Shown here: in pieces, positions 1 to 42,808 of the stretch | How the letters are laid out: each line of letters starts with the position of its first letter | Position numbering within the stretch: the stretch's first letter is position 1 | Assembly (NCBI GenBank): GCA_945787715.1 | Contig: CALZJE010000022.1 | Location: 1 to 42,808 of the forward strand | Reading direction: 5' to 3' | DNA from: an uncultured Ectothiorhodospiraceae bacterium | GTDB lineage: Bacteria > Pseudomonadota > Gammaproteobacteria > S012-40 | DNA: 42,808 nt | The notes under the pieces: model-generated | Databases searched by the model: none | What the model was told of the DNA's origin: nothing | What the model saw: only the letters and a program-made list of their open reading frames with translations | Translations under genes and position numbers: made by a program

Positions 1-34
1 TTTATTTTCTATTAATTTATTAACTGGAGTTTTA

Positions 35-331
35 ATGAGTCACTCAAACGGTAACTATGGCATTCACTGTAACTCATGTCACTATGAAGGGCCTGGAAAA
101 ACAAACAGTTCTACAGCTTTTATCATCTTCATGGTCATTCTTTGTGCATCCGCCTACTTTTTACCATTTATCATTGTTGCGCTTGTATATATGGGATGGC
201 TTATTGCTCGTCCAGTCAAGTATAAGTGCCCAAAATGTAACTCAGAAAACTGTATCCCATTAACGGAAGAACAAGCAATCGCACTTTCTGAGACACAAAA
301 AACGCCCAATATTGATGAATCGGTAAAATAG
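35..331 (+). CDS. Small zinc-ribbon membrane protein
   Basis: A 98-residue protein whose function I do not recognise. Two CxxC pairs, HCNSC near residues 11-15 and KCPKC near 64-68, flank a hydrophobic stretch at about residues 28-58 that should form one or two membrane segments. The four cysteines could bind one zinc ion if the hydrophobic part is a hairpin that brings the pairs together on the same side. The start is supported by CTGGAG at 24-29, five bases before the ATG. A protein of the same layout (CxxC-Y-E-G, hydrophobic hairpin, KCPxC) lies at 31449-31781, so the two look like paralogs. The cysteine pattern and hydrophobicity are seen; zinc binding is inferred. Confidence 0.7.
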   Translation: MSHSNGNYGIHCNSCHYEGPGKTNSSTAFIIFMVILCASAYFLPFIIVALVYMGWLIARPVKYKCPKCNSENCIPLTEEQAIALSETQKTPNIDESVK

Positions 332-498
332 CAGACATTGATCGTATTTTAATCTAGCTAATAAATTTACCTTAATTTTTTACAAAGGTATTGACGAATC
401 ATTACCACTGATGTGGAATGTGAACTTAATCTGGAAAACCCAAACAATCTGGTTTTCATATCTGTAGGCCAACGAATTACGCTTGAGGGAGGCTAATC

Positions 499-855
499 GT
501 GAACTCTAAACTTACTGCAATCTTTCTAATTGTTATCGCAACCACTTTTTTTAGCAGTCAAATTTTTGCTGCAAAAGTGAACTTAAATGGCGCAAACTGG
601 CTCGGTCATTTAAAGCTCGATAAATCACAACTAAATTCAATTAAAACGGCATTTGAAAAGGCATTGAATGCGCCAATCGATGCTGAACAACAATGCGGTG
701 AAGTTCGCTCAGATTGTATTGTTCGTGCAGCTCGCGAATGGAAAGTCGAAGGTGATACGTACCGTGAAATGGTGATCAATATTCACACTATCGGCCACGC
801 TTCGCGCGCTGTTGGTCAAAGCAAAGGAAAATGGCCCGCTGTTGCTGCAAACTAA
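499..855 (+). CDS. Small exported protein of unknown function
   Basis: A 118-residue protein beginning at GTG, with a strong ribosome site GGGAGG at 487-492 about six bases upstream. Residues 1-24 form a typical Sec signal peptide ending in IFAA, so the mature protein of about 94 residues is probably periplasmic. It has two cysteines (CGEVRSDC) spaced for a possible disulphide, and an alternating charged and helical pattern. A 7-base inverted repeat (434-440 with 451-457) lies in the leader. I do not recognise the family. It stands alone, with a non-coding stretch on each side. Confidence 0.65.
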   Translation: MNSKLTAIFLIVIATTFFSSQIFAAKVNLNGANWLGHLKLDKSQLNSIKTAFEKALNAPIDAEQQCGEVRSDCIVRAAREWKVEGDTYREMVINIHTIGHASRAVGQSKGKWPAVAAN

Positions 856-1207
856 AGCTCAGGTAAAATAAGGTTACTCGCGAGCAGATTTACATGTGTT
901 TTATAAACTACTCTTGTGGCTTTGTAGAGAATCAGAAAAAGGATAAAACTCTATAAACGGGAGGGGGGTCGCAAGCGCATTCTGAAACAATTGAATGTAA
1001 GCTGCTCGCTTTTACCTTGCAAATCTATACTCACTTCTCAAGTTCCAGTTAAGTATGCCATTAAAAAAGTAGGAAGTAGGTGAATTTTCTAAAACATTAA
1101 AGGTAATTTACCGTATACTACGTGTATATAAAGTATATGCAAATTATGCGTGGCCAGTGAATTAACTCTCTTGCCACAAAACACGAATTACCCATGAAGT
1201 TAAAACA
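856..1207. other. Non-coding stretch before DAHP synthase
   Basis: No convincing reading frame was found. The right half should hold the promoter of the DAHP synthase gene. It contains an 11-base palindrome, GGTAATTTACC, at 1102-1112, followed by an AT-rich run with repeated GTATA. I could not fix -35 and -10 boxes. A G-run near 961-967 is the only GC-rich patch. Confidence 0.4.
1102..1112. promoter_or_regulatory. Palindrome upstream of DAHP synthase, possible operator
   Basis: GGTAATTTACC is a perfect odd palindrome about 95 bases upstream of the DAHP synthase start. Genes of this family are often repressed by aromatic-amino-acid regulators (TyrR, TrpR), but this site does not match the TyrR box TGTAAA-N6-TTTACA. 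The regulator is therefore unknown and the role is inferred from position only. Confidence 0.2.
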
Positions 1208-2281
1208 ATGCCCGATACACCAATAAGCAATTTAAACGTCGAATCTCAAGATCTTCTTCCAACACCTGCACAAATTAAAATCGATCTTCCTTTAGCGAAC
1301 GATGTTGAAAATACCGTCCTTGAAGGTCGGCATACTGTCCAAAACATACTCGACCACAAAGATCATAGACTTTTTATCGTTGTTGGCCCATGCTCAATTC
1401 ACGATACTGAAGCAGCCATTGAGTACGCCAAAAAATTAAAAGTGCTCGCCGATGAATTAAAGGATACGCTATACATAGTTATGCGTGTCTATTTCGAAAA
1501 GCCCAGAACAACCGTAGGCTGGAAAGGATTGATAAATGATCCAAAAATGGATGACTCGTTCCATATCGAACAAGGACTTCACACTGCCAGGCAACTACTG
1601 ATTGATTTGGCCAATCTCGGACTACCAACGGCAACGGAAGCACTCGATCCAATCTCACCGCAATATATATCTGACTTGATAACATGGACAGCAATTGGCG
1701 CACGTACTACTGAATCTCAGACTCACCGAGAAATGGCCAGTGGATTATCTACACCGATTGGATTTAAAAACGGGACTGATGGTAGTTTGGATGTCGCGAT
1801 AAATGCCTTACACTCAGCTGCTGAAAAACACCACTTCCTGGGAATAAATCAACAAGGCCAATGTGCCGTATTTCATACTCGTGGTAATCAATATGGCCAC
1901 GTTGTTCTACGTGGTGGTGGTGGAAATACCAATTATAGTGCTGCCGACATTCAACAATGCGAAGAACAGCTGGTAAAGGCCAAATTACCAATGAATATCT
2001 CTGTTGACTGTAGCCACGGCAATTCAAGTAAAAAGCCGGAACTCCAATCAGTTGTCGTCGATGAATGTGTTAAACAAATCGTTAATGGTAATCAATCAAT
2101 TGTGTCGCTCATGTTAGAAAGTAATCTCAATTGGGGCAACCAATCAATTCCTGAAGATTTGTCTCAACTAAAATACGGTGTATCGGTAACTGATGCTTGT
2201 ATCGATTGGGAAACAACTGAAAAAACATTACGTGATGCGAGTGAGAAATTAAAAAATATTCTACCTACTCGCTTTAACTAA
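1208..2281 (+). CDS. aroF: 3-deoxy-7-phosphoheptulonate (DAHP) synthase, class I
   Basis: Catalyses the first step of the shikimate pathway, condensing phosphoenolpyruvate with erythrose 4-phosphate. At 357 residues it has the usual length of the E. coli AroF/G/H type. Visible family motifs are GPCSIHD (about residue 61), RVYFEKPRTTVGWKG (about 94), GARTTESQTHRE, GFKNGTDGS and DCSHGNSSK, which include the PEP- and metal-binding residues. Segments such as ATEALDP, HREMASGL and YGVSVTDACI read closer to AroF/AroH than to AroG as I recall them. The isozyme letter is therefore tentative and the feedback amino acid cannot be told. rlmKL begins 24 bases after the stop and is probably cotranscribed. 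Confidence 0.93.
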   Translation: MPDTPISNLNVESQDLLPTPAQIKIDLPLANDVENTVLEGRHTVQNILDHKDHRLFIVVGPCSIHDTEAAIEYAKKLKVLADELKDTLYIVMRVYFEKPRTTVGWKGLINDPKMDDSFHIEQGLHTARQLLIDLANLGLPTATEALDPISPQYISDLITWTAIGARTTESQTHREMASGLSTPIGFKNGTDGSLDVAINALHSAAEKHHFLGINQQGQCAVFHTRGNQYGHVVLRGGGGNTNYSAADIQQCEEQLVKAKLPMNISVDCSHGNSSKKPELQSVVVDECVKQIVNGNQSIVSLMLESNLNWGNQSIPEDLSQLKYGVSVTDACIDWETTEKTLRDASEKLKNILPTRFN

Positions 2282-2305
2282 TACCTCCTACATCAGGATC
2301 TCTCT

Positions 2306-4477
2306 ATGCCGGAAGCACGTTTTCCTCTTTTTGCGACGACTGCCAAAGGGCTTGAGGATCTCCTAAGCCTTGAATTTCAATCAATAGGCATTGAAGACTT
2401 TACCCAAAGCAAAGGTGGCGTCCACTTTAGCGCTACAATCGAAGAAGCACTAAGAATTTGTTTGTGGTCACGTATTGCAAACCGCGTTCTTCTACAAATA
2501 AAACAATTTGATGCTGATACTGAAGAAGCACTTTATAACGAAGTGTACGCCATAAATTGGCAAGATTACTTCGATCACACCAGTAGTTTTGCCATTGACT
2601 GTAATTTGCAGCACTCCCATTTAAATCATAGCCAATACGCAGCGTTAAAAACAAAAGATGCCATCGTCGATCAGTTTAGAGAAACAACAGGCGAACGTCC
2701 TAACGTAGAAACGAAACAACCTGATATTCAACTCAATCTCTACATCAATAACAATAAAGCCACACTGAGTTTGGATTTGTCGGGCGATAGCCTGCACAAA
2801 CGTGGTTATCGCAAGATTGGTGAACACGCGCCTTTAAAAGAAAATCTTGCCGCTGCTATCCTTATGCGTAGCCAGTGGCACAAGAAATCGGCTGAAGGAA
2901 AACCTTTTGTCGATCCCATGTGTGGCTCCGGGACTCTGGTGATAGAAGCTGCGATGATGGCCGGAGATATTGCACCAGGCATTCTCAAAGAACATTGGGG
3001 GTTTTATGAATGGCGCGATTTTGACAGTGCCGTTTGGCAAAAACTCATTGATGAAGCGCTAGAAAGAAGAGAACAGGGGTTGAAAAACTTACCCTCTATT
3101 ACCGGTTACGATCTAAGTGTACATGCTATTCGTGCTGCGACTCTCAATGTAGCTGCAGCCGGATTAACAGACTATATCCACCTCGAAAAAAGAGACATTA
3201 GCGAAGCAACACCACGTAAACAGGATGATAAAGGCATTATCGTTGTTAACCCCCCATACGGGCAACGTATCAGTAACAAACCAGAAGTCTTCGAACTCTA
3301 TAATACACTTGGCGAACAATTTAAAAAGCAATTTTTAGGTTGGGATGTCTCGGTCTTTACGGATAGTTTAGAGCTGGGAAAGAAAATTCCTTTACGCGCC
3401 AGAAAAATTCATAGCCTCTACAATGGCGCATTGGAATGTAAATTATTACACTTCCAAATCGATCCGAAATTTTATTTCGACACTAATCGAAAATTTCGCA
3501 CGGTTCCCATCGAACAACGCAGTGACAATGCAAAAATGTTTGAAAACCGCCTGGCAAAAAACGTCAAACATTTAAAGAAATGGGCAAAAAGAGAAAACAT
3601 CGATTGTTACCGAGTTTATGACGCAGACTTACCAGAATATGCACTTGCTATCGATCTCTATTATTCTCAAAAATTATTCATCAATGTTCAGGAATACGAA
3701 GCGCCAAAGACTATTGATCCTAAAATTGCAGCCCAAAGATTAAACGAAGCGTTAAGCATAATCATCGAATATTTTGACATTCCAACTGATCAACTATTTA
3801 TAAAAACCCGCAAGCAGCAAAAAGGTAAGCAACAATACGAAAAGCTGGATGATGAAATTGAATTTGAAGTTGCCCAGGAAGGTGGACATAAATTCTACGT
3901 TAACTTTGCAAATTATCTGGATACCGGTTTATTTCTGGATCACAGAATAACTCGCTCTTTGGTCCAATCAATGGCAAAAGGATGTCGCTTCCTCAATTTA
4001 TTTTCCTACACCAGTAGTGTATCTGTGTATGCCGCAAAAGGAGGTGCTCTAAGCACCACTAGCGTTGATATGTCGAATACCTATATAGACTGGTCTGCAA
4101 ATAACTTTGATTTAAACGATATGCATGACCCGGAGAAACACAAGCTAATACGAGCAAACTGCATTGAGTGGCTGAAGCTACAAAACGATAAATACGATCT
4201 CATCTTTATCGATCCTCCGAGTTTTTCAAACTCAAAAAAAATGCAGGATAGTTTTTCGATTCAGCGAGATCATATTTCACTATTAACTGATGCGCTTGCA
4301 TTGCTGTCGGATAATGGCAAACTGATTTTTTCTAATAACCTACGTAACTTTAAGCTCGAAGAATCTGCATTCGCTGATTACAATGTCGAGAATATCACGG
4401 AAAAAACGATTCCCGAAGATTTTAAGCGAAATAAGAAGATCCACAATTGCTGGATTTTCAATAAAAAATCCGAGTAA
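2306..4477 (+). CDS. rlmKL: Bifunctional 23S rRNA methyltransferase RlmKL (m2G2445 / m7G2069)
   Basis: A 723-residue fusion, close to the about 702 residues of the E. coli enzyme, acting in the cytosol on 23S rRNA during large-subunit assembly. An N-terminal THUMP region (about 1-160) is followed by the RlmL methyltransferase, with the SAM motif DPMCGSGT near residue 210 and the catalytic motif NPPYG near 315. The RlmK half has the SAM loop FLNLFSYTSS near 565 and the motif DPPSFSNSKK near 637. The ATG at 2306 is preceded by AGGA at 2295-2298. It lies just downstream of DAHP synthase. Nothing is broken or missing. Confidence 0.96.
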   Translation: MPEARFPLFATTAKGLEDLLSLEFQSIGIEDFTQSKGGVHFSATIEEALRICLWSRIANRVLLQIKQFDADTEEALYNEVYAINWQDYFDHTSSFAIDCNLQHSHLNHSQYAALKTKDAIVDQFRETTGERPNVETKQPDIQLNLYINNNKATLSLDLSGDSLHKRGYRKIGEHAPLKENLAAAILMRSQWHKKSAEGKPFVDPMCGSGTLVIEAAMMAGDIAPGILKEHWGFYEWRDFDSAVWQKLIDEALERREQGLKNLPSITGYDLSVHAIRAATLNVAAAGLTDYIHLEKRDISEATPRKQDDKGIIVVNPPYGQRISNKPEVFELYNTLGEQFKKQFLGWDVSVFTDSLELGKKIPLRARKIHSLYNGALECKLLHFQIDPKFYFDTNRKFRTVPIEQRSDNAKMFENRLAKNVKHLKKWAKRENIDCYRVYDADLPEYALAIDLYYSQKLFINVQEYEAPKTIDPKIAAQRLNEALSIIIEYFDIPTDQLFIKTRKQQKGKQQYEKLDDEIEFEVAQEGGHKFYVNFANYLDTGLFLDHRITRSLVQSMAKGCRFLNLFSYTSSVSVYAAKGGALSTTSVDMSNTYIDWSANNFDLNDMHDPEKHKLIRANCIEWLKLQNDKYDLIFIDPPSFSNSKKMQDSFSIQRDHISLLTDALALLSDNGKLIFSNNLRNFKLEESAFADYNVENITEKTIPEDFKRNKKIHNCWIFNKKSE

Positions 4478-4543
4478 ATATTTTTACCTGCTCGTCATTC
4501 TCTAGTATCATCCTTAACATCAATTATTCGCCAGGTATAAATA

Positions 4544-4714
4544 ATGAACAGTGATGACCCGAATGAAATGACCTTAAATATGCCTTCTACTTGGGATAAT
4601 TTTGGTCAATGGTTGATCTATGGAATCGTAGCAGCAATAGTTATTGTTGTGCTCATTTTTATGTTTAAATTACTTTTCCCTAGCAACAACAAAAATGATG
4701 AAGACAAAGACTAA
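4544..4714 (+). CDS. Small single-pass membrane protein (56 residues)
   Basis: A short reading frame from ATG at 4544 to TAA at 4712-4714. It encodes a polar, acidic N-terminus (DDPNEMT), one strongly hydrophobic segment at about residues 25-46 (IYGIVAAIVIVVLIFMF), and a short charged tail rich in Asn, Asp and Lys. The layout suits a single-pass membrane protein with its charged tail in the cytosol. It lies 66 bases after rlmKL and converges with the PrcB-like gene. No strong ribosome site is seen (CCAGG at 4531-4535 is the best). The function is unknown and it could be missed by automatic calling. Confidence 0.5.
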   Translation: MNSDDPNEMTLNMPSTWDNFGQWLIYGIVAAIVIVVLIFMFKLLFPSNNKNDEDKD

Positions 4715-4725
4715 TATTTAGTCAA

Positions 4726-5223
4726 TCATCGACAGTTGTGATATTGCAGCTCTTCAACTATCAGCAGATTTTTATGTGTTGCAATATAAGAAAATTGAAA
4801 GGGATTAGTCAATGCCTGGAATAACATGCAACTTGGGGAAGGATTAGTTATCACAACCTTCACTACAACATGTTTCTCATGCTCCTCTACCGCCGATACT
4901 GCAACGGAAAATCCTCCCGTATTACGTTGCCCAACATCTAGCAACAACACTCTCCCTTTTTCAAAATCCACTGCTTTAGCCGGATCTCTGGTGTAAGTTG
5001 CCAATATTTTTTTATAATCTACTTCCGAGTTTATAACTTTTATTGTTTTTGATGATAACCGGCCATCTACAATAAAAAGGCCTTTATGTAACTCTTCAAA
5101 ACCTAATTTTGTATCATGAATTATCAACTGACCAGATACCACGGCTGCATTTGATACATTTGCTAATAAGAATAAAATAACACCAACTATATTCCTGATC
5201 ACCAACAAATCGAGTTTTTTCAT
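4726..5223 (-). CDS. Exported PrcB-like domain protein
   Basis: A 165-residue protein with an N-terminal signal peptide (hydrophobic about residues 9-26, ending NVSNAA). The C-terminal half has the pattern of the PrcB_C family: VLLLDVGQRNTGGFSV, an acidic loop, then VVVKVVITNPSPSC and FSYIATHKNLL. PrcB was described as a protease-complex subunit in Treponema, and many proteobacterial relatives are uncharacterised small periplasmic proteins. The gene stands alone and converges on the small membrane protein with 11 bases between stops. The family call is by motif memory, and no specific function can be given. Confidence 0.65.
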   Translation of the reverse strand: MKKLDLLVIRNIVGVILFLLANVSNAAVVSGQLIIHDTKLGFEELHKGLFIVDGRLSSKTIKVINSEVDYKKILATYTRDPAKAVDFEKGRVLLLDVGQRNTGGFSVAVSAVEEHEKHVVVKVVITNPSPSCMLFQALTNPFQFSYIATHKNLLIVEELQYHNCR

Positions 5224-5478
5224 AAGACATCCATTGCTAACAAATTCAACCAGCTTTTACGTCTAGACGGACGTTTTAACCATTTATGTTAATTTACAAA
5301 CTGAGGGATTATAATCAAAATAATGATCCCAAGCACAATCTCACAACATACATTCTGCATTAATGAGGCCTATTCCATAATTGCGACGACAAACCTTAGT
5401 TATCTTCTGCAGCTAGAAAGCAATATAAAAGCAACGTTAAAACATTAAACATAAAATTCATACGGAAAACGTTAACGA

Positions 5479-6372
5479 ATGATAAATAATAATCAAAATA
5501 TTGGCTATATTGGTCTCGGACTAATGGGGCAACCCGTAGCATTAAACCTGATTAAAGCGGGTCATCAAATAAACATCTACGCTCGAAATCCGGATAATGC
5601 GAGATCACTAATTGACGCTGGTGCTAATTTTTTTGACACACCAAAAGCACTAGCGTCAAATTCCGACATCATATTCACTAACGTTTCAAACACATCGGAT
5701 GTAGAAGAAGTTGTATTGGGTGACAACGGAATTATTCACGGTGCAAAACCTGGCGCCATTGTTATCGACATGAGCACCATATCCCCGAGCGCTACAAGAG
5801 ATATCGCCAAACAACTTACATCAAAGCAGATCGATATGTTAGACGCACCGGTATCGGGCGGCCCACAAGGTGCTCAGAAAGGCACACTATCAATCATGGT
5901 CGGAGGTAAAAAGACTGTCTTCGATAAAGTGCTACCTGTTTTAGACGTGATTGGGGGAAACATCGTCTATATAGGTGATCACGGCGCAGGCCAAGTAACA
6001 AAAGCTTGCAACCAAATCATTGTCTCCCAAACTATCACTGCAATCAGTGAGGCATTCATACTCGCAAAAGCATCAGGCGTTGATCCAGTAAAAGTTCGAC
6101 AAGCCTTGCTAGGAGGATTTGCCGGTAGCTCGATTCTTGAAATACATGGCCAACGAATGTTGGACCATAAATTTATACCCGGCTTTAAAACAAAGCTTCA
6201 TCACAAAGATATGCATATTGTTATTGATGCTGCTAAAGAGCTGGGATTATCATTACCAGGCACTGAAACTGTAACACATTATTTAGATGAACTTATGAAG
6301 GAAAATCATAGTGAGCTGGATTCGTCCGCGTTATTGTTAGTGCTTGAAAAGATCATTGGAACTAAAATCTAA
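5479..6372 (+). CDS. glxR: 2-hydroxy-3-oxopropionate (tartronate semialdehyde) reductase family, GlxR/GarR-like
   Basis: A 297-residue beta-hydroxyacid dehydrogenase of normal length. The N-terminal Rossmann fold shows GYIGLGLMGQP (dinucleotide-binding glycines). The substrate signature DAPVSGGPQGAQKGT lies near residue 122 and the catalytic lysine is in GAGQVTKACNQI near residue 174. The C-terminal half (VRQALLGGFAGSSILEIHGQRM, here cited only by its ends) reads closer to GlxR than to GarR or 3-hydroxyisobutyrate dehydrogenase. It would reduce tartronate semialdehyde to glycerate with NAD(P)H, but no glyoxylate carboligase or glycerate kinase gene lies nearby. Substrate is thus inferred only from similarity. 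The ribosome site is weak (GGAAA at 5464). Confidence 0.8.
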   Translation: MINNNQNIGYIGLGLMGQPVALNLIKAGHQINIYARNPDNARSLIDAGANFFDTPKALASNSDIIFTNVSNTSDVEEVVLGDNGIIHGAKPGAIVIDMSTISPSATRDIAKQLTSKQIDMLDAPVSGGPQGAQKGTLSIMVGGKKTVFDKVLPVLDVIGGNIVYIGDHGAGQVTKACNQIIVSQTITAISEAFILAKASGVDPVKVRQALLGGFAGSSILEIHGQRMLDHKFIPGFKTKLHHKDMHIVIDAAKELGLSLPGTETVTHYLDELMKENHSELDSSALLLVLEKIIGTKI

Positions 6373-6478
6373 TGATCTTTACCTCAATGAGCTTACTCAC
6401 TAGCTTTAATCACAATATAGAAATCCACTTGGTCAGAGAAGAGTTATAGCACGCAAAATATCGATTATTTATCCTTAA

Positions 6479-7015
6479 TCAATCCACAGCTTCTACCAAC
6501 TCCTCCCTGAGTATGGAATAGACTAATTGGTCTAAAATAATGCCGTTTTTGTAAACACTTTTTCTCAAACAACCTTCAAAAGTAAATCCATTTTTTTCAA
6601 GCACTCTAACGGAAGCTGCATTGTTACTAAAAACACCAGTAAAAATTCGCTCAATATCAAATGTTTTGAATGAGTAACTTTTTACTTCATGCAATGCTGA
6701 TGTTGCAATTCCGTTTCCCCAGTAGTCTTCAGATATCCAGTATCCAATCTCAGCAGATTTAGAAAACACGTCATCTAAAAGATTAAATCCAATCCCACCG
6801 ATAACCTCATTATGGTATGTAATTGCAAAATCGGTTTTTGAGCGTTCATTTATTGCTCGTTCTATCCACATCTCAGCCGCTTCTTCAGTGAATGGATAGG
6901 GAAAAGCGTCTCTTAAGTTTTTTGCAATATTTGGGTTATTTGCATGTCTCACAAAGGATTTCACGTCTGAATCCTGAAAATTCCGTAGAGCGTATTTACC
7001 AATATTTTTTTGCAT
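6479..7015 (-). CDS. GNAT family N-acetyltransferase (RimJ/RimL type)
   Basis: A 178-residue acetyltransferase of the RimJ/RimL branch, which transfers acetyl from acetyl-CoA to an amine. The acetyl-CoA pyrophosphate loop is YWGNGIATSAL (about residues 98-108), preceded by the strand motif EIGYWI. The C-terminal motif NNAASVRVLEKNGF is typical of the branch. There is no signal peptide, so it acts in the cytosol. It stands alone between the dehydrogenase (convergent) and a long non-coding stretch. The substrate cannot be told; these enzymes acetylate ribosomal proteins, other proteins or small amines. Confidence 0.85.
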   Translation of the reverse strand: MQKNIGKYALRNFQDSDVKSFVRHANNPNIAKNLRDAFPYPFTEEAAEMWIERAINERSKTDFAITYHNEVIGGIGFNLLDDVFSKSAEIGYWISEDYWGNGIATSALHEVKSYSFKTFDIERIFTGVFSNNAASVRVLEKNGFTFEGCLRKSVYKNGIILDQLVYSILREELVEAVD

Positions 7016-7941
7016 AAAATTTTATCTAGACTCCAAATCTGGGTTTCAGTAACTGCTCGTTCTCCGGGGTTGTCCGACAATAGGAACTGACTGGTTTTTG
7101 TTCCCACTGCATCGAATTATACTTACCAATAACTTCTCTTAAACCTAGATAAATCAGTTGGACGCGAGATTAGAGTGCAAACAGTTGGTTTGATTAGCGT
7201 AATGAAAAGTTTTGCGTTCACCTGGTTGGTGAATCAAATACTTTTCATATAGCTAAGTAAATCAAATGATTGTGCTATAAATCGTGAATCAACTGATTAA
7301 TTTAGGTTAGACTACTATGGAAACAAACAATAAAAATATCTCCCCTAATATTGAACAAGAATTGAAATAAAAATGCAATGCACCTATCTTTGAATAACTT
7401 CGTTGTTATTGAGCCAATATGATGACTGTCATCATAAACTCCCAGAACAATTTATAATCCTAGAAAAATAGTTAGACGTTAATCTGATGACATTTAAATC
7501 AATCTGAGTGTCGACACATAAATCATTTTTATGCAAAAATTTTCAACCTATTGATAGTAGCAAAAGTAATCTCACACAGCTGATTACTTTTTAGCAAGAC
7601 GAATATCTAATTTACAAATTTTCTAATCGATCATTATCTAAATTTTTCCACACTCCGACATTGCCTGCTCCATATTTTAGTACAGTCGCTGTTAGCGTAT
7701 TTATTGTTCCTTAAATCTTCACCCTATCGGTGCCGATAATCTATACTATATTCATATCTGTATTGAAATGAAAAGAATGCGTTTTTTCCACTTACATAAT
7801 TAAGGCAGAAAAGAGAAATAAGGCTCGGGTATTAATAATTGTTTTGAAATTATTTACACTTTGACTAAAGTTAGTATCATATTCACACGACAAAAATAGA
7901 TAAATTCATTAACCGGCCCTGAGGGCAAAAGGAGTTGGACT
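7016..7941. other. Long non-coding stretch before the histone-like gene
   Basis: About 925 bases, AT-rich, with stops in all frames. A 16-codon frame at 7317 is too short to support. The right end holds a plausible promoter and a small hairpin for the downstream gene, listed separately. Nothing recognisable as a mobile element or RNA gene was found in the rest. Confidence 0.4.
7853..7880 (+). promoter_or_regulatory. Candidate sigma-70 promoter of the histone-like gene
   Basis: TTTACA at 7853-7858, 16 bases, then TATCAT at 7875-7880. This would start transcription near 7887, giving a leader of about 55 bases. The leader contains a perfect small hairpin GCCC-TGA-GGGC (7916-7926), four bases before the ribosome site GGAG at 7931-7934. 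Matches to the consensus are partial. Confidence 0.3.
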
Positions 7942-8640
7942 GTGGCAAAAAAAACTCAAGCTAAAAAGAAAGTTTCAGCGAAAGATTTAACAAAAGCGGT
8001 GTTTGGGGATTCACGGGAAATAGAGCGTGCCAAAAAAGCGATAGATAAGGCAAAAATGGCACTTAAAAAAGTGCAGACTAAAAGTGGTGCTAATAAAAAA
8101 GCCATTAAACAAAAAGAGACAACATTAAATAAAGCAACTAAAGCACTCGCAAAAAAGAAAACTCCAGCAGGAATTAGCGCTAAGAAAAAAGCAAAAGATG
8201 CTGTAGACACCGCAAAAAAGGCATTCAAAGTGGTAGAAAAATCAGTGAAAGATGCTGAAAAACTGCTTAAAGATCTCATATCTTCTCATGAAAATCTGGT
8301 AAAAAAACAAACTGATAAAGAACACGCAGTCATGGATTTTATCAATAAATGGGAAAAAGATTACGGTAAAAAACCGAAAAAAGTCGCTAAGAAAAAAGTG
8401 GCCACTAAAGCAAAACCTAAAAAGCCAAAACCTAAGGTAGAAAGCAAAGCTGAGGTCAAGGTGGAATCAAAATCGGCTGAAGTTGAAAGCAATCCAGCAG
8501 TTACACCAGTTGAACCAACAATGGAAGCGCCTCCTTTTGCTCACAAACCAACAATTATTGAAGAACACACAGAGATGCCTAGTTCTGTGTTTTCCAGCAT
8601 AGAGAGTAATGTTAATAAAAATAGTCCGGATAATAACTAA
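7942..8640 (+). CDS. Lys/Ala-rich histone H1-like protein
   Basis: A 232-residue, strongly basic, low-complexity protein starting at GTG, with GGAG seven bases upstream. Residues 1-135 are Lys/Ala-rich and helical, with coiled-coil-like spacing (AKKAIDKAKMALKK, KKAKDAVDTAKKAF). Residues 140-170 form a Lys/Pro tract (KKPKKVAKKKVATKAKPKKP). The last 60 residues turn acidic and Ser/Val/Pro-rich. The basic part resembles bacterial H1-like proteins such as AlgP or Hc1, so DNA or RNA binding is a reasonable inference, but such composition can arise independently. It is monocistronic and ends at a strong terminator. Confidence 0.7.
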   Translation: MAKKTQAKKKVSAKDLTKAVFGDSREIERAKKAIDKAKMALKKVQTKSGANKKAIKQKETTLNKATKALAKKKTPAGISAKKKAKDAVDTAKKAFKVVEKSVKDAEKLLKDLISSHENLVKKQTDKEHAVMDFINKWEKDYGKKPKKVAKKKVATKAKPKKPKPKVESKAEVKVESKSAEVESNPAVTPVEPTMEAPPFAHKPTIIEEHTEMPSSVFSSIESNVNKNSPDNN

Positions 8641-8710
8641 TGGTATTTTGAATGTTTTACAGCGTGAATGATCAAGTAGCTGGCACATTCAAACTGTAAA
8701 ATTCACCATA

Positions 8711-8744
8711 AAAAAGAGAGGTAAAGTTACCTCTCTTTTTTATT
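8711..8744. terminator. Strong, probably bidirectional terminator
   Basis: A perfect 14-base inverted repeat, AAAAAGAGAGGTAA (8711-8724) and TTACCTCTCTTTTT (8727-8740), with T-runs on both strands. It ends the histone-like gene and could also stop minus-strand transcription leaving the Ig-like lipoprotein gene. Confidence 0.85.
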
Positions 8745-8898
8745 AGGCGTTTACTCAATACTTCGTTTAAAACATCTACTGTTGGAGCTCTCGATAGCAT
8801 TTTCCCAACACAACTAAGAAATTACTCATCTATAAACGTATCTCCAGCTTACCTGAAGCCGTACACCATTCCCAATATAGTATTCTTCTCGTATATAC

Positions 8899-11358
8899 TT
8901 ATGGAATAGCAACTGAGATTGACACTGATTCAGCGTTACCTGGTGCACTGATAGATACTGTGGCTGTATCACTACTCGCCCCACCCGTAACTAAAATTTG
9001 CAGTTCACACGTACCATCTTCGTCAGTTCTTGTATCATTTATACCGTCGGCCACTCTTTGCATGCAATTGCTGACGGTCACATTTAAAGCACCCGTATTT
9101 GTTTCATAATCGACATAAGTACCAAGCTCCAAAAATGGTAACGGAACTTGATTTGCATCGCGCAATTCAAAACTTATATCTGTCGTTGAAGAGATGGTAT
9201 CAATTGCAGATATGTTTGCTAGCTCATAATCTTCCACCGGGCCGTAGCAAAAACGGTTATCTATAGTGGTTGCACCAGTTTCATTACTTTCAGCAATTAG
9301 CCAAACTTGGGCTGATCCTGCAGGTTGGTGGCGGAGGTCGAGAGTTGGATCTTCACGAAAGCAACCCGTCAATATTTTATTTTTATCTGATGGATAGGTG
9401 ACATAAAATGTAGCTAGGCCACTTTCTGTTGTGGCTTGTCCCGTTTGAATTTCTTCTGAGAGCGCATTAATGCCGGAAATCTGTCCACCAAGTAAGGCGG
9501 CACCTGCTAAATACTCCAAACTGGAAGTACTCGTGAAATAATTTTTATTCACTTCAAAACTATTGCTTTGAATCGCACTTGACGCGTTACTAATAAATCG
9601 ACTTTTATCACCCGCTTGAGCGTTGAATATTAAAACGCGATCATTTGCTTGTAAAACACGTGAGGTGTTATTTCGTGTAATAGCGGCCACGTCAATATTT
9701 GAATTTGTATTATCAACCAATGCGTTTTGGCTAGAAATAATGCTCGCATTACTATCAATGATACTCCCATTCATAGATGGGGCCCTGTTGCTACTTATCA
9801 CACTATCTAATAGTCCTAAACTTATTGCTGTGCCATCTGGCACACTGTTTCCATAACGGTCTGTCACCGAAGCACTACCCACTCGCCGATATATTCCCGC
9901 ACCAAGGTCTTCAACAGAATCTTTTACAGGATAACTCAAGACAATATTATGTGGAGGTCCAGAGGCAATTGTGACTTGCGATAATGTCGCAATTATTTGT
10001 GAAGAGGGTGTGCTACCGTCAGGATTTAGTGCTTCAACTTCAAATTCAATAACACCCGGCAATGTACCAGCTTGGAGTGTTAAGGAGGCAACACCATCTA
10101 GGGTCCGAATTGACAATTCAGTATCCGACTCTACGATATTCGAATTTGCATCTGTACCAATTAATTTTTCTCCGCCATTCGGCTTTGTTTTGAACCGTAT
10201 CTTGAGATTGTTAACACCAATGTCTGCATCTGCAATCAAATTACCAGAAGCAGTTTTCACGGTAACGGTTAAGCTTGAATTATCCTTTTTACCGACCCCA
10301 GCTACAAATAATGCGGGATTAGCAACTGAAACCTCAATGTTCGCAGGATCAGGTGAACTGGTCGAACCAAAAGTTACTTGGTTAGTGATACCTGGATATT
10401 CGAGTATTGTAAGATCAGCAACTGCTGCTATTGTCGCCGACTGTAATGTAAAGACAGCCCTACCTAAAATTGTGCGTTGAGGATTTGTTGAAGTGATTAC
10501 ACCAGCTGTCGAATGCAATGTAACCACAGTTTCATCCGCCACCAAATTGCTATTGGCATCTAAAAGTAACACGATCACTTCTGATTTATCATCACCATTT
10601 GCTGGTATGCTACTTGGTGAGGCAACCATTGATGAATTAATACTATCTGCAATACCAGGAGAAAATGTCAATGACGTTACCGCATTAACACCTTCGGCAT
10701 TTGCAGATATTAGAGCAACTGTGGAAGTCGTACTTGATTTAACAAACAATCGAGCGCTGCCCTGAGCATCGGTAGTCACACTAAGCGTTGTGCTACCTCC
10801 ACTATCCAATGAAGAAAGAAGAGTGCCTGCGTTTGTACCAAACTGAATATTTCGCCCCGCCAACAATTTATCATCTTTGTCTGTTACAACTGCATCTATT
10901 GCGGTAGTACTTATTCCATCTGCTGGCAAAACATCATTCAATACCTTTAGCTCTAATCCACCGATGCTAGTTGTACTATTCTGCGCACCAGAATCGATAG
11001 TAATAGAGACCTTCTCCTGATAACCATTAACAAATGCTGATACGATTGCTTCACCAGCAGCATTGTCAGCAAACAATTTGATCTTTGCTTCACCTTGTCC
11101 ATTAGTGGTAGCACGATTATCTTCAAGCCGCCCCAGTGTTGAACTAAAATCAATAGTTACAGCGTTCAGAGGTTCATTATCCTCTCCCCTTGTTTGAGCA
11201 GTAATAACAACGTAGCTTGTTGTACCTGCTTCCAATGTCGCGCTTGAAGTTGACAAAGATAAGCTAGTAACCTTTGAATCGTTAATACTCTCCCCCCAGC
11301 AGCCCACTAGTAACAGGGGTGTAAAAACACCAATAATGAAAAATGCAAAATTCTTCAC
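8899..11358 (-). CDS. Large lipoprotein with bacterial Ig-like (Big_1/invasin-type) repeats
   Basis: An 819-residue protein with a lipoprotein signal peptide: hydrophobic residues 4-18, lipobox LVG then Cys20. No Asp follows the Cys, so outer-membrane sorting is expected. From about residue 28 onward come several domains of about 100 residues with the Big_1 pattern: a start such as SLSTSSATLEAG, the core GQGEAKIKLFADNAAGEA, and later starts such as VASPSSIPANGDDKSEV and VLPADGISTTAIDAVV. Such domains form stiff rods in intimin-like adhesins. The gene lies 122 bases after the ExeA-like gene and ends the pilus block, a position comparable to the large MshQ protein of Vibrio. Adhesion or a pilus-linked role is inferred. 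Confidence 0.8.
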   Translation of the reverse strand: MKNFAFFIIGVFTPLLLVGCWGESINDSKVTSLSLSTSSATLEAGTTSYVVITAQTRGEDNEPLNAVTIDFSSTLGRLEDNRATTNGQGEAKIKLFADNAAGEAIVSAFVNGYQEKVSITIDSGAQNSTTSIGGLELKVLNDVLPADGISTTAIDAVVTDKDDKLLAGRNIQFGTNAGTLLSSLDSGGSTTLSVTTDAQGSARLFVKSSTTSTVALISANAEGVNAVTSLTFSPGIADSINSSMVASPSSIPANGDDKSEVIVLLLDANSNLVADETVVTLHSTAGVITSTNPQRTILGRAVFTLQSATIAAVADLTILEYPGITNQVTFGSTSSPDPANIEVSVANPALFVAGVGKKDNSSLTVTVKTASGNLIADADIGVNNLKIRFKTKPNGGEKLIGTDANSNIVESDTELSIRTLDGVASLTLQAGTLPGVIEFEVEALNPDGSTPSSQIIATLSQVTIASGPPHNIVLSYPVKDSVEDLGAGIYRRVGSASVTDRYGNSVPDGTAISLGLLDSVISSNRAPSMNGSIIDSNASIISSQNALVDNTNSNIDVAAITRNNTSRVLQANDRVLIFNAQAGDKSRFISNASSAIQSNSFEVNKNYFTSTSSLEYLAGAALLGGQISGINALSEEIQTGQATTESGLATFYVTYPSDKNKILTGCFREDPTLDLRHQPAGSAQVWLIAESNETGATTIDNRFCYGPVEDYELANISAIDTISSTTDISFELRDANQVPLPFLELGTYVDYETNTGALNVTVSNCMQRVADGINDTRTDEDGTCELQILVTGGASSDTATVSISAPGNAESVSISVAIP

Positions 11359-11480
11359 AATAAACCTCTCAACTTATTAGATATACTGCTGATGATTTCG
11401 TACCTATAGAATCTACAAACGCCTGAGAAATTTCAATTAGATCGTAGTGATTTTTATATTTTTTATGCGTATAAATTTGT

Positions 11481-12902
11481 TTATACATTGTTATCACCTA
11501 TCTCTTTCATGATACTACTCACGCTACGAACAAATGGACGATAACGTTTTAGAACTTCAGGAAGATTTGGGATAGCCGATTTCGCTGGTGTCACTCCAGG
11601 GTAAACCTTAAAACAGACCACATAAACAGACTCCCCATTAGCGGTTCCATGAAATACAAAAAAATCTTCCACATCTTTAGGATCAAATCTACGAGATAAC
11701 ATTTCTTCGAGATCTCGTAATTCTGAAGGATCATTAACAAAAGATGTCATCAGTTGAATAGTATATTGAGAGCTATCAGCTTGTTCGAGCCACCGCATAG
11801 TCTCATCAACACGTTTATAAACTATGGACTCAGGGCTTAATGCTTCTTCTCTGTCTAAGAACTTGCGATTATGTTGTGGAACAGGCGCTAGATCTGTGTA
11901 ATCAACTTGACTAACATTGTTTGTACTATTTACAAATTCCTGTGTGCTGTATTGTGTGGACAAATCTGATGCGTTCTTAGTGGTGTTGATAGAACCATAT
12001 TGTAGAGTTGGAATAAGCCAAAAAACCATCGCAACAACTGCACTTATCCCTGTTGGTATGATGATTTTCAAAGGTAAACCAACACCAACACGCTCGATAA
12101 AATCACAATCTTCCGCTGCACTACGTGCGTGTTGAATCGTTATCGTAGTGTCGTTGTATGCATATGCCGCTAGTAATGTTTTATCGGCCAATAAATTAAT
12201 TCGTCTTACTGAGCCTTGCGCGAATTTGTAAATATGTTTGACTACCCGAATATTAAAGAGATCTTGTGTAGGGCATCCCGCCTTACGCAACCTATGATTT
12301 AGATAATCTTTTAATTCGTCAAAGGAGAATGGCTTAAGGTCTAATGAATAAGATATCCGTTCTGTCAATTGACGAAGATCTTCGCGCGCAAGTAATGTGT
12401 TTAGTTCAGGCTGACCAAAAAGTACTAGTTGTAATAACTTTTGATCCTCTGTTTCAAGGTTCGACATTAGACGAATTTCTTCGAGTGTGCGAGGAGGCAT
12501 ACATTGTGCTTCTTCGATCAATACAACAATTCGTTTACCTGCTGCATGTTGTGCTAATAAATATTTTCGTAAAATTTGCTGAACAGCGAATCGATTGCTG
12601 TTTAAAGAAACAGGAAGGCCTAGCTCCTTTGCGACAGCATGCAAAATATATTCGGGTTCCAGGCTTGGATTTTCAAGAAATACGACTTCAATGTTGTTTG
12701 GTAACGACTCATTGAGTTTTCGGCACAACATAGTTTTACCGTTACCAACTTCACCGACAACTTTAACAATACCCTCACCTGTTTTAATCGCATAATGTAG
12801 CGCCTGTAATATTTCACCACGACCACCACCATCAAAAAACATCTTGGTATCTGGTATGTTCCGGAATGGCCGTTCCTGCAAATTAAAGTGTTTCTCGTAC
12901 AT
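11481..12902 (-). CDS. mshM: ExeA/MshM-like AAA+ ATPase with C-terminal SPOR domain
   Basis: A 473-residue inner-membrane ATPase. I chose the second in-frame ATG (protein begins MYEKHFNL, the usual start of this family) because GGAAAAG lies just before it. The first ATG, at 12914, has no ribosome site. The N-terminal AAA+ domain has Walker A GEVGNGKT (about residue 50) and Walker B VVLIEEAQ (about 135). One membrane segment follows near 275-297, then a linker and a periplasmic SPOR-like domain at the C-terminus (YTIQLMTSF through YRPFVRSV). SPOR domains bind septal or denuded peptidoglycan, and GspA/ExeA relatives help place secretins through the wall. The match is to the MshM/ExeA family; the symbol rests on context. 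Confidence 0.8.
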   Translation of the reverse strand: MYEKHFNLQERPFRNIPDTKMFFDGGGRGEILQALHYAIKTGEGIVKVVGEVGNGKTMLCRKLNESLPNNIEVVFLENPSLEPEYILHAVAKELGLPVSLNSNRFAVQQILRKYLLAQHAAGKRIVVLIEEAQCMPPRTLEEIRLMSNLETEDQKLLQLVLFGQPELNTLLAREDLRQLTERISYSLDLKPFSFDELKDYLNHRLRKAGCPTQDLFNIRVVKHIYKFAQGSVRRINLLADKTLLAAYAYNDTTITIQHARSAAEDCDFIERVGVGLPLKIIIPTGISAVVAMVFWLIPTLQYGSINTTKNASDLSTQYSTQEFVNSTNNVSQVDYTDLAPVPQHNRKFLDREEALSPESIVYKRVDETMRWLEQADSSQYTIQLMTSFVNDPSELRDLEEMLSRRFDPKDVEDFFVFHGTANGESVYVVCFKVYPGVTPAKSAIPNLPEVLKRYRPFVRSVSSIMKEIGDNNV

Positions 12903-12914
12903 CTGCTTTTCCAT

Positions 12915-13360
12915 TTAGGAGCAATATAGAACCACATTTCAGCGGTGACTTTCAGTCTGAATTAAAATCAATAGCATCAGAATTGGTTTTTTGACCGAAA
13001 TTCTAGAACAGACTTCTACTAGAACTATCGACAGTAGTAAATTGAATCTTAAGTAATACGATCTTTAATAATCGTAACAAAACACATACTTATCGCATTA
13101 TTTTCAAACAATATTTACTAATATAATTTAACAGGATAAATATGATTACTTAACTTAGCTTGGACGGTCTAATTAACACACAATTACGTTAAGGAATTAG
13201 TAACTATCATGTACGAATTCTGGTGATTTTCTTGCATTGGTAATAGCGCCTTCTCATATTCGATTCATAAAATAATCACTTAAAACAAAGAAATGTAGCA
13301 ATATACTTCCATGATAATTTGGCATCCCGCAGAAAATGGTAAGCATTTAAGCAAAGCTTT
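12915..13360. other. Divergent control region of mshM-like and chemoreceptor genes
   Basis: About 445 bases between two divergent genes, very AT-rich, with no coding signal. It should carry both promoters, but I could not assign boxes with confidence. No clear SD is seen before the chemoreceptor start. Confidence 0.4.
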
Positions 13361-15265
13361 ATGATGAGTAACTCTGGTTATAAACTGTATGGTCAATTTT
13401 CACGAATTGTGATTATTCTATTCTTTGCATTAACTTTTCTTTATTCATTTCTCGCTATCCAAGCAGTACAAAAAACTACCATCAATACGCAAGAAACTAT
13501 ATTAACTGATCGTTTAAAAACTTTATTGCAATTTCTCGATGGGGAAGTAAAACTGGCACATACCATGGTAAATACGCTTGCTAGCACGCTTACTCAAAAA
13601 AATGATACTCAAACGGAATACTCTGAGCAGGAAGAAAAAAGCTTAGTTTCAGATTACATAAAAAAGTTATCATCAGTGTGGAATACTCAGCATTTCAATG
13701 ACAAAGCCTCCCTAGAACAATCGATTTTTTCCTTTAAGTACCACACGCATTTAGCACAGGAGAATGTAAAATTCTGGCAACAACAAGAATATATTGTGAG
13801 TAATAGTGGCCTTGCTATTCTTAGTCGTGTTCCCATAGATTCATTTGGCCCAATTGAAGGTGAAACAATAATTCAAATTAATGTCACCCAGGAGCTGATT
13901 CGTAAGTACAAAAACTATTACAAATCTATTATCAAAATCTCCACAGCAAACGAAGAAGATTTCATTACTTTAAAATCATTATTCGTGACGGACTCACAGC
14001 CAACTAACAATGTGCATACTACGGACGTGTCACTAGGTAATGTAAATACTCAGGTAGCTACTGCTTTCGATGATGTTGGTACAACTCTATATGCTGCGAT
14101 AAAAAATAGATACGGTGAAATGATCGCAATAATAGCGATAACCGAATCTGTATCAATGATTTCATCCGCTGATTATTGGCTTTATGCTATAACAGCTATG
14201 ATTGGCATTCCCCTGTTGATAATTGCATTGTTTACCGTGCGACGTAATAGTCGTCAAATCACCTCTACTTTATCAACAGCAATGAACGCTTTGGATGAAA
14301 TGGCTGTGGGTAATTTCAACATAAAGCTAGAAAACACCCCTAAAGATGAGACCGGGAATTTATTGGAAGCGACTCAAATGACATCAGGGATGCTAAGAAA
14401 TGAAATTTTACCTTTAGAAAAGGATATTGTTATTCTCACTTCAGAATCTGTGCAATTAGATGCAAAAGTTAAACAATATATACAAACCACAAACACCCAG
14501 CAGCAGAAAATTGTAGAACTTACCGACAAATTCACAACGCTGAATTCTCATATCGACAGTATTTTACATGCTCAAACTTCAAATAAGGATAGTAGTTTAA
14601 ACGATGAGATTATGGAGAATTTGGCCAATATTCGCCAATCATTACTGTCAACAGATACAATCAATTCAGATATTGCTTTAATTGCTAATGTTATAGCTGA
14701 TCAAAAATCAGAGAGTGAAGCTATAGGCAATATCGTAGAGACAATTAATAAGATATCCAATCAAACCAATTTACTCGCGTTAAATGCAGCGATTGAGGCA
14801 GCTAGAGCAGGTGACCATGGACGCGGTTTTTCCGTGGTGGCTGATGAAGTTCGCATACTTGCAAATCAAACTCACGGTGCTACAACACAAATCCAGGATA
14901 TGATTCGAAAAATACAATCTTCTACCAACACTACAGTATCAACCATCACTGAGGTAAAGAACAAGATTACCTCTAATTCAACCAGCTCTACAAAAACTCT
15001 CCAATGGATAGATGACTATATACATTCTAATAATGCGATAGCAGAAAGTGAAATAGGCGGTGGAAAAGGAAGAGTGAATTATGAAGACATCAATGAACCT
15101 GAATCTATCATCAAATTATTACAACAACTAGATGAGCAGTCTCAATCTAATGATTTGCATTTAACCGATATTTTAGAGAAATCCAGAAGTATGTCTAAAG
15201 TCTCAAGCAGCTTGAAACAGAAGTTTTCATTTTTTAATAAAAGTAATGACGATAAAGAAGATTAA
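13361..15265 (+). CDS. Methyl-accepting chemotaxis protein
   Basis: A 634-residue transmembrane chemoreceptor. TM1 is at about residues 13-33, followed by a periplasmic sensor region of about 235 residues of no recognised fold, TM2 at about 272-292 and a HAMP domain to about 345. The long coiled-coil signalling domain has the hairpin tip [17 protein letters not shown], with [14 protein letters not shown] after it, near residues 465-500. This tip contacts CheA and CheW. The C-terminal arm is shorter and less regular than in classical receptors, and no CheR-docking pentapeptide is seen. It is the only plus-strand gene inside the pilus block, and no che genes are in the window. The start could also be Met2. 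Confidence 0.93.
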
Positions 15266-15294
15266 TAATTTACTGCAATATTGAATATGTAGAT

Positions 15295-16020
15295 TTATGA
15301 ATTCTGAGCAATACATGCAACAAATGAACTATCTAGATCATCTTCACCAAACTGAGATGTAAATTCTTTTAGGGAGCCGTCGAATTGAATTGTGTTATTA
15401 TGCAACACCAACATTCGATCACAAACAGAAGCTACATCCGCCAACATGTGAGTACAAATCAAAAGTGTATGCCCAGCTACTTTGAGTTCTTCCAAACGAT
15501 TTTTTAGAAACATACGAGCGAGTGGATCTAGACCAGACATCGGTTCATCAAGAATAAAAAGATCTTTCGTAGAGAGAAAACAACAAATAAGTCCAAGTTT
15601 TTGCATCATGCCCTTTGAAAAAGAACTCACTGACATACTCAAGGCGGTTTTTGATAGATCTAAGGATTGCGATGCAGTATCAATATCAATCTGACTATAG
15701 CTCTTATTCTGTAAACGTAACATAAATTTGATATAGTCATTGCCGTTAAGATGTGGCGGCGCTGCAAAGCGTTCTGGAAGATAAGCAAGACTAGAGCGGC
15801 TAGTAGCAAGTAAATGACTCTTACCAAATATTGAAACATCCCCGGAATCAACTCTATTAAGGTCCAATATACATTTAAGTAAAGTTGTTTTTCCCGCTCC
15901 ATTGATCCCGACTAAACCGACAGTCTCACCCTGATTTATTGTGATGTCTAGGTTTTCTAAAACGACTTTTTTGCCATGGGATTTACAGATATTACTTAAT
16001 TTAAGTGCAGGTTTGCTCAT
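15295..16020 (-). CDS. ABC transporter ATP-binding protein in the pilus locus
   Basis: A 241-residue ABC ATPase of the ABC-2 exporter type (NatA/CcmA-like). It shows Walker A GINGAGKTT (about residue 38), a divergent signature SFSKGMMQKLGL in place of LSGGQ, Walker B LFILDEP and the H-loop ICTH. Its partner is probably the permease at 17613-18407, because no other membrane subunit is near. It lies downstream of the prepilin gene, separated by a terminator, so it needs read-through or its own promoter. The arrangement recalls PilH/PilI in the Myxococcus xanthus pil cluster. The substrate is unknown. Gene identity is sure; a pilus role is inferred. Confidence 0.9.
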   Translation of the reverse strand: MSKPALKLSNICKSHGKKVVLENLDITINQGETVGLVGINGAGKTTLLKCILDLNRVDSGDVSIFGKSHLLATSRSSLAYLPERFAAPPHLNGNDYIKFMLRLQNKSYSQIDIDTASQSLDLSKTALSMSVSSFSKGMMQKLGLICCFLSTKDLFILDEPMSGLDPLARMFLKNRLEELKVAGHTLLICTHMLADVASVCDRMLVLHNNTIQFDGSLKEFTSQFGEDDLDSSFVACIAQNS

Positions 16021-16084
16021 GTTCTATGCGCAGTAATCTTATTAATGTATTGATAGGACTTACGCAAATTCTGATCCGTTATAA

Positions 16085-16115
16085 GAAAAGCCCGCATTTT
16101 AGCAGCGGGCTTTTT
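16085..16115. terminator. Terminator after the prepilin gene
   Basis: Inverted repeat AAAGCCCGC / GCGGGCTTT (about 16087-16095 and 16105-16113) with a 9-base loop and T-runs on both sides. It lies 30-55 bases beyond the prepilin stop on the minus strand. It should make the pilin transcript the abundant end product, with the ABC ATPase beyond it expressed less. Confidence 0.85.
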
Positions 16116-16141
16116 TAAGTTGTATCAGCATCTGAAACAGA

Positions 16142-16819
16142 TTACATGATACGTACACCAGCACAATCCTGCTGTCCACCAGCTGCGTTATACACGCTTG
16201 TAGCATTAGCTCCAGTTCTGCAGGTTGCGATGTTAACATTGTCAGTACGTAACGATCCGGCCTCTGGAATGCCATCATCAACTTTTCGATCTATTTCGGA
16301 AAGCACATTGACCGGAATACTTCTTCCAAAACGTAATTCATGTGCGTTTGGAGAAGCACCGGTGGCACCTGAGCCCCAGGAAAACATCATTGCTCCTCCG
16401 AATGCATTACGAGGACATGTGCCCGCAGCGCAATTAAGATTATTAGCAGCAGCAGCGCCGTTATAATTACCAGTGATATAGCCTGAATTAGCCAAATGCA
16501 TCCAGAACAGTCCGCGCTCATTGTTAATACTCACGAAACCGTTGCCATTACCATTACCACCGTTAGCACCTGTTGTTACACCGGGTATGTTCGCTGATGC
16601 GAGCGCGTAATCACCAGGAAGAGCGCGAAACCTATCTTGAAAGGCGAACACAGCAGTTTGAATAGCAGTGGTCTGATCGACTACATTACGCACTTTTGCA
16701 TTGGAAATCATTTCTTGCCCTTTCAGCACACCGCCTAGAATTAGCCCGACAATCACCAGTACAATGGCTATTTCCACCAACGTAAAACCCTGTTGATTAT
16801 GTTTAAAATTCTGCTTCAT
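16142..16819 (-). CDS. Type IV prepilin, probable major pilin of the MSHA-like system
   Basis: A 225-residue prepilin with a short basic leader and cleavage site QQG|FTLVE after Gly11; Glu5 of the mature protein is present. A hydrophobic helix follows at residues 12-34. The segment KGQEMISNAKVRNVVDQ and later FQDRFRALPGDY is common in GspG-like and MSHA-like pilins. The body is Gly/Asn/Ala-rich with cysteine pairs (NCAAGTC; TC...DC near the C-terminus) suggesting a disulphide loop. A good ribosome site (AGGTGGGG) precedes the ATG and a terminator follows directly, which fits a highly expressed major pilin. Which pilin is major cannot be proved from sequence. No prepilin peptidase gene is in the window. 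Confidence 0.85.
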   Translation of the reverse strand: MKQNFKHNQQGFTLVEIAIVLVIVGLILGGVLKGQEMISNAKVRNVVDQTTAIQTAVFAFQDRFRALPGDYALASANIPGVTTGANGGNGNGNGFVSINNERGLFWMHLANSGYITGNYNGAAAANNLNCAAGTCPRNAFGGAMMFSWGSGATGASPNAHELRFGRSIPVNVLSEIDRKVDDGIPEAGSLRTDNVNIATCRTGANATSVYNAAGGQQDCAGVRIM

Positions 16820-16884
16820 GTTTCCCCACCTTGTTTTCTATTCATTGCTAAGTAAAATATTTACAATTTTACTGGTACTACCTG

Positions 16885-17595
16885 TTAAAAACTCTTATTA
16901 CCTAGTTGCTCTAGGCGCTCTTTAAGAAAATGTATTTCATGCGAGTCAGTAACAACACCACTACTTAGCAATCCACCAATTAATAATTGTGCAGCTTCAA
17001 ATTCACCCATATCTTCAAGGATAAATATTTCCATTTGTCGCGCCCATCCCGGAATACTTTCCACTTCCTCTGTAACGGATAGAAGACGAGCATACTTTAA
17101 GGCCAATTCTCTATCTTTTATCCTGTGTTTTGCAATTACCACTGCGTGTGCCAACCAAGGCCAACGCCTTGCAGGGTCTTCAAGGTATCGCGCTGCAACA
17201 AAATCAAGCATTTGTCGTTGCTTTTCTTTGTTACTAACTTCTGCGTACAAGCGACTAGCAGCAAGCAACGGATATTGCCCACGTGGATCAAGATCAAGAA
17301 TATTGCTTAACCAGGATTCGATACTTTTATAATCTAAATTCTGATATGGAATACTAATTCCTGGTTGGTTGTCGAAAGCTTGTAGCCAAAGCATCAATAC
17401 TCTAGCGAAGGTCGTAGGTTCACCTAAAGCAGTTATTTGTAAAACAGCGGCTGAAGGTGGGAATGGTAATTTTTCAGCACTTGCTTGATGCTCCCTCAAT
17501 TGTAGATGAATGAATATCTGGAGACATAATATAACGGTAAATATAATGGGAATACCAATAGGAAGGGTACTAAGTTTACGATGATGTGTTGCCAT
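16885..17595 (-). CDS. Membrane-anchored helical protein between ABC permease and pilin
   Basis: A 236-residue protein with one N-terminal membrane anchor (about residues 12-31) and a soluble helical body on the periplasmic side. The body has TPR-like stretches: SWLSNILDLDPRGQYPLLAASRLY, cited here by its ends SWLSNI and ASRLY, and WARQMEIFILEDMGEFEAAQLL near the C-terminus. No family is recognised. It begins 18 bases after the permease stop and is followed by the prepilin, so it belongs to the operon. By position it could be an accessory subunit of the ABC exporter, as PilG is for PilH/PilI, but this is inference only. Confidence 0.6.
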   Translation of the reverse strand: MATHHRKLSTLPIGIPIIFTVILCLQIFIHLQLREHQASAEKLPFPPSAAVLQITALGEPTTFARVLMLWLQAFDNQPGISIPYQNLDYKSIESWLSNILDLDPRGQYPLLAASRLYAEVSNKEKQRQMLDFVAARYLEDPARRWPWLAHAVVIAKHRIKDRELALKYARLLSVTEEVESIPGWARQMEIFILEDMGEFEAAQLLIGGLLSSGVVTDSHEIHFLKERLEQLGNKSF

Positions 17596-17612
17596 TTTTC
17601 AGAATTCAAACC

Positions 17613-18407
17613 CTAATAATTCTTCCGATAAAAATCTACCAACCCTGCAAAAACGAGTAAACTTACATAGATTGTGGTTTGGATAAACAGTTCTGTAAAA
17701 TTACTTACCATACCTGTTTCATAAACCAACCAATTTGTTTGTGTAAATCGTGATAAATCTGGTAATAACATTGAGATAATACTAATAACCTGAGGCATCA
17801 CAATTTGATATAAACTATCATCGCGAAAAGTCGGTGTTTCAGCAATTAACTGCATCGCGGATATACTTCGTGCTAACAAATAAAATGCTAAAATAACAAA
17901 GATTGAGATCGGTTGTTGTTCAAAACTGAAACTACAAAATAGAGCAAATGAGATAATAATCAGCGATTCAAAAAAAAGAGAAGTGCTCCACAACAATACT
18001 TGCGAGGGCGTGGCGATAAAAAGAAGACATAGGGAGAGTATTACCACGATAATTATTGCATCTATGGAAAATCCCAACAGTTTTCCAAGGTAAAACTCTG
18101 TTCTCGTGATATTTAAAGCTAATACAATAGCGAGCGACTGTGATTGAAATTCACGTGAAATTGTTGTCACAATAAGTAAAGTTAGAGCTAGGATTGTTGC
18201 AAATCTTAGCAATGTAGCAACAAGTGAGACGAGTGTTAAATCACCCTCTGTAACACTAACACTTTGTGCAAAAAAGCCTGCTATAAAACTGACTAAAACA
18301 GCAAATAGGATTAATAAAAAAAACCTGCTTCGAACAGACTCTAGAACAACGAATTTTGAGATGGTAGATATGCGTTGAAACATGACAAGATTTATTTTTT
18401 TACACAA
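17613..18407 (-). CDS. ABC-2 type transporter permease in the pilus locus
   Basis: A 264-residue membrane protein with about six hydrophobic segments. The first is near residues 28-48, followed by the conserved early motif TTISREFQSQSLAIVLALNITRTEFYLGKLLG (ends TTISREF and LGKLLG; about residues 80-111), typical of ABC-2 permeases coupled to NatA/CcmA-like ATPases. The stretch between segments is short, so there is no large periplasmic domain. It starts 29 bases after the large pilin gene and should pair with the ATPase at 15295-16020. The exported substrate is unknown. Confidence 0.8.
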   Translation of the reverse strand: MCKKINLVMFQRISTISKFVVLESVRSRFFLLILFAVLVSFIAGFFAQSVSVTEGDLTLVSLVATLLRFATILALTLLIVTTISREFQSQSLAIVLALNITRTEFYLGKLLGFSIDAIIIVVILSLCLLFIATPSQVLLWSTSLFFESLIIISFALFCSFSFEQQPISIFVILAFYLLARSISAMQLIAETPTFRDDSLYQIVMPQVISIISMLLPDLSRFTQTNWLVYETGMVSNFTELFIQTTIYVSLLVFAGLVDFYRKNY

Positions 18408-18436
18408 TTGAAAAATGCAAGTTACTTGCCGAATAA

Positions 18437-19642
18437 TTATGGATTATCGAAATTAACACCTGCGTTTAACAAACCGCCTCGAATTTCTGCCACATCTATA
18501 TTTAAAACCGTGTCATCCGCATTCCCTAATACACCATCTTGACCAGAGACAGTTAGCACAATTTTAGGTGGACCAACTAATGGAGTTGTTAATGTTATAC
18601 CATTAGTAGCTAACGCATTCGGTACAACATAGTTTATATATGTTCCCCAAGGGTCTATGACACTAGCTTGATCCAGCCCCAAAGTAACCCATGGAACAAC
18701 ACCATTGATACAAAGATTATCCGCAGTGCCATTCGGCACGCCGGTACAATCAGCAAAAGGTAATGTTCTGCTTAAAGTTCGGGCACCCCCCGCATCAGGA
18801 TCTGCGTTATCGGCCGCAACTGCGGCAAAAAGTGCATTGCGAATTGCATTTAGTTGTTGAGTCATGTTGATACTTGGTGCTGTTAGTACACCTAGTTCGA
18901 CGAAGTCTGCGTTCATTTCATTGGGTTTTAACCAGAGCACTACGTCATCGTATAGTAATGCTGGATTATTAACTGGATCGTCGGAATATTCTTTAATGAC
19001 AAAATTGAGGTCGTTGTCGGTGTTCTCCCTTGTGTTTGTATAGGCAGCAAGACCCAAACCCATGCGTGTACCAGTTTGTGGCAAATAAGCACCATAGCCG
19101 TCGTTTCCATGCGATATAATAACTGCAACGGCAGGATCTAACGGATTAATGGGTGCACCAAGTGCATCGTCTAATATACTTATATTCCCAACGAGACCGG
19201 CACCACTCACCGCATTTACTGCTGTTTGCGAGAGTAAAACTTGGTAAGTAAATCTCCGACCAAATCCATCTAATGTCATTTCCTCATCAACACCTAACGA
19301 TACCCAAGGAATTATACCTCGAGCATTACGGTTTACACCGGCTATAAACTGGGTAGTTGCCAAACACGTGCCTGGAGTTGCAGCTTCAACGCCGTAACCA
19401 GCAGCCCCCTGTGCCAATGTTGCTACAGCGGGACAAGGCATACGAGAATTCCTCGTCAAAAATAACATAATCGATTTTTTTAAGGCAGCTTGTTTCTGCT
19501 GTGTACTTTGATATCTACTTTTTTCAATTTGTGTAGTAGCAACAGAAATTGCACCTGTTACCATGATACTAGCAATAAGTATCACTATTGCCATTTCGAC
19601 AAGTGTAAAACCCCTCTGATTTCGGGAAAAATCATTAATCAT
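18437..19642 (-). CDS. Large type IV pilin-like protein with internally duplicated module
   Basis: A 401-residue prepilin with cleavage site QRG|FTLVE after Gly11 and the usual hydrophobic helix to about residue 32. Two copies of one module are visible: GIIPWVSLGVDEEMTLDGFG (109-128) and GVVPWVTLGLDQASVIDPWG (314-333), each followed by a hydrophobic strand (TYQV, INYVV). Both copies carry an upstream cysteine region (MPCPA; DCTGVPNG). A conserved loop ISHGNDGYGAY lies between them. The size fits a minor pilin such as MshO or a tip adhesin. It overlaps the MshK-like gene by 8 bases. Prepilin identity is sure; the tip role is inferred. Confidence 0.83.
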   Translation of the reverse strand: MINDFSRNQRGFTLVEMAIVILIASIMVTGAISVATTQIEKSRYQSTQQKQAALKKSIMLFLTRNSRMPCPAVATLAQGAAGYGVEAATPGTCLATTQFIAGVNRNARGIIPWVSLGVDEEMTLDGFGRRFTYQVLLSQTAVNAVSGAGLVGNISILDDALGAPINPLDPAVAVIISHGNDGYGAYLPQTGTRMGLGLAAYTNTRENTDNDLNFVIKEYSDDPVNNPALLYDDVVLWLKPNEMNADFVELGVLTAPSINMTQQLNAIRNALFAAVAADNADPDAGGARTLSRTLPFADCTGVPNGTADNLCINGVVPWVTLGLDQASVIDPWGTYINYVVPNALATNGITLTTPLVGPPKIVLTVSGQDGVLGNADDTVLNIDVAEIRGGLLNAGVNFDNP

Positions 19643-20204
19643 GGTTAACTCTCGTATCAGTGTCTTTCAAAGTATCTTTTACTAAACTGTTGGTAATTTT
19701 AGGTTTTTTTTCTTCTCTTTTAGGCAAATTATACACCTCAATAACCTTTCCATTTGCCATATCTACTGCTTGCCCCGGCTTCATAGTAACTTTTCGTCCC
19801 GGGATTGAAAACTGAATTAAGTCTCTTTTGATTTTTTTTGTATTAACTTTTATACCTTGCTTATCTAATTCTTCGTCCATTGTGTTCGAGTCATTAATCC
19901 ACACTACACTCTTACCGTCACTTCTTTTAATGAAACCGTTGAGCACAACTTTCCTCTCTTTTTTAATTGTTGTCGCATTTCCATTGTTATCATCCAACGC
20001 TGAACCGTTTATTTGGGGAGTGTTATTGATATAATTTTGCCGTGCCTTATCAAGTGCTTTGCGTTCTTTTATTGTTGTAAACAAGCGTTCCAAACTTTGC
20101 TTATTTTCATTTTCAGTAGCAGCAAAACCCTTTGCTGATCCACAAAGGATTATTAAAACGCCAAACATTAAGCAATATAGAACGTAGAGAAAACGCAACT
20201 TCAC
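19635..20204 (-). CDS. Exported PilP/MshK-like protein
   Basis: A 189-residue protein with a signal peptide or anchor (residues 4-28, ending AKGFA). The centre (VVLNGFIKRSDGKSVVWIN, about residues 83-101, and later GRKVTMKPGQAV) has the beta-strand pattern of PilP/MshK/GspC-type proteins. These link the inner-membrane pilus platform to the secretin in the periplasm. The rest is Lys/Asn/Asp-rich and probably unstructured. The ATG overlaps the stop of the PilO-like gene by 4 bases and the stop overlaps the large pilin start by 8 bases, so it is translationally coupled. The family call rests on gene order plus weak pattern. Confidence 0.6.
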   Translation of the reverse strand: MKLRFLYVLYCLMFGVLIILCGSAKGFAATENENKQSLERLFTTIKERKALDKARQNYINNTPQINGSALDDNNGNATTIKKERKVVLNGFIKRSDGKSVVWINDSNTMDEELDKQGIKVNTKKIKRDLIQFSIPGRKVTMKPGQAVDMANGKVIEVYNLPKREEKKPKITNSLVKDTLKDTDTRVNHD

Positions 20205-20818
20205 GTTTCAACCTCACTATGCCTATCATTTTTATAACGTATGGTAAACCACGTTAGACTACACTGGGCACTTATATTTGAAGCAACGCTTGTTTTGGAC
20301 TGCTGTTGTAATCGAATAAATTCACATTCGTTAATATGAAACAATCCATTTGCTTTTGTTTTCAATGTATCAATAATTTTAAGAAAATCACCTTCATGCA
20401 ACAACAACGTGCTTAAGTGCATTTGACTACTAAACACTTGATAATTTCCGGTAATCTCTATCTTAGGATCTTCGAATGGTTTCTGCTCATCAATCCGATA
20501 CTCAATTTTTTCTGTATGTAAATCTTTAACTGTTTCACTGAGTACTTCCAGCCAATTAAGTCTATCTTCTTCGCCAATCAATCCACTCTTCTTCATATCC
20601 ATAAATCGAGGTAATGATCGTTGAAGAATTAGCAAGTCTTCTAAAGTTTTCTGGCTTTTTTGTTTAATGCTGCTTAATTCAGTATTGTGCAACACATTTT
20701 GATCAAAAGATTTATGATATTGGAATGAGGAAAGTATACTCACCACTAAGCTAAAGAGGCTGGAAATAGCTACCCATTTAATCGTTTGCTTTAAAAATAT
20801 AACATCAATTTTTGGCAC
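20201..20818 (-). CDS. PilO/MshJ-like inner-membrane platform protein
   Basis: A single-pass protein: a hydrophobic segment near the N-terminus (TIKWVAISSLFSLVVSIL), then a periplasmic coiled coil (SSIKQKSQKTLEDLLILQ) and a mixed alpha/beta domain. This is the PilO/MshJ/GspM layout. I chose the GTG at 20818 (205 residues), because AGGAA lies about seven bases before it. A longer frame from ATG at 20863 would overlap the upstream gene by 59 bases with no better ribosome site. With the chosen start the overlap with the MshI-like gene is 14 bases. Assignment is by topology and gene order, not residue identity. Confidence 0.65.
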   Translation of the reverse strand: MPKIDVIFLKQTIKWVAISSLFSLVVSILSSFQYHKSFDQNVLHNTELSSIKQKSQKTLEDLLILQRSLPRFMDMKKSGLIGEEDRLNWLEVLSETVKDLHTEKIEYRIDEQKPFEDPKIEITGNYQVFSSQMHLSTLLLHEGDFLKIIDTLKTKANGLFHINECEFIRLQQQSKTSVASNISAQCSLTWFTIRYKNDRHSEVET

Positions 20819-22412
20819 TATTCGATTCCTGTTCGAATAAAGCCTCAATTTCAAAGGCTGCAATGAGTTTTTCGTTTGGTTTAGTACGAATATCTCCTAC
20901 CATTGATGCCTTGGAGTGTGCATTCAACGGCAATGTTATTACAGTGGCGTCTCGTATATCTGGAAGTGAACGTAAGGTCTCCACAAATTCATTGACCTGA
21001 ATTGTGGCTTTACGAAAGTTGCCATCAAAAGGATTGATTGTACCACCTATTTTTGTAACTTCTACAGTTTCTTGCCCCGTTGTTTCATTTGATGAGTCTA
21101 CGATTTCTGTTTCATCAGCAGGCTCGCCATGGTCGATAATTTCACCCACGTCATCTGCAGGTGTTAGGTATCTATCTTCAATTTTCCATTCAATTTTGTT
21201 GATGTTTAAATCAGTAAGACTATCTAATACTTTGCTTATTTGTATAAGTGCTGATTTAGGCGAAGTAGTACTAAGTTGTATTTTATCTAAAGTATCCAAA
21301 CCAGATTGGATATCATTCGCGGAGTGTGTAGTTGGAGGCAAAGCGGCTTTGAGCTTCTTAAATTCATATTGATAGATTTTCATATTAATCTGAGCAATTT
21401 CGCTATCCTGCTCAAGGATCATGGAATCTATATAAGTATGAATTGACCAGCTCAATGCGAAAGCAACAATCAATACACTCGCTGCTTTTAAAGGAAATAT
21501 CAACCTACGCATTTCATAAAATCGTGTTTGTTCTTTCGTTGCGTAATGGTTCGGTATGTTATTATTAGATACTAAATAAGTGATGAACTGAATGATATCT
21601 TTCGTTTCAGCTACATCTTTAATTTTTAGCGCATCTGCAATTTGTGATTTGGAGAGTAGGTGATAATTTAGTACTTCATCAGTTTTTACGATATTGCTAA
21701 ATATTTCTAAAATGGAATGTTCAAAGGTTACAAATACATCAAGAGTCGCTGTAGAGGGCAATAATCGAATTCGCTTTAAATACTGCAATGTTTTTTCGAT
21801 TTCTGAATTTGCGAGTTGTGCTATGTCTTCGTCGCTTTCGCTTAATGTTGAAGTTAATCGACTTATTTTTAAATTTGATTTATGAAAAAAAGATAGTCTC
21901 AAGCCACTTTTTTGAAATGTTACATATAATACGTAATCTTGTTTGGTTGTTACCGCATTAATCAATTTTGAGGATAATATTGGGAGTGAATAAATACCAC
22001 CTATTGAAACCTGTTTCGAAACTAGAATATCTACCCATGATGAGACAAGGTTTGGTTCAGTTAGTGCGGAGATGAAAACTATATCTTCCTTTTTACCAGA
22101 GCTTTCACGACCTCGGATCTCACCAAAGCGATAGATGGTATCTCTAAACTGTTTTTCTTTCTGACGTTGAAAAAATGATTTACGATCACGAAAGTTTACA
22201 TGAGGTAAATTTCCGTTGTAGTACTCCTCTTCTATAACGTCGACAATGATATAGGTGGTTGCGTCAGCATGATCAGAAAAAATATCAAATAAACGATTTC
22301 TGTCAGTTTCGCTATGTTCAAAATCTGATTGTTTAAGTAGTTCTCCAGCGTCCCACTCGTACAGAGTTAAAGAATCACAGGTGAGATATAAAACTCTTTT
22401 AAGCTTTTTCAT
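20805..22412 (-). CDS. MshI/PilM-like protein with PilN-like membrane part
   Basis: A 535-residue protein. Residues 1-290 read as an actin-like cytosolic domain of the PilM/GspL type (start RVLYLTCDSLTLYEWD, later YVLYVTFQKSGLRLSFF). A membrane segment at about 308-326 (AASVLIVAFALSWSIHTYI) is followed by a periplasmic coiled coil and a ferredoxin-like region (TINPFDGNFRKATIQVNEFVETLR, cited by its ends TINPF and FVETLR) like PilN. It therefore combines the roles that PilM and PilN split in T4aP systems. It would recruit MshE at the inner face. The start overlaps the stop of mshG by 4 bases. Confidence 0.7.
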   Translation of the reverse strand: MKKLKRVLYLTCDSLTLYEWDAGELLKQSDFEHSETDRNRLFDIFSDHADATTYIIVDVIEEEYYNGNLPHVNFRDRKSFFQRQKEKQFRDTIYRFGEIRGRESSGKKEDIVFISALTEPNLVSSWVDILVSKQVSIGGIYSLPILSSKLINAVTTKQDYVLYVTFQKSGLRLSFFHKSNLKISRLTSTLSESDEDIAQLANSEIEKTLQYLKRIRLLPSTATLDVFVTFEHSILEIFSNIVKTDEVLNYHLLSKSQIADALKIKDVAETKDIIQFITYLVSNNNIPNHYATKEQTRFYEMRRLIFPLKAASVLIVAFALSWSIHTYIDSMILEQDSEIAQINMKIYQYEFKKLKAALPPTTHSANDIQSGLDTLDKIQLSTTSPKSALIQISKVLDSLTDLNINKIEWKIEDRYLTPADDVGEIIDHGEPADETEIVDSSNETTGQETVEVTKIGGTINPFDGNFRKATIQVNEFVETLRSLPDIRDATVITLPLNAHSKASMVGDIRTKPNEKLIAAFEIEALFEQESNSAKN

Positions 22413-23614
22413 ATCGTCACCGTCGTTAAAGTATTATAGATAGGACCAAGGACAGACATAATTACCCATGCTAATATCGATCCCAATACAACAGTCATAA
22501 CTGGCCCCATCATGCTTTGCAGCTTGTCTAACGCTTCCTTAACATCTCGATTATAGAAATAACTAATATTAAGCAATGATGTTTCCAGTGCTCCTGTTGA
22601 CTCACCAACACTCAACATACGAAGAACTAACTTAGGAAACAAATTCGTTTTTTCAAAACTTTTACTAATTCCTTCACCCTCGGATATAGATTGTGCTGCT
22701 TCATTAATTGCTTTTGCAATCACACGATTGCCGACTATTCCTTCTCCAATTTTTAAACATTCCATTACAGTTATGCCAGACTCGTACAACAAAGCGAAGT
22801 TGTAGGTAAAACGAGACATTATAATTTTTTGCTGGATGGTACCAACGAGCCATAATCGGAGCTTAATTTTATCCACGATATGTTTCATTTTAGTACTCTG
22901 TTGATATACGATATAAAGCAACGCGGTTATTCCCACCAACGCTAAAAATATATAATGTCCAAAATTCCTGATTGTGTCGGAAACAAATATGAGCACTAAA
23001 GTATGCCATGGTAGCTCTTGGTTCATAGTTACTATAAATTTCACAAGTTCCGGCACTAAAAAAACCATTAACGCAATAACAACACTCAGTACTGCAATGG
23101 CAACAAAAAGCGGGTAAATCGCTGCTTTTTTTGCCTGAGATGTAATCTCATCCTCCCACTTTAAATTTTCAGAAATACTTTTGAGTATTTGGCTTAACTT
23201 TCCGCTGCTCTCTCCTGCACTAATCAAACTAATGAAAACAGGATTAAATGTGCCAGAATATTCTGCCATTGCTTCTGATAACTTCATACCGCCTTCAACT
23301 TTTTCAATTAGACCGGCGGTAACTGCGCGAAGCGTTCGGTTATCTATGTTGCTTTGCAGTTCATGTAGCCCCTCAAGAATCGGTACACCAGCGAGCATCT
23401 GCTGTTCAAGATAAAAAGTAAAAGTTATTAAATCTCGACGTGGAACTCGATGACTACCGAAAGATAAATTATAAGATTTAGCTTGCTTGATTGAAACGAG
23501 ATCCAATTCACGATGATGTAGCTGAACCTCAGCATCATTTTCATCATGTGCGTCAATTGTTCCATTTACGATCTTGCCAAATTCGTTGAGCGCTTTAAAT
23601 CGGTATATTGTCAT
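22409..23614 (-). CDS. mshG: MSHA-type pilus platform protein (PilC/GspF family)
   Basis: A 401-residue inner-membrane platform protein of normal length. Two homologous GspF domains are visible. The first has FTFYLEQQMLAGVPILEGL (about residues 65-83) and the second FTYNFALLYESGITVMECL (about 267-285). Each is followed by one or two hydrophobic segments, with a last pair near the C-terminus (PVMTVVLGSILAWVIMSVL). It anchors the assembly ATPase and moves pilins into the growing fibre. It starts 4 bases after the mshE stop and overlaps the next gene by 4 bases. Confidence 0.92.
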   Translation of the reverse strand: MTIYRFKALNEFGKIVNGTIDAHDENDAEVQLHHRELDLVSIKQAKSYNLSFGSHRVPRRDLITFTFYLEQQMLAGVPILEGLHELQSNIDNRTLRAVTAGLIEKVEGGMKLSEAMAEYSGTFNPVFISLISAGESSGKLSQILKSISENLKWEDEITSQAKKAAIYPLFVAIAVLSVVIALMVFLVPELVKFIVTMNQELPWHTLVLIFVSDTIRNFGHYIFLALVGITALLYIVYQQSTKMKHIVDKIKLRLWLVGTIQQKIIMSRFTYNFALLYESGITVMECLKIGEGIVGNRVIAKAINEAAQSISEGEGISKSFEKTNLFPKLVLRMLSVGESTGALETSLLNISYFYNRDVKEALDKLQSMMGPVMTVVLGSILAWVIMSVLGPIYNTLTTVTI

Positions 23615-23618
23615 AGTT

Positions 23619-25331
23619 TTAATCTAGGTTTTCAGTTAAATCTACAACACGGGATATTTCATCCAGAGTAGTAGTACCTTCTAACACGCGCTGGCAAGCA
23701 TCTTGTGCCAGGGGTATAAATCCTTTTGATATCGCAACTTTTTTGATTTCTTGTATCGTTGCATCACGGGCTATCAATTCATCAAGATCTGAGTCAAATC
23801 GAAATACTTCCATAAGTGCAATCCGGCCGTTATAACCCGTCATATCACATTTATCACAACTACTTGCTGTATAGATTTTTTGCGGTTGTTTATCAATTTC
23901 GGTAACGCCTAGTAACCGTAACTCAAGATCATCTGGAGTCTTAGGTTTTTTGCATGAACTGCAAAGCCTTCTTACCAAACGCTGCGCAGCGATGCCGGTA
24001 ATATTTCCTGCCATAATGCTAGGTTTAATACCAATATCCAACAATCTAGGTATGGAACCCAGTGCTGAGTTAGTGTGTAGCGTAGAAAAAACCTGGTGAC
24101 CAGTCATAGCAGCACGAAACGCCATCTCAGCCGTATCTTCATCGCGAATCTCCCCGACGAGGATAATGTCTGGATCTTGTCTCATCATGGATCTTATACC
24201 ATTGGCGAAATCAAGTTTTGCGGCCTCGTTAACCGAAGTCTGTCGAATCATGGGCATTGGATATTCAACAGGATCTTCTAGTGTCATGATATGAACTGAT
24301 TCGGTATTCAGATAATTAAGTAACGAGTATAGTGTGGTGGTTTTGCCGCTACCTGTCGGGCCAGTAACTAAAATAATACCCTCTGGACGGGCCATAATAA
24401 GTTTGAGAGTGGATAGAATATGTTCAGGTATTCCAGTCTTATCTAACGGTACAATACCTTTATCTCGATCCAATATCCGCAATACAAAATTTTCGCCAGA
24501 TGTCGTTGGATGGCAGGCGACACGAAAATCTACTTGCCTTCCAGAGAGTGTTAATGAAACTCGGCCATCCTGAGGTGCCCTAGTTTCAGCTATGTTCATA
24601 CCTGATATAACCTTCAAGCGAACTACCATGCCAGACCAATAATCTATATGAAGAATTCGAATTTGTCGTAACACGCCATCAATTCGATATCTCACCCGCA
24701 GAAAACGTGGCTCAGGTTCAAAGTGAATATCTGAAGCTCTTCTTTTAACAGCATCTGCCAATATGCCGTTAACTAATCGTACTAATGGTTGGCTAAATTC
24801 GTCTTGTCCATTGGTGACGGTCGTATGATCTATTTCGCCAGTTTCAAGTTCATTCAATATTCCATCAACAGATAACTCAAACTTGTAAAAGTTATCTATA
24901 GTCTCTTCGATTTGTGATTCTGTCGTCGCTAGTGGCTTAATCTCAATAGAGTCTTCCAGCGTTGCTTGAACTTTATCAACAGCGACAACATCAAAAATAT
25001 CCGCCATCGCAACAATAAGAGTATTCGTTGATTCTATAAAAGTAATCGGGATCATTTTATACCGTAGTGCTAGCGTCTTTGGTATCATTTTTATCGCTAC
25101 TTCATCGACCAACATTTTTGCCAGGTCAATAGTCTTCTGGCCAGAAGCTTCTCCTAAAGCATCACGTATGACTGCATCAGTGACAAACCCAAGTGACGTA
25201 AACAATTTACCTAAAGGCTCTTTAGTACGTTTTTGCTCAGTAAGTGCAATGCGTAGCTGATCAGGAGATATTAAACCCTCGTCAAGTAGTTGGTCTCCTA
25301 GACGCCGTGGACGCTTTGCTGCTTCACTCAT
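23619..25331 (-). CDS. mshE: MSHA pilus assembly ATPase MshE with c-di-GMP-binding N-domain
   Basis: A 570-residue extension ATPase (GspE/PilB family). The N-terminus carries the tandem MshEN layout. A perfect first 24-residue motif spans R10-Q33: RLGDQLL, then EGLIS, L26, L30 and Q33. A 5-residue spacer follows, then a looser second motif at 39-62 (PLGKLF, LGFV, L59). In Vibrio MshE this tandem binds cyclic-di-GMP. Walker A is GPTGSGKTT at 324-332, with Asp-box and Walker B (DPDIILVGEIRD) and His-box after it. A zinc site is formed by CSSC and CDKC near the C-terminus. The ATG overlaps the stop of the TPR gene by 4 bases. No PilT-like retraction ATPase is in the window. Confidence 0.94.
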   Translation of the reverse strand: MSEAAKRPRRLGDQLLDEGLISPDQLRIALTEQKRTKEPLGKLFTSLGFVTDAVIRDALGEASGQKTIDLAKMLVDEVAIKMIPKTLALRYKMIPITFIESTNTLIVAMADIFDVVAVDKVQATLEDSIEIKPLATTESQIEETIDNFYKFELSVDGILNELETGEIDHTTVTNGQDEFSQPLVRLVNGILADAVKRRASDIHFEPEPRFLRVRYRIDGVLRQIRILHIDYWSGMVVRLKVISGMNIAETRAPQDGRVSLTLSGRQVDFRVACHPTTSGENFVLRILDRDKGIVPLDKTGIPEHILSTLKLIMARPEGIILVTGPTGSGKTTTLYSLLNYLNTESVHIMTLEDPVEYPMPMIRQTSVNEAAKLDFANGIRSMMRQDPDIILVGEIRDEDTAEMAFRAAMTGHQVFSTLHTNSALGSIPRLLDIGIKPSIMAGNITGIAAQRLVRRLCSSCKKPKTPDDLELRLLGVTEIDKQPQKIYTASSCDKCDMTGYNGRIALMEVFRFDSDLDELIARDATIQEIKKVAISKGFIPLAQDACQRVLEGTTTLDEISRVVDLTENLD

Positions 25332-27397
25332 TTTTTGATCCCTGAGGAGTTTTGCAATGACAATAATCGATCAGTCACCACTTGTGGATCAAATAAGGAC
25401 CGTCCATCTTTCGATAATGCCAATGCTTTTTTATAATACTGCGCAGCTTGATTACTCTCCCCAAGCATATCCAAACTAACGGCCAGATTATATGCATAAT
25501 CTGCGCTTCCTTTATCAATATTGGATGCAATAAAATAGCTTGCCTCAGCATCTGCCCATCGTTGTTGAGTCACATAAACATTGCCTAAAGCAAAGTGCAA
25601 ATAAGCTGCGCCAGACTCTCGAGACAAGAGTGTTTTTAGTTCGCTTTCAGCGGCCAATGGATCCATTTTTCCGACAATATCAACTAGCCCAGCAAGTGCT
25701 ACACTGTCATGCTTATTTTTTCGTAACAAACGGCTGTAGTAATCTTGCGCACTATTTATATTGTTATTGCGAACTGAAATAGCAGCAAGGCCAAGTAATG
25801 CATCACGATTTTCCTCACTTTGTTGTAGTACTCTTTCATATTTTTCGCTTGCAGCATTTAATTTCCCGTCATTAAGGTCATTATATGCTTCAAGAAGTAA
25901 TTGATAGGTCTTATCCACAGTATTCGAACGTGATATCGTCACTGACTTCTTATGATTCACTGAATTTTTGTTATTACTGATTTTTTTTGCTATTGAGTTA
26001 GTTTTTACAATTTTCTTTTTTTGAATTCCACTCTCACTAACCAATGCTGAAACTACTGTATTTTTGTTGGAAGAAGATCCATTCTGTGTCGTGTTTTTTA
26101 GGGCTGATTTCTGTAGTAAGTTTTCACGCAAAGATTTTGCTGCTGAATTCACCTTAACGGGAACTTTCGGGGTTTTATGCACTTGTACTGGCAGTGCTTG
26201 GTGAATTAAATCACGTGCACTATTTGTTATCAGTTGTTTAGCGGAGCTTTCAACACTAGATAAATCATTATTCTCTGCTATCGAACTTTCATCACTCTGG
26301 CCATCACTAGAATTGTTTAATCCTGTTTCAAAGTCTTCGTTTAAAGATACGGGCTGGACTATTTCTGTCGAAAAACTTTGTAGCTGATCTTCTAAATATA
26401 TATAAGCTACGACCGCACCGATCACGATGACACTCATTATGCTAGCATTGACGATGGTACGTTTATTTTTAAATCTGTTGGTGGTTCTTGTCTTCGACAG
26501 ACTGCTAGTTGAAGCGGAAGAAATTTCAGCTGTAAATGGATCACCCTTAGCCTTGTTTCTTTTTTTATCATTTTCTTCTTTGTACTTTTCTTCTTTGTAC
26601 TTTTCTTCTTTGTGCTTTTCTTCTTGTTGCTTTTCGATATCGACAGCTTCTGATTCTTCCTTATTCGTATTCTCGATATCTTTATTAGCACTAGAATACA
26701 ATCGATCACGAGCTTTTATTTCTTCTAATTTTTCTTTCATGCCCGGTGTTAGTTCATTATCATTTGCAAGGTTGTTATCATCTACAACCGGGGAGAATTC
26801 TAAAATAGACTCAATCCCTGAAACATCATCACTGGGTGTTACAGTTAGATCCTGTTGTGTTTCTCCAACATCTTGATTTCGTTTTTGCTCTTCTTGATCC
26901 GGGTATGGATAATCCATCGTGTTAGGTTCATTGGAAGAATTCGGTAAAGAATCATTAGAAAGTGATAAATTTTCAAACTGATCAGTATCAGTATTTTTTT
27001 CTTCAATATCTCGGGATTGAGCTTCAATAGGTGAAAATTCATCATTAACAGATTCAACATCATCGTCAAGTAGCTGAAGTCCTTCCGTTTTAATAATTTC
27101 TGATTTGATAGTTTCATTACTACCATCGAGTATTTTTTCTGAATCAATATCATCATGATTATCGTCCAGCATTTTTTCTAATTCTAGCTCTAATTCATCT
27201 TCGTTGACTTCCAATTCTGATGAAACATCCAATACATTTTTTTCAATTTCAACTGAAGATGATCCATCTTGTAAGTCAGCTCGCTCCTCATTGTTTGCAA
27301 GAGAAATTACAGAGTCTTGATTCGCAGAATCTTGATCAGATAACGCTTTTTTCTTCGCTAGTTCTGCTTTTTTAAGAGCTTCCATTAAGAGACTCAT
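25328..27397 (-). CDS. MshN-like membrane protein with acidic N-domain and TPR repeats
   Basis: A 689-residue protein. It starts with a short helix MSLLMEALKKAELAKKK seen in MshN-like proteins. Residues about 25-290 are acidic, low-complexity and probably disordered, ending in a Lys/Glu tract KHKEEKYKEEKYKEE encoded by a 15-base tandem repeat. One membrane segment lies near 320-338 (IVNASIMSVIVIGAVVAYIY). The periplasmic part has a Lys/Ser/Asn-rich linker, then TPR repeats from about 500 to the end (YNDLNDGKLNAASEKYERVL; LHFALGNVYVTQQRWADAEA). MshN/PilF-like TPR proteins help build the secretin or platform. Lies between mshL and mshE. Confidence 0.75.
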   Translation of the reverse strand: MSLLMEALKKAELAKKKALSDQDSANQDSVISLANNEERADLQDGSSSVEIEKNVLDVSSELEVNEDELELELEKMLDDNHDDIDSEKILDGSNETIKSEIIKTEGLQLLDDDVESVNDEFSPIEAQSRDIEEKNTDTDQFENLSLSNDSLPNSSNEPNTMDYPYPDQEEQKRNQDVGETQQDLTVTPSDDVSGIESILEFSPVVDDNNLANDNELTPGMKEKLEEIKARDRLYSSANKDIENTNKEESEAVDIEKQQEEKHKEEKYKEEKYKEENDKKRNKAKGDPFTAEISSASTSSLSKTRTTNRFKNKRTIVNASIMSVIVIGAVVAYIYLEDQLQSFSTEIVQPVSLNEDFETGLNNSSDGQSDESSIAENNDLSSVESSAKQLITNSARDLIHQALPVQVHKTPKVPVKVNSAAKSLRENLLQKSALKNTTQNGSSSNKNTVVSALVSESGIQKKKIVKTNSIAKKISNNKNSVNHKKSVTISRSNTVDKTYQLLLEAYNDLNDGKLNAASEKYERVLQQSEENRDALLGLAAISVRNNNINSAQDYYSRLLRKNKHDSVALAGLVDIVGKMDPLAAESELKTLLSRESGAAYLHFALGNVYVTQQRWADAEASYFIASNIDKGSADYAYNLAVSLDMLGESNQAAQYYKKALALSKDGRSLFDPQVVTDRLLSLQNSSGIKK
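26571..26630. repeat. 15-base tandem repeat inside the MshN-like gene
   Basis: Four in-frame copies of TTTTCTTCTTTGTAC (plus-strand reading). The first two are identical, the third differs at one base and the fourth at a few. It encodes the K(Y/H)KEE run in the cytosolic linker. Being a multiple of three, it can change copy number by slippage without shifting the frame. Confidence 0.85.
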
Positions 27398-27413
27398 GAT
27401 CCACTCCTATTGG

Positions 27414-29069
27414 TCATAATGCTGCCCTATCAGCGTTCATATTCTCTTTATTTGATCCATCAGTATCTAATGCTTTAGGTAGATATTGACGGTAACGACG
27501 TAGCTCCTGACTGTTATCCGCATTGTGCACAACCACTGGGCGTAGAAAGATAACAAGTTCGGTTTTAGTGAAATCATCGTCCTGATATCTAAATAAGTTA
27601 CCGATGAAAGGTAAGGTAGACAAAAATGGTACTCCACTCTTATTTTTGTTCTCTTTATTTTGCATGAGGCCACCAAGCACTACGGTTTGGCCATCTCGCA
27701 CCTGTAAAAGTGATTCAATTTCTCGGACCTGAATTTCAGGAATTAGATTTTCATAAGCTTGACTTGAGTTGTTAAAAATTGATTGTTGCAGCTGAGGGCC
27801 AGGATCACGAACATACCGAGTTATTCGTGTTATTGTTGGCCGTATATTCATGGTTACTGTTCCATTTTTATTGATTTGAGGAGTTACACTCATCGTCATA
27901 CCAACAGGTACAGTTCTAATTTTCGAGTTAACTGTACTCGTTAACTTCTTTGTTTCAGCATCTTCCTCTACCTCTACACTCACTTCGAAATAGACTTTTT
28001 CATCAACTACTTTAAGCAGTGCGGTCTGGTTATTAATGGCGATAATTTTTGGACTGGATAATACTTGCACATCGCCAAAAGCTTCGAGCATACTTACACC
28101 CATAGAAAAATTGAAGTTAGTGGTCTCTTTAACTAAACTCATGAGAAAATTAGGTGCAGTAGAGAGGTTGCTACCTATCGTATTGGATCCAGCGGTTACG
28201 GTGGTTGCTCCTCGATTAGCAATTCCCTGCCAATCAACACCTGCTTGATAGCGATCACTCAACTCAACTTCTACAATCGTCGCTTCTATAAGCACTTGTC
28301 GCTGAGAGTTTGCCATGACTTGATCTAAAAACGACTGCAATTCACTATGTTGTTGCTGAGAAGCCTTAACCGTTAAAATTCCACTTAATGGATTTGCAAT
28401 GATTTTGTTACTGGAACCACTCTTCTTATCACTACTCTTCTCATCACTGCCCTCCTCTCCAAGAATTTTACTCACGTTTCTTATTAATGTTTTCCAAAAG
28501 TCGTTGTTGGTTTCACTGGTTACTGCAGTTTTTGACGTATTTCCTACACCCGCCGCGCCACTAACACCCTGTCCAGTAGTTGCAACCTCCGTTGCTACTT
28601 TCACGCTACTACTACTATTACGCGACATGTTTACGTAATTGATTTTATAACTACGAAAAAAGGGTAAATCAGGTGAGATAACTAAATTTTCATTTTCAAC
28701 AACATATCGAATAGGAACTTGCTCGGAAATTCGATTAAGGATTTGTATTAAGGTTTGTTTTATTGCATTAATGGTGACCTCACCTGTTATGCCAGGATGA
28801 ATATCAACATTCATTTTTGCATCACGCGCTAGTGCAAATAACAACTCTTTTACTGGTACACCATTGACAACCACCGTATACACTTCCTGCTTTTTTTCAG
28901 GTTTTGGTGGCGGCACAAAAGGAGCTTGGCCAACGGGTAAAGGGACCTTATTAGATTTTGGTTTCTCGACTTTTGTTGTTAAATGCCCTTCAGACTGTTT
29001 GGGTGGTTTTGTAGCGGCACACCCAAAAAGAAAGACAGCAAGAAATAATATAACAAGTAACTGTTTCAT
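27414..29069 (-). CDS. mshL: MSHA pilus secretin MshL (outer-membrane lipoprotein)
   Basis: A 551-residue secretin, first gene of the operon. The signal peptide ends at lipobox LFG then Cys17, so the subunit is lipidated. After a Pro/Lys-rich linker, a secretin N-domain (VPVKELLFALARDAKMNVDI, about residues 73-92) is followed by a Ser/Gly-rich insert near 150-220. The NolW-like segment IANPLSGILTVKASQQQH comes next. The C-terminal secretin gate domain shows VLIEATIVEVELSDRYQAGV, VLSSPKIIAINNQTALLKV and VVLGGLMQNKENKNKSGVP. It forms the outer-membrane pore for the fibre. The insert resembles the MshL Ser-rich region. The start has only a weak ribosome site (AGAG). Confidence 0.93.
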   Translation of the reverse strand: MKQLLVILFLAVFLFGCAATKPPKQSEGHLTTKVEKPKSNKVPLPVGQAPFVPPPKPEKKQEVYTVVVNGVPVKELLFALARDAKMNVDIHPGITGEVTINAIKQTLIQILNRISEQVPIRYVVENENLVISPDLPFFRSYKINYVNMSRNSSSSVKVATEVATTGQGVSGAAGVGNTSKTAVTSETNNDFWKTLIRNVSKILGEEGSDEKSSDKKSGSSNKIIANPLSGILTVKASQQQHSELQSFLDQVMANSQRQVLIEATIVEVELSDRYQAGVDWQGIANRGATTVTAGSNTIGSNLSTAPNFLMSLVKETTNFNFSMGVSMLEAFGDVQVLSSPKIIAINNQTALLKVVDEKVYFEVSVEVEEDAETKKLTSTVNSKIRTVPVGMTMSVTPQINKNGTVTMNIRPTITRITRYVRDPGPQLQQSIFNNSSQAYENLIPEIQVREIESLLQVRDGQTVVLGGLMQNKENKNKSGVPFLSTLPFIGNLFRYQDDDFTKTELVIFLRPVVVHNADNSQELRRYRQYLPKALDTDGSNKENMNADRAAL

Positions 29070-29692
29070 AAACTCTAATATTTCATTCCCGAGAAATCAC
29101 AATGATCGACATATGATGTTAGTGGGAAAATTCTCCTTTTTAATGACTACTCAAGACCATTTTTATTGGCATCAAAAACTGATCATCCTTCCTGTGTTGT
29201 GTTTTGTTCCAATTTTTTTCACACGTCACAATGACATTCATTCCCTACTATTAATATAATCACAAACTATATTGTTATTAGTACAGTATCTGGTATACGA
29301 GACTTAGCGGCAGCGTGTTACATGTGCTTAAATCTACTTGGAGTTATCAGAAAATGAATATAAATTTTACTCAAGGATATTTTCCGATTTTAGTGAATTT
29401 CTATTGGGTGATCACATGGAGAATCACAATAAATATTAGCTTGCAGCGATAACCCAATAAATGTGTTACCAAAACACACTCAGATTACCTAGCAAAACAG
29501 CTCATTATTTTTCTATCATAAATTCAATTAGTTAGGAATTTTTCCAGCAAAGGTTCGCTTATTTGAATCAACTGATCTATCTGAGAATTCGAAAAACTTG
29601 AACGTTGGGTTTTCACCGCAACGAAGTACATTTTTTATTCAATATCGGGATATATAGCGGAGAGTGAGAAATTACGACATGACTAATTTCAA

Positions 29693-29740
29693 TTGAAACT
29701 AATATTTGTTGAAACTAATATTTGTTGAAACTAAGTTTGT
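29693..29740. repeat. 16-base tandem repeat, about 2.7 copies
   Basis: TTGAAACTAATATTTG at 29693-29708 is repeated exactly at 29709-29724. A third copy at 29725-29740 begins the same and then diverges after ten bases. It is intergenic, with no spacers, so it is not a CRISPR array. Confidence 0.8.
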
Positions 29741-29783
29741 GAAAAACGATAGTTAATGAAAGAATGAGTTTAAACGTATAAAA

Positions 29784-29816
29784 AATACACCTACCTGGAG
29801 CAAGTAGGTGTACTTA
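29784..29816 (-). terminator. Terminator of the zapG gene
   Basis: Inverted repeat TACACCTAC (29786-29794) and GTAGGTGTA (29804-29812) with a 9-base loop. Read on the minus strand it is followed by a T-run, and it lies just beyond the zapG stop. Confidence 0.8.
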
Positions 29817-29821
29817 TTCTA

Positions 29822-30472
29822 TTAATGAACAGAAGCCCTCGCAGAATCATCTTTATCCTGCTTGGTAGCAGCAATAACAGTGACATCTTCATCTTTTTCA
29901 ATGCCTTTGTTATCAACTACATCTGATTTTTTATCGTCAGAAACAGCTTCTTTCGTTGCTGTTGTAGGCGATGCTTTTGCTGCTTCTTCAGAAACTGTTG
30001 TTATATCTTCAATCTCTTTAGTTTCTGCAACCGCTTCTGATTGAACTGTTTCTGTATCAGCTGCTGATTTTATTTCGGCAACAGTTTCTTCCTCAGATGG
30101 AGCGGATAATGATTTAACGTCTTCTTGAATGTCCTCAATATTTTCGGTCGATCTCGTTTGCACTTCAAGAGTTGAAGTTAATAGTGTTGCATTTGTACCA
30201 GGCTGACAAAGCGACTGCGCGTCAGCTGCTAACTGCTCATAAATGTCGCGATATTTTTGTGTCATTTCTTCAAACAAGTCAGACGTTTTTACAAAATGTT
30301 CACTAACCTGATCTTGAAAGGAGTCTGAGGTTTGTTGTACCTGACCCAATTGTTGTTCCAAGTCGTCAATCTTTACTTTCTGTTCATCGTAATCTTTTTG
30401 GGTTGCTTTAGAAAAAATAACTCCTAATGCGCCACCAATAGCTAGAGCAATTAAACCAATAATCCACGTCAT
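29822..30472 (-). CDS. zapG: YhcB/ZapG (DUF1043) family envelope and division protein, long form
   Basis: A 216-residue inner-membrane protein. One N-terminal membrane segment (residues 3-21, WIIGLIALAIGGALGVIF) is followed by a coiled coil (about 28-90, KIDDLEQQLGQVQQTSDSFQ and EHFVKTSDLFEEMTQKYRDIY cited in part). This is the DUF1043 pattern. In E. coli YhcB is about 132 residues and takes part in cell-envelope growth and division. Here the C-terminus is extended by about 90 residues rich in Glu, Ala, Thr and Val, probably disordered. The ribosome site AGGAGG is strong. It is monocistronic with its own terminator. Family call by pattern. Confidence 0.85.
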   Translation of the reverse strand: MTWIIGLIALAIGGALGVIFSKATQKDYDEQKVKIDDLEQQLGQVQQTSDSFQDQVSEHFVKTSDLFEEMTQKYRDIYEQLAADAQSLCQPGTNATLLTSTLEVQTRSTENIEDIQEDVKSLSAPSEEETVAEIKSAADTETVQSEAVAETKEIEDITTVSEEAAKASPTTATKEAVSDDKKSDVVDNKGIEKDEDVTVIAATKQDKDDSARASVH

Positions 30473-31448
30473 AATTTTCCTCCTGTTTTATTTTTCTTAT
30501 TCTAAATCGTACGATATAAACTCGCAATTAGAACTATAAATTTATGATAACTTTCCTCAACTATCCTATGCTACACCGCAAATTAAAGAGTTTCCAAAAA
30601 TAAATTTCATCGAACATTATTTACGCTGATTAATACAAATTCAACAATTAATTGTAAGGATAATCTTACAGCGACATTCCTATAACTCACTTTTTCCTTC
30701 CTGCAATCTGCACTCATTCTCACCCCCCAATACTTTCACATTAATCTATCCATTGCAGCGAGAAAGGATGGAAAGTTTTTAGTGGTGAGCTAGTGGTGAA
30801 CTAATAGTTAAATTTATCCTGATGAGAAAGTGTATTAAGAATATCTTATTTGTTAAAACTCCGTTGAGAGTAACCGTGAAAATTCCTACTCTAAATTAGT
30901 TAATGCTCTATAATTGAATTAAACATCAGCATATTCATGAACACGGATAGCTTTACATTAATTGTAAGACCTTACATCAGTAAATCTACGTAGATAATCG
31001 TCTAAGAAAACAATACTAGGAGGCAGTTCCGATGAAAAATTTACTATTTTACTCAGTTATAATCTTTAGTTCTGTCGCAAATTAATAGTGATTTAGCGCT
31101 AGTTATCGAAGATAAAGATAGTTGGCTTTAAATATTGCAGTGTTGTTTGGAAGATTTTAAAAAATTCTAATAATTATGTATTAGTTGAGTTGTAGTTTGA
31201 AGCAAACGTGATGTTGATATTGCTTGTTTCCATTTCTTTTCATGATCGCGGAAATTACTTATCAGCTAACGATATAGCGAGTGATATTTATAATTGATGT
31301 CGGCGCATACTTGAGTTAAATAGTGGGATAAACATTTATTTAACGGCTCTTTAGATTTAAACACAGAAAGTACTTTTGATTTCTTGCTATTAGGTGTTTA
31401 ATAGTACTTATAAAGAATAAGTTTTTTTTGATAATAGGAGATTAGGAA
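30473..31448. other. Gene-poor stretch with one broken exported-protein start
   Basis: About 975 bases between divergent genes. Apart from the short broken frame at 31032-31131, I see no coding signal. It is AT-rich, with stops in all frames. The left end should carry the zapG promoter and the right end that of the zinc-ribbon gene. Confidence 0.4.
31032..31131 (+). pseudogene. Broken start of a small exported protein
   Basis: A very strong ribosome site AGGAGG (31018-31023) stands eight bases before an ATG. It encodes a typical signal-peptide start (MKNLLFYSVIIFSSVAN) that stops at 31083-31085. In the next frame the reading continues (INSDLALVIEDKDSWL) to a stop at 31131. A one-base indel would join them into a signal peptide plus a short mature part. 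It is either a decayed gene or a very small leader peptide. Confidence 0.35.
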
Positions 31449-31781
31449 ATGAAGATTTGCACAAACTGCGGTTATGAGGGCAAACCAATCAGGCAAAAAA
31501 GTGGTGCTTTTGCAATTTTATTTTTGACACTAGCTTGTACTACGGCATGGTCACTTGCAAGTCAACTGTTCTGGATTACATTGCCAATAGCATTGGTATC
31601 TACTATTTTGTTTATTTACTGGTTCTTCACAACTAAGTGTCCAGAGTGTGGAAATATTGCCATGGTAAGTAAAACTAGCCATGAAGGTAAAGAATATATT
31701 AAAAATCCTCACACCCCAACCAGCAACGTGGTTTTCAGTAAAAGAGATCCAGAAGCAGAAATATACATCAAAGACAAGTAA
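31449..31781 (+). CDS. Small zinc-ribbon membrane protein, paralog of the gene at 35
   Basis: A 110-residue protein with CTNCGYEG at residues 4-11 and KCPEC near 64-68, flanking two hydrophobic segments (about 20-38 and 41-59). The layout and the Cys-x2-Cys-x-Tyr-Glu-Gly start match the protein at 35-331, where the same spacing is seen. The tail is charged and soluble. The start is supported by AGGAG at 31436-31440. If the two segments form a hairpin, both CxxC pairs face the cytosol and could share one zinc. Function unknown. A terminator follows directly, so the gene is probably transcribed alone. Confidence 0.75.
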   Translation: MKICTNCGYEGKPIRQKSGAFAILFLTLACTTAWSLASQLFWITLPIALVSTILFIYWFFTTKCPECGNIAMVSKTSHEGKEYIKNPHTPTSNVVFSKRDPEAEIYIKDK

Positions 31782-31795
31782 AGTATTTGTAGTAG

Positions 31796-31822
31796 GCGGC
31801 TATATAATATAGTCGCTTTTTC
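31796..31822 (+). terminator. Terminator of the zinc-ribbon gene
   Basis: A 9-base stem GCGGCTATA / TATAGTCGC (31796-31804 and 31808-31816, with one G-T pair) around a 3-base loop, followed by TTTTT. It lies 15 bases beyond the stop. Confidence 0.8.
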
Positions 31823-32597
31823 TATTTTTGGTACTGGAGGAATTAACAAGTTTTCTGAATATGCGAGCTGATAACCTTTGATATAGTAACGTATTATTTT
31901 GATTATCCTCATAGTGCGAAATTTGCTTTTTTTATCGCTTTATCATAGTTTACAACAATTTTTTAACGATTTATCTGTTCAATTAAATTTTAGTTAAAAG
32001 CATAGTACCAGAACATACCATTAAGTCTGTCGACACATTGCTTTTTCGGATGTGTATAGTTTTAATTCACCTTGAATGTGACCTTAAATGTAACAAAGGT
32101 TCGCTGTGTGTCCTCAGCTTTCTTTTTAAGGGCGCACAAGAATTGGTGTTGCTTTAAACACATCGTCAAACACTTTTTTAGCAATTTTAATATTGTTAAC
32201 GAGAATCTCTTCCTGTTTTTTTAGTCCAGCTCGTCTTACCTGCCAAGAAAGCTCACTGAGTATTGATTTTCTTGTCACATTTTTTCAGACACTATTGCTC
32301 TCTGATCCGGTTTTATCTCTATGCCTGCCCTGAAATTTATCTTGGTGAAAAAAACAACATAACCAGCAGCCCCATTAAGGCGTACATTATCTCATTTAGT
32401 CCCAAGCAGCTGTGCTCAATGGTGAGCTACTAAAGACATTTAAACAGTGGTATCCTGATCCCAAGATGCAAGAATATGGTGAACACAAAACAACGCAGCT
32501 CAAAGCAGCGGCCTGACTTATTTACATTTTGTTCCACACTTTTTTGTGCACGCCATTCATGAAACCAACAAGAGTTTAATTGTATAAAGGACTAGAT
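31823..32597. other. Gene-poor stretch with degraded reading frames
   Basis: About 775 bases with no intact gene. On the minus strand 32062-32278 holds two frames that read as a decayed small gene, listed separately. On the plus strand 32408-32515 reads AVLNGELLKTFKQWYPD and on to LKAAA with a stop, and an overlapping frame upstream (from about 32285) has protein-like composition. These look like remains of inserted or decayed genes that I cannot name. Confidence 0.35.
32062..32278 (-). pseudogene. Decayed small gene, frameshifted
   Basis: From a GTG at 32278 the minus strand reads 50 codons (TRKSILSELSWQVRRAGLKK, later IKIAKKVFDDVFKATPILVR) to a stop at 32126. One frame over, the reading continues ALKKKAEDTQRTFVTFKVTF to a stop at 32062. 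The composition looks genuine and a one-base indel near 32130 would fuse them. No ribosome site is seen and the family is not recognised. Confidence 0.3.
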
Positions 32598-34088
32598 ATG
32601 AAAACGAAGAATAATCCACCTGTCAAAACAACCGGCTTATGGGTTACAAAAATGTTTATCTGTTGTCTCTGTTGGTATTGTTTCAATGCCGTCGCCGAAG
32701 ATGAATTTCAGGCTTGGCAACAACAAACGTTAAACGACTTTTCTGAGTACAAATCCAAACAAGATAAAGAATTTGCTACTTTTCTAAAAATGACCTGGGT
32801 GGGAATAAATACACTTAAAGGAAAGCCACTCTATGAAAAAAAGAAAATAATTGAACCACCCAAAGCACCACCTGAAAAAAAGAAAACGCGCGTCGAAAAG
32901 CCTATCATTGTCCAGATCCCACCAAAGAAAATCGAACAAAAAAAACAAGTTTCAATACCAAAACCTGTTTTTACACCAGTCAAAGGAAATATGGTTAGAA
33001 TATACTTTTTTGGTAACAAGCTTTCATTCCCTTACGACAAGGCAATGAAAAAAAGAATACGAGGAAAGATCAATAAAGATAAAATTAGCACTCAGTGGTC
33101 GTTACTGGCGAAGTCAGATTATGAACCGCTAATGAAAAGCCTGAAAACCCATCAACAACAACTCAATTTGAATGACTGGGCTTATGCAATACTAGTTAAT
33201 GAACTCGCCAATGAGTTATACCCCAATCAAAAGAATGAACAGGCCTTTTTCTCCTGGTTTGTTCTCATCAAGTCCGGATATAAATCACGTATTGCTTATA
33301 AAGACCGTGACATTATTCTTATGTTGGCTACAAAACAACAGGTATTCGCGGCACAATCACTTAATTTTAAAGACACAAAGTATTACGCACTAGATTTCTC
33401 TGGTAATAAACCACCAAAGCTAGCTAAGGTATATACCTACGATGGTGATTACCCGGGTAGTAATCAATTTTTTGATATGCAACTGCAAAAAGCAATCGGC
33501 ACTGGGGAAAACGAAACTAAACGAACCCTGGATTTTGTCTACTCACAAAAAAAATACACGCTCGATACGGTAAGCAACAAATACTTGGTCGACTTTATGA
33601 AAACCTACCCGCAAGTACATTGGAATACCTATTTTAATTCAAACCTTGATACCCTTCCACGGCAACAAGTAGCAGACCAACTTCGACCACATCTAACAGG
33701 ATTATCCGAGGAAGAGGCAGTTAATTTCCTTTTGCGTTTTGTACAAACGTCATTAAAGTATGAGACTGATAACAAACAATTTGGCTATGAAAACCCCCTA
33801 TTCCCAGAAGAATCTTTGTTTTATCCAGCTTCGGATTGCGAAGATAGATCTTTTCTATTTTCCTGGCTAGTACAAGATCTACTCGGCCTGGATGTTGTTG
33901 GTTTACATTATCCAGGACACATAGCGACAGCGGTAAGATTAAACATGAAAGTCAGTGGTGATTCTGTACATTACAAGGGAAAAAGCTATTTGGTAGCAGA
34001 TCCGACCTATATTAACGCCAACATTGGCAATGCTATGCCTAAGTTTAAAAATGCTAAGGTGGAGATTTTAGAGATAAGTAAGATTTAG
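32598..34088 (+). CDS. Exported transglutaminase-like cysteine peptidase-fold protein
   Basis: A 496-residue protein from the ATG at 32598, which has AGGA at 32588-32591 six bases before it. A TTG at 32580 would add six residues with no ribosome site. A signal peptide (about residues 16-34, ending NAVA) is followed by a Lys/Pro-rich linker near 80-125 and a long middle domain. The C-terminal transglutaminase-like core has Cys414 in DCEDRS, His441 in YPGHIATAV and Asp468 in VADPTY. The Cys-His-Asp order and spacing fit an active papain-like triad. It is probably a periplasmic or envelope enzyme, either a peptidase or a crosslinker; the target is unknown. It is monocistronic, with a terminator-like hairpin after it. 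Confidence 0.75.
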   Translation: MKTKNNPPVKTTGLWVTKMFICCLCWYCFNAVAEDEFQAWQQQTLNDFSEYKSKQDKEFATFLKMTWVGINTLKGKPLYEKKKIIEPPKAPPEKKKTRVEKPIIVQIPPKKIEQKKQVSIPKPVFTPVKGNMVRIYFFGNKLSFPYDKAMKKRIRGKINKDKISTQWSLLAKSDYEPLMKSLKTHQQQLNLNDWAYAILVNELANELYPNQKNEQAFFSWFVLIKSGYKSRIAYKDRDIILMLATKQQVFAAQSLNFKDTKYYALDFSGNKPPKLAKVYTYDGDYPGSNQFFDMQLQKAIGTGENETKRTLDFVYSQKKYTLDTVSNKYLVDFMKTYPQVHWNTYFNSNLDTLPRQQVADQLRPHLTGLSEEEAVNFLLRFVQTSLKYETDNKQFGYENPLFPEESLFYPASDCEDRSFLFSWLVQDLLGLDVVGLHYPGHIATAVRLNMKVSGDSVHYKGKSYLVADPTYINANIGNAMPKFKNAKVEILEISKI

Positions 34089-34095
34089 CAGACCC

Positions 34096-34130
34096 TAAGG
34101 TTGGGGGGAGCTTGCGAACCCCAACCTTTA
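34096..34130 (+). terminator. Hairpin after the transglutaminase-like gene
   Basis: A 10-base stem AAGGTTGGGG (34097-34106) and CCCCAACCTT (34119-34128) with a 12-base loop. It lies 8 bases past the stop. The T-run after it is poor, so it is a weak or Rho-assisted terminator. Confidence 0.6.
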
Positions 34131-34195
34131 AGTGGTTCAACACACTTAAACCATCAAATATCACTCTTATTTATTATCTACCTATAGCAAATTAT

Positions 34196-35065
34196 TCAGC
34201 TAGCCAGGTTTGCCAGCTTGCGCCTAATTTCTTGTGCGAGCTCACTATTTTCTGGTGCGAGCACATTGCTTATGGTAATGAGCATTTCTTTTGCAGCCCC
34301 TTCTTTATATTCACACTCTTCCTTCTGAATATAAAACAAGTTATCAATGGCTTTTGCGTATTGGTATAAGGCAATTTGGTGAATTGCTAGATCAAATCGT
34401 GCATCGAAGTCATTTGGGTTTGCTGCCAACCTACTTTGAAGTATCTCAAGGCTATCTGCTTTAGCGGCATATGCTGCTAACGTAAGTTGCCCATTTAAAG
34501 TTTTACCCTCTGCGCTATTACGAGTAGATTCTGGAAAGCGGGAAAACAAACCTTTAGCTTGTTCAAGTTCACCAATATCGATAAATATTTGTACCATATC
34601 CATGGCAACACGCACATTCGTCGGATCAACTTTAATCGCTTCGGTAAGTTGAAGAATGGCGGCTGGCGTATCACCGGCTAAATGTTTTTCACGAGCTTGC
34701 TCACGCATTAAATCTGCTTCATGGAACACGCCAAAATCTTTCAATATATTGCGAGCTTCATTTTCATTTAATTCACCGATTTCCGTGCGTGCTAACTTTC
34801 CATCCTTAAATACCATTAAGGTGGGTACGCTTTCTACATTATGTGCTTTTCGAAGCTCTGGTTGTTCATCAATATCAACCTTAGCAAAAATAAACTGCTC
34901 CGCAAACTCTTTGGCTAACCCTGAAAACAGATTATCCACGACCATACATGGGCCAGACCACACGCCCATAAACTCTACAAAAACGGGGATTTTATGAGAA
35001 TTTAACAAAACAGTTTGATCAAAGTTTTTTTGGTTAATTTCAAAAACAAATATTTCTTTACTCAC
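34196..35065 (-). CDS. cnoX: Thioredoxin-domain co-chaperone CnoX/YbbN
   Basis: A 289-residue cytosolic protein of normal family length. An N-terminal thioredoxin fold (about 1-110) has FMGVWSGPC, with Ser37-Gly-Pro-Cys40 where thioredoxin has CGPC, and the cis-proline motif VESVPTLMVF. Tetratricopeptide-like helices fill the rest. E. coli CnoX also lacks the first cysteine; it holds unfolded proteins under hypochlorite stress and passes them to GroEL. SGPC cannot do full dithiol exchange, but Cys40 could still form mixed disulphides. The gene stands alone and converges with the transglutaminase-like gene. Confidence 0.9.
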   Translation of the reverse strand: MSKEIFVFEINQKNFDQTVLLNSHKIPVFVEFMGVWSGPCMVVDNLFSGLAKEFAEQFIFAKVDIDEQPELRKAHNVESVPTLMVFKDGKLARTEIGELNENEARNILKDFGVFHEADLMREQAREKHLAGDTPAAILQLTEAIKVDPTNVRVAMDMVQIFIDIGELEQAKGLFSRFPESTRNSAEGKTLNGQLTLAAYAAKADSLEILQSRLAANPNDFDARFDLAIHQIALYQYAKAIDNLFYIQKEECEYKEGAAKEMLITISNVLAPENSELAQEIRRKLANLAS

Positions 35066-35775
35066 ATTGTATTCCCATCGTTGTATATTTATAACCGCGA
35101 ATTATACATTAAGCCAGTGGGGAATATCCAACGTATCAGAAACCAGTCTTATGTTCGTTATAATTGGAATTTCAGCATTTTTTGGTCCTCCACGGTGATC
35201 CATACTTTACGTCGCGAAGCCCCCAGGTCGCACGCTTGGCGCCAAGTCTATCTTCGTGCGCTCTCAACTATGAATATGTGGATACGATGACAGCCCGAAT
35301 TATTATATTTTAATTTAAGCCATAAGAGATACGACCCCTTTTAATAGGACAAAACAAACCGTACTAATGACAACCTATATATCGGTCACTATTGATTAAC
35401 TTTTGTTTCGTTCTTTAATTATGTTGTCTCAAATGATAAATAACGATATTTCTATTTTCTCTCTCACACCAAATAAACAATCCCCTGTGAAAATTTACGT
35501 TTTAATCTCTCGTTTATCTGGTTATAGTAAATTAAAGCCTGAGTATCAATCGCCTATAAGACACTAAATAACATTCACTTCTTCATCTCATAATTAATCT
35601 AACGGAGTCCTGATTAGGTCAGAGAACGCTATGAGGGCAAGAACAAAACGATCGAAAAAATGGAGTTTACACTGTGTAATTAAGTATTTTTAACACAACA
35701 ATCATACAGTAAATGACTTAATCGGGTTTCCTAGTTCATAAGCTAAATATTTAACTACATGGAGGTAGATCATAT
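35066..35775. other. Gene-poor stretch with a GC-rich hairpin element
   Basis: About 710 bases without a supported gene. The segment 35190-35265 is clearly more GC-rich than its surroundings and carries a cruciform-like repeat, listed separately. The right half is AT-rich and should hold the promoter of the PilZ fusion gene. Confidence 0.4.
35229..35260. repeat. GC-rich nested inverted repeat
   Basis: A 12-base perfect palindrome CTTGGCGCCAAG (35235-35246) sits inside an outer arm pair CGCACG (35229-35234) and CGTGCG (35255-35260). It could fold as a cruciform or a structured RNA element. It stands out by GC content. The nature is unknown. Confidence 0.45.
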
Positions 35776-37362
35776 ATGTCGCAGTCAATTGAAAATTATA
35801 GTAATAGACGAAAGGATATGAGAATCACTAACGATGAGTTTTATAAAGCCATCGCGTTTGATAAACCCATTAAGGTCAATGATATATCTGAAAACGGAAT
35901 TCGATTTACGCTACCTTCAGAAGAAAACAATCCCAGATGTGGAGATTATTTCGATGTTGAGATATCTACTCCGGAGAATAAATACCGCATGGAAGCAAAA
36001 ATCATGTGGCAAACATATCGAGAGGAAAAAATAATCTCAGCAGGTGCTTTAATTCTCAGACGGAGAGACCACAAAAAATTTATAGAAGCATTTAGCGCTC
36101 GGCAAAATAAAATTTTACCAACTGAAGCTAAGGTAGAAAACAATACGACAAATTCTGATTGGAAATCAAAACAAACAATCAACCAACGGTTAATTAAAGA
36201 AAGCAAAGGTATTGATGACTGGATCAGTCGAAACCGATATTTGAGGACGCTAAAAACAGCCTCAGATGCCATTATTCAGATAGGAAACGAAGAATTAATC
36301 AATCTCGGCAGTAATAACTATCTTGGCCTGACTCAACACCCAAAAGTAAAAGAGGCCGCTATCGAAGCTGTAAGCAAATATGGCGCGGGAGCCGGCAGTG
36401 TTCGCATGCTTGCGGGTACAATGGAGCTGCATAAAGAACTGGAAGAAAAATTAGCACAATTCAAGGGCGCTGAAGCTGCTGTATTATTGCCGTCTGGTTA
36501 TTCTGCTAATTTCTCCGTGCTTTCTACACTACTAAAAAAAGGAGATATTGTATTCAATGATGAATTGAATCATGCAAGTATTGTTGATGGATGCAGAGCG
36601 TCGGCAGCAAAACTCCGTTTTTTTCGACATGCAAACTTAGATGGCCTTGAAAAGCGACTTCAACAATATCCGAACGAGGCGCCAAAATTAGTTATTACCG
36701 ACGGCGTATTTAGCATGGACGGAGATATTGCCGACCTTCCTGGTATTATAAATCTAGCTCAGAAATATAATGCGATGGTTATGGTTGATGATGCGCATGC
36801 AACTGGGGTAATTGGAAAAACAGGCCATGGCAGCGCCGAATATTGCGGTGTCAGTGGCATCCCGGATATAACCACATGCACATTGAGTAAAGCAATTGGT
36901 GTGATAGGGGGTGCCGTATGTGGCTCTCAGACTTTAATTAAAACCATTATCCATCGCTCAAGATCCTTTCTATTTACATCAGCACTTCCTCCCGCTGTCA
37001 CTGCCAGTGCGCTAGCATCACTACACGTTATTGAAACAGAACCTGAGTGGATAGAAAAACTGCACACTAATCGGCTATACCTTTATGATCGTTTAAAACA
37101 ACTTGGCTTTGACGTGTGGGAAACTCCAACAGCGATAATGCCAGTGATTGTTGGTGACGAAAATCTTACATATGAAGTTTGTGCAAGGTTGGGAGAACTT
37201 GGTGTTTTTGTAAACGCTGTTTCTCCACCAGCGGTCCCGAAGGATCTCTGCCGATTACGAGTGAGCGTAATGGCAACTCATACCCAAACACATCTCGACA
37301 AAGCAGTAGATGCTTTTTCGAAGGTAGGGCACGAGTTAGGACTCTTGGATAACTCAATCTAA
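35776..37362 (+). CDS. PilZ domain fused to alpha-oxoamine synthase (PLP enzyme)
   Basis: A 528-residue fusion. Residues 1-110 form a PilZ domain with both c-di-GMP signatures: R12-K-D-M-R16 (RxxxR) and D36-I-S38-E-N-G41 (D/NxSxxG). Residues about 132-525 are a full alpha-oxoamine synthase like BioF/Kbl/CqsA, with GSNNYLGLTQHP, GAGSVRMLAGT, His266 in NHAS (stacks on the cofactor), D338-D-A-H341, and the PLP lysine Lys372 in TLSKAIG. These enzymes condense an amino acid with an acyl-CoA and release CO2. No bio operon or tdh is beside it, so the product is open: a signal ketone, a lipid base or an ordinary metabolite. The inference is that c-di-GMP controls activity. GGAGG lies ten bases upstream and a terminator follows. 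Confidence 0.88.
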   Translation: MSQSIENYSNRRKDMRITNDEFYKAIAFDKPIKVNDISENGIRFTLPSEENNPRCGDYFDVEISTPENKYRMEAKIMWQTYREEKIISAGALILRRRDHKKFIEAFSARQNKILPTEAKVENNTTNSDWKSKQTINQRLIKESKGIDDWISRNRYLRTLKTASDAIIQIGNEELINLGSNNYLGLTQHPKVKEAAIEAVSKYGAGAGSVRMLAGTMELHKELEEKLAQFKGAEAAVLLPSGYSANFSVLSTLLKKGDIVFNDELNHASIVDGCRASAAKLRFFRHANLDGLEKRLQQYPNEAPKLVITDGVFSMDGDIADLPGIINLAQKYNAMVMVDDAHATGVIGKTGHGSAEYCGVSGIPDITTCTLSKAIGVIGGAVCGSQTLIKTIIHRSRSFLFTSALPPAVTASALASLHVIETEPEWIEKLHTNRLYLYDRLKQLGFDVWETPTAIMPVIVGDENLTYEVCARLGELGVFVNAVSPPAVPKDLCRLRVSVMATHTQTHLDKAVDAFSKVGHELGLLDNSI

Positions 37363-37370
37363 CAAAGTAA

Positions 37371-37406
37371 AACACCTGGAGTTGGCTTCATTACTCCAGG
37401 TGTTTC
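37371..37406 (+). terminator. Terminator of the PilZ-oxoamine synthase gene
   Basis: A 12-base stem AACACCTGGAGT (37371-37382) and ACTCCAGGTGTT (37393-37404) with a 10-base loop and a short T-run. It lies 8 bases past the stop. Confidence 0.85.
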
Positions 37407-37824
37407 ATAATGAGCATTTCATTATGTTAGGCTGCCCACTTTCTCGCATCCTTCAACGTATCACAGATATAAAACTCCAGCTCGAATGCATCTGTTTAGA
37501 AGTTTCAACATATTGGTTGCATAGTTCCACGAGCTAATCACCTTTTGGCACCAATGCAATCTTTAAATTTGGTATTGAGACATTTTCACTTCTATTAATA
37601 ACAGCAGGAACTTTTGCCTCAGTATGCGGGACAGACCAGAATGGCACTAACTTAAGCTTTCTCATCATTTATCAGTTTCTCAGAAATGCTATCTATAAAG
37701 GGTTTAAGTCGCTGAACAAGCTATGATAAATGCCTTTAAGTTAGTGATATTCAGATATGCCCCCTTTTACCCGAGAATAAAAAAGTGAAATCAAGAGCTT
37801 TGCCTGGTATCCGATACAAAATAA
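37407..37824. other. Gene-poor stretch with a decayed minus-strand frame
   Basis: About 420 bases with no intact gene. The minus strand holds the remnant at 37441-37668, listed separately. The right end (37700-37824) should hold the metalloprotease promoter. It also contains GGGACAGACCA at 37628-37638, whose reverse complement recurs at 41525-41535. Confidence 0.4.
37441..37668 (-). pseudogene. Decayed small gene with in-frame stops
   Basis: From ATG at 37668 the minus strand reads 44 codons (MMRKLKLVPFWSVPHTEAKV through IALVPKGD) to a TAG at 37534-37536. The same frame continues past the stop (LVELCNQYVETSKQMHSSWS) to a second stop. The reading looks protein-like throughout, as expected of a recently decayed gene. 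Family not recognised. No ribosome site is seen. Confidence 0.35.
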
Positions 37825-39252
37825 ATGGAACAATACTATGAAATACCAATTATGAATAAAATTCGTATGTTTATTTTACTCTTTGTAATAATTTCAACTG
37901 CTTGTACGAATAATTCTAATCAGTCTAAAAATGATTTTCCGGAAATCACTGACGACACGTCTGAACAAACTCCGCCAGAAGAGACTCAGGAAAATCTCTC
38001 TAATGACACAGCTGGACAAGTCAGCATAGCGCCTGTAGCCAGCGCTGGAGACGACATTGTTACAATAGAGGGGCAGTCAGTCGTTTTAGCGGGTAGCAGC
38101 ACTGATTCAGACGGTAGCATTACTAGTTACGCATGGCGACAAATTGTGGGAACGGATGTTAGCCATAGTGATTCTGCCATTAACGCCCCCCAGTTCATCG
38201 CGCCATCAATAAGTGAAACACTCACATTTGAACTCACAGTCACCGACAACGAAGCCTTAACCCACAGCGATACCGTGAATGTCATTGTCAATTTAAACCA
38301 GCCACCTGTCGCAATTGCAGGTGATGACTTGAATGTTCAAGAAGCCACAATAGTGACATTATCCGGAAGCGGAACAGATGGTGATGGCTCAATAGCTTCA
38401 TATCAGTGGCAACAAACTGCTGGCACAAGTATCACGTTTAGTGATGCTAGCATCCCGAACCCGCAATTCACAGCGCCATCCGTGAACGAAACATTGTCTT
38501 TCAAACTCACAGTGACAGATGATTTTGGTGCTACGCAGTTCGATACCGTTGATGTACAGGTTAGTTGTCTCACTGGCAGTAAAGGAACACAGTGCTCGAT
38601 ACTTGATTACGCTAATTCTCCTGACACTTTTCGCGTGCAAGTGGATAAAGGAACCGAAACTCGCACTTTTAATCTGAAAAGATACTCCCCCACTGATAAT
38701 CTGTTAGTCAAAGTAGTCGATACCGACACATCGGTTTCTACTCATGAAGTATCCTCCCCTTCGGCTCAATATATGGGATGGGTTGAAGAAGAAAGTGCTT
38801 CCCTTGTTGCTGCCAGCATTTTACCAAATGGATCGCTGCGTTATTTTGTCTCCAGTGGGGACGGCTCGGCTGACTGGGAATTTGTTCCAGATGAAGAAAC
38901 GGAACCTGCCGCAACGCATATTACTTATCAACTTCAGAAATCCCCTGCTATCGTATTGTCACCTTCGCCTTATTCAGGCGCCAGTTTCTATACACCCCAA
39001 CGCGGTGGCCTGAACCGTGACGGCACTGTGTATAAATCTCATCTGGATTATGTCATTACCAAGGAATATGTTGACGCCATAACCAGTGACATTGACACGA
39101 TCATCCGCAAAGTTGAAACCACTGCCGCACAAATGAATATGATTTATTTACGTGACTTATTAATGGAACAAAAATTAATCAAATTCTCGTGCGCAAAGAT
39201 GCTTCACCCGATAGATATACAGCTCGCACACAATTTGAAACTTATGGCATGA
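37825..39252 (+). CDS. Metalloprotease lipoprotein, 5' part of a frameshifted gene (PKD domains)
   Basis: The first 475 codons of a long gene. Starting at Met9 (37849) gives the best signal peptide, MNKIRMFILLFVIISTAC, with lipobox STAC; the earlier ATG at 37825 adds eight residues. Neither start has a good ribosome site. After an acidic linker, two PKD-like domains of about 90 residues are seen, each with the pattern AGDD, L(A/S)GS, D(S/G)DGSI.SY.W and LTVTD. A propeptide-like region follows. The correct frame runs to about 39170 (MNMIYLRDLLMEQK). The last 25 codons here are a shifted reading. The protease core continues in the other frame from 39175. Confidence 0.8.
   Translation: MEQYYEIPIMNKIRMFILLFVIISTACTNNSNQSKNDFPEITDDTSEQTPPEETQENLSNDTAGQVSIAPVASAGDDIVTIEGQSVVLAGSSTDSDGSITSYAWRQIVGTDVSHSDSAINAPQFIAPSISETLTFELTVTDNEALTHSDTVNVIVNLNQPPVAIAGDDLNVQEATIVTLSGSGTDGDGSIASYQWQQTAGTSITFSDASIPNPQFTAPSVNETLSFKLTVTDDFGATQFDTVDVQVSCLTGSKGTQCSILDYANSPDTFRVQVDKGTETRTFNLKRYSPTDNLLVKVVDTDTSVSTHEVSSPSAQYMGWVEEESASLVAASILPNGSLRYFVSSGDGSADWEFVPDEETEPAATHITYQLQKSPAIVLSPSPYSGASFYTPQRGGLNRDGTVYKSHLDYVITKEYVDAITSDIDTIIRKVETTAAQMNMIYLRDLLMEQKLIKFSCAKMLHPIDIQLAHNLKLMA
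39170..39174 (+). other. Frameshift site in the metalloprotease gene
   Basis: A run of five A in CAAAAATT. One more A would join the two frames without loss, giving RDLLMEQKINQILVRKD across the join. The next frame has a stop just upstream (TGA near 39153), so the switch must occur between about 39156 and 39252. Confidence 0.7.
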
Positions 39253-41087
39253 ACACGACTGCGAATAATGTATATAACGTAACCGGTGGAGGCGGCGGTG
39301 CCGCAGCCGTTTGCCAGTTTGGTGGCGATCTGGTTACCGGCGCCGAACTAACTTACAGTCAAGCCTGGACGGGCATCATCGGTGACGGTACCTTTTTTGG
39401 TTATACACGGCATGAGTTAGGTCACTCATTTGGATCTGATCATTTTCCTGGCGACTCGCCTGAAGGATCTACCATCATGTCAGGTAATTCCCGGTCAAAA
39501 TTTTCTGGTGACGAAGTCTTGAGTCTCGAATCGTGCTTTGCACGAGTAGATTTAGAAAACTTCAAGTCAAGCAAACCCGCTACTGAAATGAATGACTACG
39601 AAATACCACCTATTGCCCGATTAGATAAAGTACTCGAGCTGGATGCTGATGGATCTGCAAACATCGATATTTTACTCAATGACTATGATGCGAATGGCGA
39701 TGATGTCGTTATTAAAGATTTCGACGCGCAAAGTACACTGGGAGGCACCATCACTTTCGTGCCTGCAGAAAATAGCAGTTCGCGAGACAAATTAAAATAT
39801 CTTGCTGGTTCAGCCGTCGCCCAGCCAGACACCTGCGGCGATCTATGCAGCTCGACTGACTTACTACTCTGGCTCGATGCCAGTGACAAAACCACCATTA
39901 TTGATACAGACGGTAAGACTGGTGATGACTTAAGCCATTTAGCGGCGGTTCAAAGCTGGAAAGATAAAAGCTCACATAACAACGATGCAACCGTTTATGC
40001 AGCGACAAGTCACCCTGAACTACACCTGACGGGTGAAAAAACGATTAGTAGGCAATCTGTCGTTCGCTTGGAAAGTGATTTAATGGAAATACGTACTTTG
40101 GATTTGCGTGAAGCAACGCATCCGGAAATCACCTCGATTGCAGTGGTTCGCTACGACGACGGCACTCCGGATAATCTTCCAACACTTTGGGCGTCTAAAT
40201 ACAATGGCTTTAATAATCGCCGACATGAGGCAATTGCCGGCACGACTGTGCAAACTCTCTTTTTTGATGCAAATGAAAAATCCGAATGGAAAAACATGTT
40301 GCCAAGAACGACAGCAGCTATTGCCTATGACCCCGCCGAAACAGGAATCGCTTTAGGTGCAGGACTTTACGCGTGGGACAATTATGCCGGCAGTTATAAA
40401 GCAACACTAACAGTAGCTGAATTGCTCATTTTTAATCGAAAACTCACAACGTCGGAACGGCAACACGTTGAATCTTATTTATCAAAAAAATGGTCAATAA
40501 CAATTAAAGACAAGTTTAATTATGTCATTACCGACATAACCGGTAGAACCAGCCAGGGCGTGGTTTACACACCGCCGCATTACGAAACAAAACCGGACTT
40601 AAGTGCATTTGATGGAAAAAGTGTTTATTTGAGAAACCGTAAAAACTGCGCCGAGGGAGATGCACTTTGTGACTGGCACTTATCCTGGAAGGGAATACCA
40701 GGTGAAGCGACCCTCATCACCTCGGCCAATACCGCTGACCTCGTTCCCTGGAAATTAACAATGGTGGAAGGAACAACGAATCAATTTTATATTGCCAACA
40801 CATGGGGTTGCCCGGTCGATTCCCAATGCAATCATACATTGCAATTTAATGAGCTCGGTCAATTGAATATTGTAGACAGCAATGAAGTCATGCCCTTTGA
40901 AATTTCCCTGGTGCCTGGAACTGACGCCCCAGGTATTACGACAGAGTATGCCATACGCAGCAAATATCAATGCGCGAGCGGCCATCTACGCTGCAACTCA
41001 TCCATTGGTTTTAACTATGACGAGCGAGTTCAACTAGATATCGATTTTAATGCCCCTGTTCCCTGGTCAATTGAAGTGTTGCCATAA
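39189..41087 (+). CDS. Metalloprotease lipoprotein, 3' part (metzincin core and C-terminal domains)
   Basis: The continuation of the frameshifted gene, 632 codons from an internal GTG that is probably not a true start. It holds the complete zinc site HELGHSFGSDH (39411-39443; HExxHxxxxxH) and a Met-turn STIMSGN (Met at 39477), as in reprolysin-like M12 peptidases. A cadherin-like segment (DILLNDYDANGDDVVI) follows, then a LamG/concanavalin-like domain (DLLLWLDASDKTTI through LTVAELLIFNRKLTTSERQ, cited in part). The C-terminus has two similar cysteine-bearing units (RNRKNCAEGDALCDWHL; SKYQCASGHLRCNSSIG), like a beta-trefoil. The whole gene would encode an about 1,085-residue surface or secreted protease. 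It looks more GC-rich than neighbours, hinting at transfer. Confidence 0.8.
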   Translation: MRKDASPDRYTARTQFETYGMNTTANNVYNVTGGGGGAAAVCQFGGDLVTGAELTYSQAWTGIIGDGTFFGYTRHELGHSFGSDHFPGDSPEGSTIMSGNSRSKFSGDEVLSLESCFARVDLENFKSSKPATEMNDYEIPPIARLDKVLELDADGSANIDILLNDYDANGDDVVIKDFDAQSTLGGTITFVPAENSSSRDKLKYLAGSAVAQPDTCGDLCSSTDLLLWLDASDKTTIIDTDGKTGDDLSHLAAVQSWKDKSSHNNDATVYAATSHPELHLTGEKTISRQSVVRLESDLMEIRTLDLREATHPEITSIAVVRYDDGTPDNLPTLWASKYNGFNNRRHEAIAGTTVQTLFFDANEKSEWKNMLPRTTAAIAYDPAETGIALGAGLYAWDNYAGSYKATLTVAELLIFNRKLTTSERQHVESYLSKKWSITIKDKFNYVITDITGRTSQGVVYTPPHYETKPDLSAFDGKSVYLRNRKNCAEGDALCDWHLSWKGIPGEATLITSANTADLVPWKLTMVEGTTNQFYIANTWGCPVDSQCNHTLQFNELGQLNIVDSNEVMPFEISLVPGTDAPGITTEYAIRSKYQCASGHLRCNSSIGFNYDERVQLDIDFNAPVPWSIEVLP

Positions 41088-41243
41088 CGGTGACAATAAC
41101 AGGGAACAGGCAAAGATTAAGGATGTATATAAATCTGATTGTAGATAGTTATACTGCTTCTGCGACACTTTATTCTTACTCTTCAATTTATGAACGAATC
41201 ACACCTGGTTAAAACTTGCAATTATCATCAATAAGGGTATTGC

Positions 41244-41452
41244 ATGCATCACACAAAACTTACCTCTGTTATACGTGATGCGACAGAAGACACCGTGATC
41301 AATGGTTTTTCTCTAAACGACTCTGGTATTGCAGTATATGCCCGGGAACGAAACCGGAAGGTGATTACCGAACAATCGCTGACGACCTGGCTCTCTATAT
41401 CAATCCTGAAGGGCAGCGTCCTTCTGGTACACTGGCTAACACCTTCAACTAA
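41244..41452 (+). pseudogene. Fragment of a frameshifted gene
   Basis: From ATG at 41244 the frame reads MHHTKLTSVIRDATEDTVIN through GIAVYARE, then turns unnatural. One frame over, from about 41347, it continues GTKPEGDYRTIADDLALYIN and then PEGQRPSGTLANTFN to a stop at 41452. Joined, they would make a 70-residue peptide with plausible composition. No family is recognised and no ribosome site is seen. Probably a gene remnant. Confidence 0.35.
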
Positions 41453-41522
41453 CAAAATAACTAGGAATAAAAAGGGGTATACTACCAATTTCATAAACTT
41501 TTTTATGTGTTTAAAGCTTAAT

Positions 41523-41536
41523 CGTGGTCTGTCCCT
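41523..41536. repeat. Possible extragenic repeat core
   Basis: CGTGGTCTGTCCCT. From memory this resembles repeat cores that lie near REP-associated tyrosine transposases in several gammaproteobacteria. No such transposase is in the window. An 11-base piece (TGGTCTGTCCC) recurs inverted at 37628-37638. Confidence 0.25.
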
Positions 41537-41554
41537 TTTTGTTTTTGTCCCTTA

Positions 41555-42196
41555 TTATTTTTTTAAAATTTTCTTAGCGATCAAGGTATATTCTTCACTA
41601 GAATCACTGAATTTTGTTTTTTCGATCAGGTTAAAACCATTCTTTTCCAGGGACAGCTCCAGTTGTCTGTAGGTCAGATTATTTATTTTTGGAATAAAAC
41701 CGAGCCAACCCAGTCCGCCTAATATTCTTCCCGTCATTTTACCATGTTCACCTATACAGGCTGTTTCAAATATAAACAAACCATCCGGTTTAAGAAGTCC
41801 ATGTATACGCTTGAATACGGCATCAATATCCTCGAAAAAGTGCAACACATAAAACGCCATCACTACATCAAAACTTTCTGCCTTAAAACGCTCATCAAAC
41901 AACGATGTTTTTATAAACTCAACATTACCCAGCTTGCGTTCAACCTTCCTCTGCTCAGCAATGGCTAACAATTTACGGGAGATATCAATACCGATAGCCT
42001 GTTTTATGTGCCCGGCTAGGTCAAAACATTGTGTACCCGTTCCACAGCCGATATCCAGTACAATATTTTCAACCGCCAAGTAGGTTTCTATTTTCTGAAT
42101 TTTTGTTTGATAAGCAGTCTCATCATTAATCGGCGAGGCCGCGTAAAACGACGATATAAGATCCCAGAATTTTTCAGGAGATTTTCTAAAAAACAT
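41555..42196 (-). CDS. Class I SAM-dependent methyltransferase
   Basis: A 213-residue cytosolic methyltransferase of the Methyltransf_11/25 type. The SAM-binding motif I is VLDIGCGTGTQCFDLAG (about residues 46-62), the acidic motif GIDIS follows (about 69-73), and motif IV is SFDVVMAFYVLHFFEDI (about 114-130). The C-terminus ends in a strand EEYTLIAKKILKK. No fused domain shows the substrate, and neighbours give no pathway. Small-molecule methylation is most likely. Start ATG at 42196 with no strong ribosome site (CCTAAG in the leader read on the minus strand is poor). The stop lies next to a T-rich run. Confidence 0.85.
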   Translation of the reverse strand: MFFRKSPEKFWDLISSFYAASPINDETAYQTKIQKIETYLAVENIVLDIGCGTGTQCFDLAGHIKQAIGIDISRKLLAIAEQRKVERKLGNVEFIKTSLFDERFKAESFDVVMAFYVLHFFEDIDAVFKRIHGLLKPDGLFIFETACIGEHGKMTGRILGGLGWLGFIPKINNLTYRQLELSLEKNGFNLIEKTKFSDSSEEYTLIAKKILKK

Positions 42197-42265
42197 ATTT
42201 GGCCCTAAGTAGAAGTTGGTTTTGTCTCAAGAAATTAACTCCTCAAATCAATTTTATATCGTCAA

Positions 42266-42360
42266 CGGGGTATGCACCCCGCCGACGACCAAAGAGGAGA
42301 GCTTCGCTTCTCCCCTTTGGAAACCCCATTAGGTTTGCACGCCGCCGCAAGCGGACGGGG
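42266..42360. repeat. Cluster of four GC-rich hairpins
   Basis: Four adjacent inverted repeats in 95 bases. They are CGGGG/CCCCG (42266-42281); CCAAAG...CTTTGG with a TTCG loop (42289-42320, two mismatches); AAACC/GGTTT (42321-42335); and CCGC-AA-GCGG (42345-42354). The segment is far more GC-rich than the flanks and is non-coding. It could be a leader RNA of the methyltransferase gene, a terminator of the upstream gene, or an extragenic repeat. Confidence 0.55.
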
Positions 42361-42475
42361 AATTTAGATTTAATTAATGTGTCGTGTTTATTGTATATTG
42401 ATAAATTTTCAGCATATTTATGATATTGTTTTATATGCTTGCCCCCTTTTATCGTAATCCACGTTTTCAGAAATA

Positions 42476-42808
42476 TTACTCATCACGTACATATATCAGG
42501 CTTTCACCAAGATACAATCGTGAAGTGTCTGATTCATCCAATGTTTGAATATATCCAGCATCTTGTAATTTACTTTGCAAAAAAATGGGGACTAAATAAC
42601 CGGATAGTAGTGAGGCAAACAACCAAAGAAGCATAACTACTCCGGTGTGCTGGACAATTTTTTTTGCCCATCGCTTCTTTCCCACTACGCTGATAAAAGA
42701 GAACCAGAAAAAAATTGTCATCACGAGCAAGTAATATAGCCCACTATCTAATGCAATTCGTGCTTCTAACTCACCAATCGCTACGAGAATGCTTGTAAAA
42801 TCATAAAG
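42476..42808 (-). CDS. Membrane protein of unknown function, N-terminus cut by window edge
   Basis: The last 110 codons of a minus-strand gene whose frame is open to the right edge of the window. A TTG at 42730 is only an internal codon. The visible part has two or three hydrophobic segments (GLYYLLVMTIFFWFSFISVV; VVMLLWLFASLLSGYLVPIF) separated by a basic loop (GKKRWAKKIVQH). A polar tail ends in YLGESLIYVRDE. The topology suggests a small multi-pass inner-membrane protein. No family is recognised. Confidence 0.6.
   Translation of the reverse strand, partial: LYDFTSILVAIGELEARIALDSGLYYLLVMTIFFWFSFISVVGKKRWAKKIVQHTGVVMLLWLFASLLSGYLVPIFLQSKLQDAGYIQTLDESDTSRLYLGESLIYVRDE

Follow-up and report, generated by a model that had tools for sequence, protein, structure and literature searches.

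The window analysed here is a stretch of 42,808 nucleotides from an uncultured Ectothiorhodospiraceae bacterium. Within it, a single uninterrupted frame starting with ATG encodes a protein of 528 amino acids in which an N-terminal PilZ domain is joined to an alpha-oxoamine synthase (AOS) (Table 1), confirming the first-pass annotation, according to which one intact frame spans a PilZ domain and a pyridoxal phosphate (PLP) enzyme. The gene has its own ribosome-binding site, as had been proposed, and stands alone, because it is flanked by a divergent thioredoxin/TPR gene on one side and, 460 bp downstream, by a separate PKD gene. The claim that it has its own terminator stood in part: a 13-bp hairpin follows the stop codon, but this hairpin was not listed by the terminator consensus scan because of its 10-nt loop and weak T tract. 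No Rfam match or riboswitch was found around the gene, the neighbouring thioredoxin/TPR and PKD/peptidase genes provided neither an operon partner nor a hint of the substrate, and PADLOC did not call the gene as a defence gene. The PKD-domain/reprolysin-like metallopeptidase gene (window 37825-41087) appears to be split: its two ORFs, 37825-39252 and 39189-41087, overlap but are read in different frames, which suggests a frameshifted gene or an assembly error. Upstream, positions 32580-34088 encode an apparently secreted protein of 502 amino acids without a confident Pfam match.

Table 1. Features of the PilZ-AOS locus, in positions of the window.
Feature	Position	Strand	Basis
Shine-Dalgarno-like GGAGGT	35761..35766	+	9 nt 5' of ATG; read directly
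PilZ-AOS fusion gene	35776..37362	+	open ATG frame, 528 aa; codon usage of both halves like that of neighbouring genes
PilZ domain, ~residues 10-112	35803..36111	+	Pfam PF07238; motif shuffles; Foldseek; hhalign
R12xxxR16 motif of PilZ domain	35809-35823	+	
D36xSxxG41 motif of PilZ domain	35881-35898	+	
Low-confidence, probably flexible linker, ~residues 113-134	36112..36177	+	pLDDT 30-40 over 111-130; start-codon scan
AOS region, residues 126-528, including N-terminal helices 126-152	36151..37359	+	PF00155; TIGR01825 449.8 bits; AlphaFold
His266 codon, stacks on PLP	36571..36573	+	invariant in alignments
Asp338-Asp-Ala-His341, PLP binding	36787..36798	+	D338 and H341 invariant in alignments
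Lys372 codon, Schiff base	36889..36891	+	invariant in alignments
13-bp hairpin 3' of stop codon, probable terminator	37371..37406	+	RNA fold, dG -20.5 kcal/mol

The PilZ domain had been described as carrying both cyclic-di-GMP (c-di-GMP) signatures, and this description held: R12 and R16 of the RxxxR motif and D36, S38, and G41 of the DxSxxG motif are all present. The Pfam PilZ model matched residues 15-84 with an E-value of 1.6e-4, a borderline match of 22.3 bits against a gathering score of 22.5 in hmmscan, and the domain reached 25.8 bits, above the PF07238 cut-off, in the genome scan. The two motifs recurred together at PilZ spacing in 57 of 20,000 shuffles (0.3%) when the first 125 residues were randomized, and in 293 of 20,000 for the whole protein. 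A single-sequence AlphaFold model of residues 1-125 was poor (pLDDT 47), with strands in residues 32-92 and a helix at 96-107; the top ten PDB matches that Foldseek returned for this poor model were all PilZ domains or PilZ-containing chains (E 0.02-0.08), including BcsA, Alg44, MotI, and PP4397. When compared by hhalign with the other PilZ proteins of the host, residues 31-79 aligned with a probability of 89% and an E-value of 2e-6. Some proteins with a PilZ fold do not bind c-di-GMP; judging from its motifs, the PilZ domain of the fusion probably does.

Judged from alignments and the structural model, residues 126-528 are a complete AOS-class enzyme with an intact catalytic set. Aminotran_1_2 (PF00155) covers residues 173-514 with an E-value of 4.7e-64. 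The four residues from which a complete PLP enzyme had been proposed, His266, Asp338, His341, and Lys372, are all intact, as is R495, and in alignments these five correspond to the PLP and carboxylate positions that are invariant throughout the AOS family. The N-terminal helices at residues 126-152 are also present in ordinary AOS enzymes. In the AlphaFold model, pLDDT values are mostly above 85 from residue 161 onwards, and this fold type I model matches the crystal structures of KBL, SPT, and ThAOS with Z-scores of about 50.

The curated cut-off was reached for none of the NCBIfam AOS models. The top-ranked model, TIGR01825, describes a BioF/Kbl-related group with the same catalytic set but without PilZ, and gave 449.8 bits against a cut-off of 535.4. 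Scores were likewise below the cut-offs for BioF (TIGR00858, 414.4 against 426.45), for Kbl (TIGR01822, 358 against 493; PRK06939, 426 against 460), and for ALAS (TIGR01821, 304 against 339). A maximum-likelihood tree of 77 rows keeps the fusion AOS apart from the Kbl, BioF, ALAS, SPT, and CqsA groups; its long branch (0.98) arises between SPT together with polyketide synthase (PKS)-linked enzymes and the BioF/Kbl crown, and a tree of 32 rows agrees with this placement. The tree comparison proposed in the first-pass annotation thus sets the enzyme apart from the named groups, but in AU tests a placement with BioF (p 0.083) or Kbl (p 0.17) was not rejected, and neither was a grouping with a PKS-linked enzyme (p 0.22) or with a Nitrospinota BioF (p 0.51), so that specificity cannot be read from the tree. 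An identity as BioF was set aside on the score, the position outside the BioF clade, and the lack of biotin genes nearby; an identity as Kbl on the scores and on the presence of the host Kbl elsewhere; and an identity as ALAS on the score and on V209 and M211, which replace the succinyl-CoA-specific Thr/Ser and Asn.

Three enzymes without PilZ come closest to the AOS part. The nearest sequence, with the highest identity found (48%), is a Nitrospinota BioF encoded beside bioB, which also has the MATH(T/S) motif; it passes the BioF cut-off with 502 bits, whereas the fusion does not. The best structural-sequence match (346 bits) is the Thermus AOS (PDB 7poa), which has the same catalytic set, but the fusion is not grouped with Thermus in the tree. 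The third, 45% identical and one of the top-ranking AOS relatives from the phylum genomes, is an AOS off-loading domain that ends a polyketide synthase and differs from the fusion in being joined to PKS modules and a carrier protein. Among the groups compared, the acyl-pocket segment VRMLAGT, beginning at V209, is common only to the fusion and this PKS-linked enzyme, a weak hint at a long or carrier-bound acyl group as substrate.

The host genome is a 4.4 Mb draft in 227 contigs, and its 40 GGDEF and 13 PilZ matches indicate that c-di-GMP is in use in this organism. It encodes a separate Kbl (672 bits against the cut-off of 493), whose gene adjoins a tdh-like dehydrogenase gene, and a separate BioF, assigned by clade, whose gene adjoins a BioH-like hydrolase gene, both neighbours being named by reading the sequence. 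As the host has its own kbl-tdh and bioF-bioH pairs, a housekeeping role is unnecessary for the fusion, which by these assignments is a third, non-housekeeping AOS. The other long PilZ frame of the host (contig C37, 1438-3033, 536 amino acids) is not an AOS; its product resembles methyl-accepting chemoreceptors and ends in a PilZ domain containing both motifs.

The AOS enzyme is almost certainly produced solely as a PilZ fusion, because the start-codon scan found neither ATG nor GTG in frame between codons 77 and 211, and the only TTG, at codon 156, lacks a Shine-Dalgarno sequence; a start there would also remove the N-terminal helix.

To learn about the distribution of this architecture, searches with the whole protein were made against the genomes of 95 relatives, 369 members of the class, 398 members of the phylum, and 48 genomes around the nearest PKS match, and none contained a fused relative; the PilZ-linker part alone also found none in the 369 class genomes. 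These samples were drawn from a collection that covers about half of the GTDB species. A peptide-pattern scan of 84,980 species genomes, with a pattern that finds close relatives only, showed no fusion among the best 80 loci. Nearly all matches begin at the AOS core, and those starting slightly earlier (residues 78-139) gave no PilZ motif match. Six long open frames were read as fused candidates, and none has PilZ; the upstream extension of one of them (L008) looks like a frame artefact, and another is the polyketide synthase described above. Viral contigs gave no match. Phage and plasmid searches gave 19 and about 695 records, all below 60% identity; the matches listed are AOS genes aligned over the AOS part, and no PilZ was seen among them. 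The gene was found in none of the 12 other genomes of the family in the collection searched. One genome of the family has a thioredoxin gene 83% identical to the neighbouring one, but no AOS gene next to it. The first-pass annotation had called for a search for the same domain order and regarded a tree position inside ordinary Kbl/BioF, with PilZ lost or degenerate in all relatives, as evidence against its reading; half of this applies, in that no relative found carries the domain. Without a fused ortholog, conservation of either motif cannot be judged, which limits the functional argument.

As far as we searched, the pairing of PilZ with AOS is unreported. No paper on a PilZ-AOS enzyme was found, nor one on a c-di-GMP-controlled enzyme of the BioF/Kbl/SPT/CqsA class, in line with the earlier statement that none had been characterized; subscription journals and InterPro-type architecture lists lay outside this search. 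Two apparent prior reports (PMC12204192 and PMC10791800) were chance text matches.

Known PilZ targets are mostly polysaccharide synthases, flagellar or pilus parts, chemotaxis adaptors, and chaperones. In YcgR, the RxxxR motif is located in the linker, which is moved on ligand binding. The same holds for the cellulose synthase BcsA, in which RxxxR is part of the linker that joins PilZ to the remainder of the protein, and ligand binding moves this linker (PMC12564702). Fusion of PilZ to enzymes with an effect on catalysis is an established theme, with BcsA as an example (PMC10333796). Like the fusion, BcsA combines in one chain an enzyme and a PilZ domain with RxxxR and DxSxxG, and it is activated by c-di-GMP; it differs in being a membrane glycosyltransferase whose PilZ domain follows the catalytic domain, whereas the fusion is a soluble PLP enzyme that begins with PilZ and has RxxxR, residues 12-16 of 528, at the extreme N-terminus. 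The enzyme part follows the C-terminal PilZ helix via about 20 low-confidence residues. Since RxxxR is not in the inter-domain linker, the hinge mechanism of BcsA and YcgR is not simply transferable, and the signal would have to pass where the surface of ligand-bound PilZ touches the AOS dimer, or through recruitment of a partner. The PilZ-DnaK proteins CsdK1 and CsdK2 of Myxococcus xanthus (PMC10313047) are closer in layout, with an N-terminal PilZ domain before a complete soluble housekeeping-type fold and a lineage-restricted occurrence; they are chaperones and not PLP enzymes, and CsdK1 lacks half of the binding motif (PMC10313047), both halves of which are intact in the fusion.

We therefore favour, with moderate confidence, a reading of the protein as a lineage-specific, c-di-GMP-responsive AOS in which catalysis is under direct control. 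The soluble PLP enzyme would condense an amino acid with an acyl thioester, with loss of CO2, to give an alpha-aminoketone. The N-terminal PilZ domain probably binds c-di-GMP via R11/R12/R16 and D36-S38-G41, as its motifs suggest, and binding would alter the packing of PilZ against the AOS dimer; the most likely site of this change is close to helices 126-152 at the AOS N-terminus. The equivalent helices in related dimers lie near the active site of the partner. The altered packing might raise or lower AOS activity, the direction of the effect, the contact surface, and the substrates being conjectural. Domain matches, motifs, PilZ fold matches, the catalytic set, and the AOS fold point in this direction, and the lack of an alternative start, uniform codon usage, the c-di-GMP network of the host, and its separate Kbl and BioF are consistent with it; the borderline Pfam PilZ score, the lack of a fused ortholog, the position of RxxxR away from the junction, and the lack of an operon partner count against it. 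A further-reaching version is a more tentative proposal: a PLP-dependent enzyme that condenses acyl-CoA or acyl-ACP with an amino acid, belongs to a lineage apart from every named AOS family, and is switched directly by c-di-GMP. Such an enzyme would couple the decision for motile or sessile life to the synthesis of an aminoketone, lipid, or signal. If direct control is correct, it would extend direct c-di-GMP regulation to amino-acid/acyl condensation chemistry through a receptor built into a small-molecule PLP enzyme. The fusion may thus be an unrecognized route from lifestyle signalling to the control of a biosynthetic enzyme.

Alternatively, the PilZ domain might bind c-di-GMP as a docking or localization module, without an allosteric effect on a constitutively active AOS, and direct it to a partner, which might for example be an acyl carrier protein, a site on the membrane, or a further c-di-GMP protein. 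The distance of RxxxR from the junction and the probably flexible linker between the domains would fit such a role, and several PilZ proteins act through protein-protein interaction. We consider docking to such targets unlikely, as no partner gene lies nearby and the simplest reading of a PilZ domain fused directly to a soluble enzyme is that it controls this enzyme.

It is also rather doubtful that the PilZ domain has lost c-di-GMP binding, or that the fusion is a recent and near-neutral event, leaving an ordinary broad-specificity BioF/Kbl-type AOS with a passenger domain. The occurrence in a single genome, the borderline Pfam score, and the long branch, for which BioF or Kbl placement was not rejected, would agree with a passenger; both motifs are intact, however, a combination rare by chance, neither the frame nor the codon usage looks impaired, and there is no decay among the catalytic residues.

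The product had been left open in the first-pass annotation, with sphingoid bases and signals of the CAI-1/LAI-1 type among the candidates. A synthase gated by c-di-GMP that makes signals of the CqsA/LqsA type, or one that makes sphingoid bases, would belong to the same superfamily as the fusion AOS, and it would be natural for c-di-GMP to be linked to quorum signalling. We nevertheless regard both as very improbable. A CAI-1/LAI-1-type product is unlikely because the CqsA/LqsA model NF005526 gave only 198.8 bits against a cut-off of 428 and the branch separating the fusion AOS from CqsA/LqsA measures 2.1 (77-row tree) or 2.23 (32-row tree) substitutions per site; in the host genome, no CqsA-type match exceeded the threshold. 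Sphingoid bases are not favoured because the scores for the SPT models lie far under their cut-offs (NF047599, 326 of 500; NF047600, 394 of 640; NF047603, 284 of 670) and the AU test rejected grouping with Bacteroidetes (CFB)-type SPT (p 0.001).

That two unrelated genes were joined into a chimera during assembly, as the fragmented draft, the lack of an ortholog confirming the junction, and the rise in GC between the PilZ part (36%) and the AOS part (44%) might suggest, is hardly credible, given a single in-frame junction without a stop, an AOS N-terminal helix that is intact past the linker, and codon adaptation (CAI 0.70 in the PilZ part, 0.77 in the linker, 0.69 in the AOS part, similar to neighbouring genes) and GC3 (0.32 and 0.34) that are uniform, so that both halves look native to the genome. 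GC differs but GC3 does not, and composition therefore gives no clear sign of a chimera; by frame and codon usage, the PilZ-AOS join is real.

Elsewhere in the window, the minus strand carries an MSHA-type pilus/type II secretion-like cluster (15295-29069) that includes a secretin. MshEN is a known c-di-GMP-binding module, and the ATPase of this cluster (23619-25331) contains an MshEN domain.
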